A stretch of 63,414 nt of DNA from an uncultured Pelagibacteraceae bacterium (GTDB lineage Bacteria > Pseudomonadota > Alphaproteobacteria > Pelagibacterales > Pelagibacteraceae), in NCBI GenBank assembly GCA_902554315.1, contig CACDOF010000003.1, forward strand, positions 1-63,414, read 5' to 3'. The position numbers and the translations under genes were made by a program. Positions 1 through 63,414 of this stretch are shown piece after piece. The number at the start of each line of letters is the position of its first letter. Positions within the stretch are counted from its first letter, which is position 1. The notes below the pieces were generated by a model, which was not told the DNA's origin, did not search any database, and saw only the letters and a program-made list of their open reading frames with translations.

Positions 1-573
1 ATATATATTGAAAAACCTGAACCTTTTTTAAAAAATTATAAATTTATAAAAGGTTTTAAAGAAGGAAAGCTAGAATATAATTCTACAGAAATTTTGGGCG
101 TATCAAAATCAAAATTGAAAATTTATAATTTTAAAGTTAGAGAAGTCCCTCTTCTTGCTAAAATACTTACACTTGCTTCTTTACAAGGTATAGCAGATCT
201 TTTGACAGGAGAAGGCATAAGGTTTAATGAATTTGAAATGGACTATACCAAAAGAGACAAAAATAATACTTCTATCGAAGAAATGTATGCTATAGGCCCT
301 GCTATTTCAATTTTAATGGAGGGTTATATTGTTAAAAATAAATTAACAAGCTTAAAAGGAACTTTAGTACCCGCTACAACAATTAACAAATCAATAAAAA
401 AAATTCCTTTGATTGGGGATATTTTAGTTGGCAAGAAAGTAGGAGAAGGAGTTTTTGGAGTAAGTTTTAAAATTAAAGGATCTCCAAAAAATCTCAAAAC
501 AACTGTAAATCCGGTAAAAACATTAACACCAAGATTTATTACAAGAACATTAGAAAAACTAAAGGTAAACTAG
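1..573 (+). CDS. AsmA-like C-terminal domain protein, 3' end only
   Basis: The reading frame is open from the first base of the window to the TAA at 571-573, so this is the C-terminal ~190 residues of a longer gene that starts outside. The visible part ends in the pattern of AsmA/YhdP-like envelope proteins: 'LASLQGIADLLTGEGIRF', then 'GVFGVSFKIKGSPKN' and a 'TVNPVKTLTPRFI' tail. Proteins of this family are large, inner-membrane anchored and periplasmic, and are linked to phospholipid transport to the outer membrane; that role is family knowledge. The TTG at 94 is an internal codon and not a credible start. It converges on tyrS with a 4-base overlap. Confidence 0.75.
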   Translation: MYIEKPEPFLKNYKFIKGFKEGKLEYNSTEILGVSKSKLKIYNFKVREVPLLAKILTLASLQGIADLLTGEGIRFNEFEMDYTKRDKNNTSIEEMYAIGPAISILMEGYIVKNKLTSLKGTLVPATTINKSIKKIPLIGDILVGKKVGEGVFGVSFKIKGSPKNLKTTVNPVKTLTPRFITRTLEKLKVN

Positions 574-1793
574 TTAACAATTTTATAGTGTTTTTTCTTG
601 CCAATGGAAAGTTTTATAAAACCATTATCTTTAAATAATTCTAAATTTAATACAAATTTTTCATCAGCAACTTTTATATTATTTATTTTTACACCGTTTG
701 ATTTAATTAATCTTCTAATTTCACTTTTGCTCATAGATTTATTAACGTAAGATATTAGGTCAACTATATTTTTATCTAAAAAATCTTTATGAATTTTTAT
801 ACTAGGTAGATTTTCTCCGGAAGAATTTTCTTGAAATGTTGATTTTGCAAGCTTTTCTGCATTTATTGCTTCCTTTTTTCCATGAAGCATTTCAGTTGTT
901 TTATTTGCAAGTAGTATTTTTAAATTATTAATATTATTATTTTTGACTTTTTCAATTTCATTTATTGAAATATCAGTAAACATTTTTAAAAACTTAATTA
1001 CATCTCTGTCATCTATATTTCTCCAAAATTGCCAGTAATCGTAAGCAGGTAGCAATTTTTTATTCAACCATACTGCACCCTTTTCAGTTTTTCCCATTTT
1101 TGCACCAGAAGCTAAAGTTATTAGTGGAGTTGTTAAGCCATAAACCTGATTTCCTGATTGTCTTTTAATTAGCTCAACTCCATTAACTATATTTCCCCAT
1201 TGATCGGATCCTCCAATTTGCATTAAGCAATTTTTATTTTTATTTAGTTCAAGAAAATCATATGCTTGTAAAATCATATAATTAAATTCCATGTAGCTTA
1301 AAGATTGTTCTCTATCTAAACGTAATTTTACACTATCAAAACTTAACATTTTATTAATAGTAAAATGCCTTCCTATTTCTCTTAAGAATTTTATATAATT
1401 TAATTTACCTAACCATTCATAGTTATTTACAAAAATAGGTTTTAATTTTGGATTTTTTGTTTTTAAAAATATTTTAAATACATTTTTAATATTTTTAATG
1501 TTTTGCTCAATTTGTTTTTCTGATAAAATTTTTCTAGTTTCTTCTTTTCCTGAAGGATCACCTATTCTTGTAGTGCCCCCACCTAACAATACTATTGGTC
1601 TGTGCCCATGATTTTGCAATAGCTTAAGACACATTATTTGCATCAAACTACCAACATGCAAGCTTGAGGCTGTACTATCAAAACCAATATAAGCACTAAT
1701 GCTTTTTTTATCTAGCAAATCAGATAGCTCATTTTCATTTGTACACTGATAAAAATAACCTCTATCTTTAAATTCTTTTAAAAATTTATTCAT
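570..1793 (-). CDS. tyrS: Tyrosyl-tRNA synthetase
   Basis: Cytoplasmic enzyme that charges tRNA-Tyr with tyrosine using ATP. The 407-residue length is normal for bacterial TyrRS. Class I signatures are visible: the HIGH-equivalent 'HVGS' at residues 46-49 and the KMSKS-equivalent 'KMGKT' at 232-236. Tyrosine-pocket segments 'YIGFDS' (35-40), 'YMILQAYDF' (172-180) and 'QIGGSDQWGN' (192-201) are intact. The last ~70 residues form an S4-like RNA-binding domain. The ATG at 1793 has no clear Shine-Dalgarno sequence but is the only start that keeps the full N-terminus. It is divergent from anmK across a 47-base AT-rich spacer. Confidence 0.97.
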   Translation of the reverse strand: MNKFLKEFKDRGYFYQCTNENELSDLLDKKSISAYIGFDSTASSLHVGSLMQIMCLKLLQNHGHRPIVLLGGGTTRIGDPSGKEETRKILSEKQIEQNIKNIKNVFKIFLKTKNPKLKPIFVNNYEWLGKLNYIKFLREIGRHFTINKMLSFDSVKLRLDREQSLSYMEFNYMILQAYDFLELNKNKNCLMQIGGSDQWGNIVNGVELIKRQSGNQVYGLTTPLITLASGAKMGKTEKGAVWLNKKLLPAYDYWQFWRNIDDRDVIKFLKMFTDISINEIEKVKNNNINNLKILLANKTTEMLHGKKEAINAEKLAKSTFQENSSGENLPSIKIHKDFLDKNIVDLISYVNKSMSKSEIRRLIKSNGVKINNIKVADEKFVLNLELFKDNGFIKLSIGKKKHYKIVN

Positions 1794-1840
1794 AGGTTTA
1801 TAGTTCTACAATATACAAATTTTTTTAAAAAAAAATAAGA

Positions 1841-2935
1841 ATGAAAAAAATCTATTCTTCGCTAGGTTTAATGAGTGGGACTTCCGGTGATGGAGTGGAC
1901 TCATCAGTAATTAAATCTGATGGCAAGGATCAAATTTTGATTGAAAACAATGAATATAATGCATACCCAGCAGAAATTTCCGATGAAATACATAAAATTA
2001 GAGAAAAAATTCAGATATCAAGTGATTTAAAGAATTTTACAACTGATATTAATATATTAAGTAAGAAATTAACCGATTTTCATGCAGCAATAGTAAACAA
2101 AATAATCAAAAAAAAACATATTGATATCATAGGATTTCATGGTCAAACTATTTTTCATAATTCTGAAGAAAAAATTTCTAGACAAATTGGAAATGGAGCT
2201 AAACTTTCTGAATTAACCAAAAAAACAGTTATATACGATTTTAGACAAAATGATTTAAAAAATGGAGGAGAAGGGGCTCCATTAGCTCCGATTTATCATC
2301 AAGCGATAATTAAAAATTTAGACAAAAAAAGCAAAATTAAACTTCCGCTTGTAATTTTAAATATAGGCGGGATTGCAAATATAACAGTCATTGATAAAAA
2401 TTATAAAATGAAAAGTATGGATATTGGACCCGGCAACTGTTTGATTGACAAATGGATAAGACTAAATTCAAATAAAAAATTTGATGAAAATGGAAACTTG
2501 GCTCAGTCAGGAAAAATTGATAAATTTATTTTAAATCAATCACTCGATAATTACGATTATAATAAAGTATCAAAAAAAAAATCTCTTGACATTAATGATT
2601 TCGATATATTTTTCGCAAAAGGGTTATCCTTAGAAAATGGTGCAGCAACAATTACTGAGTTTACCGCTGATGTTCTGTCAAAAAAAATACTAAATTTTGA
2701 AGTTTATATTTGTGGTGGGGGAAGAAAAAATACTTTTCTTATTGAAAGATTAAAAAGTAAACTTAAAAATCAAATTATTTTGATAGACAAAATAGGTTTT
2801 AATGGAGATTATATTGAGTCACAAGCATTTGCTTATCTTGCAATAAGATCATTTTTAAAGTTACCCATCTCGTTTCCCGAAACAACCGGATGTAATAAAC
2901 CTTGCACCGGTGGGAAATTAATTAAAAATTTTTAA
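1841..2935 (+). CDS. anmK: Anhydro-N-acetylmuramic acid kinase
   Basis: Phosphorylates and opens 1,6-anhydro-MurNAc to MurNAc-6-phosphate in peptidoglycan recycling; cytoplasmic. The N-terminal signature 'MSGTSGDGVD' lies at residues 11-20. Other ASKHA-fold elements are 'GFHGQTIFH', 'NIGGIANIT' followed by 'MDIGPGN', and the C-terminal 'ICGGGRKN' and 'GDYIESQAFAYLA'. The 364-residue length is typical. In many alphaproteobacteria anmK lies next to tyrS on the opposite strand, as here. It overlaps the convergent hydrolase gene by 4 bases. Confidence 0.95.
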   Translation: MKKIYSSLGLMSGTSGDGVDSSVIKSDGKDQILIENNEYNAYPAEISDEIHKIREKIQISSDLKNFTTDINILSKKLTDFHAAIVNKIIKKKHIDIIGFHGQTIFHNSEEKISRQIGNGAKLSELTKKTVIYDFRQNDLKNGGEGAPLAPIYHQAIIKNLDKKSKIKLPLVILNIGGIANITVIDKNYKMKSMDIGPGNCLIDKWIRLNSNKKFDENGNLAQSGKIDKFILNQSLDNYDYNKVSKKKSLDINDFDIFFAKGLSLENGAATITEFTADVLSKKILNFEVYICGGGRKNTFLIERLKSKLKNQIILIDKIGFNGDYIESQAFAYLAIRSFLKLPISFPETTGCNKPCTGGKLIKNF

Positions 2936-3597
2936 TAAAGAGCTGTTTCTTTTTTTATATATTTATTTAAAGATTTTACTAATGCCACTTCTGCTTTTGA
3001 GAAGAAATGGTTTGCTTCATTAATCTGATCAAATGCAACTTTAATACCTTTTTGATCACTTAATCTTTTGTTCAATTCATCAATGTGCTCAATTGGAACT
3101 AATTCATCTTTTTTTCCATAAATCATTATTCCGGAAGTTGGACAGGGTGATAAAAAAGAAAAATCATAAACATTTGGTTGAGGAGATACTACAACAAATC
3201 TATTAATTTCTGGTCTTCTCATCAATAGTTGCATTGCAATTAAGGATCCAAAAGAAAAACCAGAAATCCAACATTGAGAATTATCAAAATTTTCTCTTTC
3301 TAACCAATCTAAAGCTGCAGCTGCATCTGCTAATTCTCCTTGACCATTATCAAATTCTCCATCACTTTTCCCAACACCTCTAAAGTTAACCCTGCAAACT
3401 GAAAAATCATTTTCGACAAAAGTTTGAAATATATCTACAACAATTTTATTATTCATTGTTCCGCCATATTGAGGATGTGGATGCAAAACCAAAGCAATAG
3501 GCGATGTATTTTTTTTACTTTTAAAATATTTTGCTTCCAATCTTCCAGCTGGACCTGGTATGAAAGTCTCAACAATTTTATTATCTACTGATGCCAT
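2932..3597 (-). CDS. Alpha/beta hydrolase, small serine-esterase type
   Basis: A 221-residue single-domain alpha/beta hydrolase with a complete catalytic triad: nucleophile elbow 'GFSFG' with Ser115, Asp164 in 'YGKKDELVP', and His197 in 'NEANHFF'. The N-terminal 'LHPHPQYGGTMNNKIV' and 'VNFRGVGKSDG' segments mark a widespread proteobacterial family often labelled hydrolase of the alpha/beta superfamily. There is no signal peptide, so it is probably cytoplasmic. The substrate cannot be read from sequence. Its stop codon overlaps the end of anmK. Confidence 0.85.
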   Translation of the reverse strand: MASVDNKIVETFIPGPAGRLEAKYFKSKKNTSPIALVLHPHPQYGGTMNNKIVVDIFQTFVENDFSVCRVNFRGVGKSDGEFDNGQGELADAAAALDWLERENFDNSQCWISGFSFGSLIAMQLLMRRPEINRFVVVSPQPNVYDFSFLSPCPTSGIMIYGKKDELVPIEHIDELNKRLSDQKGIKVAFDQINEANHFFSKAEVALVKSLNKYIKKETALY

Positions 3598-3675
3598 TGA
3601 TTATTAATCTCAAAAAAAAATCATGTTTTTCTACCAAAACTGAGCGACAAAATGCAAGTTTTTTTAAATTCATTT

Positions 3676-3707
3676 AAACTTGACTATTTTAGTCGGGTAT
3701 ATATAAA
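3676..3707 (+). promoter_or_regulatory. Type I IscR box overlapping the iscR-suf promoter
   Basis: Bases 3676-3700 match the enterobacterial type I IscR consensus (dyad GACT...AGTC flanked by TAT ends) at 24 of 25 positions; the only mismatch is the second base. A -35 element TTGACT (3680-3685) lies inside the box and a -10 element TATAAA (3702-3707) follows with a 16-base spacer. [2Fe-2S]-IscR bound here would block RNA polymerase, giving autorepression of iscR and the whole suf operon when clusters are plentiful. The motif is seen directly; the regulatory outcome is inferred from the E. coli IscR model. Confidence 0.85.
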
Positions 3708-3728
3708 CCCCCAAAAAGTGCGGAAAAT

Positions 3729-4148
3729 ATGAAATTATCGAGCAAAGGCAGATATGCTGTTATGGCTCTTACGGATCTTGCGAAATTTGACCCCAAAGGT
3801 CCAGTTTCTCTAAGAGACATATCTCTAAGGCAAGGAATATCATTGGTATATCTAGAACAATTATTTTTAAAATTAAAAAAAAGTAAAATTGTAAATAGCG
3901 TTAGAGGAAACAAAGGAGGTTATATTTTATCAAAAAAACCATCTGAAATAAAAATTTCTGATGTTTTTGTTGCTGTAGATGAAAAAATAAAAACAATTGG
4001 ATGTGAAAAACAATCTAAGCAAGGGTGCAATGGAAGGTTGTCAAAATGTATTACCCATGATTTATGGGATGAGTTAGGAGATTATATAAATGAATTTTTT
4101 AAAAAAAAAAACATAGGAGATTTAATTAATCAAACAAAATTCAATTAA
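3729..4148 (+). CDS. iscR: Rrf2-family Fe-S cluster regulator IscR
   Basis: A 139-residue Rrf2 winged-helix regulator. It opens '[18 protein letters not shown]', the canonical IscR N-terminus, with a DNA-recognition helix region at roughly 28-60 ('[19 protein letters not shown]'). The cluster ligands Cys92, Cys100, Cys107 and His110 are present; the first two Cys gaps are slightly longer than in E. coli (92, 98, 104, 107). It is the first gene of the suf operon and is preceded by its own predicted operator at 3676-3700. sufB begins two bases after its stop codon, so the two must be co-transcribed. It is the only transcription factor in the window. Confidence 0.93.
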
Positions 4149-4149
4149 A

Positions 4150-5586
4150 ATGAGAGAAAAAGAATTAGAAAAATTAAAAGATTATAAATATGGTTTTTCA
4201 ACTGATATTGAAAATATTAAAGCTCCTAAAGGATTAAATGAAGAAGTAATTAAATTTATTTCAAATATTAAAAAGGAACCCAAATGGATGCTAGATTTTA
4301 GATTAAAAGCATTTGAAAGATTCAAGCAATTGAAAGAACCTAATTGGCAAAAACCTAAATATCCAAAAATTGATTATCAAGATCTATATTATTATTCTGC
4401 TCCAAAAAGCATGGATGATAAACCAAAAAGTTTAGATGAATTAGATCCAAAACTTTTAGAAACTTATAAAAAACTTGGAATACCATTGCAAGAGCAAAAA
4501 AGACTGAATGGAATTGCGGTCGATGCTGTATTTGACTCAGTTTCTGTTGCTACTACATTTAGAGAGGAATTAAACAAGCATGGAATTATTTTTTGTCCAA
4601 TATCTGAAGCAATTCAAAATCATCCTGAATTAGTTAAGAAATATTTAGGATCTGTAATTCCAACAACAGATCATTTTTTTGCTACTCTTAATTCTGCTGT
4701 TTTTACTGATGGCTCATTTGCATACATTCCAGAGAGTGTAAGATGTCCAATGGAATTATCGACTTATTTTAGAATAAATGCTTCTAATACTGGACAGTTT
4801 GAAAGAACTTTAATTATAGCAGATAAAGGAAGTTATGTAAGTTATTTAGAAGGTTGTACTGCACCAATGAGAGATGAAAATCAATTACATGCTGCTAATG
4901 TTGAATTGATTGCACTTGATGATGCAGAAATAAAATATTCTACGGTACAAAATTGGTATCCAGGAGATAAAGATGGGAAGGGGGGAATATATAATTTTGT
5001 AACAAAGCGTGGTTTGTGCAAAGGTAAAAATTCAAAAATTTCTTGGACACAAGTTGAAACAGGGTCAGCTATAACTTGGAAATATCCAAGTTGTATTTTA
5101 AGAGGTGATAATTCTATTGGTGAATTTTACTCTATTGCAATAACAAACAATCATCAAAAAGCAGATACTGGCACTAAAATGATCCATCTAGGTAAAAATA
5201 CTAAGAGTAAAATTATATCAAAAGGAATTAGTGCAGGATTTTCTGATATGACATACAGGGGTCTTGTAGATATTTCACCAAAAGCTTATAATTCAAATAA
5301 TTATACTCAATGTGACTCGTTGTTAATGAGTAATAAATGTGGAGCACATACTGTACCATATATTAAAAATAAAAATTCAAATTCGAATATTGCTCATGAG
5401 GCCACAACCTCAAAAATAAGCGAAGAACAATTGCATTATTGCCAACAAAGAGGTTTAAATGCCGAAGAAGCTGTAAGTTTAATAGTAAATGGATTTTGTA
5501 AAGAGGTTTTACAGCAGTTACCAATGGAATTTGCAGTCGAGGCTCAAAAACTCGTAGGAATCAGTTTAGAAGGAAGTGTGGGTTAA
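4150..5586 (+). CDS. sufB: Fe-S cluster assembly scaffold subunit SufB
   Basis: Subunit of the cytoplasmic SufBC2D scaffold on which Fe-S clusters are built. At 478 residues it has the usual SufB length. Recognisable segments include '[28 protein letters not shown]', '[40 protein letters not shown]' and the C-terminal '[34 protein letters not shown]' (each matched as several short motifs). It follows iscR after one spacer base, and its TAA shares one base with the sufC ATG, so it is translationally coupled to sufC. Confidence 0.97.
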
Positions 5587-6320
5587 TGTTAAAAATAAAC
5601 AAATTAAACGCAAAGATAGATAACAAAGAAATTTTAAAAGGATTTTCACTTATTATAAATCCTGGAGAAGTTCATGCTATAATGGGTCCAAATGGGTCTG
5701 GTAAAAGCACGTTATCAAATATTTTATCAGGAAAAAAAGGATATGAAGTTTCTGGAGAAGTTCTTTATGAGGAAAAAGATTTATTTGAACTTGAAACAGA
5801 GGAAAGAGCCCATAAAGGTATTTTTTTAGCATTCCAATATCCACTAGAAATTCCTGGAGTTAATACAAATATATTTTTGAAAACTTCATTAAATGCAGTA
5901 AGAAAAGCAAGAGGTGAGAAAGAACTTGATGCAATAGAATTTCTTAAATTAGTTAAAGAAAAATCGAAAGAACTTAAATTTGATGAAGAAAAGCTGAATA
6001 GACAATTAAACGTAGGTTTTTCTGGAGGAGAAAAAAAGAAAAATGAAATTTTACAAATGTCAATGTTATCCCCGAAGTTATCTATTTTAGATGAAACAGA
6101 TTCAGGCCTAGATATAGATGCTTTGAAAATTGTAGCGAATGGAGTTAATACATTAAGAAATAATAAAAATTCATTTTTAATAATTACACATTACCAAAGG
6201 TTGCTTGAATATATTAAACCTGATTTTGTACATGTCTTGATGAATGGAAAAATTGTTAAATCTGGAGGCCCAGATCTAGCTATAGAATTAGAAAAAAAGG
6301 GGTACGAAAATTTTCATTAG
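5586..6320 (+). CDS. sufC: Fe-S cluster assembly ATPase SufC
   Basis: Soluble ABC-type ATPase that drives conformational change of the SufBCD scaffold. Walker A 'GPNGSGKST' at 34-42, ABC signature 'FSGGEK' at 145-150, Walker B 'LSILDE' at 165-170 and D-loop 'SGLD' at 173-176 are intact. The SufC-typical 'DETDSGLDIDALKIVANGVN' stretch separates it from transporter ATPases. At 244 residues it is of normal length. The start overlaps the sufB stop by one base and sufD starts immediately after its stop. Confidence 0.97.
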   Translation: MLKINKLNAKIDNKEILKGFSLIINPGEVHAIMGPNGSGKSTLSNILSGKKGYEVSGEVLYEEKDLFELETEERAHKGIFLAFQYPLEIPGVNTNIFLKTSLNAVRKARGEKELDAIEFLKLVKEKSKELKFDEEKLNRQLNVGFSGGEKKKNEILQMSMLSPKLSILDETDSGLDIDALKIVANGVNTLRNNKNSFLIITHYQRLLEYIKPDFVHVLMNGKIVKSGGPDLAIELEKKGYENFH

Positions 6321-7568
6321 ATGAAAGAACAATTACAAAAGGATTTTGATAATATTATTAAAAATTTAAGTTTATCTCAAAAAGATATTGAAATAAAAAA
6401 ATTTTTTTTAGAAAGTTTTGTAAATAGAGGTTTTCCAAATAGAAAAGAAGAAGATTGGAAATTCTCAGATCTTAGTCAAATAATAAGAAAAAATATTGGG
6501 GAACTTAGTTTTTATACTGATTATACATCTACTAACAAAGTTGATACTTCAGTATTCGTAGATGGATTAGAGCATAATAAAATAGTATTTATAAATGGTA
6601 GAATTGAAAAAATTGATTTTGATTACGAAAAAAAAAACCAAATAGAAATAATTGATCATTCAGAACCCATTGATAGATTTAATAATAATAATTCTTTATC
6701 TGATTTAAATAATGCATTTACCAATAAATCCTTCAAAATAGTGATTAAAAATGGGTATAAATTAACAAAACCACTTATCATTTATCATACAACTAACTCT
6801 AATATTTGGTCTAAAAATATAAATTTAAGATTAAATTTTGAGTTAGATAAAGACAGTTCTTTAAGGCTAATTGATTTATTTAACGATACTTCTGAAAAAA
6901 ATTTTTTAAATATTTTTTATAACTTTGATTTAAAAGAAAATGCAATTTTAAAAAATTATAAACTAGATAGACGTGAGAACAGAAACATTAAATATTCCTT
7001 TAATAATATTGAGCAAGAAAAAAATAGTATTTCTGAGACATTTATTTTATCCTCAGGATCAAATTTTTTTAAAAATGAAATTAATGTTAATTTAAAAGGA
7101 GAATATTCGTCAGCTTTTGTGAATGGCATCTTCTCTCTTAATAAAAGAAAACATCACGAAATTAGAACAATAATAAATCATTTAACTGAGAGTACGAAAA
7201 GCTACCAACTAATTAAAAGTGTTTTAGAAGATAGTTCTAAAGCAGCGTATCAAGGAAAAATATATGTTAATTCAGAAGCACAAAAAACTGATGGATATCA
7301 ACTAAGCAAAGCTATTCTTCTTGATGAAACAACTGAGTTTAATGCAAAACCTGAGCTTGAAATTTATGCAGATGATGTAAAGTGTTCACATGGCTCCGCA
7401 TCAGGCAGCTTAAATGAAAACTCGATATTTTATTTGATGACTAGAGGCCTTAATTACAAGGAAGCAAAAGAACTTTTGATAAATGGTTTTTTATTAGATG
7501 TTATCGAAAAAATTACTGATAGAGAGATTAAAAATTTAATTAAGAATATGATTGGTGTTAAAGAATGA
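6321..7568 (+). CDS. sufD: Fe-S cluster assembly scaffold subunit SufD
   Basis: Beta-helix partner of SufB in the SufBC2D complex. The 415-residue protein has a poorly conserved N-terminal half beginning with 'NRGFPNRKEEDWKFSDL', typical of SufD, and a conserved C-terminal half with 'SKAAYQGKIYVNSEAQKTDG', 'KPELEIYADDVKCSHGSASG' and 'FYLMTRGLNYKEAKELLINGFL'. The conserved 'CSHG' histidine and cysteine are present. It abuts sufC with no spacer and overlaps sufS by four bases. Confidence 0.95.
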   Translation: MKEQLQKDFDNIIKNLSLSQKDIEIKKFFLESFVNRGFPNRKEEDWKFSDLSQIIRKNIGELSFYTDYTSTNKVDTSVFVDGLEHNKIVFINGRIEKIDFDYEKKNQIEIIDHSEPIDRFNNNNSLSDLNNAFTNKSFKIVIKNGYKLTKPLIIYHTTNSNIWSKNINLRLNFELDKDSSLRLIDLFNDTSEKNFLNIFYNFDLKENAILKNYKLDRRENRNIKYSFNNIEQEKNSISETFILSSGSNFFKNEINVNLKGEYSSAFVNGIFSLNKRKHHEIRTIINHLTESTKSYQLIKSVLEDSSKAAYQGKIYVNSEAQKTDGYQLSKAILLDETTEFNAKPELEIYADDVKCSHGSASGSLNENSIFYLMTRGLNYKEAKELLINGFLLDVIEKITDREIKNLIKNMIGVKE

Positions 7569-8785
7569 ATATAGAAAATATAAAAAAAGAATTTCCAATA
7601 TTTGATGATAAAGTTCAAAATAATGATTTAGTTTATTTAGATAGCGCTAATTCAGCTCAAAAACCTAAGATGGTTGTTGATCGTATTTACGATTTTTATA
7701 CAAAGGAATTTTCTAATGTTGGAAGAAGTGTTCATTATTTAGCTGTTGCTGCAACTAATTTATATGAAAATACCAGAACTACGGTTCAAAAATACATAAA
7801 TGCAAAAGATAAAAATGAAATAGTTTTTACCAAAGGAGCAACAGAGGCAATAAATTTGGTTGCTAATACTTATGGTCAAAAATATTTAAACGAAGGAGAT
7901 GAAGTTTTAATTACTGAGCTTGAACATCATTCAAACTATGTTCCTTGGCATTTTCTTAGAAAAGCAAAAAATATAAAAATAAAATTTGCAGAAATAAATA
8001 ATGAGGGAGAAATAACATTAGAGTCGATTAAAGAAAAAATAACTAGTAAAACTAAAATTATAAGTATTACACACTTATCAAATGTTACAGGCGCAATATT
8101 ACCTATAAAAGAAATTGTAAATTTAGCTCATTCAAAAAACATTCCTGTTTTAGTTGATGGTTGTCAAAGCGCACCACATTTAAAAATTGATATGCAAGAT
8201 TTAGATTGTGATTTTTATGCCATATCAGGTCATAAAATGTATGGTCCTACTGGTATTGGTGTTTTATATGCAAAAAAAAAATGGCTTGAGGATCTTCCTC
8301 CATATCAAGGTGGCGGTGGTATGATTGGTGAGGTCAAAAAAGAAGGTATTTCTTATGGAGATTTACCCAATAAATATGAAGCTGGCACAATGGCGACTGC
8401 ACAAGTTATAGCATTTAACGAGTCTATAAAGTTTATACAAAAAGTAGGAATTGAAAATATCGAAAAGCATGAAAAAGAATTAATGAATTACGGCCTTGAA
8501 ACATTAAGAAAAAATAATTCAGTAAATATTATTGGGAATCCAAAAGAAAGAGGAGGTGTAATATCTTTTACGATTGAAGGTATCCATCCACATGATATTG
8601 CGACAATTCTTGATGAAGATGGCGTAGCTATAAGAGCAGGACATCATTGTTGTCAAATATTACACGATAAATTAAAACTAACTTCAACTGCTAGAGCATC
8701 ATTTGGAATTTATAATACAAAAGATGACATAGATAAATTAAACAAATCTTTAGAAAACTGTAAAAAAATATTTAATCTAAAATGA
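7565..8785 (+). CDS. sufS: Cysteine desulfurase SufS (type II)
   Basis: PLP-dependent enzyme that removes sulfur from cysteine as an enzyme-bound persulfide for cluster assembly. Residues seen: PLP lysine Lys224 in 'AISGHKMYGPTG', cofactor-contacting 'ELEHHSNYVPW' near 119-128, and active-site Cys362 in 'RAGHHCCQ'. Two adjacent cysteines (362 and 363) occur; by alignment to SufS the first is catalytic. The 406-residue length and the short loop around the cysteine are type II (SufS) features, not IscS. ATGA overlaps couple it to sufD and to the downstream sufU. Confidence 0.96.
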   Translation: MNIENIKKEFPIFDDKVQNNDLVYLDSANSAQKPKMVVDRIYDFYTKEFSNVGRSVHYLAVAATNLYENTRTTVQKYINAKDKNEIVFTKGATEAINLVANTYGQKYLNEGDEVLITELEHHSNYVPWHFLRKAKNIKIKFAEINNEGEITLESIKEKITSKTKIISITHLSNVTGAILPIKEIVNLAHSKNIPVLVDGCQSAPHLKIDMQDLDCDFYAISGHKMYGPTGIGVLYAKKKWLEDLPPYQGGGGMIGEVKKEGISYGDLPNKYEAGTMATAQVIAFNESIKFIQKVGIENIEKHEKELMNYGLETLRKNNSVNIIGNPKERGGVISFTIEGIHPHDIATILDEDGVAIRAGHHCCQILHDKLKLTSTARASFGIYNTKDDIDKLNKSLENCKKIFNLK

Positions 8786-9246
8786 ATTTAAAAGAATTAT
8801 ATCAAGAAATAATTTTGGATCATGGCAAGAATCCTAGAAATCTCGGAAAATTTGATAACTATAATAAAGATGCGAAGGGACATAATCCTTTATGTGGAGA
8901 CGATGTACATGTTTATTTAAGATTAAATGAAAATAAAAAAGTTGATGACATAACTTTTGAAGGCAAAGGTTGCGCCATATCAATGGCTTCTGCTTCAATT
9001 ATGACAGAAATGGTCAGAGGAAAAGAAGAAATAGAAGTGAAAGAAATTATTACAGATTTTTTGAAAATGATTAAAGAAAAAGATGAATTAAATAATAATA
9101 TTCTTAAAGAAGATGAAAAAACTAAATTAATGAGTTTATCAGGAGTTAAACAATATCCAATGAGGGTAAAATGTGCCACTTTATCTTGGCATACATTATC
9201 TTCTGCACTAGAAAATTCACAAGAAGTAGTTAAAACAGAAAAATAG
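8782..9246 (+). CDS. sufU: SufU-type sulfur acceptor/scaffold protein
   Basis: An IscU-fold protein of the SufU subgroup, 154 residues. Conserved metal ligands are Cys38 and Asp40 ('NPLCGDD'), Cys64 ('GKGCAISMAS') and Cys131 ('RVKCATLSWHTL'). The extra stretch between the second and third cysteines and the 'CATLSWHTL' ending are SufU rather than IscU traits. In Gram-positive bacteria SufU is a zinc protein that accepts persulfide from SufS, replacing SufE. No sufE is present in this operon, which fits that role here; the role is inferred. It overlaps sufS by 4 bases. Confidence 0.92.
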   Translation: MNLKELYQEIILDHGKNPRNLGKFDNYNKDAKGHNPLCGDDVHVYLRLNENKKVDDITFEGKGCAISMASASIMTEMVRGKEEIEVKEIITDFLKMIKEKDELNNNILKEDEKTKLMSLSGVKQYPMRVKCATLSWHTLSSALENSQEVVKTEK

Positions 9247-9248
9247 AT

Positions 9249-9545
9249 ATGGAATTAAAAGAAAAAATTATAAGTGAGATAAAAAAAATTTATGATCCAG
9301 AAATTCCTGTTAATATTTATGAATTAGGATTAATCTATGATATTTCTATTAAAGATAAAGATGTTAGTATTAAAATGACTTTAACAACGCCAAATTGTCC
9401 TGTTGCAGAAAGTTTGCCTAAAGAAGTTAAAGATAGTATAATGGAATTAAATGAAGTTGGTAAAGTTGACCTTGATTTAGTTTGGGATCCACCGTGGGAT
9501 AAATCTATGATGTCGGAAGCAGCAAAATTAGAATTAAATTTATGA
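9249..9545 (+). CDS. sufT: SufT-like MIP18/DUF59 Fe-S assembly protein
   Basis: A 98-residue MIP18-family (DUF59) protein. The 'IYDPEIPVNIYELGLIYDI' opening, 'TTPNCPVAESLP' with the single conserved cysteine, and 'VWDPPWDKSMMSEAAKLELN' are the hallmark segments. SufT homologues help deliver clusters to target proteins, especially under high demand; the exact biochemistry is not settled. It lies 2 bases after sufU and its stop overlaps the sufA start by 4 bases. Confidence 0.92.
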   Translation: MELKEKIISEIKKIYDPEIPVNIYELGLIYDISIKDKDVSIKMTLTTPNCPVAESLPKEVKDSIMELNEVGKVDLDLVWDPPWDKSMMSEAAKLELNL

Positions 9546-9877
9546 CAAAACAAATTATTTCATTAAGCGAAAATGCCGCAAACAGAATTAAAGAGATTAT
9601 GTCTTCTGCAGAACAAAATTCTATTGGAGTAAGAGTTGGAGTTAAATCTGGAGGATGTGCTGGGATGTCATATGTTATGGAATATACTAAAGAAATAAAC
9701 CCAAATGACGAGGTGATAGAAGAAAAAGGTGTAAAAGTTTTTATAGATTCTGCAGCTGTAATGTATCTTTTAGGAACTGAAATGGATTATAAAAAAGAGC
9801 AATTTTCATCATCTTTTGTATTTAACAATCCCAATGAAACCGAACGTTGTGGATGTGGAGAATCCTTTAAAATATAG
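9542..9877 (+). CDS. sufA: A-type Fe-S carrier protein SufA
   Basis: HesB/IscA-family carrier, 111 residues, which takes clusters from the scaffold to apo-proteins. The three ligand cysteines are present: Cys39 in 'KSGGCAGMSY' and Cys103 and Cys105 in the C-terminal 'RCGCGESF'. The 'NPNETERCGCGESF' ending is typical of SufA/IscA. It is the last gene of the suf operon; no clear intrinsic terminator follows. Confidence 0.95.
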   Translation: MTKQIISLSENAANRIKEIMSSAEQNSIGVRVGVKSGGCAGMSYVMEYTKEINPNDEVIEEKGVKVFIDSAAVMYLLGTEMDYKKEQFSSSFVFNNPNETERCGCGESFKI

Positions 9878-9912
9878 TATTAGTTAAATGCATATCTGAA
9901 TTGTGTATTTTG

Positions 9913-9927
9913 CATACCTATGGTATG
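9913..9927. promoter_or_regulatory. 15-bp inverted repeat upstream of the small ORF
   Basis: Six-base arms CATACC and GGTATG are separated by TAT. The repeat lies 36 bases after sufA and 10 bases before the 56-codon ORF. It could be an operator or a small hairpin. It is too short for strong claims and does not match the NtrC or IscR consensus. Confidence 0.35.
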
Positions 9928-9937
9928 AATTAAGTTA

Positions 9938-10108
9938 ATGAACAAATTTGAGCTTAAAAATCTAAAAAGCCTTGCTTCCAAGTCTGAAAAAAGAAAATCT
10001 TTTTTTAGATCATTAATTAAACCAGTGCAAGCCGGAGCTAATGGCACGCTAGATTATGTTGTTAAAGAAGGATCTGGAAAAAATAAGATCGCTTCTAAAA
10101 AACAATAA
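9938..10108 (+). CDS. Small basic hypothetical protein (56 aa)
   Basis: An ATG-to-TAA frame of 57 codons fills the space between sufA and the convergent glnA, ending six bases before the glnA stop. The product begins 'MNKFELKNLKSLASKSEKRK' and continues with 'SFFRSLIKPVQAGANGTLDYVV' in two blocks, then a lysine-rich tail. It is strongly basic, with no membrane segment and no cysteine. No family is recognised and there is no good Shine-Dalgarno sequence. Support is the open frame in a compact genome where such a gap would otherwise be empty; it could be spurious. Confidence 0.45.
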   Translation: MNKFELKNLKSLASKSEKRKSFFRSLIKPVQAGANGTLDYVVKEGSGKNKIASKKQ

Positions 10109-10114
10109 ACTTAA

Positions 10115-11521
10115 CTAGCAACTATAATACATATCAAACTCAATAGGGTGAGGTGTATGTTCAAAATTATGTATTTCTTCAAATTTCAAAGCTATATAAG
10201 CGTCTATTTGATCATCTGTAAATACATTTCCTTGAGTTAAAAATTTTCTGTCTTTATCTAAACTTTCCATAGCTTCTCTCAAAGAACCACAAACTGTTGG
10301 AACTTTTTTTAGTTCTTTTTCTGATAATGCATACAAGTCTTTGTCAAAAGATTTTCCTGGATCAATTTTATTTTTTATTCCATCTAAACCTGCCATTAAC
10401 ATAGATGCAAAAGTTAAATATGGATTTCCAGATGCATCTGGAAATCTAATTTCACATCTTGCTCCTTTTTTACTTAAAGTAATAGGAATTCTACATGAAG
10501 CGGAACGGTTTCTTGCTGAATAAGCAAGCAAAACTGGAGCTTCAAATCCTGGGATTAATCTTTTATAGCTATTTGTTGTTGCATTAGCAAAAGCATTAAT
10601 TGCTTTCGCATGTTTTAAAATTCCACCAATATAATATAAAGCAGTTTGAGATAAACCTGAATATTTATTACCTGAAAAAACAGGAGTTTTACCTTTCCAA
10701 ACTGATTGGTGAACATGCATTCCCGAACCATTGTCACCTTTAACAGGTTTAGGCATAAATGTTGCAGTTTTTCCGAATGAATGTGACACCATTTGAACAA
10801 CATATTTATAAAGCTGAACATTATCTGCTTGATCAACTAACGTACCAAATAACATTCCTAATTCATGTTGACTTGGAGCAACTTCATGATGGTGTTTTTC
10901 GACCGTAATACCAACATCTCTTAAACCTTTTAAGTACTCTCCTCTCATGTCTTGAGCACTGTCCACAGGAGGCACAGGGAAATATCCACCTTTTATTCCA
11001 GGTCTATGACCCATATTTCCATTTTCATATTTTTTACCTGAGTTATAAGGACCTTCTGAACTATCTATAGAAAAACTTGTTTCATTCATATCATTTTTAA
11101 TTCTTACATCATCAAAAACGAAAAACTCTGGCTCAGGCCCAAAGTATGCTTTATCACCAATTCCAGTTTTTTTTAGATAAGCTTCAGCTTTTTTTGCTAT
11201 ACCTCTAGGATCTCTTTCATATGGATTTCTTTTAACCGCATCTAGGATATCACAAAATAAAATTAGAGTATTATGAGAAGTATAGGGATCGATAACTTTT
11301 CTACTTAAATCAGGTTTTAAAATCATATCAGACTCGTTGATTGCTTTCCACCCAGCGATAGATGAACCGTCAAAAAAAACACCATCATTTAACATTCCTT
11401 CATCAACTATTGTTGAGTCCATTGTTAAGTGTTGCAGTTTTCCTCTAGGGTCTGTAAATCTTAAATCTAAATATTCTATTTCCTTAGATTTCATTAATTT
11501 TAATACGTCTTTCGCGCTCAT
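10115..11521 (-). CDS. glnA: Glutamine synthetase, type I
   Basis: Makes glutamine from glutamate, ammonium and ATP; a cytoplasmic dodecamer and the main ammonium-assimilation enzyme. At 468 residues it is a standard GS-I. Visible motifs: 'GWKAINESDMIL', metal-site 'GPEPEFFVFDD', 'VEKHHHEVAPSQHELG', 'NGSGMHVHQS', ATP-site 'KRLIPGFEAPV' and 'RSASCRIP', and C-terminal 'HPIEFDMYYSC'. The tyrosine in 'KDLYALSEKE' sits where the GS-I-beta adenylylation tyrosine is expected. The ATG at 11521 has an AGGAG ribosome binding site about 7 bases upstream. No glnB or glnK gene accompanies it in this window. Confidence 0.97.
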   Translation of the reverse strand: MSAKDVLKLMKSKEIEYLDLRFTDPRGKLQHLTMDSTIVDEGMLNDGVFFDGSSIAGWKAINESDMILKPDLSRKVIDPYTSHNTLILFCDILDAVKRNPYERDPRGIAKKAEAYLKKTGIGDKAYFGPEPEFFVFDDVRIKNDMNETSFSIDSSEGPYNSGKKYENGNMGHRPGIKGGYFPVPPVDSAQDMRGEYLKGLRDVGITVEKHHHEVAPSQHELGMLFGTLVDQADNVQLYKYVVQMVSHSFGKTATFMPKPVKGDNGSGMHVHQSVWKGKTPVFSGNKYSGLSQTALYYIGGILKHAKAINAFANATTNSYKRLIPGFEAPVLLAYSARNRSASCRIPITLSKKGARCEIRFPDASGNPYLTFASMLMAGLDGIKNKIDPGKSFDKDLYALSEKELKKVPTVCGSLREAMESLDKDRKFLTQGNVFTDDQIDAYIALKFEEIHNFEHTPHPIEFDMYYSC

Positions 11522-11649
11522 TGTTATCTCCTATAAAATTTTTTTCCGATACATATCAGTAAAGAAAAGATAAATAATGCCTATAAAATAGATATCACTT
11601 ATGCATTTTTTACATATATTAACCTTAAAAAATAAAGATTATCAATCAA

Positions 11650-11662
11650 TATTAAAATCATA
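11650..11662 (+). promoter_or_regulatory. Possible -10 element giving a leaderless mRNA
   Basis: TATTAA at 11650-11655 is followed by 7 bases and then the ATG of the YbaK-type gene. No Shine-Dalgarno sequence precedes the ATG. This spacing would put the transcription start at or next to the A of ATG. In such AT-rich DNA the hexamer alone is weak evidence. Confidence 0.3.
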
Positions 11663-12139
11663 ATGACTTTGTTGAATAAAGAACCAGTAAAAAGAGCTGA
11701 AAAAGCTCTAAAAGAATTTGATAACTCAATGAAGGTTATTGAATTAAATAATACCGCAAGAACAGCATTGGATGCAGCAAAATCTTTAGAATGTGAAGTT
11801 GGAGCAATAGTAAAAAGTTTATTGTTCAGAACAGAAGAAACTTTTCTTTTATGTTTGGTGTCTGGTGATAAAAGATGTTCTTTGAATAAATTAAAAAAAA
11901 TTACCTCAATAAAAGATATTAGCATGGCATCACCAGAAGATGTTAAAATGCAAACAGGCTATACAATCGGTGGTGTATCTCCAGTGGGTCATATAAAAAA
12001 TTTAAAAATATTTATTGATGAATCCTTAAAAAGATTTCCAAATATTTTTGCAGCAGCTGGTCATCCAAATTGCGTTTTTAAAATAAATTTTGAAAATCTT
12101 TTAAAAATTACAAAAGGTGAAATTAAGGATATTGTATAA
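11663..12139 (+). CDS. YbaK/ProX-family aminoacyl-tRNA deacylase
   Basis: A 158-residue single-domain member of the YbaK/ProXp editing family, which hydrolyses misacylated tRNA in trans. The invariant lysine is in 'CEVGAIVKSLLFR' (about residue 52), followed by 'VSGDKRCSLNKL', the GXXXP loop 'GYTIGGVSPVGH' and 'FAAAGHPNCVFKI'. Which tRNA is edited (Cys-tRNA-Pro, Ala-tRNA-Pro or another) cannot be told from sequence alone. Its TAA overlaps the ATG of the DMT gene by one base, so the two are coupled. Confidence 0.87.
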   Translation: MTLLNKEPVKRAEKALKEFDNSMKVIELNNTARTALDAAKSLECEVGAIVKSLLFRTEETFLLCLVSGDKRCSLNKLKKITSIKDISMASPEDVKMQTGYTIGGVSPVGHIKNLKIFIDESLKRFPNIFAAAGHPNCVFKINFENLLKITKGEIKDIV

Positions 12140-13065
12140 TGAGAGAACCTAAATTAATTGATTACGCTTTACTTACATTGCTATCATTGATTTGGGCATC
12201 AGCTTTTTTTAATATTAAAATTGCAACTTATTCCTATGGACCAGTTATGATTGCTTTTTTAAGAATTTTTTTCGGAGCAATTCCAGTTGTGGGACTATGT
12301 TTATTCAAAAAAATAAAAATAGAAGCTTTTTCAAAGGATTGGTATTGGTTTGCATTAATTGGAGTTATTAATTTAGTTATTCCTTTTTTTTTAATAGCGT
12401 ATGGTGTTCAAAAAGTACAAAGTAACTTAGCAGCAATACTTATGGCCTCAACACCTTTAAGTGCTACAGTCCTTGCTCATTTTTTTACAAAAAATGAAAA
12501 AATAAATTTTATAAAAGTACTAGGTGTCTTAATAGGTTTTTCAGGAATAGTTTTTCTATTTTATGATAAATTTTTAATTAATGAGGAAAATTTTACTTCT
12601 GCAATATTTATTTTAGTAGGATCAACTTTTTATGTAATAGGAGGACTGTTAACTTTAAGAATAAGTAATAAAAAAAATGAAAATGTAACATCATCAATTT
12701 TAATTTGGGCGACTATATTCATTTTACCGATAAGTTTAACACTATATTATTTAAATCCTTCAGATGCGTTTATTTTTATAGACGATTTACATTTTTCACA
12801 CAGATTAGACTCTACACTATCTTTAATTTATTTAGGAACTGTGCCAACAGGAATTGCCTGGTTACTACGATTTAGGATATTAAAATATAATGGTTTAGTT
12901 TTTCAAGCTCAAGTCGCCTATTTGATACCAATTTTTGGAATTATACTTGGGTATATGTTTTTATCAGAAATTATTACTCCTAAAGTTGTAGTTGCGCTTA
13001 TAGCTGTAATAATTGGAATTTACTTAGTTAAAAAATCAAGTAAATTTAATATTAATACCTCATAA
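12139..13065 (+). CDS. DMT-superfamily (EamA) membrane transporter
   Basis: A 308-residue inner-membrane protein with about ten hydrophobic segments and two EamA repeats. The first starts 'LLSLIWASAFFNIKIATYSYGP' (as two short blocks); the second includes 'IFILVGSTFYVIGGLL' and 'LGTVPTGIAWLLRFRILKY'. EamA proteins usually export metabolites or amino acids; the substrate is not predictable. It is translationally coupled to the YbaK-like gene and is the last gene before the carbohydrate island. Confidence 0.85.
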   Translation: MREPKLIDYALLTLLSLIWASAFFNIKIATYSYGPVMIAFLRIFFGAIPVVGLCLFKKIKIEAFSKDWYWFALIGVINLVIPFFLIAYGVQKVQSNLAAILMASTPLSATVLAHFFTKNEKINFIKVLGVLIGFSGIVFLFYDKFLINEENFTSAIFILVGSTFYVIGGLLTLRISNKKNENVTSSILIWATIFILPISLTLYYLNPSDAFIFIDDLHFSHRLDSTLSLIYLGTVPTGIAWLLRFRILKYNGLVFQAQVAYLIPIFGIILGYMFLSEIITPKVVVALIAVIIGIYLVKKSSKFNINTS

Positions 13066-13128
13066 GCAATTTATAAAGAAAAAGAAGCAGATAAACTGAT
13101 TAGAAAAATGTTTGTGACTTTAATTTAA

Positions 13129-14145
13129 TTAAATTAAATTTATTTTTTCAAATTTTTTTGATTTTATAGACTTAATGGCTTTATCAGCTAAAGCTAAAGA
13201 TTTTCTGCCATCCTCAAAATTAACCATAGGTTTTATGTTTTTATTACATATCATAAATAAATCATCTAGCTGAAGTTTGTATGCTTCAGAATATCTTTCT
13301 ATAAAAAAATTTAATAATTTTGATTTATTGTTTGTTGAATTCTTAGAATAAAAAGTTGTTTCCGTCTCTCTTTTATTGTCAGATATTAACATGCCTTTCG
13401 TGCCAAATAATTCTACTCTTTGATCGTATCCAAAACTACAGTGCCTTGAGTTAGTAATTATACATTGAATACCTTTTTTTGTTTTTAATATACATGATGC
13501 TAATTCAAAATCTTTTATTTTAGAAAATTTCTTGTCATACAAATTGCTTCCTGTAGCAAAAATAGATTCAAATTCATCTTTTCCAGCATAAAACCTAGCT
13601 AAATCAAAGTCATGAATCATCATATCTTTAAAAATACCACCTGAACTTTTTAGATAATTTATTGATGGAGGTGATGGGTCTCTGCTTGTAATAATAATCT
13701 TTTCTAAATTTCCTATTTTACCTTTTAATAAATTATTCCTTAACAGTTTATGTCCTGGATCATATCTTCTATTAAAACCTATTTGAATTTTCGGATTATA
13801 TTTTTTAATTTTTTTTTTACATTTTTCAATTTTTTCTAAACTTAAATCTAAGGGTTTTTCACAAAACACAATTTTTTTATTCTTTGCCGCATCTATTATA
13901 AATTTTAAATGTGTTGAGGTTGTGGATGCTATAAATATAACATCAGTATTTTTATCTTTCATTGCAATATTTGGATTTTTAATACTTAAGCATTTAAATT
14001 TTTTTGCAAATTTTTTTGTAAGATTTTTATTTATATCGTAAACAGAAACTATTTTAAATTTAGAATGAGATAATAGGTTTTCCGCATGCATTTGACCTAT
14101 TCTGCCTAGACCAAATAAAGCAACATTAACTATATTTTTACCCAT
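13129..14145 (-). CDS. iolG: Inositol 2-dehydrogenase (Gfo/Idh/MocA family)
   Basis: Oxidises myo-inositol to 2-keto-myo-inositol (scyllo-inosose) with NAD+, the first step of inositol breakdown. The 338-residue protein has a Rossmann motif 'FGLGRIGQMHAENL' (11-24), catalytic Lys97 in 'CEKPLDLS', and the IolG-specific block 'SRDPSPPSINYLKSSGGIF' (154-172) leading to Asp174 and His178 in 'KDMMIHDFDLARF'. 'GFNRRYDP' (123-130) also fits IolG. A 20-base AT-only palindrome (13119-13138) covers its stop codon. It overlaps the upstream dehydrogenase gene by 16 bases. Related inositol stereoisomers are possible substrates. Confidence 0.88.
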   Translation of the reverse strand: MGKNIVNVALFGLGRIGQMHAENLLSHSKFKIVSVYDINKNLTKKFAKKFKCLSIKNPNIAMKDKNTDVIFIASTTSTHLKFIIDAAKNKKIVFCEKPLDLSLEKIEKCKKKIKKYNPKIQIGFNRRYDPGHKLLRNNLLKGKIGNLEKIIITSRDPSPPSINYLKSSGGIFKDMMIHDFDLARFYAGKDEFESIFATGSNLYDKKFSKIKDFELASCILKTKKGIQCIITNSRHCSFGYDQRVELFGTKGMLISDNKRETETTFYSKNSTNNKSKLLNFFIERYSEAYKLQLDDLFMICNKNIKPMVNFEDGRKSLALADKAIKSIKSKKFEKINLI

Positions 14146-15272
14146 TTTTTTCTCCTGGATGATTTTTTACAAGCATCAATAAATTTTGCTGTCTCCAAAC
14201 CCTCATCTTCATTCGGAAAATAATATCTTTTTTTAGAGTTATTTTTTATTGATGAAGCAAATTCACGATAGATATTTGCAAATGCATCCAAATAACCTTC
14301 TGGATGACCAAATTTAATTCTTGAGAAATTTTTTGAAAATTCGGCATTAAAAAAACCTCTTTCAAGTAATTTTACTGCACCTTTGCTTGGATTAAATTTG
14401 AGATAATTTGGATCATTTTGAATCCACTCTAAGCTTCCTTTGGTGCCAAAAATTCTTATTCTTAAGCCATAAACACCACCTCTTGCCATCACACTTGTCC
14501 ATAACATTCCTTTTGCCCCGTTGTTAAAATTAATAATAACTTGGGCATTGTTATCCATCTTAATTTTATTTGAGATTTGTTTTATATCAGCAATAATTGT
14601 TTTACCTTTTAATCCAGAAATATAAATTACCATATGATATGCGTGAGAACCTATTTCATTCAAAACAGCAGATGTTCCTACAATTTTGCTATCTATTTTC
14701 CACTTTAATATTTTTTTGGAATTTCTTTTTTTTATAGTTTTTCCCGAAGACCAATCTTGGATGTATTCAACATTTATATATTCTATTTTTCCTATCTTTC
14801 CTTTTTCCACTAATCTTTTTGCTTCCCTTACCATTGGGTATGCAGAGTAATTATGCGTTAAAGCATATTTTATTTTTTTATTTGATTTTATTTTTTTATA
14901 TAATTTTTTTGCTTGTTCTAAATTTCCTGCAAACGGTTTATCTGAAATAATATGTATATTTTTATCAATAAATTTTTCAGCAATTATTTGATGACTTGAA
15001 GGAGGAGTCATTATCGCAACAACCATTATGCAATCGTTTCTTTTTGCCTCTTTATTTGCCATTTCTTGATAAGTTGAATAACATCTGTCTTTAGAGATAC
15101 CTAAATTTTTTCCAAATTTTTTTGAAATATTGGGATTTCTTGAAAACACTCCAGCTACAATTTCATATTGATTATCAAATCGCGAAGAAATTCTATGCAC
15201 ATGTCCAATCCATGATTTAGGTCCACCACCAACAATTCCTAGTGTTAATTTTTTAGCTTTAATTCTTTGCAT
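14130..15272 (-). CDS. Gfo/Idh/MocA oxidoreductase linked to inositol genes
   Basis: A 380-residue NAD(P)-dependent dehydrogenase. The N-terminus 'LGIVGGGPKSWIGHVHRISS' carries the nucleotide-binding loop, 'IISDKPFAGN' supplies the catalytic lysine, and the C-terminal 'FGHPEGYLDAFANIYREFA' is typical of a subgroup found with inositol and sugar clusters. It is first in a two-gene minus-strand operon with iolG and is divergent from iolE. A second inositol-ring or sugar dehydrogenase, for example for scyllo-inositol, is a reasonable guess; the substrate is unproven. Confidence 0.8.
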   Translation of the reverse strand: MQRIKAKKLTLGIVGGGPKSWIGHVHRISSRFDNQYEIVAGVFSRNPNISKKFGKNLGISKDRCYSTYQEMANKEAKRNDCIMVVAIMTPPSSHQIIAEKFIDKNIHIISDKPFAGNLEQAKKLYKKIKSNKKIKYALTHNYSAYPMVREAKRLVEKGKIGKIEYINVEYIQDWSSGKTIKKRNSKKILKWKIDSKIVGTSAVLNEIGSHAYHMVIYISGLKGKTIIADIKQISNKIKMDNNAQVIINFNNGAKGMLWTSVMARGGVYGLRIRIFGTKGSLEWIQNDPNYLKFNPSKGAVKLLERGFFNAEFSKNFSRIKFGHPEGYLDAFANIYREFASSIKNNSKKRYYFPNEDEGLETAKFIDACKKSSRRKKWVKI

Positions 15273-15283
15273 AGTTTAATATA
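15273..15283 (-). promoter_or_regulatory. Possible -10 element giving a leaderless mRNA
   Basis: Read on the minus strand, TATATT (15283 down to 15278) is followed by AAACT and the ATG of the Gfo/Idh/MocA gene at 15272. There is no Shine-Dalgarno sequence. The 31-base divergent spacer must also hold the iolE promoter; TATCAT at 15282-15287 on the plus strand is a candidate -10 for that. Confidence 0.35.
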
Positions 15284-15303
15284 TCATAGCAAAAAAATTA
15301 TTT

Positions 15304-16206
15304 ATGTCAGTAAAATTGGGAATTGCACCTATAGCTTGGTCTAATGACGATATGCCTGAATTAGGTTGCGATACCCCTTTAGAACAATGTTTATCTGAAG
15401 CAAGTGAGGCAGGTTTTATAGGAATTGAATCAGGTGGTAAATTTCCGAAAACATCAAATGAATTATTGCCAAAATTAAATAAATTTAATCTAAATTTATG
15501 TTCAGGATGGTATGGTGCTAATTTAAGAAATAAAACTGTTGAAGAAGAAAAACAGTCAATACAAGAACAATTGAAATTATTTAAAGAATGTAACGCACCA
15601 TGCATTGTATTTGCTGAAGTTTTTGGCTCAATACAAGGTGATCCAAATAAGAAACTTTCAACAAGGCCAAAAATGGATCTTGATGAATCTAAATCATATT
15701 ATAAAAAAATTTCTGAAATGGGAAAGTATTTAGAAGGAGAGGGAATGCCTTTAGCATATCATCATCATATGGGAACTGTGATAGAAACTCAAAAAGACAC
15801 TGAAATGTTACTAGAAAATACTGACGACAGTGTAAAATTAACTTTAGATACGGGGCACATGCTGTTTGCTCAAGGAGAGTCTATTAAATTTCTTAAAGAT
15901 TTTAGCGAAAGGGTCATGCATATACATTGTAAAGATATAAGAAAAAATGTTTTAGAAAAGTCACTAATAGAAGATCTAAGTTTTAGAGCAGCATTCTTGG
16001 AAGGAGCTTTTACTGTACCTGGAGATGGCTGTATTGACTATAAGCCTTTATTTGAAGTTCTAAAAAGCAATGATTATTCTGGATGGTTAGTTGTTGAAGC
16101 TGAACAAGATCCAAAAAAAGCAAATCCTCTAGAATATGCAAAGATAGGATATAAATATCTTACTGAAATTTTAAACAAGGTAGATATTAAAGTTTCACAA
16201 TCTTAG
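15304..16206 (+). CDS. iolE: Myo-inosose-2 dehydratase
   Basis: Dehydrates 2-keto-myo-inositol to 3D-(3,5/4)-trihydroxycyclohexane-1,2-dione, the second step of inositol degradation. It is a 300-residue xylose-isomerase-like TIM barrel. It begins 'MSVKLGIAPIAWSNDDMPEL', a strong IolE signature, and has 'CSGWYGANL' (66-74), a histidine cluster at 153-155, Asp182 in 'LDTGHMLF', His206/His208 in 'VMHIHCKD' and Glu265 in 'VVEAEQDP', the expected metal and substrate ligands. It is divergent from the iolG operon and its end overlaps the convergent dehydrogenase gene by 20 bases. Confidence 0.92.
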   Translation: MSVKLGIAPIAWSNDDMPELGCDTPLEQCLSEASEAGFIGIESGGKFPKTSNELLPKLNKFNLNLCSGWYGANLRNKTVEEEKQSIQEQLKLFKECNAPCIVFAEVFGSIQGDPNKKLSTRPKMDLDESKSYYKKISEMGKYLEGEGMPLAYHHHMGTVIETQKDTEMLLENTDDSVKLTLDTGHMLFAQGESIKFLKDFSERVMHIHCKDIRKNVLEKSLIEDLSFRAAFLEGAFTVPGDGCIDYKPLFEVLKSNDYSGWLVVEAEQDPKKANPLEYAKIGYKYLTEILNKVDIKVSQS

Positions 16207-17152
16207 ACTGGTCTATTTTATTTTCAAAAAAATCAATAATATTTTGAATAGTTTCAATTCCCATTCTAGTCATACATTCCTCAGTAAAAGCTGCTGCGTG
16301 AGGACTTAGGAATACTTTTTCATTTTTTAAAAGTAGATTGTTATCATCCGGTGGTTCTTTTTCAAAAACATCTATACCTGCTCCAAATATTAAATTTTCA
16401 TTTAATGCCTTGTCTAGATCAATTTCGTTTATTATTCCACCTCTAGCAGCATTAATAATTATACAATTTTTTTTCATTGTTTTTAATAATTCATAATTAA
16501 TTAAATTTTTTGTTTTTTCTGTTAGAGGCATATGTAGAGAAATCACATCCATAGTTTTTACAGCGTCTTCAAGATTTTCAACTTTTTTACCACCCATTGA
16601 CTCTATTTTTTCTTTTGAGACAAATGGATCAAAAACATAAACTTTCATTTCGAAACCAAAGCATCTTTTGATTAATGCTTGACCAATTCTTCCAAATCCA
16701 ACGATTAAAAAATTTTTTTTCCACAATTCAATTGTTTTTGGAAGTTTATTTCTATCTTTAAAATTTCCTTCTCTAACTGTCTTGTCAAACAAATCTTTTC
16801 TTTTTGAGATATAAAGTAAGTTAAACATTACATGTTCTGATACAGTTACAGCATTAGCATTTGCAGTAATTGCTATCTTAATATCTTTTTCCTTTGCGTA
16901 ATTTAAGTCAATATTGTCATATCCAACTCCGTGTCTCGAAACAATTTTTAAATTTTTTGCTTCTTTCATTACATCACCTGACAAATTTGCAATTCTAATT
17001 GATGCTCCATCACAATTTTGAATTTTTGCTTTAAGGTTTTCTTCTGAAGTGTCATCGGTTACATCAACTTCAAAATTAGGATGGTTTTTTATTAATTCCA
17101 TTCCTTTTTGGTGAACTTTTTGAATTATTAATATTTTCTTTTTTTCTGACAT
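16187..17152 (-). CDS. D-2-hydroxyacid dehydrogenase, PGDH-like
   Basis: A 321-residue NAD-dependent 2-hydroxyacid dehydrogenase. The NAD loop 'VGFGRIGQ' lies at 151-158 and the catalytic residues Arg237 ('NAARGGI'), Glu266 ('DVFEKEPP') and His285 ('LSPHAAA') are intact. The 'RHGVGYDNID' segment resembles phosphoglycerate and hydroxypyruvate dehydrogenases, but there is no ACT domain, so the serine-pathway SerA is unlikely. It lies between iolE and a TRAP operon and probably interconverts a 2-keto acid and a 2-hydroxy acid from the imported substrate. Confidence 0.82.
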   Translation of the reverse strand: MSEKKKILIIQKVHQKGMELIKNHPNFEVDVTDDTSEENLKAKIQNCDGASIRIANLSGDVMKEAKNLKIVSRHGVGYDNIDLNYAKEKDIKIAITANANAVTVSEHVMFNLLYISKRKDLFDKTVREGNFKDRNKLPKTIELWKKNFLIVGFGRIGQALIKRCFGFEMKVYVFDPFVSKEKIESMGGKKVENLEDAVKTMDVISLHMPLTEKTKNLINYELLKTMKKNCIIINAARGGIINEIDLDKALNENLIFGAGIDVFEKEPPDDNNLLLKNEKVFLSPHAAAFTEECMTRMGIETIQNIIDFFENKIDQSKIVKL

Positions 17153-17235
17153 TTGCTATAAATAAATTGATTAGAATCTATTGATTAAAAAAGCTTAATA
17201 TCATCATAAATTTAAAAACACAAATACCTTATACA

Positions 17236-17260
17236 AACTTTAAAATAATTTATTAAAGTT
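17236..17260. promoter_or_regulatory. Inverted repeat upstream of the TRAP operon
   Basis: Eight-base arms AACTTTAA and TTAAAGTT are separated by 9 bases, within the 140-base divergent spacer between the 2-hydroxyacid dehydrogenase and the TRAP genes, 32 bases before the GTG start. The same spacer has a direct repeat TTGATTA at 17167-17173 and 17181-17187. It could be an operator for a regulator encoded elsewhere, or chance in AT-rich DNA. Confidence 0.3.
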
Positions 17261-17292
17261 GAAATTAATTAATTATTAAAATAACTTGAGTT

Positions 17293-17886
17293 GTGAATTT
17301 TACAATCAAATCATTATTATTAATCTTTAGATTTTTAGAAAATATAAATACTTTTATTCTTCGTATTGGACGTCAACTGGCATGGATTGCCATTTTATTA
17401 ATGGTAATAGTGATTATTATCCAAGTATTTTTTAGATATGTTTTAAATAATGCTCTTCCTTGGCCTGACGAAGTTGCCCGTTTTTTAATGTTATGGATGA
17501 CAGGGCTAATTGCTCCTTCCGCATATAGATGGGGTGGTTTTGTATCTATAGATATGCTTGAAAGATTTTTACCAAAAATTTTGGCGAACTTATTAATTTT
17601 TATAATTTTACTAATTTCATTAGCTGTTTTGTTTATAGGTTTCGAAATGGGATTAAAACATATAAATGCAGGTTGGATATTTAGCTCTTCTTCAATTAAA
17701 ATTCCTTTTTCTTTAATTGGAGGAAAAACAGAAGCAATGAAGTTAGCATGGATGTATATGTCTTTGCCGATTGGAATATTTCTTTTAATCTTGGTTAACA
17801 TTGAATTAATTTTAAGAAATATTTTATCAATTACTTCAAAAATTGATCTACCTTTAGATAAAGACAAAGAAAAATTAGAGGCTTAA
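17293..17886 (+). CDS. TRAP transporter small permease (DctQ type)
   Basis: A 197-residue, four-helix inner-membrane subunit of a TRAP transporter. The 'RYVLNNALPWPDEVARFLMLWMTG' region (two adjacent motifs) is the DctQ signature. The gene starts with GTG at 17293; no ATG upstream is in frame. The C-terminus is longer and more charged than average. It is the first gene of a Q-M-P operon and is followed by the large permease after one base. Confidence 0.9.
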   Translation: MNFTIKSLLLIFRFLENINTFILRIGRQLAWIAILLMVIVIIIQVFFRYVLNNALPWPDEVARFLMLWMTGLIAPSAYRWGGFVSIDMLERFLPKILANLLIFIILLISLAVLFIGFEMGLKHINAGWIFSSSSIKIPFSLIGGKTEAMKLAWMYMSLPIGIFLLILVNIELILRNILSITSKIDLPLDKDKEKLEA

Positions 17887-17887
17887 A

Positions 17888-19177
17888 ATGTTAATATGGT
17901 TTTTACCTTTATTTCTAATTTTTTTATTAATAGGTATTCCAGTTTTTTTTAGTTTATTAGCAGCACCAGGAATTTTACTTTGGTTGAACAATCAAGGGAG
18001 TGATGCTGCAATGCTTTATAGAAATATTTATAATGGAATTGATAGCTTTCCTTTAATGGCAATTCCATTTTTTATGTTAGCAGGCGAGCTAATGAATAAA
18101 GGAGGAATTACATTAAGACTTGTTGAATTTAGTCAAGCCATGATGGGGCACTTGAGAGGAGGTTTGGCACATGTTAATATTTTAACTTCAATGTTGTTTG
18201 CAGGTCTGTCAGGATCAGCAGTTGCCGATACATCTGCAATAGGATCAATGTTAATACCAGCTATGGAAAAACAAGGTTACACAAAAAAATTTGCTGCAGC
18301 GATAACTGCCGCAAGTTCAGTTATAGGACCAATTATTCCACCGTCGGGAATAATGATAATTTATGCTTACGTCATGGGAGAAAGTGTTGCCGCATTATTC
18401 TTAGCTGGAATCGTACCAGGAATCTTAGTTGGAGTTAGTTTAATGGTAATGGTGAAATTTTTAGCAAACCGATACGATTTTCCTCCTGTAACAGCAAAAG
18501 CAAGTTGGAATGAAAGAGGTAAAGCATCTTTAAAAGCTTTTTTTCCTTTAATGACTCCAGTTATAATTTTAGGAGGAATTCTTGGAGGTATATTTACTCC
18601 CACTGAAGCATCAGCCGTAGCAGCAGCTTATGCATTATTTATTGGTTTATTTGTTTTAAAAACACTCTCATGGAATGAAATACCAAAAGTTTTCACTAAA
18701 GCAGCAATGGTTTCATCTGTAGTATTACTTTTAGTGGGTGCAGCGATGGCATTTAAAACAGTCGTAAGCCTATCTCATGCTCCAGAATACCTTGCTGAGT
18801 TTGTGCTTAGTCTAAGTAATAATCCTTACATATTATTATTTTTGATTAATATACTTTTATTCATCGTAGGAATGTTTCTTGATGCTGGTCCAGCAATAAT
18901 AATATTAGGTCCAATTTTAGGACCAGTTTTTGTTGAACTTGGAGTACATCCTGTACATTTTGCAATTATTATGTCAGTTAATTTAACTGTTGGGCTGGCA
19001 ACACCCCCGATGGGATTAGTTTTATTTGTTGCTTCTTCAGTTTCAGGTGAAAGAGTAGAAACAATAGCTAAGGCCATTTTACCCTTCTTAGCAGTAGAGG
19101 TTTTAGTTATATTTTTGATTACTTATTTTCCATCTATATCAATGACTATTCCTTTATTAACAGGCTTTGCAAAATAA
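17888..19177 (+). CDS. TRAP transporter large permease (DctM type)
   Basis: A 429-residue inner-membrane subunit with about 12 hydrophobic segments, the sodium-coupled translocation component. Diagnostic segments are 'PFFMLAGELMNKGGIT', 'SGSAVADTSAIGSMLIPAM', 'ASSVIGPIIPPSGIMIIYA' and 'VNLTVGLATPPMGLVLFV'. It lies one base after the small permease gene. The substrate is probably an organic or sugar acid by family; it cannot be read from the permease. Confidence 0.95.
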   Translation: MLIWFLPLFLIFLLIGIPVFFSLLAAPGILLWLNNQGSDAAMLYRNIYNGIDSFPLMAIPFFMLAGELMNKGGITLRLVEFSQAMMGHLRGGLAHVNILTSMLFAGLSGSAVADTSAIGSMLIPAMEKQGYTKKFAAAITAASSVIGPIIPPSGIMIIYAYVMGESVAALFLAGIVPGILVGVSLMVMVKFLANRYDFPPVTAKASWNERGKASLKAFFPLMTPVIILGGILGGIFTPTEASAVAAAYALFIGLFVLKTLSWNEIPKVFTKAAMVSSVVLLLVGAAMAFKTVVSLSHAPEYLAEFVLSLSNNPYILLFLINILLFIVGMFLDAGPAIIILGPILGPVFVELGVHPVHFAIIMSVNLTVGLATPPMGLVLFVASSVSGERVETIAKAILPFLAVEVLVIFLITYFPSISMTIPLLTGFAK

Positions 19178-19257
19178 TTAATAATTACAATATTTTCTTG
19201 CATTTCTATTATTAGACTCTTCATTATTAATTCAGTATATTTGTTTTTAAAATTAAC

Positions 19258-19264
19258 GGAGGGG
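19258..19264 (+). promoter_or_regulatory. Strong Shine-Dalgarno deciding the DctP start
   Basis: GGAGGGG lies 3 bases before the ATG at 19268. It marks that ATG, rather than the in-frame TTG at 19241, as the true start. Such strong ribosome binding sites are rare in this window and occur mainly before SBP genes. Confidence 0.8.
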
Positions 19265-19267
19265 AAA

Positions 19268-20326
19268 ATGTTATTTAACAAAATATTAAGATCATTTTTT
19301 TCGTTAGTATTGTTGTTTGGATTTTCGTTTTCAGCATTAGCTGCTGATTACAATCTAAGAATGACAATGAATTCTAATGATCAAGATGAAGACTATGACG
19401 GTTCAATAGTTTTTAAAAACTACGTTGAGTCAGCTTCGAATGGTAAAATTTCTGTAGAATTATTTGTTGGTACTCAACTATGTTCTAAAGGAGCTGAATG
19501 TTTACAAGGGGTATCTGATGGAAGTATAGACATTTATATTTCTACATCAGGAGGAGCAGCAGGAGTATTTCCTTATGTTCAAGTTCTTGATCTACCTTAT
19601 TTGATGTCTGACGACAGAATTGCTGAAGATGTTTTAAAGAGTGATTTTGTTAGAACAATGAGAAAGATGGCTTTAAAAGACTCGAATGACTCAATTAGAT
19701 TAATGACTATTGGAAATACAGGTGGTTGGAGAAATTTTGCAAACACAAAAAGACAAATTGCAAACCCATCTGATATGAAAGGTTTGAAAATTAGAACAGT
19801 AGTTGCGGATCTTCCACAGGAATTGGTTAGAGCGCTTGGTGCCTCACCAACTCCTATACCATGGCCAGAACTATTTACTTCGTTTCAAACTGGAGTAGTA
19901 GAAGGATCTAAAAATGGAATTACTGATATTATGAATATGAAGTTTCCAGATGCAGGTCTTAAATATGTTACTTTAGATGGACATGCTTATATGGGTGCAC
20001 TTTGGTGGATGAATAATGCTAAGTATCAATCTATGCCTGAAGATTTGAGAAAAGTTATTACTGACGGTTTTTATGCATTACAACAAGCAACTTTTGCTTC
20101 ACCAAAAAGAAAATCAATTAAAGCATATGAAGACTTTGTAGCTGGTGGTGGAAATTTATATGTTCCAACTCCAGATCAAAAGGCTGCATTTAAAGAAGCA
20201 GCTTCACCTGTTTATGATTGGTTTAAATCAAATGTTAAAGGTGGAAAAGAAATCTTTAATGCTTTGACTAAAGCAGTTAAGAGCGCTGAGAAAAGAGCCT
20301 CTTCAGATTATAAAAAAGATCTATAA
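19268..20326 (+). CDS. TRAP transporter solute-binding protein (DctP type)
   Basis: Periplasmic substrate-capture subunit of the TRAP system, 352 residues. An N-terminal signal peptide 'MLFNKILRSFFSLVLLFGFS' continues to an 'SALA/AD' cleavage site. The DctP motif 'DMKGLKIRT' carries the carboxylate-binding arginine, and 'LFTSFQTGVVEGSKNGITDI' is the usual ligand-site block. The ATG at 19268 is chosen because of the GGAGGGG ribosome binding site. It lies 90 bases after the large permease gene and is followed by a stem-loop at 20342-20363. Confidence 0.93.
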   Translation: MLFNKILRSFFSLVLLFGFSFSALAADYNLRMTMNSNDQDEDYDGSIVFKNYVESASNGKISVELFVGTQLCSKGAECLQGVSDGSIDIYISTSGGAAGVFPYVQVLDLPYLMSDDRIAEDVLKSDFVRTMRKMALKDSNDSIRLMTIGNTGGWRNFANTKRQIANPSDMKGLKIRTVVADLPQELVRALGASPTPIPWPELFTSFQTGVVEGSKNGITDIMNMKFPDAGLKYVTLDGHAYMGALWWMNNAKYQSMPEDLRKVITDGFYALQQATFASPKRKSIKAYEDFVAGGGNLYVPTPDQKAAFKEAASPVYDWFKSNVKGGKEIFNALTKAVKSAEKRASSDYKKDL

Positions 20327-20341
20327 TTAAAAAATGATTTT

Positions 20342-20363
20342 GGGGCGGATATTATTCCGTCCC
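20342..20363. terminator. Stem-loop after the TRAP binding-protein gene
   Basis: An 8-bp stem (GGGGCGGA with TCCGTCCC, one G-T pair) encloses a TATTAT loop, 16 bases after the dctP-type stop. No run of T follows on the plus strand, so it may act with Rho or stabilise the 3' end. It also lies directly after the stop codon of the minus-strand Sel1 remnant and may once have served that gene. Confidence 0.6.
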
Positions 20364-20364
20364 A

Positions 20365-20514
20365 TTATCTAAATGGATAAATCCAAGATTTGTAATCTTT
20401 TATTAAAATATGTGCTTTTTCAATTTGTTCAGGAGTCATTTTTTTAATTACTTCCTCCTGAGAAATAGCAGCATCAGGATCTCCACCTATAGCAGACAAA
20501 CCATACCAAGTGGA
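20365..20514 (-). pseudogene. Remnant of a Sel1-repeat protein C-terminus
   Basis: On the minus strand a 49-codon frame ends in TAA at 20365-20367. It reads 'STWYGLSAIGGDPDAAISQE' and then 'EVIKKMTPEQIEKAHILIKD', followed by 'YKSWIYPFR'. This is the layout of the last Sel1/TPR-like repeat and C-terminal cap ('...MTPEQIEKA...') of Sel1-repeat proteins. An in-frame stop lies immediately upstream (20515-20517) and there is no start or earlier repeats, so the rest of the gene has been lost. The plus-strand gene at 20559 begins 44 bases beyond it. The family assignment comes from pattern recognition only. Confidence 0.6.
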
Positions 20515-20521
20515 TTATCTG

Positions 20522-20558
20522 TTGATTAAGCTTTAAATTAAAATGATATAAACAGAAT
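20522..20558 (+). promoter_or_regulatory. Possible promoter for a leaderless mRNA
   Basis: TTGATT (20522-20527) and TATAAA (20547-20552), 19 bases apart, precede the ATG at 20559, with only 6 bases between the -10 and the start codon. There is no Shine-Dalgarno sequence. The predicted transcription start coincides with the ATG. Confidence 0.4.
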
Positions 20559-21641
20559 ATGAAAAAAATAAAATATGGAATTATTGGAGCTGGCACAATG
20601 GCTCGTGAACATATATTAAATATATCTTTAATTGATAATGCTGAAGTGGTTACTCTTTCAGATCCTCATGAAGATTCATTAAATCAGTGTAAAGAAATTC
20701 TTAAAACAAAAGTTTCCTGCTTTAAAAGTCATCAAGAAATGATTAAAGAAAATATTGTAGATGTGTATTTAATTTCGTCACCTAACTTTACTCATATAGG
20801 GATTTTAAAAGATGTTATTAAAACAAAGAAACATATATTAGTTGAAAAACCCCTATGCACTAACACAAGAGATTGTTTAGAAATAAAAAAACTTACAAAA
20901 GATTATCCATCAGTTTTTTGGACAGCAATGGAATATAGGTATATGCCGCCAGTTTCAAAATTTATTAAAGAAATTCATAACAATACAATTGGGGATTTAA
21001 AAACATTAACTATTAGAGAGCACCGATTTCCTTTTTTAAAAAAAATAAATGATTGGAATCGTTTTGAAAAAAATACTGGTGGAACATTAGTTGAAAAATG
21101 CTGTCATTTCTTTGATTTAATGCGTTTAATAGTTGGAAGCAATCCAATAAGCGTTTATGCAAGCGGTGGACAAGATGTCAATCATCTTGATGAAGAATAT
21201 AATGGAAAAAAACCAGACATAATTGATAATGCATATGTAATAGTAAACTTTGAGAATGGAGCTAGAAGTATGCTTGAGCTTTGTATGTTTGCTGAAAATT
21301 CAGATATGCAGGAAGAGCTAGTTGCAATTGGGCACAAAGGAAAAATAGAAACATCAGTTCCTTCAAATGATTCAGGTAAAATTGCTTCAAATTTAAGAAT
21401 TGGCATGAGGGATGGAAAAACTAAAATTGAAAATATTGAGGTCGATAAAAAAATTATTGAAGCTGGTCATCATCATGGATCAACTTATTATGAGCATTTA
21501 GCATTTTTAAATGCAATTAAAAATAATTCAGTTCCCGAAGTTTCTTTAAGTGATGGATTAATTGCAGTCGCAGTAGGAGAGGCAGCTGAAAAATCTATTA
21601 AACTTGGTAGATTAATAAACATAGAGGAAATTATTAATTAA
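20559..21641 (+). CDS. Gfo/Idh/MocA family oxidoreductase
   Basis: A 360-residue NAD(P)-dependent dehydrogenase. Rossmann loop 'YGIIGAGTMAREHI' is at the N-terminus, the catalytic lysine is in 'ILVEKPLCTN', and the active-site histidine block is 'GGTLVEKCCHFFDLMRL'. The C-terminal half is the usual alpha/beta substrate domain and ends 'HHHGSTYYEHLAFLNAIKNN'. It resembles inositol/sugar dehydrogenases, but the substrate is not identifiable. It is a monocistronic unit between the TRAP operon and a convergent 2-hydroxyacid dehydrogenase, with which it overlaps by 8 bases. Confidence 0.82.
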   Translation: MKKIKYGIIGAGTMAREHILNISLIDNAEVVTLSDPHEDSLNQCKEILKTKVSCFKSHQEMIKENIVDVYLISSPNFTHIGILKDVIKTKKHILVEKPLCTNTRDCLEIKKLTKDYPSVFWTAMEYRYMPPVSKFIKEIHNNTIGDLKTLTIREHRFPFLKKINDWNRFEKNTGGTLVEKCCHFFDLMRLIVGSNPISVYASGGQDVNHLDEEYNGKKPDIIDNAYVIVNFENGARSMLELCMFAENSDMQEELVAIGHKGKIETSVPSNDSGKIASNLRIGMRDGKTKIENIEVDKKIIEAGHHHGSTYYEHLAFLNAIKNNSVPEVSLSDGLIAVAVGEAAEKSIKLGRLINIEEIIN

Positions 21642-22557
21642 AAAACTCTATTGTTTTTTTAACTATAAAATCACTTACTCTTACATTTGACTCAGTTGTA
21701 ACACCAGAGATATGCGGTGTTAAAATACAATTCATCTCAGGGTTGATTTTTTTATAGAATTCACTCTTTATTGGTTCGTTTTCAAAAACATCTAAAGCAA
21801 ATCCAGAAATTAAATTTTCATTATACGCATCAATTAAATCATTTTCGTTAACCACAGTTCCTCTAGATGTATTAATAATAATAGGTTTTTTTTTCATTTG
21901 AGAAAATGATGATTTGTTAATTAAATTTTTTGTTTCCTCAGTTAAAGGAAGATGTAAAGATATTATGTCTGATCTTTCATATATATGAGCCAGATTTGAT
22001 AATTCGGCATTAATTTGCTTATCATTTAATTCTTTTAGATAAGGATCATAAGCTAATATTTTTAATCCATTTTTTAAACCGTACTCAGCAACTTTTTTTC
22101 CAATTATTCCAAAACCTATCACGCCTAAATATTTCTGTTTTAATTCTGCTGATTTAATAGCTGTCCTTGGCCAATCTCCTTTTATAGTGCCAGCATGAAA
22201 CATAGGGATTTTTTTTATTAAAGATAATGAAGAAGAAAGAACGTATTCTGCAACTGAGTCTGCGTTCATGCCTGTTGCTGGTTGAACGTGAATATCATTA
22301 TTTTTACAATATTCTGTATCGATATTATCCAAACCAACACCCAACCTACCAATGAATTTTAAATTATTTGCGTTATCTAAAATTTTTGAGTTTACTAAAG
22401 TTTTATTTCTAACAATCAACCCATCGCAGTCTTTAATTTTTTTTTCTAACTCTTTATTATTTTCACATAAATTCTCATCATATTTAACCTCAAATTTTTT
22501 TTTTAAATTATTTAAGCTATCTTGATTTATAAATTCTGTAATTAAAATTTTAGTCAT
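21634..22557 (-). CDS. 2-hydroxyacid dehydrogenase, SlcC/sulfolactate-dehydrogenase-like
   Basis: A 307-residue D-2-hydroxyacid dehydrogenase fold with NAD loop 'IGFGIIGKKVAEYG' (147-160) and catalytic Arg232 ('NTSRGTVV'), Glu261 ('DVFENEP') and His282 ('LTPHISGVT'). The combination 'IVRNKTLV', 'RLGVGLDNID' and the C-terminal 'LTPHISGVTTESNVRVS' resembles the SlcC group, whose studied member oxidises (S)-sulfolactate. It is the last gene of a minus-strand operon with an aldolase and an aldehyde dehydrogenase. (S)-sulfolactate, another 2-hydroxy acid or a tartronate-like acid is possible; substrate confidence is low. Confidence 0.8.
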   Translation of the reverse strand: MTKILITEFINQDSLNNLKKKFEVKYDENLCENNKELEKKIKDCDGLIVRNKTLVNSKILDNANNLKFIGRLGVGLDNIDTEYCKNNDIHVQPATGMNADSVAEYVLSSSLSLIKKIPMFHAGTIKGDWPRTAIKSAELKQKYLGVIGFGIIGKKVAEYGLKNGLKILAYDPYLKELNDKQINAELSNLAHIYERSDIISLHLPLTEETKNLINKSSFSQMKKKPIIINTSRGTVVNENDLIDAYNENLISGFALDVFENEPIKSEFYKKINPEMNCILTPHISGVTTESNVRVSDFIVKKTIEFFN

Positions 22558-22613
22558 TAATTTTATTAGCTATTAAACTAAAAAGAATTTGATAATTTTT
22601 TAAATCAGATAGA

Positions 22614-23408
22614 TTAATAGGTAGCCGAACCCTCTTTTTTAGAAATAGAACCTTTCATTTTATCAACCGTTGATTTTGCTCCAGTGCTCATAGATCTAAG
22701 GTCAGATGCAATAGTTACAAAATTAAAACCTTTTTCAATCATTTTAGTTGCATATTCTGGTGTACCATTGTGTATTCCTGCAAAAATTTTATTTTTTTTT
22801 GCATGTTCTAAAATTCTTAAAATTTCAGAATAAGCTTTAGTATTTTCTGGTTTGTCAAAACCTGGTTTTTCTCCTATAGCTAAACTTAAATCTGCTGGTC
22901 CGATATAAATTCCATCAACTCCAGGAGTAGACATAATTTCATCTAATTTTTCTAATGACTCTTTAGTTTCAATCATAGCTATTTTTAATATTTCATCGTT
23001 AGCATGATCAGGATAATCTGAGCCACCATAAATTAGACCTCTTATTGGTCCAAAGCTTCTATATCCTTTTGGAGGATACATGCATGCTTTAACAAATTTT
23101 TCAGCCTCTTCTTTATTGCTAACCATAGGGCATATGACACCATAAGACCCTGCGTCTAATATTTTCATTATTTGTCCTGGCTCATTCCAATTTACTCTAG
23201 CAAGTGGCGTAACATCGGTAGTTGATATAGTTTGTAAAATAGGTAAGGCATTTGAGTAATCTACAAGTCCATGCTGCATATCTATTGTTAGCGAGTCCCA
23301 GCCACAATGAGCCATAGCTTCTGCTGAAGCAGTACTAGGTATTGCCAACCAACCATTAATGACAGGTTTACCTTCAGCCATCATTTGCTTAATTTTATTT
23401 TTTCTCAT
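22614..23408 (-). CDS. HpcH/HpaI-family 2-keto-3-deoxy-acid aldolase
   Basis: Class II aldolase that splits 2-keto-3-deoxy acids to pyruvate and an aldehyde. The 264-residue TIM barrel shows the base His46 ('TIDMQHGLVDY'), Arg71 ('PLARVNWNEPG'), metal ligands Glu147 ('AMIETKE') and Asp173 ('IYIGPADLSLAIG'). These match the KDR/HHED/KDSG aldolase family. Its start codon shares one base with the ALDH stop, so aldolase and aldehyde oxidation are coupled. The aldehyde could be lactaldehyde, glycolaldehyde, succinate semialdehyde or sulfolactaldehyde. Confidence 0.88.
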   Translation of the reverse strand: MRKNKIKQMMAEGKPVINGWLAIPSTASAEAMAHCGWDSLTIDMQHGLVDYSNALPILQTISTTDVTPLARVNWNEPGQIMKILDAGSYGVICPMVSNKEEAEKFVKACMYPPKGYRSFGPIRGLIYGGSDYPDHANDEILKIAMIETKESLEKLDEIMSTPGVDGIYIGPADLSLAIGEKPGFDKPENTKAYSEILRILEHAKKNKIFAGIHNGTPEYATKMIEKGFNFVTIASDLRSMSTGAKSTVDKMKGSISKKEGSATY

Positions 23409-24850
23409 TAATAATTTATAGCGAAGTGAGTATATTTAATATTTAAGTAATCTTTTATTGCCATAGAACCACCTTCTCTACCATAACCAGTTTGTTTAAT
23501 TCCTCCGAAAGGAACTTCAGCAAAAGCTACAGCAGGAGTATTAACTGCGCATGTTCCGGTCTCCATTTTTTCAGAGACTTTATGGGCATTTTCAAGTGAA
23601 TTTGTGTAAATATAACTTGCTAAACCTAAATCATTGTCATTCGCTCTTTTAACAACTTCATCTCTGTCTTTAAATGTTAATATTGGAACTAAAGGACCAA
23701 AAGGCTCTTCTTTAATGATTGTAAAATTATCTTTAACTTCATCAAATATTGTAGGTTCATAAAAATAACCTTTATTAAAACCAGAAGGTCTTTTTCCGCC
23801 ACATAAAACTTTGGCTCCCTCTTGTTTTGTTTTTTCTGCTAATGCTTCTACTTCATGCAATCTTTTTTCAGTAGTTAAAGGTCCTAATATAGTATCTTTA
23901 TCCATACCATTACCAATTTTTAATTTAGTAACTTTATCAACCAAACTTTTTGCAAATTCATCTTTTTTTGTTTCATGAATATAAAATCTTGCTGGTGATA
24001 TACATACTTGTCCATTATTTCTAAATTTTGCAGTAATTGCCATGTCAGTAACTTTATTAATATCTACATCATCAAATACTATAAAAGGGGAGTGGCCACT
24101 TAATTCCATCGTAACTCTTTGTACTTTTTCTGCTGCTTGTTTTAAAATTAATTTTCCAACTCTTGTTGATCCTGTTATTGAAACTTTTTTTATTATATCA
24201 GATGAAATTAGTTGAGAAGAAATTTTGGCCGGGTCTCCTGACAATAAATTTACTACACCTGGGGGGACTCCAGCTTCATTAACTATATTCATTAACTCCA
24301 TAACACTTCCTGGAGTAATTACATCTGGTTTACAAATAACAGAACATCCTGCTGCTAAAGCAGTGGAAATTTTTCTTGACGCCAAAACTATTGGGAAATT
24401 CCAAGGAATTAAACCTGCAACGACACCAACAGGTTCGTATTTCACATACATTCTTGTATTTTCAAATCGACTTTCAACTATTTGTCCATAAATTCTTTTC
24501 GTTTCTTCTGAGTTCCATTCAAAAATATCTGCTCCTCCACCAACTTCTCCAGCAGCTTCTGACAAAGGTTTTCCTACTTCTAAAGTTAACCATTTTGCTA
24601 AAATATCTTTTTTATCTCTCATGAGGTCTGCAATTTTTCTTATAATTTTAGATCTTTCCCAAGGTGGAGTATTTCGCCAAACTTCCAATCCTTTCTCTGC
24701 CGATTTCAAAGCTTTATTAACATCTTCCTCACCAGCTTTTGAAGCCTTGCCAATCACTTCTTCAGTAGCAGGATTAATTACATCGTATGTTTCATTATTT
24801 TGTGACTGTTGCCACTTTCCGTCTATGAATTGTCCAAATTTGCTATACAT
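23408..24850 (-). CDS. NAD(P)-dependent aldehyde dehydrogenase, GabD-like
   Basis: A 480-residue ALDH with complete catalytic residues: Asn151 ('PWNFPIVLA'), Lys174 ('CKPDVITP'), Glu249 ('MELSGHSPFIVF') and nucleophile Cys283 ('NNGQVCISPARF'). The family's usual ELGG is ELSG here. Overall similarity is to succinate-semialdehyde and related short-aldehyde dehydrogenases, not to the CoA-acylating MmsA/IolA type. It is the first gene of the operon with the HpcH/HpaI aldolase and SlcC-like dehydrogenase, transcribed away from iolD across a 55-base shared promoter region. Confidence 0.88.
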   Translation of the reverse strand: MYSKFGQFIDGKWQQSQNNETYDVINPATEEVIGKASKAGEEDVNKALKSAEKGLEVWRNTPPWERSKIIRKIADLMRDKKDILAKWLTLEVGKPLSEAAGEVGGGADIFEWNSEETKRIYGQIVESRFENTRMYVKYEPVGVVAGLIPWNFPIVLASRKISTALAAGCSVICKPDVITPGSVMELMNIVNEAGVPPGVVNLLSGDPAKISSQLISSDIIKKVSITGSTRVGKLILKQAAEKVQRVTMELSGHSPFIVFDDVDINKVTDMAITAKFRNNGQVCISPARFYIHETKKDEFAKSLVDKVTKLKIGNGMDKDTILGPLTTEKRLHEVEALAEKTKQEGAKVLCGGKRPSGFNKGYFYEPTIFDEVKDNFTIIKEEPFGPLVPILTFKDRDEVVKRANDNDLGLASYIYTNSLENAHKVSEKMETGTCAVNTPAVAFAEVPFGGIKQTGYGREGGSMAIKDYLNIKYTHFAINY

Positions 24851-24892
24851 AAATTTTGTTTTATGGTTAATTATGTGAAAATTTTGAATTAG

Positions 24893-24905
24893 TATAACTA
24901 TAATT
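24893..24905 (+). promoter_or_regulatory. Possible -10 of iolD in the divergent ALDH-iolD spacer
   Basis: TATAAC at 24893-24898 is followed by 7 bases and the iolD ATG, with no Shine-Dalgarno sequence, a leaderless arrangement. An overlapping TATAAT (24899-24904) is too close to the ATG to serve it. The whole divergent spacer is only 55 bases, so any regulator would act on both operons. Confidence 0.35.
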
Positions 24906-26750
24906 ATGAAAAAAATAAAGCTAACTTGTGCACATGCAATTATAAAACATCTAATCTCTCAAAAAATTTTAATTAACGGTAAAAAAGAACCTTTATTTGC
25001 AGGAGCATTTGGTATATTTGGACATGGCAATGTAGCCTGCATTGGACAAGCCTTAGAAGAAAATCAAGATCAATTACCAACTTATAGAGGTCACCATGAA
25101 CAAAATATGGCTTTAACTGGAGTTGCGTATGCGAGAGCAAAAAGAAGAAAACAGATTTTTGTTGCAACCAGTTCTGTGGGTCCAGGGTCTACAAACATGG
25201 TAACTGCTGCTGCAGTTGCAATGAGCAATAGATTGCCAATATTATTTTTACCAGGTGATGTTTATGCCAATAGAATGCCTGACCCAGTTCTTCAACAGGT
25301 TGAAAACTTTGGAAATCCAGGAATAACTCAGAATGATGCATTTAAACCGGTAACAAAATATTTTGACAGAATAACTAGACCTGAACAAATTTTACAAACA
25401 TTACCTCAAGCAATCCAAACAATGCTGGACCCAGCTGATTGTGGACCGGCATGTATTTCTATATGTCAAGATGTTCAAGGTGAAGTTTACGATTATCCTG
25501 AGGAATTCTTTAAAGAAATAGTCCATAATATCAGAAGACCAAGACCCGATGATTTTCAAATAAAAGAAGCAGCGGAGAAAATTAAGAATTCAAAAAACCC
25601 AATTATAATCTCAGGTGGAGGTGTCTTTTATTCTGATGCAATGGATGAACTAGGAACATTTGCTGTAAAGCATAATATTCCTGTAACTCAAACAGTTATG
25701 GGATATTCTACAATGAAAAAAGACCACTCACATTTTTTAGGTCCAATAGGAGGATTAGGAGGAAAGGCTGCAAATAATTTTGCTAAAAAAACTGATCTTG
25801 CAATAGCCATTGGAACTAAATTAGCAGATTTTACAACTGGCTCTTGGGCAAATTTTGAAAATCCAAACTTTTCATTAATTAATATAAATGTAGCTAGATT
25901 TGATGCGAATAAACATATGGCCCAATCAGTTATTGGAGACGCTAAAGTTTCTCTAACGGAATTATCACAAGCACTAGGTGACTGGAAGGCCCCAGATGAT
26001 TGGTATAAAAAATCAAGAGATGAACTTAAATCTTGGAATGAATATATTGATAAAGAAAGTGGACCAACTAACCAGGAACTTCCAAGTTACGCTCATGCCG
26101 TCGGAGCAATTTATAGAAATTCAGATCCAACTGATATAGCCGTAACAGCAGCAGGAGGTCTAGTTGGTGAAGTTGTTCAAGTCTGGAGACCAAAAGAACT
26201 TAATACCCATGAAACTGAATGGGGTTTTAGTTGTATGAGCTATGAAATCTCTGGTGCATTAGGAATTAAAATGGCAAATCCAGATAAAGAAGTAATAGCT
26301 TTTGTTGGAGACGGTTCATATTTACTTAATAATTCAGACATTTATTCATCAGTAATAACAAATAATAAATTAATAATAATCGTATGCGATAATGGTGGTC
26401 ATGCTGTAATTAATAGGCTTCAATTATTTAAGGGAGGGAAAGAGTTTAATTGTTTGTTTGAAAGTTCAAAAGCCCCAAACCTATCCTCAGTGAATTTTGC
26501 TCAACACGCTGAGAGCATGGGAGCAAAATCTGAACAAGTCTCATCAATATCTGATTTGGAAGATGCATTTAAAAGAGCTAAAAAATCTGATGTTACATAT
26601 GTCATTTCAATAAAAACACATTCCTATCAATGGTTGGAAGGTTCAGCTTATTGGGAAAGTCCAACTCTAGAAATTCCAAAAACTAAAGAAAATGAAGAAG
26701 CTTTAAAAATGCACAAAGAAGGAAAAGCAAAACAAAGACAAGGGGTTTAA
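24906..26750 (+). CDS. iolD: Trihydroxycyclohexane-1,2-dione acylhydrolase
   Basis: Thiamine-diphosphate enzyme that hydrolytically opens the inositol-derived ring to 5-deoxy-D-glucuronate. At 614 residues it matches IolD length. Diagnostic blocks: 'FGIFGHGNVACIGQALEE' (35-52), cofactor-activating Glu65 in 'YRGHHEQNMAL', 'VATSSVGPGSTNMVTAAAVA', 'LPGDVYANRMPDPVLQQVE' and the TPP/Mg motif 'VGDGSYLLNNSDIYS' followed by 'CDNGGHAVI'. 'EWGFSCMSYEISGALG' is IolD-specific and separates it from acetolactate synthase and sulfoacetaldehyde acetyltransferase. It heads a plus-strand operon with a Gfo dehydrogenase, a 2-hydroxyacid dehydrogenase and an ABC transporter. Confidence 0.93.
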   Translation: MKKIKLTCAHAIIKHLISQKILINGKKEPLFAGAFGIFGHGNVACIGQALEENQDQLPTYRGHHEQNMALTGVAYARAKRRKQIFVATSSVGPGSTNMVTAAAVAMSNRLPILFLPGDVYANRMPDPVLQQVENFGNPGITQNDAFKPVTKYFDRITRPEQILQTLPQAIQTMLDPADCGPACISICQDVQGEVYDYPEEFFKEIVHNIRRPRPDDFQIKEAAEKIKNSKNPIIISGGGVFYSDAMDELGTFAVKHNIPVTQTVMGYSTMKKDHSHFLGPIGGLGGKAANNFAKKTDLAIAIGTKLADFTTGSWANFENPNFSLININVARFDANKHMAQSVIGDAKVSLTELSQALGDWKAPDDWYKKSRDELKSWNEYIDKESGPTNQELPSYAHAVGAIYRNSDPTDIAVTAAGGLVGEVVQVWRPKELNTHETEWGFSCMSYEISGALGIKMANPDKEVIAFVGDGSYLLNNSDIYSSVITNNKLIIIVCDNGGHAVINRLQLFKGGKEFNCLFESSKAPNLSSVNFAQHAESMGAKSEQVSSISDLEDAFKRAKKSDVTYVISIKTHSYQWLEGSAYWESPTLEIPKTKENEEALKMHKEGKAKQRQGV

Positions 26751-26759
26751 TTCCTCTTA

Positions 26760-27917
26760 ATGAATAAAATTTTTAAAGTTGGCTTAATTGGTTGTGGACA
26801 TATTTCTGAAACATATTTTAGAGCACAGGAATACTTTAATAACATTAGAATTATTAAATGTGCAGACCTGAACATGGATGCTGCAAAAAAATGTGCAATT
26901 CATTACAATATAGAAGCTGTAACTGTAGAACAGCTTTTAAATGATAAGGAAATTGAAATAGTTTTAAATCTTACAATTCCTAAAGCTCATTTTGAAATAT
27001 CAAAAATGGCTTTAGAAAATGGCAAACACTCTTACACAGAAAAACCCATGGCAATTAATTTCGAAGATGGAAAAAAACTAGCTGAAATCGCAAAAAACAA
27101 AAAATTATATATTGGTAATGCACCAGATACTTTTTTAGGAGGAGGTATACAAAAAACTAGAGAGTTGATTGATAATGGAGTTATTGGAGATATCAAATTA
27201 GGTAATGCTATTTTTGCTTATCCGGGAATTCAATCTTATCATCCAAACCCAGAACCTTGGTTTGCTATAAATGAAGGAGGTCCTGTCATTGATATGGGTC
27301 CTTATTACTTAACTGCTTTAGTAAATTTATTGGGACCTGCTAAACAGGTACAAGGAAGATGTACAAAAGTTTTTAAAGAAAGAGAAATCGGGATTGGATC
27401 AAAAAAAGGTCAAAAATTTAAAGTTGAAACTCCAACAACTTACCTTGCAACTATACAATTTGAAAATGAGTGTATTATTCAGATAACATTATCTTTTGAT
27501 GTAGTTGCCCATCAAAGAAATCATATAGAGCTTTATGGCAACAAAGGTTCTATTATAGTTCCAGATCCAAACATGTTTGGTGGTTCAGCCTTTGTTTCAG
27601 TTACTTCTGGTGGAAATTGGGGAGAACATAAAACAGATAATATGCCTCTTGGAAAAATAAATATTAAAAGTCAAAGTTCCAGAGCAAATGAGTCTCCAAC
27701 TAACGCCAATTATAGGGGAGTAGGTCTTTCAGAAATGGCCTATGCTATTCAAAATAATTTAGAAAATAGATGTAATGGAGAATTATCTTTGCACGTTTTA
27801 GATATAATTGACTCTACGATGAAAGCATCACAAACAGGAATTCCACAAGAAATTAAAACCACATGTAAAAAACCAAAACCATTTACTCTTGAAGAGATAA
27901 AAAAAATTATGAATTAA
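26760..27917 (+). CDS. Gfo/Idh/MocA oxidoreductase downstream of iolD
   Basis: A 385-residue dehydrogenase with Rossmann loop 'VGLIGCGHISETYF', catalytic lysine in 'SYTEKPMAINF', the block 'NAPDTFLGGGIQKTRELIDN' and active-site 'GGPVIDMGPYYLTALVNLLG'. This 'APDTFLGGGIQ' subgroup is often found in inositol and polyol gene clusters. It starts 9 bases after the iolD stop, so it is co-transcribed. The enzyme may oxidise an inositol isomer or a keto-inositol; this is inference from neighbours. Confidence 0.82.
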   Translation: MNKIFKVGLIGCGHISETYFRAQEYFNNIRIIKCADLNMDAAKKCAIHYNIEAVTVEQLLNDKEIEIVLNLTIPKAHFEISKMALENGKHSYTEKPMAINFEDGKKLAEIAKNKKLYIGNAPDTFLGGGIQKTRELIDNGVIGDIKLGNAIFAYPGIQSYHPNPEPWFAINEGGPVIDMGPYYLTALVNLLGPAKQVQGRCTKVFKEREIGIGSKKGQKFKVETPTTYLATIQFENECIIQITLSFDVVAHQRNHIELYGNKGSIIVPDPNMFGGSAFVSVTSGGNWGEHKTDNMPLGKINIKSQSSRANESPTNANYRGVGLSEMAYAIQNNLENRCNGELSLHVLDIIDSTMKASQTGIPQEIKTTCKKPKPFTLEEIKKIMN

Positions 27918-27932
27918 TATGTTTTAAAATAT

Positions 27933-28955
27933 ATGAAGAAACCAATTGTTATATCTGATCCTTTTCCAAGGACACTTGATCTTATTTTTACAAAAGAAAA
28001 AACAAAAGAACTAAAAAATAAATACAAAATTTTAACTGTACCTGAAAAAAATAAAAAAAAATTTTATGAAAATAATATTGATAAAGCTACATTTATATTA
28101 GGCCAACCTGATTTAAATAAAAAAATTTTATCTAAAGCTAAAAAATTAAAAGCTATAATTAATGTTGAAAGTAATTTTATGAATAATGTTGATTATAAAT
28201 ATTGTTTTAAAAAAAGAATACATGTAATTGCAACTTCTCCAGTATTCTCAAAGCCGGTAGCCGAAATTGCATTAGGTATGACATTGTCTTTATTAAGAAA
28301 TATTCATGATGCTCATTTTGATTTTATTAAAGGTAAAGAAAAATATGGTTTAGAAAGTAATTTAAAGGCATCCTTATTGTCAGGAAAAAAAATAGGATTG
28401 ATAGGTTTCGGCGATCTTGCAAGATCTTTATACCCATTATTGTTGCCGTTTACTAAAGATATTAGCATATACGATCCCTGGGTACCAAAAAAAATAATAA
28501 GAAACCTAGGATTTAAATCAATTAATCTAAATCAAATATTTAAAAATTGTGAGATAATTTATGTTTTAGCAGCCGTGACAACAAAAAATAAAAATTTAAT
28601 TGATAAAAAATTATTAAATAAACTTAATTCAAATTCGCTATTTATTTTAATGAGTAGAGCAGCAGTTGTGAATTTTAAAGATTTAATTAAACGTGTAAAA
28701 AAAGGCGACATTTTCGTCGCAACAGACGTTTTTCCTCAAGAACCTGTAAAAAAAAATGATCCAATAAGAAAAGTAAAAAATATTTTATTTTCTGCTCACA
28801 GAGCAGGTGCTTTAAAATCTGCATTTTTCAATATGGGAAATATTGTTTTAAAAGATATGGATTTAATTTCAAAAAATTTACAACCAAGGCATTGTAAAAT
28901 AGCTAAACTGAAAACTGTTGGTTTATTGGCTTCAAAACCTGTTGCAATTAATTAA
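27933..28955 (+). CDS. Divergent D-2-hydroxyacid dehydrogenase
   Basis: A 340-residue member of the D-2-hydroxyacid dehydrogenase family, rich in lysine. The NAD loop is 'GLIGFGDLARSL' (155-166). Catalytic Arg242 ('MSRAAVVNF'), Glu270 ('DVFPQEPV') and His289 ('FSAHRAGA') are kept, but the usual NxxRG is changed to SRAA. The N-terminal domain 'VISDPFPRTLDLIF' is unlike the other three homologues here. It follows the Gfo gene by 15 bases in the iolD operon. Its substrate is not identifiable. Confidence 0.75.
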   Translation: MKKPIVISDPFPRTLDLIFTKEKTKELKNKYKILTVPEKNKKKFYENNIDKATFILGQPDLNKKILSKAKKLKAIINVESNFMNNVDYKYCFKKRIHVIATSPVFSKPVAEIALGMTLSLLRNIHDAHFDFIKGKEKYGLESNLKASLLSGKKIGLIGFGDLARSLYPLLLPFTKDISIYDPWVPKKIIRNLGFKSINLNQIFKNCEIIYVLAAVTTKNKNLIDKKLLNKLNSNSLFILMSRAAVVNFKDLIKRVKKGDIFVATDVFPQEPVKKNDPIRKVKNILFSAHRAGALKSAFFNMGNIVLKDMDLISKNLQPRHCKIAKLKTVGLLASKPVAIN

Positions 28956-28977
28956 TTTTTTTATATTTTCCTTATTT

Positions 28978-29727
28978 ATGTCACCAGAAAATAATCTACT
29001 ATTAGAAGCAAAAGGAATAACAAAATATTTTGGTACTATTACTGCATTAGAAAATGTGGATTTAAAAATACATGCTGGAGAATGCCTTGGAGTTGTTGGA
29101 GATAATGGAGCGGGTAAAACTACTTTGATGAAGGTTCTTTCAGGGTTATACAAACCAAGTTCTGGCTCATTATTTTTTGAAGGTAATGAAAAAATACTTG
29201 AAAGTCCAAGAGATTCACAAAATTTAGGATTAGAAATGGTCTATCAAGACCTTGCTCTTGCTGGAAATCTTCCAATTGGAGAAAATATTTTTTTAGGAAG
29301 AGAACCAACCAAAAATTTAGGATTGTTAAAATTTTTGGATTTTAAAAAAATTAAGGAGTTAACAGAGGAACATTTAGGTAAATTAAAAATTAATGTTAAA
29401 AGCGCTGATCAAAAAGTCGAAGAACTATCTGGAGGACAGAGGCAAGCTGTAGCAATTGCAAGATCAACTGCATTTAATGCAAAAGTGGTAATTATGGATG
29501 AACCTACAGCAGCATTAGCAATTAAAGAAGTTGGAAAAGTACTTGATCTTATTAATAGTTTAAAAAAAACTGGTGTTGGAGTAATTGTTATTAGTCATAG
29601 AATGGATGATATATTTTATGTTTGTGATCGAGTTATGGCTTTATTCCAAGGTACAAATTTTGCTGAAGCAGAACTATCAAAGACTTCCAGAGATGAAGTT
29701 ATCGGATGGATAATGGGAAAAAAATAA
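28978..29727 (+). CDS. Sugar ABC transporter ATPase, single-domain FrcA-like
   Basis: A 249-residue ATPase of the ribose/fructose (CUT2) type. Walker A 'GDNGAGKTT' 41-49, signature 'LSGGQ' 150-154 and Walker B 'VIMDEPTAAL' 171-180 are intact. RbsA-type ATPases normally carry two fused domains of ~500 residues; this one has a single domain, like rhizobial FrcA, and must act as a homodimer. The ATG at 28978 is chosen over an in-frame upstream start at 28918 that would overlap the previous gene and add a non-homologous extension; TATATT at 28962-28967 may be an internal -10. Confidence 0.9.
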   Translation: MSPENNLLLEAKGITKYFGTITALENVDLKIHAGECLGVVGDNGAGKTTLMKVLSGLYKPSSGSLFFEGNEKILESPRDSQNLGLEMVYQDLALAGNLPIGENIFLGREPTKNLGLLKFLDFKKIKELTEEHLGKLKINVKSADQKVEELSGGQRQAVAIARSTAFNAKVVIMDEPTAALAIKEVGKVLDLINSLKKTGVGVIVISHRMDDIFYVCDRVMALFQGTNFAEAELSKTSRDEVIGWIMGKK

Positions 29728-29729
29728 TA

Positions 29730-30743
29730 ATGGAAGAAAAAGATAAAAAAAAAGAAAGTCTATATGTAAAGTTGATTCCATATTTTGAGAGGTATGGCAT
29801 TCTTCTTTTGTTGGTAATAATGATCTTGGTAATGCATATTTTGCAGCCTGATGTATTTTTATCTTGGAGAAATATAACTAACGTCTTTAAACAAATATCA
29901 TGGCAATCAATGTTAGCATTGGGTGTGTTTATGGTAATTGTAACTGCAGGAATAGATTTATCAGTCGGTTCAATAATGATGCTTTCGTTAATGGTTTTGG
30001 CTATCGTAGCTAAAGCTGGAGCACCATGGTTTGTTGTTATTCTGGTTCCTTTATTTGCAGGATTTGTATGTGGACTAATTAATGGACTTGGAATAACGCT
30101 TTTAAGAATGCCGCATCCATTTATAATGACATTGGGTACATTATATATATTCAGAGGAACAGGAAATCTCATATCAGGAGGAACTCCTATAAGTGGTTTT
30201 ACTGATGAAGTTAGATATCTGGGTCATGGAAGGATTGATCTCACCTGGTTAGGATTAGAAAAATCCCAATATCTTCCAGTGAGTTTAGTTTTAATTGCAA
30301 TTGTATATATAATTTTTTGGGCTTTTATGAATCATACAAGAACTGGTAAGTGGATATATGCCATTGGAGGAAATCCTAATGCAGCAAGAGCATCAGGAAT
30401 TAATGTAAATAAAATTTTAGTAATAGTTTATTCTCTTTGTGGATTCTTATCTGGCATAGGAGCATTGATTTTAGCAGGAAGAGCAGACTCAGGATATCCA
30501 AATGCAGGTCTTCAATCAGAATTAGATGCTATAGCAGCTTGCATCATTGGAGGAGCTAGTTTTTTTGGGGGAAGAGGAACAGTCTTAGGAGTTTTTGCTG
30601 GCGTTATGATAATGGGAATATTAAGAAATGGTCTTAACTTAATGGATGTCAGTTCATTTTGGCAACAAGTCTTAATTGGTTCAATTATTGTTTTAGCAGT
30701 TTATATTGATGTTTTAAGAAGAGAACTTGGAACCAGAAAGTAA
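29730..30743 (+). CDS. Sugar ABC transporter permease, RbsC/FrcC-like
   Basis: A 337-residue inner-membrane permease with eight to ten hydrophobic segments. The CUT2 signature is clear: 'VTAGIDLSVGSIMMLSLMV', 'LRMPHPFIMTLGTLYIFRG', 'YAIGGNPNAARASGI' and 'AACIIGGASFFGGRGTVLG'. The ATG at 29730, two bases after the ATPase stop, is preferred to one at 29706 that lies inside the ATPase gene. It works with the ATPase before it and the binding protein after it. Confidence 0.92.
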   Translation: MEEKDKKKESLYVKLIPYFERYGILLLLVIMILVMHILQPDVFLSWRNITNVFKQISWQSMLALGVFMVIVTAGIDLSVGSIMMLSLMVLAIVAKAGAPWFVVILVPLFAGFVCGLINGLGITLLRMPHPFIMTLGTLYIFRGTGNLISGGTPISGFTDEVRYLGHGRIDLTWLGLEKSQYLPVSLVLIAIVYIIFWAFMNHTRTGKWIYAIGGNPNAARASGINVNKILVIVYSLCGFLSGIGALILAGRADSGYPNAGLQSELDAIAACIIGGASFFGGRGTVLGVFAGVMIMGILRNGLNLMDVSSFWQQVLIGSIIVLAVYIDVLRRELGTRK

Positions 30744-30858
30744 TTACACGCAAAAGTTGTTATTACCTTAATTAGAACAATTCTCATTAACTGTTGAATT
30801 TTTTTCAAAAATTATATTTAATTAAGTTAATTAAATTTAATTATAGAGGGAAAAAAAT

Positions 30859-31782
30859 ATGAATAAATTAACAAAACTAATAGGTGTATTTACTGCATCT
30901 ATATTTCTTCTTTTAAGCATAACTACTTCTTCACAAGCGGGTAAAAGGATTTTATTTAGCATTAAAGGTCCTGGATCTGGAAACCCATTTTGGGCATCTG
31001 TAGAAAAAGGAGCTAAAGAGGAAGCAGCAAAATTAGGTGTTGATCTTGTTTTAGTTGCACCACCACAAGAAGGTGATGTTCAAGCACAGATTAACCAAGT
31101 TGAAGACCAACTTGCAAAAGGTGTTGATGCAATAGCGCTTGCACCTGGAGATCCAAATGCTTTTGCTCCAATCGTAGATGATGCTATCAAAAGTGGAGTT
31201 CCAGTTGTATTTGTTGATACAAAAGGAATTAACGAAGGCGTAACTTTTATTGGAACAAATAATAAAAATGGTGCTGCATTAGCAGCTAAGTTTATTTGTG
31301 ATAAAACTCCAAAAGGTGCTGATGTTGCAGTATTAACTGGAATTGAGTCACAATCAACAGCTCTACTTAGAAGAGATGGAGCGGTTCAAGGACTAAAAGA
31401 TTGTGGTTTAAATCTTGTTGCTACACAAACTGCAGAATGGGATACAGCAAAAGGAAGATCTGTTACTGAGTCAATCATTTTAAAAAATCCAAATATTAAG
31501 GCTATATTTGCATCAAATGACAACATGGGTCTAGGTGCAATGCAAGCTCTTAAAGATGCAGACATGAATGATGTAGTAGTAGTAGGATTTGACGCTACAC
31601 CAGATGCAGCTAAAAGTATTTTAGCTGGAGAAATGACAGCAACAATTGCTCAATTCTCATACAACATGGGAGCATATGGAGTTAAATATGCACTTGAGTT
31701 AGCTAATGGTGGAACTATCGATATAAACATTGATACTGGAACACAATTAGTTACAAAAGAAAATGCTAACGACTTTAAATAG
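30859..31782 (+). CDS. Sugar-binding protein of the RbsB/FrcB class
   Basis: Periplasmic binding protein, type I fold, 307 residues. Signal peptide 'MNKLTKLIGVFTASIFLLLS' runs to a cleavage near 'SSQAG/KR'. Family blocks are 'GSGNPFWASVEKGAKEEAAK', 'QINQVEDQLAKGVDAIALAP', 'DTKGINEGVTFIGTNN' and 'IFASNDNMGLGAMQAL'. Ribose, fructose, inositol and fucose binders share this fold; the ligand is undetermined. A 115-base leader region with a GAGGG ribosome binding site precedes it and a strong terminator follows. Confidence 0.92.
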   Translation: MNKLTKLIGVFTASIFLLLSITTSSQAGKRILFSIKGPGSGNPFWASVEKGAKEEAAKLGVDLVLVAPPQEGDVQAQINQVEDQLAKGVDAIALAPGDPNAFAPIVDDAIKSGVPVVFVDTKGINEGVTFIGTNNKNGAALAAKFICDKTPKGADVAVLTGIESQSTALLRRDGAVQGLKDCGLNLVATQTAEWDTAKGRSVTESIILKNPNIKAIFASNDNMGLGAMQALKDADMNDVVVVGFDATPDAAKSILAGEMTATIAQFSYNMGAYGVKYALELANGGTIDINIDTGTQLVTKENANDFK

Positions 31783-31802
31783 TCTTTAGAATACTAAGAT
31801 TT

Positions 31803-31835
31803 AAAGGGTGGAATTTTATTCCACCCTTTTTTTTT
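31803..31835 (+). terminator. Intrinsic terminator after the CUT2 binding protein
   Basis: A perfect 11-bp stem (31803-31813 with 31819-31829, core GGGTGG/CCACCC) and a 5-base loop are followed by nine T residues (31827-31835). This is the cleanest Rho-independent terminator in the window. It separates the transporter transcript from the FucU/ribokinase genes. Confidence 0.9.
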
Positions 31836-31841
31836 ATGTAA

Positions 31842-31853
31842 TATAATCTTTTA
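31842..31853 (+). promoter_or_regulatory. Consensus -10 element giving a leaderless fucU-like mRNA
   Basis: A perfect TATAAT (31842-31847) lies 7 bases after the preceding terminator and 6 bases before the ATG at 31854. No Shine-Dalgarno sequence is possible in this space. The -35 would fall inside the terminator stem. This is the best-supported leaderless start in the window. Confidence 0.55.
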
Positions 31854-32315
31854 ATGTTAATAAATATTAATCCAGTTTTAAGTCCAGAGCTGCTTTTTCA
31901 TTTGCGTTCAATGGGACATGGTGAAAAATTAGTTTTAGCAGATGCAAATTTTCCAGCTAATTCAATGAATGATAAAGTTATTAGACTTGATGGTGTTAAT
32001 ATTAAAGATGCAGCTTCAGCAATATTATCTGTATTTCCATTAGACAGTTTTGCTGTATCACAAGGTGGTTCACCTGCTCTTAGAATGGAAGTAGATAATA
32101 ACTCTAATGAACTAACAGAGACTCATAAAGAGTTTATTGATGTAGTCAAAAAAATATCTGGTGAAAAATGGCAAGTTGGCTCAATATCAAGACAAAATTT
32201 TTATTCTGAAGCAAAAAAAGCATATTGTATTGTAACAACTACAGATGCACGTCCTTTTGGATGCTTTATTCTCACTAAAGGAGTAATTTTGCCAGATGGT
32301 AAAGTTTGGTCTTAA
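31854..32315 (+). CDS. RbsD/FucU-family sugar mutarotase, FucU-like
   Basis: A 153-residue member of the RbsD/FucU family, which speeds alpha/beta interconversion of sugars such as L-fucose and ribose. The opening 'INPVLSPELLFHLRSMGHGE' followed by 'LVLADANFPANS' is the FucU pattern, with the conserved His and Asp of the active site. 'GFCILTKGV'-like C-terminal residues ('FGCFILTKGV') complete the domain. It precedes a ribokinase by 3 bases. L-fucose or ribose are the likely substrates; the pairing with ribokinase favours ribose, the FucU-like sequence favours fucose. Confidence 0.85.
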   Translation: MLININPVLSPELLFHLRSMGHGEKLVLADANFPANSMNDKVIRLDGVNIKDAASAILSVFPLDSFAVSQGGSPALRMEVDNNSNELTETHKEFIDVVKKISGEKWQVGSISRQNFYSEAKKAYCIVTTTDARPFGCFILTKGVILPDGKVWS

Positions 32316-32318
32316 GAA

Positions 32319-33233
32319 ATGAAGTCCATATGTATTTTTGGAGTTTTTGTTGCTGACCTTTGTTTTATTGGCAGTTCAATTCCTGAAAAAGGTCAAACAA
32401 TCTTAGGAAATAATCATATAGTAGGACCCGGTGGAAAAGGGTCCAATCAAGCAATTGCATCTGGAAGACTTGGAGGAAATGTAAATTTTATAACTAAAAT
32501 AGGAAGAGATCAAAATGCTGATATGGCATTATCATTATATAAAGAAATAGGAATTAATACTGAGTCAATAATCCAAGATGAAAATAATTTAACTGGTGTT
32601 GCAGGAATAATGATTAACGAAAAAACTGGCGAGAATGCAATAAATGTAGTTCCTGGCGCTGCAGGAAGTTTGGTAAATCAAGATATTGATAATAATATAA
32701 AAATTATAGAAAAATCAGAAATTTTTTTAACTCAACTAGAAACACCTTACGAAGTTACTAGTTATGCTTTAAAGAAAGCAAAGGAAACAGGCTCAATTAC
32801 AATATTTAATCCTGCACCTGCGTCAGATATCAGAAAAGAAGACTTTAAATTTATAGATTATTTTACACCCAATGAAATTGAAGCTAGTTACTATTTAAAG
32901 GAAAAAGTAGAAAGTAAAACCGAAATAGAGAATGCTGCAAAAAGTTTTTTAAAGAAAGGAATAAAAAATATTATAATTACATTAGGGTCCAAGGGAGTTT
33001 ACTTTGCTAATTCAGATGAAAGTTATTTTATAGAAGCTTTTAAACTAAAAAATAAAGTTTTGGATACTACTGGGGCTGGGGATGCTTTTAATGGTGCATT
33101 TGCTTATGCGTTATCTATAAATCAAAATAATAAAGATGCATTAACCTTTGCAAATAAAGTTGCAGGTATATCAACCACTAAACTAGGTGCTGCAAGTTCA
33201 ATGCCAACTTTAAATGAGGTTGAAGAGTATTGA
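32319..33233 (+). CDS. rbsK: Ribokinase-like PfkB sugar kinase
   Basis: Phosphorylates a pentose, usually ribose to ribose-5-phosphate, with ATP. The 304-residue protein has the PfkB N-terminal motif 'GPGGKGSNQAIASGRLGG' in the exact ribokinase form, and the C-terminal catalytic motif 'DTTGAGDAFNGAFAYAL' with the base aspartate. 'TLGSKGVYF' and 'NPAPASDI' are also ribokinase-like. It does not look like IolC (5-dehydro-2-deoxygluconokinase). It is co-transcribed with the FucU-like mutarotase and converges on the pdxA-like gene. Confidence 0.85.
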   Translation: MKSICIFGVFVADLCFIGSSIPEKGQTILGNNHIVGPGGKGSNQAIASGRLGGNVNFITKIGRDQNADMALSLYKEIGINTESIIQDENNLTGVAGIMINEKTGENAINVVPGAAGSLVNQDIDNNIKIIEKSEIFLTQLETPYEVTSYALKKAKETGSITIFNPAPASDIRKEDFKFIDYFTPNEIEASYYLKEKVESKTEIENAAKSFLKKGIKNIIITLGSKGVYFANSDESYFIEAFKLKNKVLDTTGAGDAFNGAFAYALSINQNNKDALTFANKVAGISTTKLGAASSMPTLNEVEEY

Positions 33234-33243
33234 TAATTAATTT

Positions 33244-34239
33244 CTAATTTTTTTTATTTTCAGCCATTGATAAAGCAATTTTAAACGAGTTTAGCAAAGG
33301 TTCTAAATTTGCTATATTTTTTCCAGCTATATCAAAAGCTGAACCATGAGCTGTAGTTGTAATAGGCACTGTTAAACCACCTTGCACTGTTACTCCTCTA
33401 TCAAATCCAAAAGCTTTAAGACCAGATTGTAAAGCATCATGATACATACCAACCATACAATCATGATTTTTATTTTTATAAGCTACTACAAAAGATGTAT
33501 CGCAAGGCAATGGTCCATCTGTATTTAAGCCAAGTTTTTTTGCCTCTTCTATTGCAGGAATAATTTCATCTTTTTCTTCAGTGCCAAATTCAGCATGCGG
33601 ATTAAGAGCTTGTACAGCAATCCTCGGATTCTTTATTCCATTTAATTCCATTACTTCATTAATCAGTTTAATTGGTTTTAAAATGTTTTCTTTAGTTATT
33701 TGGCTTGCTACCTCTTTAATTGGAATATGAGATGTAACTCTTGCTGTCCAAAAATTATCAATAACATTAAATTCGCAACAAAAACTTTTTACATCTAACT
33801 TATCTGCCATTAATTGCAGCTCATCCGAATACTTGTTGCCTCCAAGTTTTAAACTAGTCTTGTTAAATGGAGCAAAATTAATAGCGTCGATTTTATTTTC
33901 TTTTGCTAGCTTTAATGAAAGGTAAAGAGCTTCCAATATACTTTCACCAGACTCTTTTGTAGGTTCTGCAATTTTGTATTTATAATTTTTACCTTTAGAA
34001 ATATCTAAAAAAAATCTATTTTTACTTTTAAAATCAATTTCCTCAAAACTATTTACAGTTTTCAATTCATGTGAATATCCTGATATTTTATTTCCTTCTT
34101 CAAGAATATTTTTTTCACCAATGATTACTAAATTAGCTTTATTTGTGATTTCCTCATTTAGTAATTTAGATACTAATTCTGGCCCAATACCAGAAGGATC
34201 ACCAAGAAGCAAAGCAATATTAATTTTATTTTGGGACAT
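33244..34239 (-). CDS. PdxA2-like 4-phospho-hydroxyacid dehydrogenase
   Basis: A 331-residue PdxA-family NAD-dependent dehydrogenase/decarboxylase. Metal histidines are in 'VTSHIPIKEV', 'ALNPHAEFG' and 'GMYHDALQSGLKAFGFDRGV'. The normal PdxA 'YHDQGLAPLK' loop is changed to 'YHDALQSGLK', which points to the PdxA2 group acting on D-threonate/D-erythronate 4-phosphates rather than vitamin B6 synthesis. It is divergent from a TTT transporter, a common neighbour of PdxA2. The usual DUF1537 kinase partner is not present in this window. The function call is inferred. Confidence 0.8.
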   Translation of the reverse strand: MSQNKINIALLLGDPSGIGPELVSKLLNEEITNKANLVIIGEKNILEEGNKISGYSHELKTVNSFEEIDFKSKNRFFLDISKGKNYKYKIAEPTKESGESILEALYLSLKLAKENKIDAINFAPFNKTSLKLGGNKYSDELQLMADKLDVKSFCCEFNVIDNFWTARVTSHIPIKEVASQITKENILKPIKLINEVMELNGIKNPRIAVQALNPHAEFGTEEKDEIIPAIEEAKKLGLNTDGPLPCDTSFVVAYKNKNHDCMVGMYHDALQSGLKAFGFDRGVTVQGGLTVPITTTAHGSAFDIAGKNIANLEPLLNSFKIALSMAENKKN

Positions 34240-34307
34240 TTTTTTCTTAAGATTTGTATCAGATTATGTTTAAATAATTAATTATAAATTAACAAAAGAG
34301 GGAAATA

Positions 34308-35279
34308 ATGAAAAAAAGTTTTAAACTTTTCTTAGCTACCGCATTTCTAGTGACTGAATTTTTTGTTATAGCATTACCAATGTTTACTACATCTGCAAGA
34401 GCAGATGGTGCTATACAAGCAATCACTCACGCTGGTTTTGGTGGTGGTACTGACGTAACTACTAGAATGATGCTTTTAAGAGCTCGTAGAGTTCTTAAAC
34501 AAGACATGCAATTAGTTAACAAAAAAGGTGGTGGTGGAGCTGTATCAATGGATTATATGATGAGCTTACCTGCTGACGGTCAACATACCTTAACTTGGAC
34601 TACTGGTCATGCGGTATCAATGGCACTAGGTAAAACTAAAGTTAAAATTAGCGATATGCAGCCACTAGCAAGAGGAACTGATGATCCTCAATTGTTTGTT
34701 GTAAATTGTAAAGCAGATATAAAAGATGCTAAAAAATTTATTAGCACTCAAAAATCAAAATCACTTAAATATGGAACTACTCACGTTGGTGGAATTGATG
34801 ATGTAAGTGCAATTGCATTCACTAAAAAAGGTGGATTAAAAGATCCTACTATTGTTGCATACAAAGGTGTTGCTCCAATTAAAACAAACCTAATCAAAGG
34901 AGATATTGATGTAGGTGTTTTAAATCTAGGGGAAGCATTAACAGAAATAAATGATGGAACACTTTGTGTTTCAGTTGTTTTAGCAAATAATAGAATGGCT
35001 AAAATTGGAGACTCTCCAACAGCAAAAGAATTAGGAATTCCTGTTTCTTTGTCTACCGTTAGAGGTTTTGTAACTAAAAAAGGTGCTCCAGCTGAAAGAG
35101 TTAAACAATTAGAAGCTGGAATGATGAAAGCAATGAGTCACAACTATTACAAAAATTTCTTAACAGAAATTGGTCTTGATGAGACTAGTGTAGTTGGTGC
35201 TGATGAATGGGGTAAGCAAATGGAAGAAATGCTTACAGAAATGACTGCACAACTTAAAGCTTTAGGTTACATTAATTAA
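34308..35279 (+). CDS. TTT-family solute-binding protein (TctC type)
   Basis: Periplasmic binding protein of a tripartite tricarboxylate transporter, 323 residues. The signal peptide begins 'MKKSFKLFLATAFLVTEFFV' and ends at 'ARA/DG'. The Bug/TctC fold is shown by 'HAGFGGGTDVTTRMM', 'QDMQLVNKKGGGGAVSMDYM' and 'VKISDMQPLARGTDDPQLFV'. A GAGGG ribosome binding site is 5 bases before the ATG. Two potential hairpins follow before and within the next gene. The ligand is unknown; neighbours suggest a C4-C6 hydroxy acid or sugar acid. Confidence 0.92.
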   Translation: MKKSFKLFLATAFLVTEFFVIALPMFTTSARADGAIQAITHAGFGGGTDVTTRMMLLRARRVLKQDMQLVNKKGGGGAVSMDYMMSLPADGQHTLTWTTGHAVSMALGKTKVKISDMQPLARGTDDPQLFVVNCKADIKDAKKFISTQKSKSLKYGTTHVGGIDDVSAIAFTKKGGLKDPTIVAYKGVAPIKTNLIKGDIDVGVLNLGEALTEINDGTLCVSVVLANNRMAKIGDSPTAKELGIPVSLSTVRGFVTKKGAPAERVKQLEAGMMKAMSHNYYKNFLTEIGLDETSVVGADEWGKQMEEMLTEMTAQLKALGYIN

Positions 35280-35290
35280 TTCTTAAAGAA

Positions 35291-35316
35291 GTACATTTAA
35301 TTTATGAATAATGTAC
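35291..35316 (+). promoter_or_regulatory. Inverted repeat enclosing the TctB start codon
   Basis: Arms GTACATT (35291-35297) and AATGTAC (35310-35316) flank a 12-base loop that contains the ATG at 35304. As RNA this could form a 7-bp hairpin just before the terminator-like stem at 35323. It may control access to the start codon; this is inference. Confidence 0.45.
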
Positions 35317-35813
35317 GAAAACAAAAAAGGGCAAATAAAAATTTGCCCTTTTTTTTTAAGGATGAATTCAGAGTTTCATTTATAATTATATTTATCTCTT
35401 CAATTTTATTAATAAGTACATTTTCGTTTGATATTGTTCCTCCTATTTTAAATAGAGGTATACAACCTGCAACTTTTCCAAAAGCACTATTAGTTTTAAT
35501 AATAAGCTTAACTTTACTTATTTATTATTTGTCAATTAAAAAACCTTGGGAGGTTCAAAAAAAAATACCAAAGACTTTTTTTTTAACATTATTAAGTTTT
35601 TTAATTTTTGTTATTGTATCAAAAACTTTAGATTTTTTTCTTGCTATATCTTTATTGTCTTTTTTGGTTTCATATCACTGGGGTGAAAGGCGAATATTTT
35701 ATTTAGTATTAGTAAGTATAATCTTTCCTATTATAGTATTTATTTTTTTTGAGACAATTTTAGGCTTAAGATTTCCTCCAGGCATAATCACTAATATTTA
35801 TTATAAATTTTAA
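35304..35813 (+). CDS. TTT transporter small permease (TctB type)
   Basis: A 169-residue protein with four hydrophobic segments, the small membrane subunit of a TTT system; 'NRGIQPATFPKALLVLIISL' is the TctB-like block. The ATG at 35304 is the only upstream ATG in frame, yet it lies in the loop of an inverted repeat and the first 18 codons include a complete terminator-like hairpin. A later TTG at 35343 is an alternative start. The ATG at 35362 is out of frame. The stop is one base before the tctA-like gene. Confidence 0.8.
   Translation: MNNVRKQKRANKNLPFFFKDEFRVSFIIIFISSILLISTFSFDIVPPILNRGIQPATFPKALLVLIISLTLLIYYLSIKKPWEVQKKIPKTFFLTLLSFLIFVIVSKTLDFFLAISLLSFLVSYHWGERRIFYLVLVSIIFPIIVFIFFETILGLRFPPGIITNIYYKF
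35323..35357 (+). terminator. Terminator/attenuator inside the 5' end of tctB
   Basis: A 14-bp perfect stem (35323-35336 with 35341-35354, core GGGCAAAT/ATTTGCCC), an AAAA loop and a run of nine T residues (35349-35357). It has all features of an intrinsic terminator but lies within the TctB reading frame, encoding part of the basic/Phe-rich N-terminus. It probably ends most transcripts after the binding-protein gene and lets a fraction continue into the permeases. Confidence 0.8.
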
Positions 35814-35814
35814 A

Positions 35815-37281
35815 ATGGAAAATTTACTTCTAATGATGGCTCCATTATTTAGCTCTAAACTTTTATTAGTTTTATTTTTTGGAACTTTATTTGGATTGAT
35901 TTTAGGTGTTTTACCAGGTTTAGGACCGACTACAGGTGGCGCTTTAATCTTACCTTTTACAATGACCTTGGATCCACTTTCAGCAGTGGTTCTTTTAACA
36001 TCAATTTATTGTGCCGGTACTTATGGAGGAGCAATTACAGCAATTTTAATTAACACTCCAGGTACACCAGCCGCAGCCGCAACATGTTTGGATGGATATC
36101 CTTTAGCTCAAAAAGGTGAAGCAGGCCGAGCTTTAGGAATGGCAACGGTTTCAAGCGTTGTAGGTGGAATATTTAGTGTAATAGTCTTAGTTTTTTTTGC
36201 TCCATTTCTTGCAAAATTAGCATATGAGTTTGGACAACCAGAATACTTTGCATTAGCTATATTTGGTTTAACAATGTTAGCTTCAATAGGAGATGGTAGC
36301 CCTATTAAAAATTTAATTGCTGGAGCGTTTGGAATTTTAATATCAACTGTCGGCAAAGATTTTATGACTTCTATTGATAGATTTACTTACGGTATTAACG
36401 AATTATCAGTAGGTATAGGATTTATTCCAGTAGTTGTGGGTTTATTTGCAATTAGTGAAATGTTGACCCAGTCTACTTTACTAAACCAAGTATTTAAAAG
36501 AGTAGCCTTGAAAGCTGTAAGATTACCAACACTAGAAGATTATAAACTAACATGGAAAACAATTTTAAGATCTTCAGGGATTGGATCTTTCATAGGGGTA
36601 CTTCCAGCAGAGGGAGGAACTGTAGCTTCTTTAATAGGATATTCAGAAGCAAAAAGGTGGTCAAAAAAACCAGAGGAATTTGGCAAAGGCTCAATAGAAG
36701 GTATAGCAGGAGCTGAAGCAGCAAATAATTCTGCAACAGGAGGTGCTATGGTGCCAACCTTGGCTCTTGGAATTCCCGGAAGTGCTACTACTGCAGTTAT
36801 ATTGACTGGATTAATAATTCATGGAGTAAGACCAGGACCGGATCTTTTCAGAGAACAACCAGAATTTCTTTATGGAATATTTGGATCAATGTTAATTGCA
36901 AATATAATGTTTTTTGTTTTAGGATTTTTCGGTGCAAAAATTTTTGCTAGGATAACTTTGGTACCAAATAAATTGTTGTGGCCAATGATTTTTGCAGTAT
37001 CAGTTTGCGGAACCTATTCTTTAAGTCAATCATTATTGGATGTATGGATAATGCTTTTATTTGGAGTGATAGGGTTCTTTATGAGAAGATTTGGTTTTTC
37101 TGTTGTTCCAGTCATAATAGGTTTGATATTAGGAGAATTAGTTGAAGGAACTTTAAGGCAATCTTTAGTTATTTTTGATGGTAATTGGCTCATGTTTTTA
37201 AAAAGACCTATAGCTTTATCATTCTTTATTTTATCTTTAATTGCGTTAGCTTTTCCTTTATTAAGAAAAAAAAATAAATGA
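35815..37281 (+). CDS. TTT transporter large permease (TctA type)
   Basis: A 488-residue membrane protein with about 12 hydrophobic segments. Signature blocks are 'GVLPGLGPTTGGALILPFT', 'YCAGTYGGAITAILINTPGT', 'AEGGTVASLIGYSEAKRW' and 'TLALGIPGSATTAVILTGL'. It forms the sodium- or proton-coupled channel with TctB. It starts one base after tctB and its end overlaps the next SDR gene by 4 bases, so the SDR is part of the same transcript. Confidence 0.95.
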   Translation: MENLLLMMAPLFSSKLLLVLFFGTLFGLILGVLPGLGPTTGGALILPFTMTLDPLSAVVLLTSIYCAGTYGGAITAILINTPGTPAAAATCLDGYPLAQKGEAGRALGMATVSSVVGGIFSVIVLVFFAPFLAKLAYEFGQPEYFALAIFGLTMLASIGDGSPIKNLIAGAFGILISTVGKDFMTSIDRFTYGINELSVGIGFIPVVVGLFAISEMLTQSTLLNQVFKRVALKAVRLPTLEDYKLTWKTILRSSGIGSFIGVLPAEGGTVASLIGYSEAKRWSKKPEEFGKGSIEGIAGAEAANNSATGGAMVPTLALGIPGSATTAVILTGLIIHGVRPGPDLFREQPEFLYGIFGSMLIANIMFFVLGFFGAKIFARITLVPNKLLWPMIFAVSVCGTYSLSQSLLDVWIMLLFGVIGFFMRRFGFSVVPVIIGLILGELVEGTLRQSLVIFDGNWLMFLKRPIALSFFILSLIALAFPLLRKKNK

Positions 37282-38027
37282 TTAAATTTGATTTAAATAA
37301 TAGAGTTGCAATAGTTACTGGTGGAGCACAAGGTTTTGGATTAGCGATAACTGAGAGGTTTATTCAATCTGGGGCAAAGGTTATTATTTGGGATATAGAT
37401 GAAGCTGAATCAAAAAAAGCAGTTGCAAAAGTTAATTCTGAAAATTTAAGCTACCAAATAGTTGATGTTAGTAATTTTGAAGACATAAATAAAAATTTAA
37501 ATGAGATTGAAAAAATTCATAAAAAAATTGATATTTTTATTAATAATGCAGGTGTTGCCGGGATGAATACAACTGTTTCGGAATATCCAATACAAGAATG
37601 GAATAAAGTTATAAATTTAAATCTTAATGCAGTATTTTATTGCTGCAAGGCAGTAGTGCCTTTCATGGTTAAAAACGATTATGGAAGAATAGTAAATATC
37701 GCATCAATTGCTGGAAAAGAAGGGAATCCTAATGCTAGTGCTTATAGCACATCAAAAGCTGGAGTTATAGGATTGACAAAATCTTTAGGCAAGGAACTTG
37801 CTTTAAAAAATATTGCTGTAAACTGTGTTACTCCAGCGGCCGCAAAGACAAGAATATTTGATCAAATGACCGAGGAACATATAAATTATATGCTTTCTAA
37901 AATCCCAAGAAATAAATTTGCAAAAGTAGACGAACTTGCTTCATTAGTAACATGGCTTTCAAGTGAGGAAAATTCATTTTCAACTGCAGCTGTTTTTGAT
38001 TTAAGTGGTGGTAGAGCAACATACTAA
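37278..38027 (+). CDS. Short-chain dehydrogenase (sugar or sugar-acid type)
   Basis: A 249-residue classical SDR: NAD(P) motif 'TGGAQGFGLAI' near 14-24, 'NNAGVAG', active-site Ser in 'NIASIAGKEG' and 'YSTSK' (Tyr-x3-Lys). The C-terminal 'TRIFDQMTEEHINYMLSKIP' and final 'DLSGGRATY' belong to a subgroup common in sugar-acid clusters. It is coupled to the TTT transporter by a 4-base overlap, so it probably oxidises or reduces the imported substrate. FabG activity cannot be excluded but the context argues against it. Confidence 0.8.
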   Translation: MIKFDLNNRVAIVTGGAQGFGLAITERFIQSGAKVIIWDIDEAESKKAVAKVNSENLSYQIVDVSNFEDINKNLNEIEKIHKKIDIFINNAGVAGMNTTVSEYPIQEWNKVINLNLNAVFYCCKAVVPFMVKNDYGRIVNIASIAGKEGNPNASAYSTSKAGVIGLTKSLGKELALKNIAVNCVTPAAAKTRIFDQMTEEHINYMLSKIPRNKFAKVDELASLVTWLSSEENSFSTAAVFDLSGGRATY

Positions 38028-38028
38028 A

Positions 38029-38928
38029 ATGCATATTGGAATTGATCTTGGTGGAACAAAAACTGAGTCAATCATTATAGATGAAAATGGAAAAGAAATT
38101 GAAAGACTTAGAAAAGATACACCAAAAAATTATAATGGTACATTAAATACTGTTTGTGAATTAGTAAATTATTTAGAGAGTAAGTATAAAAAAAATTGTA
38201 CTGTTGGCATAGGTTCCCCTGGAGCATTATCTAAAGAAACAAATTGTATTAAAGGTGGAAACTCAACTTGGCTTAATGATAGACCTCTTAAAAAAGATGT
38301 TGAGCTAAGATTAAATAGAAAAATTCTTTTAGAAAATGACGCAAACTGTTTTGCTTTGTCAGAATCATTTGATGGTGCAGGCAATAATCACGAGATAGTT
38401 TTTGGTGTAATAATTGGAACAGGTGTTGGTGGAGGTTTGGTTATAAATAATAAAATTGTAAGTGGCTTTAATAATATAACTGGAGAATGGGGTCACAATC
38501 AAATGTCGGTAGGATCTAATGATAAATGGAATAGACATGATTGCTATTGTGGAAAAAAAGGATGTATTGAAACATTTTTATCAGGCCCAGGTTTCTCCAA
38601 ACATTATTTTGATAAGCATAATGTTAAATTAGATGCAAAAATAATTCAGGAAAATGCAAATAATGGAGATGAAAAAGCTTTAGAATTTATTTTTGAATAT
38701 TTAGATTATTTAGCCAGAGGTCTTTCGCAAGTTATAAATATTATTGATCCTGGAGCAATTGTTTTAGGTGGAGGCGTTTCAAACATGAAACAAATATATG
38801 GAAATATAAATTCAAAATTAAAAAAATATGTTTTTAGCGATACAGTAAATACGGAAGTTTTAAAAAACATTCATGGTGACTCTAGCGGGGTAAGAGGAGC
38901 TGCCAGTCTAGGAAGAAAATCAACCTAA
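38029..38928 (+). CDS. ROK-family sugar kinase
   Basis: A 299-residue ROK kinase. The ATP motif 'IDLGGTKTE' is at 5-13, the catalytic base is Asp104 in 'LLENDANCFAL', the sugar-binding 'GEWGH' is at 152-156, and the zinc motif Cys172, Cys174, Cys179 lies in 'CYCGKKGCIETF'. These residues fit fructokinase or glucokinase-like ROK enzymes; repressor-type ROK proteins carry an N-terminal helix-turn-helix that is absent here. The ATG at 38029 is preferred because it follows the SDR stop by one base; an in-frame GTG upstream would overlap the SDR. Confidence 0.85.
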   Translation: MHIGIDLGGTKTESIIIDENGKEIERLRKDTPKNYNGTLNTVCELVNYLESKYKKNCTVGIGSPGALSKETNCIKGGNSTWLNDRPLKKDVELRLNRKILLENDANCFALSESFDGAGNNHEIVFGVIIGTGVGGGLVINNKIVSGFNNITGEWGHNQMSVGSNDKWNRHDCYCGKKGCIETFLSGPGFSKHYFDKHNVKLDAKIIQENANNGDEKALEFIFEYLDYLARGLSQVINIIDPGAIVLGGGVSNMKQIYGNINSKLKKYVFSDTVNTEVLKNIHGDSSGVRGAASLGRKST

Positions 38929-38945
38929 GATTGTAAATTTTTTTA

Positions 38946-38975
38946 TTGTGGTTTCTATTAAAATCAATCTATAAT
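38946..38975 (+). promoter_or_regulatory. Sigma-70-type promoter for the CUT1 binding protein
   Basis: TTGTGG (38946-38951) and a perfect TATAAT (38970-38975) are separated by 18 bases. The predicted start is near 38982, giving a leader of about 36 bases that includes the AAGGG ribosome binding site before the ATG at 39018. Confidence 0.55.
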
Positions 38976-39017
38976 TGTTTTTTTAAAGTTAACTTAAAAA
39001 TAAGAAAAGGGAAATAT

Positions 39018-40274
39018 ATGAAAAAAATACTAATAGCTTTAATAGCATTTGCATTTACTTCTACTTCATCTATTGCAGCACCTAAAATTGAGGTTTTGCA
39101 CTGGTGGACTTCAGGTGGTGAAGCCGCTGCTCTTAAAGTATTAAAAGATGATTTCGCTGCAAATGGTGGTGAATGGATGGATATGCCTGTAACTGGTGGT
39201 GGTGGAGATGCTGCTAACGTTGCATTAAAAGCTAGAATAGTTGCTGGAGATCCTCCATCTGCTTCTCAAATTAAAGGACCTACAATTCAAGAGTATGACC
39301 AAGAAGGTGTAGTGGCACCATATAATATTGATGCAATTGCTCAGTCAGAAGGTTGGGATAGTTTGCTAGATCCAATGATTGCTGCAGTTCACAAGTGTCA
39401 AAATAATAGTGGTCCATACTGTGCTGCTCCAGTTAACATTCATAGAATTGACTGGATGTGGGCAAACAAAGCTGTATTTGATGCAAACGGTATTTCTGTT
39501 CCAACAACTTGGGATGAATTAAATGCTGCTGCTGAAAAATTAAAAGCTGCTGGAGTAATTCCATTTGCACACGGTGGCCAAGCTTGGCAAGATGCTACTG
39601 TATTTGAAGCAGTTGCAATGGGTATTGGTGGAAATAACTATTACAAAAACTGTTATGTAGACCTTAAAGAAAACTGTTTAAGAAGTGAGACAACAGTAAA
39701 AGTTTTTGATCAAATGAGAAAACTACAAAGCTATACTGACGAAGGTAGCCCAGGAAGAGACTGGAACGTTGCTACTGGAATGGTTATCGAAGGAAAAGCT
39801 GGTTTCCAAATAATGGGTGACTGGGCAAAAGGTGAATTTACAGCTGCTGGTAAAAAACCAGGTGTAGATTACTACTGTGCTGCAACTCCTTCTAACAATG
39901 GATACTTGTATAATGTAGATAGTTTTATATTCTACAAAACTAGCGATCCGGACAAACAAGAAGGTCAAAAGTTATTAGCTAAATTGATGATGGGTAAAAA
40001 CTTCCAAAAAGTTTTCAATCTTTATAAAGGATCGATCCCAGCACGTTTAGATGTACCAATGGATGAATTTGATAAATGTGCAAAAACATCTAATGCTGAC
40101 ATTAAAACTGCAGGTGAAAAAGGAGGTTTAGTTCCAAGTTTTGCTCACGGAATGGCTCAAGGTAATACTATGAAAGCTGCTTTACAAGACGTGATCACAG
40201 AACACTTTAATTCTAATATGTCTTCTGTTGATGCAGCAAATGCATTAGCTGATTCAGTTTTAGATAATATGTAA
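39018..40274 (+). CDS. Carbohydrate ABC transporter binding protein (CUT1)
   Basis: Periplasmic sugar-binding protein of the maltose/glucose (CUT1) class, 418 residues. Signal peptide 'MKKILIALIAFAFTSTSSIA' is followed by the mature start 'APKIEVLHWWTSGGEAAAL'. 'WMWANKAVFDANGISVPTTW' and 'FQIMGDWAKGEFTA' are typical of glucose/galactose/xylose-type binders. Four cysteines near residues 132-220 may form disulfides. The ATG at 39018 is chosen because of the AAGGG site 6 bases upstream and the signal peptide; in-frame codons upstream would add a non-signal extension. A terminator hairpin follows. Confidence 0.93.
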   Translation: MKKILIALIAFAFTSTSSIAAPKIEVLHWWTSGGEAAALKVLKDDFAANGGEWMDMPVTGGGGDAANVALKARIVAGDPPSASQIKGPTIQEYDQEGVVAPYNIDAIAQSEGWDSLLDPMIAAVHKCQNNSGPYCAAPVNIHRIDWMWANKAVFDANGISVPTTWDELNAAAEKLKAAGVIPFAHGGQAWQDATVFEAVAMGIGGNNYYKNCYVDLKENCLRSETTVKVFDQMRKLQSYTDEGSPGRDWNVATGMVIEGKAGFQIMGDWAKGEFTAAGKKPGVDYYCAATPSNNGYLYNVDSFIFYKTSDPDKQEGQKLLAKLMMGKNFQKVFNLYKGSIPARLDVPMDEFDKCAKTSNADIKTAGEKGGLVPSFAHGMAQGNTMKAALQDVITEHFNSNMSSVDAANALADSVLDNM

Positions 40275-40287
40275 AAATATAAAAATT

Positions 40288-40320
40288 AAGGCCACCTATT
40301 TTTTAGGTGGCCTTTTTTTT
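40288..40320 (+). terminator. Terminator/attenuator between CUT1 binding protein and permeases
   Basis: A perfect 11-bp stem (40288-40298 with 40304-40314, core GGCCACC/GGTGGCC), a TTTTT loop and eight T residues (40313-40320). It lies 13 bases after the binding-protein stop and 24 bases before the first permease, so it should limit read-through into the membrane genes. Confidence 0.9.
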
Positions 40321-40344
40321 AGTCAAATTTAAAAAATATTTATA

Positions 40345-41220
40345 ATGCTCAAGTGGCTTGAAAAAAATTTACCTAAAATAGTAATGGCTCCCGCTGTTGG
40401 TTTAATAGGTTGGTTTGTTTATGGTTTTGTACTTTGGACTTTATATATATCTTTTACAAATTCTAAAATCTTACCAAAATATGAATTATGGGGTGTTGGT
40501 CAGTACTTTAAACTTTGGGGCTCTAGGAAATGGCTGATTGCAGTAGACAATTTACTAATTTTTACAGCGTTATTCTTAATTTTTTGTGTTGTGATTGGAA
40601 TTATTCTTGCAATATTTTTAGATCAAAAAATTAGAGCAGAAGGTGTTTTAAGAACGATTTATTTATACCCTATGGCTTTATCCTTCATTGTTACTGGAAC
40701 TGCTTGGAAATGGATTTTAAACCCTACGCTCGGTATCCAAAAAATGTTTATTGATTGGGGTTTTGAAAATTTTACTTTTGATTGGTTAGTTAATAGAGAA
40801 ATGGCTATTTATACTATTGTTATTGCGGGTGTTTGGCAATCTGCTGGATTTGTTATGGCCTTATTTTTGGCTGGATTAAGATCAGTTGAAGATGAAATTG
40901 TTAAGGCAGCAAAAATAGATGGTGCAAATCTATTTACTGTCTATTGGAAAATTTTACTTCCAATGATGAGACCGGTATTTTTTACAAGCTTTGTAATTTT
41001 AGTTCATATATCCATTAAAAGTTATGACCTTATAGTGGCGCTGACACAAGGTGGGCCAGGTATATCTACAACTATGCCTGCTCTATATATGACACAAACT
41101 GCATTTCATAAAAGCCAAGTAGGTTTATCCGCAGCAAGTGCAATGATGATGTTTATGGCGGTTGCAGCAGTAATTATTCCATATTTATATTCAGAATTAA
41201 GGAGAGAAAATGCAAGGTAG
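40345..41220 (+). CDS. Carbohydrate ABC permease, MalF-like
   Basis: A 291-residue inner-membrane subunit with six hydrophobic segments. The EAA loop is 'EDEIVKAAKIDGANLFTVYW', which docks the ATPase, and 'VALTQGGPGISTTMPALYM' is the usual CUT1 sequence. It follows the binding-protein gene and the 40288-40320 hairpin. Its stop overlaps the second permease start by 11 bases. Confidence 0.93.
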   Translation: MLKWLEKNLPKIVMAPAVGLIGWFVYGFVLWTLYISFTNSKILPKYELWGVGQYFKLWGSRKWLIAVDNLLIFTALFLIFCVVIGIILAIFLDQKIRAEGVLRTIYLYPMALSFIVTGTAWKWILNPTLGIQKMFIDWGFENFTFDWLVNREMAIYTIVIAGVWQSAGFVMALFLAGLRSVEDEIVKAAKIDGANLFTVYWKILLPMMRPVFFTSFVILVHISIKSYDLIVALTQGGPGISTTMPALYMTQTAFHKSQVGLSAASAMMMFMAVAAVIIPYLYSELRRENAR

Positions 41221-42115
41221 TTTGCAATCATCTTCTTATAAACAACTTGAACAAAAGTCTAAATATACAAATATTTTTTTGAGATGGTTTTTATACTTTG
41301 TGTTAATTCTTTTTGCATCTTATTTTATTTTTCCACTGTATGTGATGATTGTAACTTCTTTAAAAACAATGGAAGAAATTCGTCAAGGAACACTTTTGAC
41401 TTGGCCAAGTGGATTAAATTTTGACTCTTGGGCTGTTGCATGGGGTGGCAGAGGATATGGAGCAGGTGATACTTATTTAAAACCATATTTTTGGAATTCA
41501 ATTAAGATGGTTGTGCCAGCTGTATTTTTTTCTACTTTTATTGGAGCAATGGCTGGATATGTTTTAACAAAATGGAGGTTTAAGGGAGACAAATGGGTTT
41601 TTCTTTTCTTATTGTTTGGTTGTTTTATTCCATATCAAGCAATATTATTACCCATGGCTAGAACTCTTGGAGTTTTAGGAATATCAAATTCAGTAATTGG
41701 ACTAGTATTGGTCCATACAGTTTATGGAATTCCATTTACAACTTTATTTTTTAGAAATTTTTATGTTTCAATTCCTTCTGAATTAGTCAAAGCCGCTAGA
41801 ATTGATGGAGCAGGTTTTTTTAAAATATTTTTTAAAATTTTACTACCAATATCAACACCAATTATTGTTGTAACAGTAATTTGGCAATTCACACAAATTT
41901 GGAATGATTTCTTGTTTGGATCAACTTTCTCATTTGGAGAAGCGGCTCCAATTCAAGTAGCTTTGAATAATATGGTTTTATCAAGCACAAGTGTTAAAGA
42001 ATACAATGTGGATATGGCTTCTGCTATAATTGCAGGTATACCTACACTTATTGTTTATGTTTTAGCGGGTAAATATTTTATTAGAGGATTAACTTCAGGA
42101 GCAGTTAAAGGGTAA
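41210..42115 (+). CDS. Carbohydrate ABC permease, MalG-like
   Basis: A 301-residue second permease subunit with six hydrophobic segments and the EAA loop 'SELVKAARIDGAGFFKIFFK'. 'FPLYVMIVTSLKTMEEI' and 'FTQIWNDFLFGSTFS' are CUT1 MalG-type features. The ATG at 41210 lies within the end of the first permease gene and is preceded by an AGGAGAG ribosome binding site. The ATPase gene begins two bases after its stop. Confidence 0.93.
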   Translation: MQGSLQSSSYKQLEQKSKYTNIFLRWFLYFVLILFASYFIFPLYVMIVTSLKTMEEIRQGTLLTWPSGLNFDSWAVAWGGRGYGAGDTYLKPYFWNSIKMVVPAVFFSTFIGAMAGYVLTKWRFKGDKWVFLFLLFGCFIPYQAILLPMARTLGVLGISNSVIGLVLVHTVYGIPFTTLFFRNFYVSIPSELVKAARIDGAGFFKIFFKILLPISTPIIVVTVIWQFTQIWNDFLFGSTFSFGEAAPIQVALNNMVLSSTSVKEYNVDMASAIIAGIPTLIVYVLAGKYFIRGLTSGAVKG

Positions 42116-42117
42116 AA

Positions 42118-43212
42118 ATGAAAACATTAAAAATTGAAGAATTATCAAAAAACTTTGGAGCAACTGAAGTTTTAAGAAAAATTAATTTAGAAATAGATGA
42201 GGGAAACTTTTTGGTTCTTTTGGGACCCTCAGGCTGTGGAAAATCAACACTTTTAAATATTATTGCTGGTTTAGAGACAATCAATGAAGGGAATGTTTAC
42301 ATAGATGATTACAATGTAAGCAAAGTAGAACCAAAAGACCGTAACATTGCAATGGTTTTTCAATCATATGCATTGTACCCATCTATGAATGTACGTGAAA
42401 ATATGATTTTTGGACTTAAACAAGCAAAAGTATCAAAAGAAAAAATAGAAGAACAGCTAGGAAAAGTATCAAAATTTTTACAAGTTGACGCTTTATTAGA
42501 AAGAAAACCCTCTCAGTTATCTGGAGGACAAAGACAACGTGTAGCAATTGGTAGAGCGCTTGTAAGAGAGCCAAGAATATTTTTATTTGATGAACCTTTA
42601 TCAAATCTAGATGCAAAGTTAAGGGTTGAAATGAGAAGAGAAATTAAAAAACTCCATCAACAACTTAAAACAACAGTGGTTTATGTAACTCACGATCAAA
42701 CAGAAGCTATGAGTTTAGGTACCAATATTGCAATCATGAATCATGGTGTAATTCAGCAGAATGATACACCAGAAAATATATATAACAAACCTAGCAACAC
42801 ATTTGTAGCAGACTTTATTGGTTCCCCTTCTATGAATTTGATTAAAGGAAATCTTAAACAAAGTTCAGATAAAATTTCATTTGTTGTAAATGGATCAAAT
42901 TTTGAAATTCCTATTAATGGATATAATTTTAAAGAAAAGTCTAATTTGAATAATAAAGAAGTTTTTTTTGGAATTAGACCGGAGCATATATTTTTTAAAA
43001 AATCTAATGAGACTGATTTTGAGATTACTTTAAGAGCAGATTTAAGTGAGTATATAGGTCATGAACAAATAATAACTTTTAATTATGAAAATCAAGAAGT
43101 GTTAGCAAAATTTCCTTCAACAATAAAAATTGAATTGTCAAAAGATACAAAATTATATTTTGATTTAACTCAAGTTTCATTATTTGATGCTAAAACGGAG
43201 GAGAGAATATAA
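42118..43212 (+). CDS. Carbohydrate ABC ATPase, UgpC/MsmK-like
   Basis: A 364-residue ATPase: Walker A 'GPSGCGKST' (36-44), Q-loop 'VFQSYALYPSMNV', signature 'LSGGQRQRVAIGRAL', Walker B 'FLFDEPLSNLDAKLR', and H-loop 'YVTHDQTEAMSL'. The C-terminal ~130 residues form an OB/TOBE regulatory domain ('FFGIRPEHI'), as in MalK/UgpC. It powers the two permeases before it. The next SDR starts right after its stop, linking the transporter to the catabolic genes. Confidence 0.95.
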   Translation: MKTLKIEELSKNFGATEVLRKINLEIDEGNFLVLLGPSGCGKSTLLNIIAGLETINEGNVYIDDYNVSKVEPKDRNIAMVFQSYALYPSMNVRENMIFGLKQAKVSKEKIEEQLGKVSKFLQVDALLERKPSQLSGGQRQRVAIGRALVREPRIFLFDEPLSNLDAKLRVEMRREIKKLHQQLKTTVVYVTHDQTEAMSLGTNIAIMNHGVIQQNDTPENIYNKPSNTFVADFIGSPSMNLIKGNLKQSSDKISFVVNGSNFEIPINGYNFKEKSNLNNKEVFFGIRPEHIFFKKSNETDFEITLRADLSEYIGHEQIITFNYENQEVLAKFPSTIKIELSKDTKLYFDLTQVSLFDAKTEERI

Positions 43213-43974
43213 ATGAAAGTTAAATATTTCGATTTAAAAAATAAAAGAGTTTTTGTTACAGGAGGTGGTTCTGGAATTGGTGCTTCCATAGTTGAACATT
43301 TTTGTGAACAAGAATGTGAAGTTTATTTTGTAGATATAAATATTAAAGAGTCTAAAAAATTAATATCTAGTTTAAAAAAAAAGAAAATTAAGATACCGTA
43401 TTTTATTGAATGTAACCTTCTTAAAATTAAAAAATTACAGAGTATTATAAAAAAAATAATAAAATCTAAAGGTCCTATTGATATTTTAATTAATAATGCA
43501 GCTAATGATGACAGACATACAACAGATCAAGTAGATGAAAAATATTGGAATAATAGAATGGATGTAAATTTAAAACATTTTTTCTTTACTATAAAATCAG
43601 TTCTTAATGGAATGATTAAAAATAAAAGTGGATCTATAGTAAATTTAAGCTCAGTATCGTGGATGATGGGAGAAGGAGATAAGGTAGCCTACGAAACAGC
43701 AAAGTCAGCAGTAATTGGTCTAACAAGATCATTCGCAAGAGAATTTGGTAAGTACAATATTAGATGTAATTCAGTTACACCAGGATCTATTGCAACAGAA
43801 AGACAAATTAAACATTGGCTTACACCAAAATATAAGAAATTTATTTTAGACAAACAATGTTTAAAACGTCAGTTAAAACCTAGCGATGTAGCTAATCTTG
43901 TTTTGTATCTCTCCTCTGATGTTTCATCAGGATGTACAAAACAAAATTTCATAGTTGATGCTGGAATTACATAA
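43213..43974 (+). CDS. Aldose 1-dehydrogenase-like SDR, copy 1
   Basis: A 253-residue classical SDR with 'TGGGSGIGASIVEHF' (16-30), 'NNAANDDRHTTDQV' (94-107), Ser147, Tyr160 and Lys164 of the catalytic set. The 'NNAANDDRH' and C-terminal 'CTKQNFIVDAGIT' blocks resemble rhizobial galactose/L-arabinose 1-dehydrogenases, which turn aldoses to lactones. It begins with no gap after the ATPase gene. It is a paralogue of the SDR at 44944; the two flank galM. D-galactose, L-arabinose, D-xylose, fucose or a sulfo-sugar are possible substrates. Confidence 0.82.
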   Translation: MKVKYFDLKNKRVFVTGGGSGIGASIVEHFCEQECEVYFVDINIKESKKLISSLKKKKIKIPYFIECNLLKIKKLQSIIKKIIKSKGPIDILINNAANDDRHTTDQVDEKYWNNRMDVNLKHFFFTIKSVLNGMIKNKSGSIVNLSSVSWMMGEGDKVAYETAKSAVIGLTRSFAREFGKYNIRCNSVTPGSIATERQIKHWLTPKYKKFILDKQCLKRQLKPSDVANLVLYLSSDVSSGCTKQNFIVDAGIT

Positions 43975-43985
43975 AAGATATTTAA

Positions 43986-44942
43986 TTGAGCATAAAATTA
44001 TCATTAATTAAAAACAAATATTTAAAAGTTAGAACTTTGAATATAGGAGCTTCGCTATATGAAGTTAATTTTAAAAAAAATAATCTAATTTTAAATTTAG
44101 GTAATATTAAAAACTATAAAAAAAAACACCCATATGTAGGCTCAACTTGTGGAAGATATGCAAATAGGATTTCACAAGCTCAATTTTATATAAAAGGAAA
44201 AAAATTTAATTTAGTAAAAAATGAAAAATCAAACACTCTTCATGGAGGAAAGAAAGGTTTTGATAAAATTATATGGAAGGTACATTATCACTCTAAAGAA
44301 AAAATAATTTATAGTCTTAGGTCAAAACATTTAGATCAGGGTTTTCCAGGAAATCTTGAGGTTTTCTGTGAATATAAATTAAATAAAAATGAGTTAGCTT
44401 TATCGTATTACTTTCAATCTGATAAATATACACAAGTTAATTTAACCAACCATTGTTATTGGAATTTTAATAAAAGAAAAAGTATTAAAATTTTTAACCA
44501 TGATTTAAAAATCAATTCGAGTTTTTATCTACCAGTTGATAAACAAAATATTCCACTAGGTTACAAAAAAAAAGTTTTAAATAATGATTATGATTTCTTA
44601 AAGCTTTCAAATTTAGGTTATAAAACATTATTTGGAAATAAACCTTATGATATTAATTATATTACGGGTAGTAGAAAAAAACATTTTGTTGCCTGTTTAG
44701 TTAATAAAACTTCAAAAATTAAAATGAAAATATTTTCAAATCAGCCTGGTTTACAATTGTATACAGGACATAAATTAAATTTTAAATCTAAACAAAAAAA
44801 ATTATCAACTTTTCAAGGTTTGTGTTTAGAAACACAACATTTTCCAAATTCACCTAATCAAAAAAATTTTCCTAGCACTCTAGTTTTACCAAATAAAAAA
44901 TATAGATTGTTTACAAATTATAAATTTGAAAAAATGATATAA
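43986..44942 (+). CDS. galM: Aldose 1-epimerase (mutarotase)
   Basis: Interconverts alpha and beta anomers so that the 1-dehydrogenase receives the right form. The 318-residue beta-sandwich shows 'YVGSTCGRYANRISQAQF', 'NTLHGGKKGFDKIIW' with the conserved histidine, 'VNLTNHCYWNF' with a second histidine, 'YDINYITG' and the catalytic glutamate in 'GLCLETQHFPNSPN'. The start is TTG at 43986-43988, 11 bases after the SDR stop; 'SIKLSLIKNKYLKVRTLNIG' follows. The protein is very lysine-rich. It is enclosed by two paralogous SDR genes. Confidence 0.88.
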   Translation: MSIKLSLIKNKYLKVRTLNIGASLYEVNFKKNNLILNLGNIKNYKKKHPYVGSTCGRYANRISQAQFYIKGKKFNLVKNEKSNTLHGGKKGFDKIIWKVHYHSKEKIIYSLRSKHLDQGFPGNLEVFCEYKLNKNELALSYYFQSDKYTQVNLTNHCYWNFNKRKSIKIFNHDLKINSSFYLPVDKQNIPLGYKKKVLNNDYDFLKLSNLGYKTLFGNKPYDINYITGSRKKHFVACLVNKTSKIKMKIFSNQPGLQLYTGHKLNFKSKQKKLSTFQGLCLETQHFPNSPNQKNFPSTLVLPNKKYRLFTNYKFEKMI

Positions 44943-44943
44943 A

Positions 44944-45693
44944 ATGAAAGTTAAATATTTTGATTTAATTAATAAAAAAATTTTTATAAGTGGAGGAGCC
45001 GATGGTATAGGTTCTTCTATAGTAGAGCATTTTTGTGAACAAGGAGCTGAAGTAATATTTATTGATATAAACAAAAAAAAAGCAAAAGAGTTAATTAAAA
45101 ATATAAAAAAAAAAAAATTTAAATTACCAAAATTTTTTAAGTGCAATGTTTTAAATATAAAAAAATTACAAAAAATCATTCATGAATACGGACCATTTGA
45201 TACATTGGTTAATAACGCCGGAAACGATCAAAGACATTCAATAAATGAAATTACACAAAAATATTTTAAAAATAGATTTGATACAAATTTAAAACATTAT
45301 TTTTTTTCTGCAAAAGCTGTAAAAAAAGGTATGATAAAAAATAATGGTGGCTCAATAATTAATCTATCATCAATATGTTGGATTAGAGGGGCGCCAGGAT
45401 TTATTTTGTATTCATCAGCAAAATCTGCAATTTTTGGGTTAACTAGATCATTAGCTAGAGAATTGGGAAAATATAATATTAGAGTGAATTCAGTTTCACC
45501 AGGATCGATTGCAACAGAAAGACAAGTTAAATTATGGTTGAAACCTAAATTAAAAAAAGAAATTAAATCACTTCAATCATTAAATAAACAACTTATGCCA
45601 AAAGATGTATCCAACATGGTCTTATATCTTGCTTCAGATGCCTCTTCAGGATGCACAAAACAAAATTTTATTGTAGACGCTGGAATAACTTAA
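44944..45693 (+). CDS. Aldose 1-dehydrogenase-like SDR, copy 2
   Basis: A 249-residue SDR paralogous to the one at 43213. The first eight residues 'MKVKYFDL', the 'SIVEHFCEQ' helix and the final 'SSGCTKQNFIVDAGIT' are identical in both. Catalytic Ser143, Tyr156 and Lys160 are present. The nucleotide motif 'SGGADGIGSSIV' differs slightly from copy 1, with a Ser-Gly start in place of Thr-Gly. The substrate loop 'WIRGAPGFILYSSAKSA' differs most, which suggests different sugar preferences. It follows galM by one base. Confidence 0.82.
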   Translation: MKVKYFDLINKKIFISGGADGIGSSIVEHFCEQGAEVIFIDINKKKAKELIKNIKKKKFKLPKFFKCNVLNIKKLQKIIHEYGPFDTLVNNAGNDQRHSINEITQKYFKNRFDTNLKHYFFSAKAVKKGMIKNNGGSIINLSSICWIRGAPGFILYSSAKSAIFGLTRSLARELGKYNIRVNSVSPGSIATERQVKLWLKPKLKKEIKSLQSLNKQLMPKDVSNMVLYLASDASSGCTKQNFIVDAGIT

Positions 45694-45717
45694 TATTAAT
45701 TAAATATTATAAAATAA

Positions 45718-47493
45718 ATGAAAAAGAAGAATTTAAGAAGCGCTCAGTGGTTCAATAATCCAAAAGATCCTGAGATGACCGCATTGTATCTAGAAAGATA
45801 TTTAAATTATGGTTTAACAAGAAAAGAGCTTCAATCAGGAAATCCAATTATTGGAATTGCTCAATCAGGTAGTGATTTATCTCCTTGTAATAGACATTTT
45901 CTATCTTTAAGCAAAAGAATTAAAGATGGAATTAGAAGAGCTGGAGGTATTCCTATGGAATTTCCAACGCATCCAATACAGGAAACAGGTAAGAGACCCA
46001 CGGCTATGTTAGATAGAAATTTATCTTACTTATCACTGGTAGAAGTTTTATACGGTTATCCAATTGATGGAGTCGTATTAACAACTGGATGTGATAAAAC
46101 TACTCCAGCAGCTTTAATGGCAGCTGCAACAGTAAACTTGCCTGCTATCGTTTTATCCGGTGGACCAATGTTGGATGGAAATTACAAAGGTAATTTAGCA
46201 GGATCAGGAACAATTGTTTGGGAAGCTAGAAAACTTCTAAGTAAAGGAAAAATTAATTATGATGAGTTTATGGATATGGTTTCAGCATCAGCACCAAGTA
46301 TTGGTCATTGTAATACAATGGGAACAGCATCGTCAATGAATTCTGTAGCAGAAGCATTAGGAATGTCTCTGCCTGGATGCGCTGTAATACCCGCTCCTTA
46401 CAGAGAGAGAGAACAAATTTCTTTTGATACAGGAAAAAGAATTGTTGGGATGGTACATGAAGATCTTAAACCATCTAAAATTATGACTCGTAAAGCTTTT
46501 GAAAATGCAGTTATTGTAGCAAGCGCTATTGGAGGGTCAAGTAATTGTACAATACATTTAACTGCCATTGCTAAACACATGGGGATTAAATTTGATTTAT
46601 CTAATTGGCAAAAATTAGGACATGAAATTCCTTTATTAGTAAATTGTCAGCCAGCAGGCGAATATTTAATGGAAAGTTTTTATAGAGCAGGAGGAATACC
46701 AGCTATAATGAAAGAATTAATTAAAAATAAAAAAATACATACAAATATAATCACAGTTACTGGAAAAACTGTTAAAGAAAATTTAAAAAGAAAAATAGAA
46801 GTTAATAGAAAAGTAATAAAAACTTTTGAAGAAAGTCTTACTGAAAATGCAGGTTTTTTAGTTATGAAAGGAAACTTCTTCTCGTCAGCAATAATGAAAA
46901 CTTCAGTTATTAGCTCTGAGTTTAGAGAAAGGTATTTGTCAGACCCAAAACATCTTAATGTGTTTAAAGGAAAAGCAGTAGTTTTTGAAGGGCCAGAGGA
47001 TTATCATAATAGAATAAACAGTAAAAAATTAAAAATTACTGAAAAATCAATATTAATAATAAGAGGTTGCGGACCAGTTGGATATCCAGGGGCCGCAGAA
47101 GTAGTGAATATGCAGCCGCCAGACAGGTTATTAAAAAAAGGAATAAATGCACTGCCTACCTTAGGAGATGGAAGACAGAGTGGTACTTCAGAAAGTCCGT
47201 CGATATTACATGTTTCTCCAGAATCTGCTGTTGGAGGAGATTTGGCAATTATAAAAACTGGTGACAACATGTGTATTGATCTAAATAAGCGAAGAGTTGA
47301 TTTATTAATTTCAAAAACAGAATTTAAAAAAAGAAGAAAAAAAATTAAAGTTATCAAATTTGACAATCAAACGCCATGGCAAGAAATTAGCAGATCAAAT
47401 GTAGGGCAACTTGAAGATGGAGCGTGTATAAGATCTAGAGGTTTATATATTGATATTGCTGAAAAAAAGGGAATACCAAGAAATAATCATTAA
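45718..47493 (+). CDS. Sugar-acid dehydratase of the IlvD/Edd family
   Basis: Dehydrates an aldonate to a 2-keto-3-deoxy aldonate. The 591-residue protein keeps cluster ligands Cys57 ('LSPCNRH'), Cys125 ('TTGCDKTTPA') and Cys198 ('SIGHCNTMGT'), with the same spacing as L-arabinonate dehydratase, a [2Fe-2S] enzyme. The catalytic serine is in 'GDGRQSGTSESPSILHVSPE'. The length and 'LRSAQWFNN' N-terminus fit the L-arabinonate/D-xylonate/D-galactonate branch rather than IlvD proper. Its clusters presumably come from the suf system at the other end of the window. It overlaps the next start by one base. Confidence 0.9.
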   Translation: MKKKNLRSAQWFNNPKDPEMTALYLERYLNYGLTRKELQSGNPIIGIAQSGSDLSPCNRHFLSLSKRIKDGIRRAGGIPMEFPTHPIQETGKRPTAMLDRNLSYLSLVEVLYGYPIDGVVLTTGCDKTTPAALMAAATVNLPAIVLSGGPMLDGNYKGNLAGSGTIVWEARKLLSKGKINYDEFMDMVSASAPSIGHCNTMGTASSMNSVAEALGMSLPGCAVIPAPYREREQISFDTGKRIVGMVHEDLKPSKIMTRKAFENAVIVASAIGGSSNCTIHLTAIAKHMGIKFDLSNWQKLGHEIPLLVNCQPAGEYLMESFYRAGGIPAIMKELIKNKKIHTNIITVTGKTVKENLKRKIEVNRKVIKTFEESLTENAGFLVMKGNFFSSAIMKTSVISSEFRERYLSDPKHLNVFKGKAVVFEGPEDYHNRINSKKLKITEKSILIIRGCGPVGYPGAAEVVNMQPPDRLLKKGINALPTLGDGRQSGTSESPSILHVSPESAVGGDLAIIKTGDNMCIDLNKRRVDLLISKTEFKKRRKKIKVIKFDNQTPWQEISRSNVGQLEDGACIRSRGLYIDIAEKKGIPRNNH

Positions 47494-48461
47494 TGAAGCC
47501 TAAAATCCTAGTTACAAGAAAAATTACAGATGAAGCAGAGAATAATCTTGCTGAAAATTTTGATGTAACATTTAATAAAAATGATGAACCAATTCAATAT
47601 GAAAAATTGATTGATTTAGCCAATCAATATGATGGACTAGTTGTTTCTGGATGGGATAAATTTGATGAAAATTTTTTTAATAAAATGAAAGGTAAACTTA
47701 AAATAATTGCAACATTCTCAGTTGGATATGATCATATAAACATTAATTCAGCTAAGGAAAAAAATATTGTCATTACTAATACGCCTGATGTTTTAAATGA
47801 TGCTGTGGCTGAAATAACAATATTTTTAATGCTAGCCGCATGTAGAAAAGCTTACGAAGGGGTTAACCTAGTAAAATCTGATAATTGGAAAAAAGTTAAA
47901 ATTGATTTTGTAAACTTTGTAATGGGACAATCAATGACAGGTAAAACCCTAGGAATAATTGGTTTGGGAAGAATAGGTAGAATAGTTGCAAAAAGAGCAA
48001 AAGGTTTTGGTATGAAAATAATTTATCACAACAGAAATAAACTATCTGATAAATTAGAAGATGGAGCAAAATATTATAATACTTTAAATTCAATGATGCC
48101 TGATTGTGATTTTGTTTCAATTCATACTCCCGCAACATCTGAGACAAAAAATATTTTAAATTCTGAAGCAATAAATTTACTTCCAAAACATGCTATAGTT
48201 ATAAACACTTCGAGAGGTTCAACTTTAGACGATGAAGCATTAATTGAGGCTTTACAAAATAATAAAATTTATGCTGCTGGTTTAGATGTATTTGTTGACG
48301 AGCCAAATGTTGATGAGAGATATTTAAAATTAGACAATTGTTTTTTACTTCCACATATTGGAAGCTCTAATTACGAAACAAGAGATGCAATGGCAATGCT
48401 TGCTGTGAAAAATATTAATGCATTCTTTAAAAATGATCCTCTTCCAACAAAAGTAAAATAA
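47493..48461 (+). CDS. Glyoxylate/hydroxypyruvate reductase-like dehydrogenase
   Basis: A 322-residue D-2-hydroxyacid dehydrogenase. 'FSVGYDHINI', 'TNTPDVLNDAVAEITI' and the NADP-type loop 'GLGRIGRIVAKRAKGFGM' fit the glyoxylate reductase (GhrB/GyaR) branch; catalytic Arg241, Glu270 and His288 are intact. It is coupled to the dehydratase gene by a 1-base overlap. If the sugar is a pentose, the pathway would release glycolate or glyoxylate, giving this enzyme a job; that link is inference. Confidence 0.85.
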   Translation: MKPKILVTRKITDEAENNLAENFDVTFNKNDEPIQYEKLIDLANQYDGLVVSGWDKFDENFFNKMKGKLKIIATFSVGYDHININSAKEKNIVITNTPDVLNDAVAEITIFLMLAACRKAYEGVNLVKSDNWKKVKIDFVNFVMGQSMTGKTLGIIGLGRIGRIVAKRAKGFGMKIIYHNRNKLSDKLEDGAKYYNTLNSMMPDCDFVSIHTPATSETKNILNSEAINLLPKHAIVINTSRGSTLDDEALIEALQNNKIYAAGLDVFVDEPNVDERYLKLDNCFLLPHIGSSNYETRDAMAMLAVKNINAFFKNDPLPTKVK

Positions 48462-48599
48462 AATTATATCAACCTGAAGTTGTTTTAACTATAAACTATT
48501 ATATAAAATCTTTATCCACAAAATTTTTCTGTTCTCTTTGATTTGTGTTTCTTTTCTAAATATGTTTAAATTTTTCAACAAACTTATTCCTAAAAATAA

Positions 48600-49472
48600 A
48601 TGATCAAAAAGATAGGATTTATTGGTACCGGTTTAATGGGCCTCCCAATGGCTAAAAATATATTGAAATCTGGATATAATTTAAAAGCATTTAATAGAAC
48701 TCAAAATAAAGCAGAACTTTTAAAAGAATTTGGAGGAGAGATCGCAGAGACAATCAAAGATGTTGTAAAAGATAATGAAGTCATAATTACAATGTTAACA
48801 GATGATAATGCAATCAATGAAGTTATGAGCAGTTCTGATTTTTTAGATAACTTAAATCCAGGAACTACTGTAATTGATATGAGCTCCATAAAACCAGCTA
48901 CAGCAATAAAGTATGGAAATAAATTAAAATCTTATAATATCAATTATTTAGATGCTCCAGTCTCAGGTGGTACCATAGGAGCAGAGGAAGCTTCACTAGC
49001 GATAATGGTTGGAGGTGAACAAAAGGTTTTTGATGAAGTTGTTGATATTTTAAAAACGATGGGAAATCCAACATTAGTAGGACCTATATCATGTGGACAA
49101 GTTTCAAAATTAGCAAATCAAATCATTGTAGGCCTTACGATTGGAGCTGTCGCTGAAGCTATAACTTTATGTGAAAAAGCAGATGCTGATCCAAACAAAG
49201 TTATTAAAGCTTTAAAAGGAGGTTGGGCAGATAGTAAAATTTTACAAACACATGGAAAAAGAATGATTGATAAAGATTTTTTACCTAAAGGAAAAACTTC
49301 AACTCATTCAAAGGATATGAATAATATTATAGAATGTGCAAAAAATTATAATACAGAATTACCTATTTCAAATTTAGTTAAAGAAATGTATAAAACTTTA
49401 GTTAAAAATGGACATGGTGATGAAGATCATAGTTCTCTATATAAAGAAATTAAAAGGATAAATAATGAGTAA
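48600..49472 (+). CDS. Beta-hydroxyacid dehydrogenase, GarR-like
   Basis: A 290-residue member of the 3-hydroxyisobutyrate/tartronate semialdehyde reductase family. The nucleotide motif 'GFIGTGLMGLPMAKNI' starts at residue 6, the substrate motif is 'DAPVSGGTIGAEEASLAIMV', and the catalytic lysine is in 'CGQVSKLANQI'. GarR-type enzymes convert tartronate semialdehyde to glycerate. A 138-base spacer with no obvious promoter or terminator separates it from the previous gene. It overlaps the SDR that follows by 8 bases. Confidence 0.85.
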   Translation: MIKKIGFIGTGLMGLPMAKNILKSGYNLKAFNRTQNKAELLKEFGGEIAETIKDVVKDNEVIITMLTDDNAINEVMSSSDFLDNLNPGTTVIDMSSIKPATAIKYGNKLKSYNINYLDAPVSGGTIGAEEASLAIMVGGEQKVFDEVVDILKTMGNPTLVGPISCGQVSKLANQIIVGLTIGAVAEAITLCEKADADPNKVIKALKGGWADSKILQTHGKRMIDKDFLPKGKTSTHSKDMNNIIECAKNYNTELPISNLVKEMYKTLVKNGHGDEDHSSLYKEIKRINNE

Positions 49473-50208
49473 AAGGCTAGAAGGAAAAAATGCAATTGTT
49501 ACAGCAGCTGGACAAGGAATTGGTAAATCTACAGCAATAACATTTCATAATGAGGGAGCAAATGTATTTGCTACAGATATTAATGAAGAAACTTTAAAAT
49601 CTCTTAAAGAAGAATTTCCAAAAATAGATGTATTCAAACTAGATAGTACAAGTAAAGAAGATGTTAATAATTATTGTTCTCATATGAGCAATATAGATAT
49701 TTTATTTAACGCAGTAGGTTTTGTTCATCATGGAACAATATTAGAATGTGAAGAAGAAGATTGGGATTTTTCATTTAATACAAATATTAAATCTATGTAT
49801 TTTATGTGCAAGGCAGTACTACCAAAAATGTTAGAAAAAAATGGTGGAAGTATTATTAATGTTGCTTCTGTAGCCTCAAGTATAAAAGGACTTCCTAATA
49901 GATTTGTATATGGAGCATCCAAAGCTGCTATTATTGGTTTAACAAAATCGATAGCTTCAGATTTCGTGAAGCAAAAAATAAGATGTAACGCAATAGCTCC
50001 TGGAACTGTATTTACACCTTCTTGGGAAGATAGAGTAAGACAAAGTCCAGATCCGGTTAAAGCAAAAAAAGATTTTATAGCTAGACAACCTATGGAAAGA
50101 TTAGGAACAGTACAAGAAATAGCTGATTTTGCTATTTATCTAGCAAGTGATGAATCAACATTTACTACTGGTAATACTTTCTCTGTAGATGGAGGAATGA
50201 CAATATAA
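49465..50208 (+). CDS. 2-keto-3-deoxy-fuconate/rhamnonate dehydrogenase-like SDR
   Basis: A 247-residue SDR with 'VTAAGQGIGKSTA' (12-24), 'NVASVASSIKG' and 'VYGASK'. The C-terminal 'RCNAIAPGTVFTPSWEDRV' and 'ARQPMERLGTVQEIADFAIY' blocks are close to L-2-keto-3-deoxyfuconate 4-dehydrogenases and DHRS6/BDH2-like SDRs. The expected reaction is oxidation at C4 to a 2,4-diketo-3-deoxy acid, the substrate of the FAH-type hydrolase encoded next. It overlaps the GarR-like gene by 8 bases. Confidence 0.83.
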   Translation: MSKRLEGKNAIVTAAGQGIGKSTAITFHNEGANVFATDINEETLKSLKEEFPKIDVFKLDSTSKEDVNNYCSHMSNIDILFNAVGFVHHGTILECEEEDWDFSFNTNIKSMYFMCKAVLPKMLEKNGGSIINVASVASSIKGLPNRFVYGASKAAIIGLTKSIASDFVKQKIRCNAIAPGTVFTPSWEDRVRQSPDPVKAKKDFIARQPMERLGTVQEIADFAIYLASDESTFTTGNTFSVDGGMTI

Positions 50209-50215
50209 TTTAAAA

Positions 50216-50220
50216 AGGAG
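50216..50220 (+). promoter_or_regulatory. Shine-Dalgarno site for the FAH-family gene
   Basis: AGGAG lies 7 bases before the ATG at 50228. It is one of few good ribosome binding sites among the catabolic genes and fixes the start. Confidence 0.7.
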
Positions 50221-50227
50221 AAAAAAA

Positions 50228-51070
50228 ATGAAACTATTAAGAGTCGGAGAAAACGGAAGAGAAAAACCAGCAGCATTAGATAGTAATGGAAAGATTAGAG
50301 ATATTAGTTCTCATATTAAAGACCTAAATCCAAGTACTCTAAATTTTGAAACAATATCAAAAATTAAAAATTTAGATTTATCTAGCCTTCCCGAGATTTC
50401 ATCAAGCAAAAGAATAGGAGCATGTATTACTGACCCAGGAAAATTTGTAGCTATTGGTTTAAATTATTCTGACCACGCAGCTGAAACTGGCGCGACAGTT
50501 CCAACAGAACCTATAATGTTTATGAAGGCAACAAGTTCAATTTGTGGACCAAATGATGATGTTGAAATAGTTTCTGGTTCAAAAAAATTAGATTGGGAAG
50601 TTGAATTAGGAATAGTTATTGGAAAAAATGCGAAACATATTTCAGAAAGCCAATCACAAGAACATATTTTAGGATATTGTTTAGTTAACGACGTAAGTGA
50701 AAGGGAGTGGCAAATAGAAAAAATGGGTCAATGGGTAAAAGGTAAATCTCATGATACTTACGGACCAATAGGACCTTATTTAGTGACAAAAGATGAAATT
50801 AAAGATGTAAATAATTTAAATATGACACTGGATGTGAATGGTGAAAGAATGCAAAAAGGAAATACTAATACTATGATTTTTAATGTGGATATAATTGTAT
50901 CATACGTAAGCAAATTTATGTCATTACAAGCTGGAGATATTATTACTACTGGAACACCTCCTGGAGTTGGAATGGGTAAAAAACCCCAAGTATTTTTAAA
51001 AGCTGGCGACCAAATGAAGTTATCAATTGATAATTTGGGAGAGCAGAGCTCAAAAGTAGTACCTGTTTAA
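50228..51070 (+). CDS. FAH-family 2,4-diketo-3-deoxy-acid hydrolase
   Basis: A 280-residue fumarylacetoacetase-fold hydrolase. The blocks 'KFVAIGLNYSDHAAETG', 'PIMFMKATSSICGPNDDVEI', 'LDWEVELGIVIGKNAKHIS' and 'GYCLVNDVSEREWQ' contain the Mg ligands (two Glu and one Asp) and match the 2,4-diketo-3-deoxy-L-rhamnonate/fuconate hydrolase group. The products would be pyruvate and a hydroxy acid: L-lactate from a 6-deoxyhexose, glycolate from a pentose. It is coupled by position to the preceding SDR. Confidence 0.85.
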   Translation: MKLLRVGENGREKPAALDSNGKIRDISSHIKDLNPSTLNFETISKIKNLDLSSLPEISSSKRIGACITDPGKFVAIGLNYSDHAAETGATVPTEPIMFMKATSSICGPNDDVEIVSGSKKLDWEVELGIVIGKNAKHISESQSQEHILGYCLVNDVSEREWQIEKMGQWVKGKSHDTYGPIGPYLVTKDEIKDVNNLNMTLDVNGERMQKGNTNTMIFNVDIIVSYVSKFMSLQAGDIITTGTPPGVGMGKKPQVFLKAGDQMKLSIDNLGEQSSKVVPV

Positions 51071-51127
51071 AAAAATTAGGAATATGTATTAATCCAAACA
51101 AAGATTTTATAAAAAAGTTTGAAGTAA

Positions 51128-52039
51128 ATGAATAAAATAAAAACATCAGAACCAAAAGTACTTTGGAACTTAAAATGCACTTTAGGCGAAGGAACTTTAT
51201 GGGTTAAAGAGCATAATTCAATTTACTTTGTTGATATAAAAAAAAAAAGAATACATATGCTAAATATTAAAAATCTTAAAAAAAAAACAATTAGAGTTAA
51301 TAAAGAAATTGGATTTTTAGCACATGTTAGAAAAAATATATTTATTTTAGGTCTTCAAGGTGAATTGAGAATTGTGAATTTAAAAACAAAAAAAACTATT
51401 AAATCAATTCTTGTAGAAAAAAACCTTAAATTAAACAGATTAAATGACGGTAAAACCGACCCAATTGGAAGGCTATGGTTTGGGACTATGGATAATCTTG
51501 AAAGAAATATTGAGAAAGGCTCTTTATATTGCCTTGATAAAAATTTTAATCTCAAAAAAATTGATACTAAATATATGATCACAAATGGTCCAGCATTTAT
51601 AGATGATAATAATTTTTATCATACTGATAGTAGAAAAAAAACAATTTATAAAATCAAGGTCGACAAAAAATTAAAAATTTCTAGTAAAAAAATATTTAAA
51701 AAGTTTAAAAAAGATGAGGGATCACCAGATGGTATGACATTGGATAAAAAACATAATTTATGGGTAGGACATTATAATGGTGGGTGTATTTCTGTTTTTA
51801 ATAAAAAAGGAAAAAGAATTCATAGAATTAATTTACCAGCAAAAAATATTACTAATTGTGCATTTGGAGGTAAAAAAAACTCAGAGTTATTTGTCACATC
51901 TGCAATAAAAGGCATGAAAACAAGCGAATTAAAAAAATATAAGTTCTCAGGCCGCTTATTTAAAATTCAAACCAATGCTATTGGTATAAATCAGAAAAAA
52001 TTTTATATAAGTTATGATAAAAAGAGACCTATACTATGA
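51128..52039 (+). CDS. SMP-30/gluconolactonase-family lactonase
   Basis: A 303-residue six-bladed beta-propeller that hydrolyses aldonolactones. Expected divalent-metal ligands are visible: Glu in 'CTLGEGTLW' (about residue 21), Asn in 'NRLNDGKTDPIGRLWFGTM', Asn in 'MITNGPAF' and Asp in 'GSPDGMTLD'. No signal peptide, so it acts in the cytoplasm after the SDR step. It is extremely lysine-rich (57 of 303 residues). Its last 26 bases overlap the start of ppc. Confidence 0.87.
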   Translation: MNKIKTSEPKVLWNLKCTLGEGTLWVKEHNSIYFVDIKKKRIHMLNIKNLKKKTIRVNKEIGFLAHVRKNIFILGLQGELRIVNLKTKKTIKSILVEKNLKLNRLNDGKTDPIGRLWFGTMDNLERNIEKGSLYCLDKNFNLKKIDTKYMITNGPAFIDDNNFYHTDSRKKTIYKIKVDKKLKISSKKIFKKFKKDEGSPDGMTLDKKHNLWVGHYNGGCISVFNKKGKRIHRINLPAKNITNCAFGGKKNSELFVTSAIKGMKTSELKKYKFSGRLFKIQTNAIGINQKKFYISYDKKRPIL

Positions 52040-54704
52040 AAGAATTCCCACTAAATCTCTTAGAGAAGACGTTAGATATTTGGGAAATATTCTTGGACAA
52101 GTAATTAAAAAACAAGAAGGAATTAACTTCTTTAATTTAGTTGAAAAAGTAAGAAAACTTTCAAAAGCAAATAAGTCAAATAAAGCAGAAAAGCGATCAC
52201 ATTTACAAATTGTAAAAACTATAAAAAATTTAAGTCCAGAAAATACTTTTAAATTAACAAGAGCTTTTTCTCACTTCATGAATTTTATTAATTTGGCAGA
52301 GTCAATTGATGCTTCAAGAAGATTAAATGAGTATGAAAATAAAAAAAAAAAAGCCTTAAGCAAAAATATTTTTATAGAAGAAATATTTGAAGATTTGTTC
52401 AAAAATAAAAATATTTCTTCAAATACAATTTATAATGTTGCAAAAAATTTAAATATAGGAATTGTTTTAACAGCTCATCCAACAGAGGTTAAGAGAAGAA
52501 CACTAATTCAAAAATATCATAAAATTACTGAAATACTTGAGCAAAGAGAACTATTAAAAAAATTTTCATCAAAATTAAAAACTTTAGATAAAAGAATTTA
52601 TGATGAATTTACAATAATTTGGAATACAGATGACTTAAAAAGAACAAGACCTTCTCCATTTGATGAAGCAAGATGGGGTCTAGCTATTATAGAAGATAGT
52701 TTATGGGAAACTATTCCTAAAGTTTACAGAAGACTAAATAATATTTTTTTGAAAAATATGAATAAAAATTTGCCGAGAAATTTCAACCCAATTGAATTTG
52801 GATCTTGGATGGGTGGTGATAGGGATGGCAATCCAAATGTTACAGCAGAAGTTACAAAAGAAGTAATACTTTTATCAAGATGGGAAGCTGCAAAACTTTA
52901 TGAAAAAGAGTTAACAAAGTTAATTAGATCATACTCAATGGCCAAATGTTCAAAAAAGATAATAAAGTCGACTGGAAAATCATTTGAACCATATAGAGTT
53001 TATCTTAGACCATTAAGGGATAAGATGAGAAATACCCATAGATCTATAGAACGGTATTTAATAAATAATCAGACTTTAGATAAGAATAAAATCTTAAAAT
53101 CTAAAGAAGAAATTTTGCACCCTTTGAGGATAGTAAGAGAGTCATTAGAGCAAAATGGTAGTAAAAATATTGCTAATGGAGATTTGCTAGATCTTATGAG
53201 AAGAGCTAAATGTTTTGGAATTAATTTAGCAAGATTAGATATCAGACAAGAATCTTCAAGACATACTGAAATTATTTCAGAATTTGTAAAAAAAAAATAT
53301 AAATCTAATTATTTGGATTGGAATGAAGATAAAAAAATAAAATTTTTAATTTCGAAAATAAAAAAAAAACAAAATAGTTTTAAAAATTTTAATTTTAAAA
53401 TTAAAAAAAATAAAGAAGTTTGGTCTACTTTTAAAATATTGGCCGATGAACCTAGCGAATGTTTAGGAGCATATGTCATATCTATGACTTCATCTGCATC
53501 GGATATTTTGTCTGTTTCGTTTCTTCAAAAAGAAACAAAAATAAAAGAAAAACTAAGAGTAGTTCCATTATTTGAAACATTAAATGATCTCATTAACGCA
53601 AAAAAAATAATGGAAAAGCTTTTTTCATTAAAATGGTACCGAAATTTTATAAATTATAAGCAAGAAATAATGATTGGTTATTCTGACTCAAGTAAAGACG
53701 CAGGAAAAATTTGTGCTAGCTGGAACCAATATAAAACCCAAGAGGAAATATTGAAGTTGGCAAAAAAATATAAAATAGAGGTTAAATTTTTTCATGGAAG
53801 AGGAGGATCAGCAGGAAGAGGTGGAGGGCCAATTCAAGCCACCTTAAGATCTCAACCACCTAAATCAGTTAATGGCAAAATTAGAATTACAGATCAAGGT
53901 GAAGTTATCCAACAAAAATATGGATATGAACCTCTAGCAAAATATAATTTATCTAGCTATATTGGAGCTGTAGTTGAGGCTACTCTAAATCCTCCACCTA
54001 TCCCAAAAAAAAACTGGAGAAATCTTATCGAGAAAATGTCAGAAATTTCAAAAAGCTCTTATAGAAAAAATATAAATGATAATTCAGATTTTATAAATTA
54101 TTTTAAAACAGTTACGCCACATATTTCACTGGGAAAATTATCTATTGGATCCAGACCATCAAAAAGAAAAAATATAGACAATATTAAAAGCCTAAGAGCA
54201 ATACCTTGGGTTTTTGCATGGACACAAATTAGATTAATGTTGCCAGCATGGTTAGGAAGCGCCGAAGCATTAAGATATTCCTCTATAAAAAAATTTAGAA
54301 AAACTTTGTTAGATATGGAAAAAAACTGGCCATTTTTTAATTCAATGATGGATATTTTAGATATGGTTATATCAAAAGCAGACCCAGAAATTTCAAAAAT
54401 TTATGAAGATAACCTTGCAGATAAAAAATTAATAAGAGTAGGAAAAAAATTAAGATTTCAATTTAATGTAATAAAGAATTTAAATAAAAAAATTACACCT
54501 AAAGAAATTATAAAAATGAGAAAACAATTTAGATCTTCAGTTATTGTGAGAAATATTTATTCAGAGGTTTTAAATATTGCTCAAGCCATTGTTATTAAAA
54601 AATTAAAACAAAAGAAGATAAAATCTACCAATAAAAAATATCTTGATGATGCATTAATGACTTCAATTGCAGGAATTTCTGCAGCTATGAAAAATACTGG
54701 ATAA
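52014..54704 (+). CDS. ppc: Phosphoenolpyruvate carboxylase
   Basis: Anaplerotic enzyme that makes oxaloacetate from PEP and bicarbonate. The 896-residue length is standard. Catalytic and conserved motifs are all present: 'VLTAHPTEVKRRTL' with the essential His, 'GSWMGGDRDGNPNVT', 'IGYSDSSKDAG', 'FFHGRGGSAGRGGGP', 'GEVIQQKYG' and the C-terminal 'DALMTSIAGISAAMKNTG'. The ATG at 52014 overlaps the lactonase gene by 26 bases in another frame; 'SLREDVRYLGNILGQVI' begins at residue 15, so a much later start is not possible. Internal regions are lysine- and asparagine-rich. Confidence 0.96.
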   Translation: MIKRDLYYERIPTKSLREDVRYLGNILGQVIKKQEGINFFNLVEKVRKLSKANKSNKAEKRSHLQIVKTIKNLSPENTFKLTRAFSHFMNFINLAESIDASRRLNEYENKKKKALSKNIFIEEIFEDLFKNKNISSNTIYNVAKNLNIGIVLTAHPTEVKRRTLIQKYHKITEILEQRELLKKFSSKLKTLDKRIYDEFTIIWNTDDLKRTRPSPFDEARWGLAIIEDSLWETIPKVYRRLNNIFLKNMNKNLPRNFNPIEFGSWMGGDRDGNPNVTAEVTKEVILLSRWEAAKLYEKELTKLIRSYSMAKCSKKIIKSTGKSFEPYRVYLRPLRDKMRNTHRSIERYLINNQTLDKNKILKSKEEILHPLRIVRESLEQNGSKNIANGDLLDLMRRAKCFGINLARLDIRQESSRHTEIISEFVKKKYKSNYLDWNEDKKIKFLISKIKKKQNSFKNFNFKIKKNKEVWSTFKILADEPSECLGAYVISMTSSASDILSVSFLQKETKIKEKLRVVPLFETLNDLINAKKIMEKLFSLKWYRNFINYKQEIMIGYSDSSKDAGKICASWNQYKTQEEILKLAKKYKIEVKFFHGRGGSAGRGGGPIQATLRSQPPKSVNGKIRITDQGEVIQQKYGYEPLAKYNLSSYIGAVVEATLNPPPIPKKNWRNLIEKMSEISKSSYRKNINDNSDFINYFKTVTPHISLGKLSIGSRPSKRKNIDNIKSLRAIPWVFAWTQIRLMLPAWLGSAEALRYSSIKKFRKTLLDMEKNWPFFNSMMDILDMVISKADPEISKIYEDNLADKKLIRVGKKLRFQFNVIKNLNKKITPKEIIKMRKQFRSSVIVRNIYSEVLNIAQAIVIKKLKQKKIKSTNKKYLDDALMTSIAGISAAMKNTG

Positions 54705-54706
54705 AA

Positions 54707-55414
54707 ATGATAGAATTTTTTTTAGCTTTTGCTGCAGGATTAATAAGTTTTTTGTCGCCATGTGTTTTACCTTTAATTCCAGGATATATTTCATATATTT
54801 CAGGAGCATCATTAAATGAACTCTTAGAAAAAAAAAGTATTAATATCTTTCCTATAATATTATTTACTATAGGATTTTCTATCGTATTCATAAGTTTTGG
54901 TGCCACAGCAACGTTTTTGGGTTCAGTTATTTTAAGTAATTCAAATGAACTTAGAATTATAGCAGGATTAGTTATTATAATATTTTCATTACAAATTATT
55001 GGAATTATTAATATTAAATTTCTAAACTATGAAAAAAGAATTAATCCTGAAAAAAGTACAGGAAATTTTAGTTCAATATTAGTAGGAATGGCATTCGGTT
55101 TTGGTTGGACTCCATGCATCGGTCCAATATTAGGCTCTATTTTAGCATTAGCATCAACAGAGGAAAGCATAAATAAAGGAATAATGCTTCTATTTTTCTA
55201 TTCCTTAGGATTAGCAATACCTTTTATCTTGTCTGGTTATTTGATTCAAAAATTTATGATTTTCTCTAAAAATTTAAAATCAAAGATGAACATTATTACA
55301 AAAGTTGGAGGAGGATTACTGCTTGTTACAGGTTTGCTAATGATAACAAATAAACTTCAAGTTTTAGGATTTTATATTCTAAATTATTTACCATTTTTAC
55401 AAAAAATTGGTTAA
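54707..55414 (+). CDS. ccdA: Cytochrome c biogenesis protein CcdA
   Basis: Inner-membrane thiol-disulfide transporter that passes electrons from thioredoxin to periplasmic partners for cytochrome c maturation. The 235-residue protein has six hydrophobic segments and the paired cysteines in 'SFLSPCVLPLIPGYISY' (Cys18) and 'FGWTPCIGPILGSILA', the CcdA/DsbD-beta hallmark. It starts two bases after ppc. No cytochrome c gene lies nearby. Its end overlaps the convergent DMT gene by 4 bases. Confidence 0.93.
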   Translation: MIEFFLAFAAGLISFLSPCVLPLIPGYISYISGASLNELLEKKSINIFPIILFTIGFSIVFISFGATATFLGSVILSNSNELRIIAGLVIIIFSLQIIGIINIKFLNYEKRINPEKSTGNFSSILVGMAFGFGWTPCIGPILGSILALASTEESINKGIMLLFFYSLGLAIPFILSGYLIQKFMIFSKNLKSKMNIITKVGGGLLLVTGLLMITNKLQVLGFYILNYLPFLQKIG

Positions 55415-56268
55415 CTACTTTTTTTAGTAAATACAATAAGAACAACACCAAAAAGTATCACGATACCTCCTATAAAAAGTTCTATAGTTGGTTTTTCACC
55501 CAATAGAAAAATTGCAGCCAGTAATCCAGTTAGAGGTATGCCCATAGTAACTATAGGCAACACTTTATACATAGGGTTATTTTTTATAACATAATAAAAA
55601 CAACCATAAGTTATTGGTTGCATAATAAATCCTAAATAAATTGCAATTATCCAGCTATCAAAGCTTGCTGCCATAAAATATTCAATTGTATTTCCATCAA
55701 ATATTGAAGAAAGACAAATTAATATTGGACCTGAAAATAAAGCCAACCAAGCTACTAGTGTCAATGGCTTTATCTCTTTGCTTAAAGGTTTAATTATAAC
55801 TTGACCAAATGACCAAACAGCAGAGCCAGCTATTGTTAAACTTATACCTAATATTTTTCCATCTAAATTAGGAGATCCTGTTAAAATATAAACACCAATA
55901 AATGCAATAGTTATTCCTATCAAACTTCTTATGGTAGGTTTTTCTTTAAGTAAAAAATAAGCAAACAATACTCCAAAAGGAACTTCAGTTTGTACAAGCA
56001 ATACAGCAGCCGAAGCATCTATCAAGCTCAATCCAGTATAAGTCATGCTATACTGCAAGGTATTAGCAATAAGGGAGGCAATAAATATTTTTTTAAGATA
56101 ACCCTTAGGTATAGGAAACCACCAAATTAAGATAGATGCTGCAAATGTAAATCTCAATCCCATTAGAAGAAAAGGTGGAAAATGTTCAAACGCCGGTTTG
56201 GCTATGACAAAACCAAATCCTAAAAAAATAGGAACTAGTGAAGCCAACAAAGTATCTTTAAGGCTCAA
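55411..56268 (-). CDS. DMT-superfamily (EamA) membrane transporter
   Basis: A 285-residue inner-membrane protein with about ten hydrophobic segments and two EamA repeats, the first starting 'LGFGFVIAKPAFEHFPPFLL', the second around 'LTIAGSAVWSFGQVIIKPL'. The substrate is unknown. It overlaps the upstream dioxygenase gene by 4 bases, so both belong to one minus-strand operon; it may export or import the substrate or product of that enzyme. Confidence 0.87.
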   Translation of the reverse strand: MSLKDTLLASLVPIFLGFGFVIAKPAFEHFPPFLLMGLRFTFAASILIWWFPIPKGYLKKIFIASLIANTLQYSMTYTGLSLIDASAAVLLVQTEVPFGVLFAYFLLKEKPTIRSLIGITIAFIGVYILTGSPNLDGKILGISLTIAGSAVWSFGQVIIKPLSKEIKPLTLVAWLALFSGPILICLSSIFDGNTIEYFMAASFDSWIIAIYLGFIMQPITYGCFYYVIKNNPMYKVLPIVTMGIPLTGLLAAIFLLGEKPTIELFIGGIVILFGVVLIVFTKKSS

Positions 56269-57368
56269 AGTCTAAATTTTCTTTTTAGATGTCTTAATTT
56301 ACCTTCAGTGCTATCAAAATCTATATAACATCCTTGTAAAAATCTTCTTCCTTCATTTGGATCATATTTTGTTCTTCCATGTAGCACTCTATAATTATCC
56401 ATCATAATTAAATCTTTAGGCTCTAATCTAAATTCTATTCTATTTTCTTTAGAATTATATAAATCAGATAGCTTTTTTCGAGATTTATAATATAAGCCTA
56501 ACTTGTTTTTTTCTAATATAGGAACATAATCTAGCCTTGGACTAAATCTAACTTGTTTAAATTCTTTATTCTCATCAAGGTGAATAAGTTCAGACCAATC
56601 TTCTAAAATTACATCTTTATCAATAAATTTAAATTTGACCTTTACCTCTGAAAGAATGTTGTATGCATCTTGATCTTTTTTTTTGAGATTTTCAGTAACT
56701 GTGTAGCCATCTACAAGTGTTGACAATCCACCTTTAACTTCATTTTCAATACAGTGAAGTAACTGTATACAAGGTACAGGATTTCTATATGGATTATCAG
56801 TGTGCGGACTTAATGACAAAGTTGTATAAGCTAAATCATTTGGGTTTGGTTTTGATCTAACATTAAAATGTTCACCAAAATTTGTCCTTCTAACACTGCC
56901 AATAGAATTTGCAAAATTTACTATGAAATTATTCTCATTTGGAACATTTTTTATTATTACAAATCCATATTCATAAAAAGAAACTAATAAATCATACATT
57001 TCTTTAGATTCAAAAAAATTTTCAGAGTATGTGTAATTTTTTACATTAGATAAAGTCGAATTCCATTTAATTTTTTTAATTGATTTTATTACTGTATCTT
57101 TTTTTGAAAATTCTGTAGCTATTTTATCTATTTTAAGTTTTGAATTCACACCATCATTGAAATTAATTTCTAGGAAACCTTCTCTAATGTTCACTTCTTT
57201 AATAATAATTTCGGTATTTATTGATGAAGGGTCAAATAATCTTTGTTGAGTTGTATTGTCTAAAAATTCTTCACCTTCAACCCTTTCTCTTAGCCAAAAA
57301 GGATGAATTTCTTGGATAGTTGAGCCGTTATTAAACAAAACTTTATTTTTGCTTAACTCAATTTTCAT
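56265..57368 (-). CDS. Gamma-butyrobetaine-hydroxylase-like Fe(II)/2OG dioxygenase
   Basis: A cytoplasmic Fe(II)/2-oxoglutarate dioxygenase of the TauD/GBBH type, 367 residues from the ATG at 57368. The N-terminal GBBH_N-like part has 'HPFWLRERVEGEEF'; the TauD domain has the iron facial triad in 'LSPHTDNPYRNPVP' (His, Asp) and 'YRVLHGRTKYDP' (His), with the 2OG arginine in 'EGRRFLQGCYIDFD'. Gamma-butyrobetaine or trimethyllysine-like substrates are typical. An in-frame ATG at 57389 exists, but CATAAT at 57389-57384 looks like a -10 element, which favours 57368. Confidence 0.83.
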   Translation of the reverse strand: MKIELSKNKVLFNNGSTIQEIHPFWLRERVEGEEFLDNTTQQRLFDPSSINTEIIIKEVNIREGFLEINFNDGVNSKLKIDKIATEFSKKDTVIKSIKKIKWNSTLSNVKNYTYSENFFESKEMYDLLVSFYEYGFVIIKNVPNENNFIVNFANSIGSVRRTNFGEHFNVRSKPNPNDLAYTTLSLSPHTDNPYRNPVPCIQLLHCIENEVKGGLSTLVDGYTVTENLKKKDQDAYNILSEVKVKFKFIDKDVILEDWSELIHLDENKEFKQVRFSPRLDYVPILEKNKLGLYYKSRKKLSDLYNSKENRIEFRLEPKDLIMMDNYRVLHGRTKYDPNEGRRFLQGCYIDFDSTEGKLRHLKRKFRL

Positions 57369-57391
57369 AAGTAATCGAGGATTATGCAAAA

Positions 57392-57412
57392 TTTATCTTT
57401 AATCAAGATAAA
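57392..57412. promoter_or_regulatory. Inverted repeat in a divergent promoter region
   Basis: Arms TTTATCTT (57392-57399) and AAGATAAA (57405-57412) are separated by 5 bases. The repeat lies centrally between the dioxygenase operon and the phosphatase gene, which diverge. The 21-base dyad is a plausible operator for a dimeric regulator acting on both sides. No regulator gene is adjacent. Confidence 0.4.
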
Positions 57413-57421
57413 TAAAATAGT

Positions 57422-58237
57422 ATGTGCCTTAATATGCTAGTAAACAAATTTAAAAATAACAAAGAATTTCCTAATTTTTTGAAAAATTTAGCTAAAGATT
57501 TAACAAGATTTTATAACAAGAAACTGAATAAACCTTTTAAAATTGATAATAAGCTTAAAGGTAAAGGATATGATCCAGTGACTACAGCAGACAGGGCTTT
57601 TGAGAAATTTATTAGATCTAAAATTAATAAAAAATTTCCAAATCATGAAATTATAGGAGAAGAATTTGGTTATAAAAAATCAAAAAGTGAATTTTCTTGG
57701 ATAATTGATCCAATTGATGGAACAAGATCTTTTGTAATAGGAAATCCTACATGGAGTAATTTAATTTCTTTAAATTATAAAGGCAGCCCAATATTTGGTT
57801 TAGCCAACTTTCCTAAATTGAATAAATTTTATTACAATTCATCTATTTCAAATGCATATGTAGTTGAAAATGGTAAGAAAAAAATTCTTAAGGTAAATAA
57901 AAATGCAAATTTAAGAAATGTAAAAGTTGCAGGTGCTTTTCATGGATGGCTTTCTTTAAATAAACAAAAAAAAATAAATAAATTTTTAAAGTTAATGCAA
58001 TTTCCTTGCGCTGATGCATTAAGTTATGCTCATTTATGTGAAGGAAAACTAGATGCAGTTGTTCAATGTCAAAATAAAATTTGGGATATTCATCCACTAA
58101 TTCCAATTATAAAAGCTTCAAAAGGAATATCATCTACTTGGGATAATAAAAATGCTAAGTTAGGAGGAAGTGTACTTATTTCTGCAAATAAAAAAATACA
58201 CAAAAAATTTTTAACTCTTTTAAAACCAGCTCTTTAG
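57422..58237 (+). CDS. Inositol-monophosphatase-family phosphatase, HisN-like
   Basis: A 271-residue Mg-dependent phosphatase of the IMPase superfamily. Motif 1 'GEEFG' and motif 'IIDPIDGTRSFVIGNPTWSN' (about 96-115) hold the metal ligands; the C-terminal 'KIWDIHPLIPIIKASKG' replaces the usual WDxAP, as in histidinol-phosphatase (HisN)-type members. Histidinol phosphate, inositol phosphate or PAP are possible substrates; HisN is favoured by motif shape. ATG at 57422 or 57434 could be the start. It is followed by a glutamine amidotransferase one base later. Confidence 0.83.
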   Translation: MCLNMLVNKFKNNKEFPNFLKNLAKDLTRFYNKKLNKPFKIDNKLKGKGYDPVTTADRAFEKFIRSKINKKFPNHEIIGEEFGYKKSKSEFSWIIDPIDGTRSFVIGNPTWSNLISLNYKGSPIFGLANFPKLNKFYYNSSISNAYVVENGKKKILKVNKNANLRNVKVAGAFHGWLSLNKQKKINKFLKLMQFPCADALSYAHLCEGKLDAVVQCQNKIWDIHPLIPIIKASKGISSTWDNKNAKLGGSVLISANKKIHKKFLTLLKPAL

Positions 58238-58238
58238 G

Positions 58239-58958
58239 ATGAAAATTATAGTTCTTCAACATATCAAAATTGAAGATCCTGGATACATAAAAGATTTAAT
58301 GATCGCTGATAATGTAGAATTAATAACGGTAGAATTAGATGAAGGCGAAAAAATTCCTGAAAATTTATCAGAATATGATGCTATGTTTTGTATGGGTGGA
58401 CCAATGGATACATGGATGGAAAAAGATTATCCTTGGTTAGTTGATGAAAAAAAAAAAATTAAAGAATTTGTTGTTGATTTGCAAAAACCATATTTAGGTT
58501 TTTGTCTTGGTTGTCAATTATTAGGAGAAGTCATTGGTGGAAATGTAGTTAAATCTAATTACCCTGAAATAGGAATGTTGAATATTAATTTTTTAGGAAG
58601 TAAAAACGATGACTTGTTATTTTCTAAATTTCCAGAGAATATAACTACATTACAATGGCACTCTTATGAGGTTCAAGATTTAGAGAATAGTGATGTAACT
58701 TTAATAGCATCATCTCCAGAAACAAAATATCAAATTTTTAGATATAAAAATAATGCTTATGGAATTCAATTCCATATTGAGGTTAAAAAAACTACAGTGG
58801 GAGAATGGGGATGTGTACCAGAATATAAATCTGCTTTAGAAAATCAGCTTGGAAAAGGAGCTCTTGAAAAATTTGACACAGATTCCCAAATCCATATGCC
58901 CAGTATGAACAATTACTCAAGAATTCTCTATGAAAATTTCAAAAAATTGATCAAATAA
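58239..58958 (+). CDS. Class I glutamine amidotransferase-like protein
   Basis: A 239-residue stand-alone GATase1 domain. The nucleophile Cys is in 'PYLGFCLGCQLLGEVIGG', and the His-Glu pair is in 'YGIQFHIEVKKTT'. 'MFCMGGPMDTWMEKDYPWLV' is typical of the GMP-synthase-like amidotransferase group (COG0518). The acceptor or substrate is unknown; some members hydrolyse gamma-glutamyl compounds. It is one base after the phosphatase gene and thus co-transcribed. Confidence 0.83.
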   Translation: MKIIVLQHIKIEDPGYIKDLMIADNVELITVELDEGEKIPENLSEYDAMFCMGGPMDTWMEKDYPWLVDEKKKIKEFVVDLQKPYLGFCLGCQLLGEVIGGNVVKSNYPEIGMLNINFLGSKNDDLLFSKFPENITTLQWHSYEVQDLENSDVTLIASSPETKYQIFRYKNNAYGIQFHIEVKKTTVGEWGCVPEYKSALENQLGKGALEKFDTDSQIHMPSMNNYSRILYENFKKLIK

Positions 58959-59018
58959 TACTTGTAGTTTGCTTAATTATTAGGTTAACTTTTTGTTTGT
59001 AATAATTTTGTCATACTA

Positions 59019-59027
59019 AGGAGGAGG
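59019..59027 (+). promoter_or_regulatory. Very strong Shine-Dalgarno for the peptide-binding protein
   Basis: AGGAGGAGG ends two bases before the ATG at 59030. It is the strongest ribosome binding site in the window, consistent with high production of the periplasmic binding protein. Confidence 0.8.
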
Positions 59028-59029
59028 AA

Positions 59030-60592
59030 ATGAAATTTAACAATTTGTTAAAGATTTTATTGGCAGTTTTATTTGTTTTTGCATCAACTCAAACTTTTGC
59101 GAAGACTATAAAATGGTCAATGCAAGGAGATAGTTTAACACTAGATCCGCACGCACAAAACGAAGGACCAACAACACAGGTATCAAGACAGGTTTATGAA
59201 GCTTTGGTTACTCGAGGATTAGACATGTCAATTGGACCTCAACTTGCTACAAAATGGAAAGCTGTTGATCCAAACACTTGGTACTTTTATTTAAGAGATG
59301 ATGTAAAATTTTCTAATGGACAAAAAATGACATCTGAAGATGTTGTTTTTAGTATATTGAGAGCAAAACAACCTACATCTGATTTTAAAGAATACATTAG
59401 TACAATTTCTGGCGTTAAAGCTATTGATGATTACACAGTTCAAATTAAGACAAGTAAGCCTAATCCAATTCTTTTGAACCAATTATCAAATATTTTTATA
59501 ATGTCTAAAAAATGGTGTCATGATAATTTTGCAATTGTTCCACAAAACTGGGATGCATCACAGGAAACTTTCTCTGCTGTAAATGCAATGGGAACAGGTC
59601 CATTTAAAATTACTTTAAGAGAACCAAATACTAAAACTGTTTTCAAAAAAAATGGTAAGTGGTGGGGAGATATGAAAGATAAGTCTGTAACTGAAATTCA
59701 TTTACTTCCTATTAAAAATGCAGCTACAAGAGTTGCAGCATTGTTATCAGGAGAAATTGATTTAGTAACAGATGCTCCGGTTCAAGATTTAGCTCGTATA
59801 GGATCTTCATCTGGACATAAAGTTGAAAGCACTCCACAAATGCGTACAATTTTTCTAGGGATGGATCAAGCTGCAGATAAGCTAAGAACCGGTAATACAG
59901 GTGATAATCCGTTCAAGAAACAAAAAGTTAGACAAGCTCTTTACCAAGCAATTGATATTGAAGCTATTAAGAAAAAAGTTATGAGAGGTTTAAGTGAACC
60001 AGCAGGAATTATAACTTTCCCAGGCGTTACAGGTTACACTGCGGAACTTGATAAGAGATTGCCTTATGACGTTGGTGCTGCAAAAAAACTATTAGCAGAC
60101 GCTGGATATCCAAATGGTTTTGAAGTTGAACTAAGATGTCCAAATGACAGATATGTTAATGACGAAGCAATATGTACAGCTGTTGTTGGAATGTTAGGTA
60201 AAATTGGTGTTAAAGTAAATTTATTTGCTCAAACAAAAAGTAAACATTTCAAAGAGCTTAAAGACAACCAAGGTGACTTTTACATGTTAGGTTGGGGTGT
60301 TCCAACACTAGACAGTCACTATGTATTCCATTACTTATATGAAACTGGCGCAAGCTGGAATAAAGTTAACTTTAGTAACGCAGATGTAGACGCTGCGATT
60401 AGAGTAATGGAAGGTGAAGTTGACCTTGATAAAAGAAATGCAGCTATTGCAAATGCTTGGAAAATTGTAAGAGATAATATTGCTTATCTACCTTTACATC
60501 ACCAGGTAATTTCTTGGGCATCAAAAAGCAATGTTGATGTACCAATAAGACCGAATAACGAGCCGTTATTCCGTTTTTCTAGCATAAATTAA
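59030..60592 (+). CDS. Dipeptide/oligopeptide-type ABC binding protein (SBP family 5)
   Basis: Periplasmic binding protein of 520 residues. The signal peptide 'MKFNNLLKILLAVLFVFAST' runs to cleavage after 'TFA'. Family blocks are 'LDPHAQNEGPTTQVSRQVYE', 'NTWYFYLRDDVKFSNGQKMT', 'MGTGPFKIT', 'KQKVRQALYQAIDIEAI' and 'DFYMLGWGVPTLDSHYVFHY'. This is DppA/GsiB-like; ligands in the family include dipeptides, glutathione and opines. A long hairpin follows before the permease genes. Confidence 0.92.
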   Translation: MKFNNLLKILLAVLFVFASTQTFAKTIKWSMQGDSLTLDPHAQNEGPTTQVSRQVYEALVTRGLDMSIGPQLATKWKAVDPNTWYFYLRDDVKFSNGQKMTSEDVVFSILRAKQPTSDFKEYISTISGVKAIDDYTVQIKTSKPNPILLNQLSNIFIMSKKWCHDNFAIVPQNWDASQETFSAVNAMGTGPFKITLREPNTKTVFKKNGKWWGDMKDKSVTEIHLLPIKNAATRVAALLSGEIDLVTDAPVQDLARIGSSSGHKVESTPQMRTIFLGMDQAADKLRTGNTGDNPFKKQKVRQALYQAIDIEAIKKKVMRGLSEPAGIITFPGVTGYTAELDKRLPYDVGAAKKLLADAGYPNGFEVELRCPNDRYVNDEAICTAVVGMLGKIGVKVNLFAQTKSKHFKELKDNQGDFYMLGWGVPTLDSHYVFHYLYETGASWNKVNFSNADVDAAIRVMEGEVDLDKRNAAIANAWKIVRDNIAYLPLHHQVISWASKSNVDVPIRPNNEPLFRFSSIN

Positions 60593-60600
60593 ATTAATTT

Positions 60601-60636
60601 TTTACAAGCCCTTTATTTAAATAAAGGGCTTGTAAA
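60601..60636. terminator. 16-bp stem-loop between peptide SBP and permease genes
   Basis: A perfect 16-bp stem (60601-60616 with 60621-60636, core CAAGCCCTTTAT/ATAAAGGGCTTG) with a TTAA loop, 8 bases after the stop. No T run follows on the plus strand, so it may stabilise the binding-protein mRNA end or cause partial termination rather than act as a full intrinsic terminator. Confidence 0.65.
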
Positions 60637-60653
60637 CAAACAACTTTCTTAAA

Positions 60654-61637
60654 TTGATTAAGTATTTTTTTAAACGTTTATTTCAATCAGCTATGGTTAT
60701 GCTGGTTGTAGCTTTTGTGTCTTTTTCACTATTTAATTTTGTTGGCGATCCAATAAACAACATGGTTGGTGAAGAAACATCAGATGAAGAAAGGGCAGAG
60801 TTAAGAGAGACTCTAGGGTTAACTGATCCTATACATATTCAATTTTCAAGGTTTATAGTAAACGCATCTAAAGGTGAATTTGGTATATCCTATCAATTGA
60901 GAAGACCTGTTTCAGAACTAATTTCTGAAAGATTACCAGCAACAATTGAACTAGTTTTAATCTCAGCTTTAATAGCATTAATTTCCGGAACGTTACTAGG
61001 AGTATATACGGGTATAAATCGAAAAGGTTTTTTAAGCGATGCTATTTTAGCCGTTTCATTGTTGGGAGTTTCGCTACCAACATTTGTTATAGGTATATTA
61101 TTTATTTATCTATTTGCGGTAATTTTAGGAGTATTACCTTCTTTTGGTCGAGGTGAAGTTGTTAGTCTTGGTTATTGGTCCACAGGTTTTTTAACTTTAT
61201 CTGGACTAAAAGCTATAATTCTTCCCTCTGTAACTCTGAGCCTTTTTCAAATGACTTACGTTATTAGACTTGTTCGAGCAGAAATGATGGAAATATTACA
61301 AACAGACTATATTAAATTTGCAAGAGCAAGAGGCATAAGTGAAAAAAGTATTCATTACAAACATGCATTAAAAAATGGATTAATACCCGTAATTACAATT
61401 GCTGGAATAAACATTGGTACTTTAATTGCATTTTCAATAATTACAGAAACTGTATTTCAATGGCCTGGTATGGGATTTTTATTTATTCAGGCTGTTCAGT
61501 TTGTAGATATACCGATTATGTCCGCATACTTAGTTTTCATTGCATTTGTTTTTGTGATGATAAATTTCATTGTTGATATTTTATACTATTTTATCGATCC
61601 AAGAATTAGAGTTAAAGCGGAGGCTGTAAGTGGGTAA
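60654..61637 (+). CDS. Peptide ABC transporter permease, DppB-like
   Basis: A 327-residue inner-membrane permease with six hydrophobic segments. 'LRETLGLTDPIHIQFSRFI' and the EAA loop 'TDYIKFARARGISEKSIHYK' are DppB-type. The start is TTG at 60654, giving (M)IKYFFKRLFQS, the normal DppB N-terminus; no ATG or GTG upstream is in frame near it. It is separated from the binding-protein gene by a stem-loop and overlaps the next gene by 8 bases. Confidence 0.92.
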   Translation: MIKYFFKRLFQSAMVMLVVAFVSFSLFNFVGDPINNMVGEETSDEERAELRETLGLTDPIHIQFSRFIVNASKGEFGISYQLRRPVSELISERLPATIELVLISALIALISGTLLGVYTGINRKGFLSDAILAVSLLGVSLPTFVIGILFIYLFAVILGVLPSFGRGEVVSLGYWSTGFLTLSGLKAIILPSVTLSLFQMTYVIRLVRAEMMEILQTDYIKFARARGISEKSIHYKHALKNGLIPVITIAGINIGTLIAFSIITETVFQWPGMGFLFIQAVQFVDIPIMSAYLVFIAFVFVMINFIVDILYYFIDPRIRVKAEAVSG

Positions 61638-62556
61638 TAAAAAAATAACTTGGTTAAACAGGGTTAAGAATAGCGATATTTACTATAGTTTTATAAAATC
61701 ACCTACAGCCATTGTTTCTACTTTTATATTAATTTTAATTTTTTTCTGCTCCTTTTTTGTTGAATTTGTAACGCCATATAATCCATTTGATCCTTCATCA
61801 TTATCTTTAATGGATGCATTTACTCCACCTTCATGGACTGAAGATGGTCTTGCTAAATTTGTATTAGGAACCGATGGACAAGGTAGAGATATGTTAGCGA
61901 CGATTCTTTATGGATCACGAATTTCATTAATCGTAGGTTTTTCTGCAGTTATATTTGCTTTAGTGTTAGGAGTAGGATTGGGATTAAGCGCAGGTTATTT
62001 TGGTGGAAAATACGAAATGATTGTTATGAGGCTAACAGATGTACAGTTAACTGTACCAAGTATTTTAATGGCCCTTTTAGTTGATGGAATTGCACGTGGA
62101 ATTATTTCAAGAGAATTACACGATGAAATGGCAATTTATGTTTTAATTTTTGCAATAGGTATTTCAGAGTGGCCTCAATTTGCAAGAGTATCAAGAGCTG
62201 CTACTTTGGTTGAAAAAAATAAAGATTATGTTTCTGCTTCAACAATTATTGGAGTTTCAAATTTAATTATTATGTTTAAACACATTTTACCAAATATTTT
62301 AAGACCAATTTTAGTAATTGGAACAATAGGACTTGCATTAGCAATAATAGCTGAAGCCACACTAAGCTTTTTAGGTGTCGGCGTTCCGCCAACAACACCA
62401 TCATTAGGGACATTAATTAGACTTGGAAACGATTTTTTATTTTCTGGTGAATGGTGGATTACATTTTTTCCAGCAATATTTTTAGTGATATTAGCATTTT
62501 CAATTAACTTACTAGGAGATTGGATGAGAGATACTCTTAATCCAAAATTAAACTAA
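61630..62556 (+). CDS. Peptide ABC transporter permease, DppC-like
   Basis: A 308-residue second permease. N-terminal cytoplasmic stretch and first helix match DppC; 'FVLGTDGQGRDMLATILYGS' is the family signature and 'VSASTIIGVSNLIIMFKHIL' is the EAA-like loop. The start is GTG at 61630, inside the end of the dppB-like gene. Its TAA shares one base with the ATPase ATG. Confidence 0.92.
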   Translation: MGNKKITWLNRVKNSDIYYSFIKSPTAIVSTFILILIFFCSFFVEFVTPYNPFDPSSLSLMDAFTPPSWTEDGLAKFVLGTDGQGRDMLATILYGSRISLIVGFSAVIFALVLGVGLGLSAGYFGGKYEMIVMRLTDVQLTVPSILMALLVDGIARGIISRELHDEMAIYVLIFAIGISEWPQFARVSRAATLVEKNKDYVSASTIIGVSNLIIMFKHILPNILRPILVIGTIGLALAIIAEATLSFLGVGVPPTTPSLGTLIRLGNDFLFSGEWWITFFPAIFLVILAFSINLLGDWMRDTLNPKLN

Positions 62557-63414
62557 TGACATTTTTAAAAATAAATAATTTAAGCGTTAATTATGAAATG
62601 CGTAGAGAAACAGTTTATGCAGCGAAGAAAGTAAATATAAATGTTGAAAAAGGTGAAATAATTGGCCTGGTAGGTGAATCTGGTTCTGGAAAAAGTACAG
62701 TTGGCAATGCAATAATTAATCTTATAGATGAACCTGGTAAAGTATCTGGTGGATCAATAATTTTAGATGGAACAGATATATATGAAAATCCTGATAATAT
62801 TCTTAAATTAAGAGGAAAAAAAATAGGTCTTATTTTCCAAGACCCTCAAACATCTTTAAATCCTATACTTACAATAGGTGAACAATTAATTGAAACAATT
62901 CAAACTCATTTAAAATTAAGCACAGATGAGGCAAAAAATAATGCTATAAAATTATTAAAAGAAGTAGGAATAAAAGATGCTGAAAAAAGATTTGATAATT
63001 ATCCACATCAATTTTCAGGGGGGATGAGACAAAGAGTTGTTATTTCTCTAGCTCTTTGTTGTGAACCTGAACTTCTTATAGCTGATGAACCAACTACGGC
63101 ACTAGATGTTTCAATACAATCTCAAATTTTAGATTTAATCAAAAAACTAACCAAAGAGAGAAATTTGGCAGTAATATTAATTACTCATGACATGGGCGTT
63201 ATTTCAGAAACAACAGACAGAGTAGCAGTAATGAAAAATGGCGACCTTATAGAAATAGGACCAACAAAAGAAATATTAACTAAACCCAAAGAGATTTATA
63301 CAAAAGCCCTTGTAAGCTCAGTTCCTCCTACAAATAAAAAAATAGATAGATTTAAAATAATTGAAAAAGAAAATAAAATCCAAGGTGAAACTAATATTAA
63401 AATTTTAAACAGAT
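62556..63414 (+). CDS. Peptide ABC transporter ATPase, DppD-like, cut by window end
   Basis: An open frame from ATG 62556 to the last base, 286 codons, with no stop, so the gene continues beyond the window. Walker A 'GESGSGKST' (40-48), Q-loop 'IFQDPQTSLNPILTIGEQL', signature 'FSGGMRQRVVISLAL', Walker B 'LLIADEPTTALDVSIQSQIL' and H-loop 'ITHDMGV' are intact. The frame runs past the usual 'ALVSSVPPTNKKIDRF' end of DppD into a charged stretch, so it may be a fused DppD-DppF protein. It is coupled to the permease by a TAATG overlap. Confidence 0.92.
   Translation, partial: MTFLKINNLSVNYEMRRETVYAAKKVNINVEKGEIIGLVGESGSGKSTVGNAIINLIDEPGKVSGGSIILDGTDIYENPDNILKLRGKKIGLIFQDPQTSLNPILTIGEQLIETIQTHLKLSTDEAKNNAIKLLKEVGIKDAEKRFDNYPHQFSGGMRQRVVISLALCCEPELLIADEPTTALDVSIQSQILDLIKKLTKERNLAVILITHDMGVISETTDRVAVMKNGDLIEIGPTKEILTKPKEIYTKALVSSVPPTNKKIDRFKIIEKENKIQGETNIKILNR

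Follow-up and report, generated by a model that had tools for sequence, protein, structure and literature searches.

What do an HpcH/HpaI-family aldolase (22614-23408, minus strand; PF03328, 111.2 bits against a cut-off of 25), a GabD-like aldehyde dehydrogenase (ALDH; 23408-24850, minus strand; PF00171, 549.5 bits against a cut-off of 23) and a D-2-hydroxyacid dehydrogenase (HADH_2; 21634-22557, minus strand; PF02826/PF00389) do side by side in a SAR11 genome? A preliminary description of the window, by which we mean the whole stretch of 63,414 nucleotides analysed, took the three genes for one operon and proposed that they belong to a sulfoglycolytic Entner-Doudoroff (sulfo-ED) branch. Genes and positions stand, as does their arrangement as a single run in one direction, in which the ALDH and aldolase genes share one base and 56 bases separate the aldolase from HADH_2. 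The run, however, seems to draw on two separate modules. We suggest, with a probability of about 0.6, that the stretch at 13-28 kb is a composite of an inositol module and a sulfoquinovose island, the latter lying between the aldolase and a second dehydrogenase, HADH_1. The source genome is 65% complete.

The preliminary description saw no sulfoquinovosidase. Judged by its sequence, the gene at 20559-21641 (sqgA, plus strand), which overlaps the end of the HADH_2 gene by 8 bases, is a GH188-type sulfoquinovosidase, for which NAD+-dependent cleavage of sulfoquinovosides can be predicted. Its best matches in the PDB are ArSqgA (8qc3, 354.5 bits), 8qc2 (352.9 bits) and 8zn9 (331.1 bits, named only "Oxidoreductase, putative"), after which scores drop to 110.6 bits. 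Eight contact residues (Lys107, Tyr136, Arg166, Leu170, Lys172, Glu189, His193 and His321) are kept in the window and in 33/33 SAR11 rows, which represent 32 distinct loci as G082 was entered twice. They include the sulfonate triad of GH188 SqgA (Arg166, Lys172 and the Leu170 backbone). Three Gfo/Idh genes of the window (at 13129, 14130 and 26760) were rejected as sulfoquinovosidases, several of the eight residues being missing in each, and a GH31 sulfoquinovosidase was found in 0/14 genomes. The SAR11 protein resembles GH188 SqgA (ArSqgA, FlSqgA; PMC10755693) in 47% identity to ArSqgA (167/353) and in all eight ligand-contact residues, but its gene lies beside an SlcC-type gene and an inositol operon, and the surrounding genes make up no complete sulfoquinovose pathway of a known kind.

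Upstream of sqgA are three plus-strand genes for a TRAP transporter: dctQ for the small subunit (17293-17886; PF04290; 46% to Ruegeria TM1040), dctM for the large subunit (17888-19177; 67-80% identity to the TRAP genes found in three SqgA clusters) and dctP for the binding protein (19241-20326; PF03480; 81, 72 and 67% to DctP of the SqgA clusters of Ruegeria TM1040, P. seriniphilus and Roseivivax THAF40). A remnant of a TPR-protein gene follows (20368-20511, minus strand), its 48 residues being 96% identical to an intact gene in another SAR11 stretch (L032); the cytochrome c peroxidase (CCP) gene of the island is lost in the window. With Ruegeria TM1040 the island shares DctP, the TPR protein (84%) and CCP (53%).

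HADH_2 was described beforehand as a candidate sulfolactate dehydrogenase with an SlcC-type ending, and this has held up. The sequence LTPHISGVTTESNVRVS is found at its C-terminal end, and in the tree HADH_2 falls in a clade (93/98) with dehydrogenases of suyAB/comC-like clusters. In 7/7 plasmid records with a HADH_2 homologue (E <= 1e-45), suyB is present too. Oxidation of S-sulfolactate can be predicted. Identity to SlcC of the suyAB-slcC-comC clusters is 37-39%, with the same TPHI(A/S)GVTxESNxRVS motif, but HADH_2 adjoins sqgA and not suyAB or comC. Among 66 SAR11 loci (those with too-short flanks were dropped, 66 and 52 of 80 being kept for the locus counts), HADH_2 is present in 33, 31 of them with sqgA, and absent in 33, none of which has sqgA. 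The preliminary description named the lack of any sulfonate-processing gene in the genome as grounds against its reading. Such genes are there: the source genome encodes Xsc, AprA and SuyA/SuyB-like proteins on another contig (C7); for the SuyA/SuyB-like proteins NCBIfam gave only a galactarate dehydratase match below cut-off. The labels SuyA/SuyB, TauE, AprB, DsrC, PanE, SmoC, ComC, HpsN/O/P and SwHKA are putative names, suggested by context and not by a family model. The island (TRAP, SqgA and HADH_2) would import sulfoquinovosyl glycosides and free sulfoquinovose. It would feed a C3 sulfonate into a sulfolactate route whose enzymes are the SlcC-type one here and, encoded on the other contig, Xsc, AprA and the SuyAB-like proteins. 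Use of sulfoquinovose by the source organism is likely on this gene content.

The aldolase and ALDH point in another direction. Only 55 bases from the ALDH start, and divergent from it, begins iolD (24906-26750, plus strand; TIGR04377, 793.7 bits against a cut-off of 715), encoding trihydroxycyclohexane-1,2-dione acylhydrolase. It is followed by a Gfo/Idh/MocA oxidoreductase gene (26760-27917, plus strand; it matches the IolG family weakly, with 61.2 bits against 355) that adjoins iolD in other SAR11 loci as well. On the far side of the island are iolE for myo-inosose-2 dehydratase (15304-16206, plus strand; TIGR04379, 394.5 bits against a cut-off of 290) and three minus-strand genes: HADH_1 (16187-17152), a counterpart of the dehydrogenase of plasmid inositol cassettes (32-38% identity and 206-246 bits to 9/9 of them), a further Gfo/Idh/MocA oxidoreductase (14130-15272; 36% identity to the Gfo genes in inositol clusters of Paracoccus and Rhizobium) and a candidate IolG-like inositol dehydrogenase (13129-14145; 40% to IolG of P. 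ferrooxidans, 37% to that of Ruegeria). In three other genomes (G319, G086, G078) HADH_1 is immediately downstream of the aldolase.

Seven of these genes (the IolG-like one, Gfo at 14130, iolE, HADH_1, aldolase, ALDH and iolD) would form the inositol module. The canonical pathway (IolG-E-D-B-C-J-A) shares with SAR11 an IolG-like protein, IolE, IolD and, encoded elsewhere in the source genome, MMSDH, but differs in that SAR11 has an ALDH, a 2-hydroxyacid dehydrogenase and an HpcH/HpaI aldolase beside IolD, while neither IolB nor IolC was found. IolB was found in 0/36 aldolase-carrying SAR11 genomes (including two that are 99% complete in a single contig each), and in the same 36 no IolC match exceeded the cut-off (best 99.7 bits against 300). 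A ribokinase gene at 32319 passed the ribokinase model and, scoring 94.8 bits against 300 for IolC, was rejected for that role. With these two enzymes missing from the searches' results, we infer another route. The product of IolD is 5-deoxyglucuronate. ALDH might oxidize its aldehyde end, giving 5-deoxyglucarate; HADH_1 might then oxidize the C2 hydroxyl to a 2-keto diacid. Cleavage of this acid by the aldolase would yield hydroxypyruvate and malonic semialdehyde, and MMSDH would convert the semialdehyde to acetyl-CoA. The module thus has the look of an unusual shortcut, another way through the lower half of inositol breakdown without IolB and IolC. The inositol pathway and the uptake and cleavage of sulfoquinovose are both predictions from sequence, the latter a probable one.

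Co-occurrence agrees with this assignment in several respects. The aldolase lies about 1.5 kb from iolD in 33/33 IolD-positive genomes of the genus and is present in 2/58 of its other genomes, and iolD is present in 71/71 named SAR11 loci with enough flank; SAR11 genomes are related and such counts are not independent. Among 387 alphaproteobacterial genomes (lists underlying the class-level counts were transcribed by hand) the aldolase occurs in 16/25 with IolD but not IolB, in 10/36 with both and in 60/326 without IolD. IolB and IolC are both absent in 5/11 other IolD genomes tested, and 5/5 of these have the aldolase somewhere. The set of IolD/IolE, ALDH, aldolase and 2-hydroxyacid dehydrogenase is found on nine plasmids, with Rhizobium, Shinella, Paracoccus, Pantoea and Klebsiella represented; by coordinates, iolD lies within 15 kb of the aldolase in 20 of the 40 aldolase records listed. 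Other observations count against the inositol assignment. Nine of the 25 alphaproteobacterial genomes with IolD but not IolB have no aldolase at the threshold used, 10 of the 36 with IolD and IolB do have it, and in the class sample the IolD and aldolase genes are within about 3 kb in only 5/26 genomes having both. In G157, G440 and G510 these two genes are near each other with no ALDH between. SAR11 and cassette enzymes are 39-43% (ALDH) and 45-51% (aldolase) identical, while aldolases of galactarate/glucarate operons are nearer to the SAR11 one (54-56%). The grouping of HADH_1 with the cassette dehydrogenases is an open fork in the tree, without support.

A rival reading is the original sulfo-ED idea with the sulfoquinovosidase added. 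In it the aldolase would also, or mainly, cleave KDSG and the ALDH would oxidize sulfolactaldehyde, while the operon at 43-52 kb or other genes would provide a lactonase, a dehydratase and a sulfoquinovose dehydrogenase of SDR type. SqgA and the SlcC-type gene do flank the aldolase, the latter at the short distance given above, and the enzyme classes fit the sulfo-ED pathway as reviewed. The SDR, galM, SMP-30, IlvD/Edd and CUT1-type genes that had been noticed at 39-52 kb were all found. An SDR with the equivalent of Arg152 of the P. putida sulfoquinovose dehydrogenase lies beside pdxA2 in 12/14 readable sqgA-positive loci and in 0/7 sqgA-negative ones (a scripted count, with stretches of one contig merged). 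The window lacks this pdxA2-side SDR but has SDR3 (44944-45693, plus strand; role uncertain), which carries the same Arg, with Ala at 154, and which is missing from the operon copy of sqgA-negative G004; one of three sulfo-ED SDRs is itself without Arg154. Since an SDR with a sulfonate-binding Arg travels with sqgA, a sulfo-ED-like start is possible.

The enzymes themselves speak against such a role, which we consider unlikely. The aldolase is 32-34% identical to the aldolases of plasmid sulfo-ED operons and lies outside their clade; ALDH is 39% identical to the corresponding ALDHs, and in the tree the two sulfo-ED ALDHs group with GabD of E. coli (99/97), the SAR11 enzyme being elsewhere. (The plasmid-operon labels KDSG aldolase and SLA dehydrogenase are likewise putative, suggested by context.) Both SAR11 proteins are inherited together with IolD even in the absence of sqgA: ALDH-aldolase-iolD occurs without sqgA in many of the 66 loci, of which 20 have HADH_1 and 13 have neither of the dehydrogenases. 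On enzyme clades and co-inheritance we reject the view that the three genes are an operon dedicated to sulfo-ED; what survives of that idea is the link to sulfoquinovose, through SqgA with its TRAP island, and SlcC. The known operons (Shinella HZN7, Rhizobium WSM4643, Microvirga ossetica; the pathway of P. putida SQ1) have the same enzyme classes, a sulfoquinovosidase and an Arg152-equivalent SDR. Unlike there, the SAR11 genes are not in one operon, the dehydratase and lactonase are of the same families but only distantly related, and the Arg152-type SDRs, SDR3 included, fall outside the characterised clade of sulfoquinovose dehydrogenases (SQDH) as aldolase and ALDH do outside theirs.

Most of the 39-52 kb operon seems to serve a different route for a sugar or sugar acid, because a copy without SDR3 and galM is present in G004, where the locus is without sqgA, and because a gene resembling 2,4-diketo-sugar-acid hydrolases is present (50228-51070, plus strand; a FAH-family 2,4-didehydro-3-deoxy-sugar-acid hydrolase candidate, NF053535, 397.7 bits, below the cut-off of 500). 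SDR2 (43213-43974, plus strand) is a XylB-like sugar dehydrogenase (NF053674, 304 bits, below the cut-off of 400) with Met in place of the sulfonate Arg. The IlvD/Edd sugar-acid dehydratase (45718-47493, plus strand; PRK13017, 996.8 bits against a cut-off of 684) is 36% identical to sulfo-ED dehydratases, and its best PDB match (856 bits) is named galactonate dehydratase. The SMP-30/gluconolactonase (51128-52039, plus strand; PF08450, 226.3 bits) is 26-31% identical to sulfo-ED lactonases. In the 352-444 kb covered of sqgA-positive G082 the dehydratase/lactonase operon was not found, save for an SDR2-like and a galM-like gene.

Another suggestion is that SqgA and TRAP came with, and still serve, a sulfolytic pathway of Roseobacter style based on sulfoquinovose monooxygenase, SlcC being there separately for sulfolactate or DHPS. 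Parts of the island are indeed close to SqgA clusters that hold an LLM-class monooxygenase, an aldo/keto reductase and a flavin reductase (Ruegeria TM1040, Roseivivax THAF40 and Paracoccus seriniphilus, of sulfo-SMO type by gene classes); TRAP (DctP 67-81%) and SqgA are common to all, and CCP and TPR genes to that of Ruegeria. But in SAR11 the monooxygenase, the reductases and the GntR gene are missing from the island and SlcC is in their place. As the window and 106 SAR11 stretches (some overlapping) gave 0 homologues of the monooxygenase or flavin reductase and 3 weak aldo/keto reductase matches, this seems quite improbable. It is just as doubtful that aldolase and ALDH serve an ordinary aldarate or glucarate-like acid beside iolD by chance, as might be suggested by the named records, where its two closest aldolase relatives belong to galactarate/glucarate operons that contain garD, gudD or glxR, for the link to iolD recurs in SAR11, other Alphaproteobacteria and Gammaproteobacteria, and more than one aldolase lineage adjoins iolD.

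The composite of inositol module and sulfoquinovose island allows a wider proposal, which as a whole we put forward only tentatively. Its first part is a way through the lower half of inositol breakdown that needs no kinase, used in Alpha- and Gammaproteobacteria, where ALDH, D-2-hydroxyacid dehydrogenase and HpcH/HpaI aldolase would replace IolB, IolC and IolJ and yield hydroxypyruvate and malonic semialdehyde. The second is use of sulfoquinovose by SAR11 via a GH188 island shared with Roseobacter, the inositol aldolase and ALDH perhaps doing double duty on products of sulfogluconate. SAR11 bacteria are among the most numerous marine heterotrophs, and sulfoquinovose is common in plants and algae. 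If true, a SAR11 sulfoquinovosidase would alter the view of who opens the pool of sulfoquinovose sulfur, production of which sugar is put at 10 billion tonnes a year in an estimate quoted in PMC12890257. A large inositol survey required, by the criterion it gives, at least three of iolB, iolC, iolD and iolE (PMC9430895), and a cluster having only iolD and iolE would therefore have escaped it. As a separate observation, the neighbourhood in one genome (G147) has the aldolase alone.

The three genes that the preliminary description read as a sulfo-ED-like branch are located as it claimed and are co-directional: an HpcH/HpaI-family aldolase (22614-23408, minus strand), a GabD-like ALDH (23408-24850, minus) and a SlcC-type 2-hydroxyacid dehydrogenase, here HADH_2 (21634-22557, minus). 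Two of them, the aldolase and the ALDH, belong with IolD. The divergent gene at 24906-26750 (plus), 55 bases from the ALDH start, scores 793.7 bits with the IolD model (cut-off 715), and the gene at 15304-16206 (plus) passes the IolE model (394.5 bits, cut-off 290). In a set of 150 related genomes that includes the source genome, 36 have the aldolase (E <= 1e-40) and 33 an IolD over cut-off. In all 33 IolD-positive genomes the aldolase shares a contig with IolD, at a distance of about 1.5 kb by printed coordinates (one copy is cut by a contig end); two of the 58 IolD-negative genomes of the genus also have the aldolase, both copies lying near contig ends. Fisher's p for co-occurrence within the genus is about 1e-22, a figure that is not a probability since the genomes are related. 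The best 80 of 461 relatives are all Pelagibacteraceae (SAR11) contigs; ALDH is present in 77 of these 80 named loci and iolD in all 71 with enough flank. The source genome itself is 65% complete (958 kb, 44 contigs), and the window covers its contig C3 from base 1 to base 63,414.

Gene order in G082, a complete genome, runs from iolD through ALDH, aldolase, a PanB/PanE-like block, HADH_2, sqgA, TRAP genes and a second 2-hydroxyacid dehydrogenase (HADH_1; window 16187-17152, minus) to iolE; G319 and G086 have aldolase, HADH_1, iolE and no island. These orders, with and without the island, put HADH_1 and iolE at the distal end of the inositol module. Downstream of iolD (28978-33233) lie a ribose-type ABC transporter, an RbsD/FucU-like protein and a ribokinase (307.3 bits, cut-off 299.65), which possibly have a role in cyclitol or pentose uptake.

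With the P. putida SQ dehydrogenase sequence from PMC12133307 as query, sulfo-ED-type operons were located on plasmids of Shinella HZN7, Rhizobium WSM4643 and Microvirga ossetica. All contain dehydratase, aldolase, lactonase, SDR and alpha-glucosidase genes, and two of the three an ALDH; a fourth match opened, in Acinetobacter, has lactonase and SDR only. The window aldolase is 32-34% identical to the sulfo-ED operon aldolases but 45-51% to those of inositol sets. For the ALDH, identity by itself is indecisive because the values are 39% and 39-43%, respectively. The phylogenies place both enzymes outside the sulfo-ED clades: sulfo-ED aldolases, with E. coli GarL and YfaU, are set apart from every IolD-linked aldolase (100/100, with a long-branch warning), and sulfo-ED ALDHs join E. 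coli GabD (99/97). According to PMC10599462, the proposed sulfonate-binding arginines of RlGabD match carboxylate-binding ones of SSADH, so arginines of this type would not discriminate for the ALDH. SAR11 and plasmid IolD-linked aldolases form separate groups, and G157 and G510 provide additional cases; such aldolases may thus have become paired with iolD repeatedly.

Similar sets exist outside SAR11. Plasmid tblastn matched 751 records with the aldolase (40 listed) and 196 with IolD (60 listed); by printed coordinates, iolD is within 15 kb of the aldolase in 20 of the 40 aldolase records listed. Nine plasmid records opened have iolD plus consecutive ALDH, aldolase and hydroxyacid dehydrogenase genes (Rhizobium leguminosarum Vaf-108, Paracoccus ferrooxidans, Pantoea BRR-3P, Qingshengfaniella, R. 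daejeonense, two Shinella, P. alcaliphilus and Klebsiella aerogenes), and iolE was seen in eight. The other four aldolase records opened showed galactarate/glucarate operons (two), unrelated neighbours (one) or no annotation (one). Among the stretches viewed, iolB and iolC adjoin the set only in the two Paracoccus, P. ferrooxidans and P. alcaliphilus; the canonical arrangement of iolD with iolC, iolB and iolJ occurs in Ruegeria TM1040 and seven other genome stretches. A pyruvate carboxylase gene downstream of the cassette in P. ferrooxidans and R. daejeonense (L107, L132) may hint at its end products.

Judged by IolB and IolC, the canonical lower half of inositol breakdown appears to be missing in SAR11. 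PF04962 (IolB/KduI) has no match in the 36 aldolase-carrying SAR11 genomes, including two that are single contigs at 99% completeness, nor in a separate profile search of 13 genomes; it was found in 6 of 14 control genomes. No IolC exceeds the cut-off in the 36 (best 99.7 bits, cut-off 300). We propose a substitute. IolD yields 5-deoxyglucuronate; oxidation of its aldehyde end would give a C6 diacid, a D-2-hydroxyacid dehydrogenase would oxidise C2 to a 2-keto diacid, and the HpcH/HpaI aldolase would cut this into hydroxypyruvate and malonic semialdehyde, the latter requiring MMSDH. Of 16 genomes tested, 13 have an MMSDH above its cut-off, the source genome among them. In the PDB the aldolase is best matched by HpcH/HpaI aldolases, with an entry group that also bears the name 'hydroxyketoacid aldolase' (200 bits), and its closest relatives in the compared set (54-56% identity) are located in galactarate/glucarate operons. 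The aldolases of such operons act on C6 keto diacids.

In a chosen set of 11 other IolD-bearing alphaproteobacteria, five lack both IolB and an IolC over cut-off, and all five have the aldolase; it adjoins iolD in G440 (L112), probably does in G213 (L122/L160), and lies elsewhere in G237 (L123/L161), G454 (L124/L145) and G182 (L159). Across 387 alphaproteobacterial genomes the aldolase occurs in 16 of 25 with IolD but not IolB, against 10 of 36 with both (p 0.008) and 60 of 326 without IolD. There is counter-evidence: at the threshold applied, no aldolase is found in nine of the genomes that have IolD but not IolB, the IolD and aldolase genes are within about 3 kb in only 5 of the 26 class-sample genomes having both, and G157, G440 and G510 have no ALDH between the neighbouring pair. 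We found no literature on iolD with an HpaI aldolase in inositol breakdown (a search reaching few subscription journals and no preprints), and such a pathway was absent from the titles and abstract openings found in related searches.

Sulfoquinovose would come in through the neighbouring island. The preliminary description saw no sulfoquinovosidase, but the gene at 20559-21641 (plus) matches ArSqgA (8qc3) with 354.5 bits (167/353 identical) and FlSqgA (8qc2) with 352.9 bits, both GH188 sulfoquinovosidases whose ligand contacts are given in PMC10755693. The window and all 33 SAR11 rows (32 distinct loci) retain the eight contacts in full, including the sulfonate triad; the product is probably a GH188-type sulfoquinovosidase. 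The main text of PMC10755693 names neither SAR11 nor Pelagibacter. We found no literature on sulfoquinovosidase and Pelagibacter, nor any sulfoquinovose use described in the titles and abstract openings found for SAR11 or Pelagibacter, most subscription journals and all preprints lying outside both searches. One published study reportedly deals with sulfoquinovose use in Roseobacter.

The TRAP binding protein preceding sqgA (TRAP genes, 17293-20326) is 81%, 72% and 67% identical to those of Ruegeria TM1040, P. seriniphilus and Roseivivax THAF40, where SqgA and an LLM-class monooxygenase are encoded next to them. In Zymomonas, the fourth SqgA record opened, no TRAP genes lie alongside. Close reading of three further SAR11 loci showed an island of sqgA, cytochrome c peroxidase, a TPR protein and TRAP. 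The peroxidase is present in 32 of the 33 SAR11 sqgA rows (32 loci), the sequence of the remaining row stopping there, and Ruegeria TM1040 also has both genes beside the same TRAP (TPR 84%, peroxidase 53% identity). At 20368-20511 the window retains only a 48-residue TPR remnant, 96% identical to an intact SAR11 TPR gene, which is evidence of a deletion within its island. The aldolase/HADH_1 junction (22557-22614 and SAR11 equivalents) looks like an insertion hotspot: it is empty in G319, G086 and G078, filled with sqgA-TRAP-slcC in about half of the SAR11 loci having enough flank, and occupied by a Gfo/TIM-barrel/CUT1-like set in others (L025); a PanB/PanE-like/2OG-Fe/PhyH block is often present.

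The SlcC-like assignment of HADH_2 was borne out. SAR11 HADH_2 joins dehydrogenases of SlcC context (93/98), away from inositol dehydrogenases, and the C-terminal motif pointed out earlier is common to three SlcC-context dehydrogenases and absent from nine cassette dehydrogenases. All seven plasmid records with an HADH_2 homologue (E <= 1e-45) contain SuyB, five within about 3 kb. In the three such records opened, an Ldh-family (ComC-like) gene directly follows the homologue, with suyA/B-like genes and, in two, hpsN/O/P-like genes; the ComC, suy and hps labels we assume from gene context. Judged by sequence, HADH_2 is SlcC-like and a sulfolactate dehydrogenase candidate. It occurs in 33 of 66 SAR11 loci with >4.5 kb beyond the aldolase, 31 of them with sqgA; of the 33 without it none has sqgA, 20 have HADH_1 within reach and 13 have neither dehydrogenase. 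Sulfonate-processing genes, whose absence would have spoken against a sulfonate role, are present on contig C7 of the same genome: Xsc (968 bits, cut-off 676) and AprA (990, cut-off 642) lie within 3935-11295 of the stretch C7:14000-31000 (L164), together with what we take, by eye and from context, to be aprB-, dsrC-, tauE- (transporter), suyB- and suyA-like genes. By gene content this would be a locus for oxidising sulfonates and sulfite. SAR11 use of DHPS is reported in PMC11131964.

GH31 was absent from all 14 genomes searched. The SQ dehydrogenase pocket includes Arg152 (P. putida; PMC12133307), and an Arg152-type SDR adjoins pdxA2 in 12 of 14 sqgA-positive versus 0 of 7 sqgA-negative readable loci (p 3e-4, among related genomes), the two exceptions being L024 and the window. 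The window's SDR3, in the 43-52 kb operon, carries that Arg; both it and the pdxA2-side SDRs fall outside the characterised SQDH clade. G004, with no sqgA at this locus, also has the operon, SDR3 and galM not being found in its copy, and within 352-444 kb of the sqgA-positive G082 the operon was not seen save for SDR2-like and galM-like genes. With its FAH-family hydrolase, the operon looks, from its gene content, mostly like a non-phosphorylating sugar-acid route. GhrB-like, tartronate-semialdehyde-reductase-like, SDR4 and FAH-family 2,4-didehydro-3-deoxy-rhamnonate-hydrolase-like genes at 47493-51070 point to a non-phosphorylating route for a deoxy-sugar or sugar acid. In G319 and G279, FAH homologues (60%) are likewise found near iolD.
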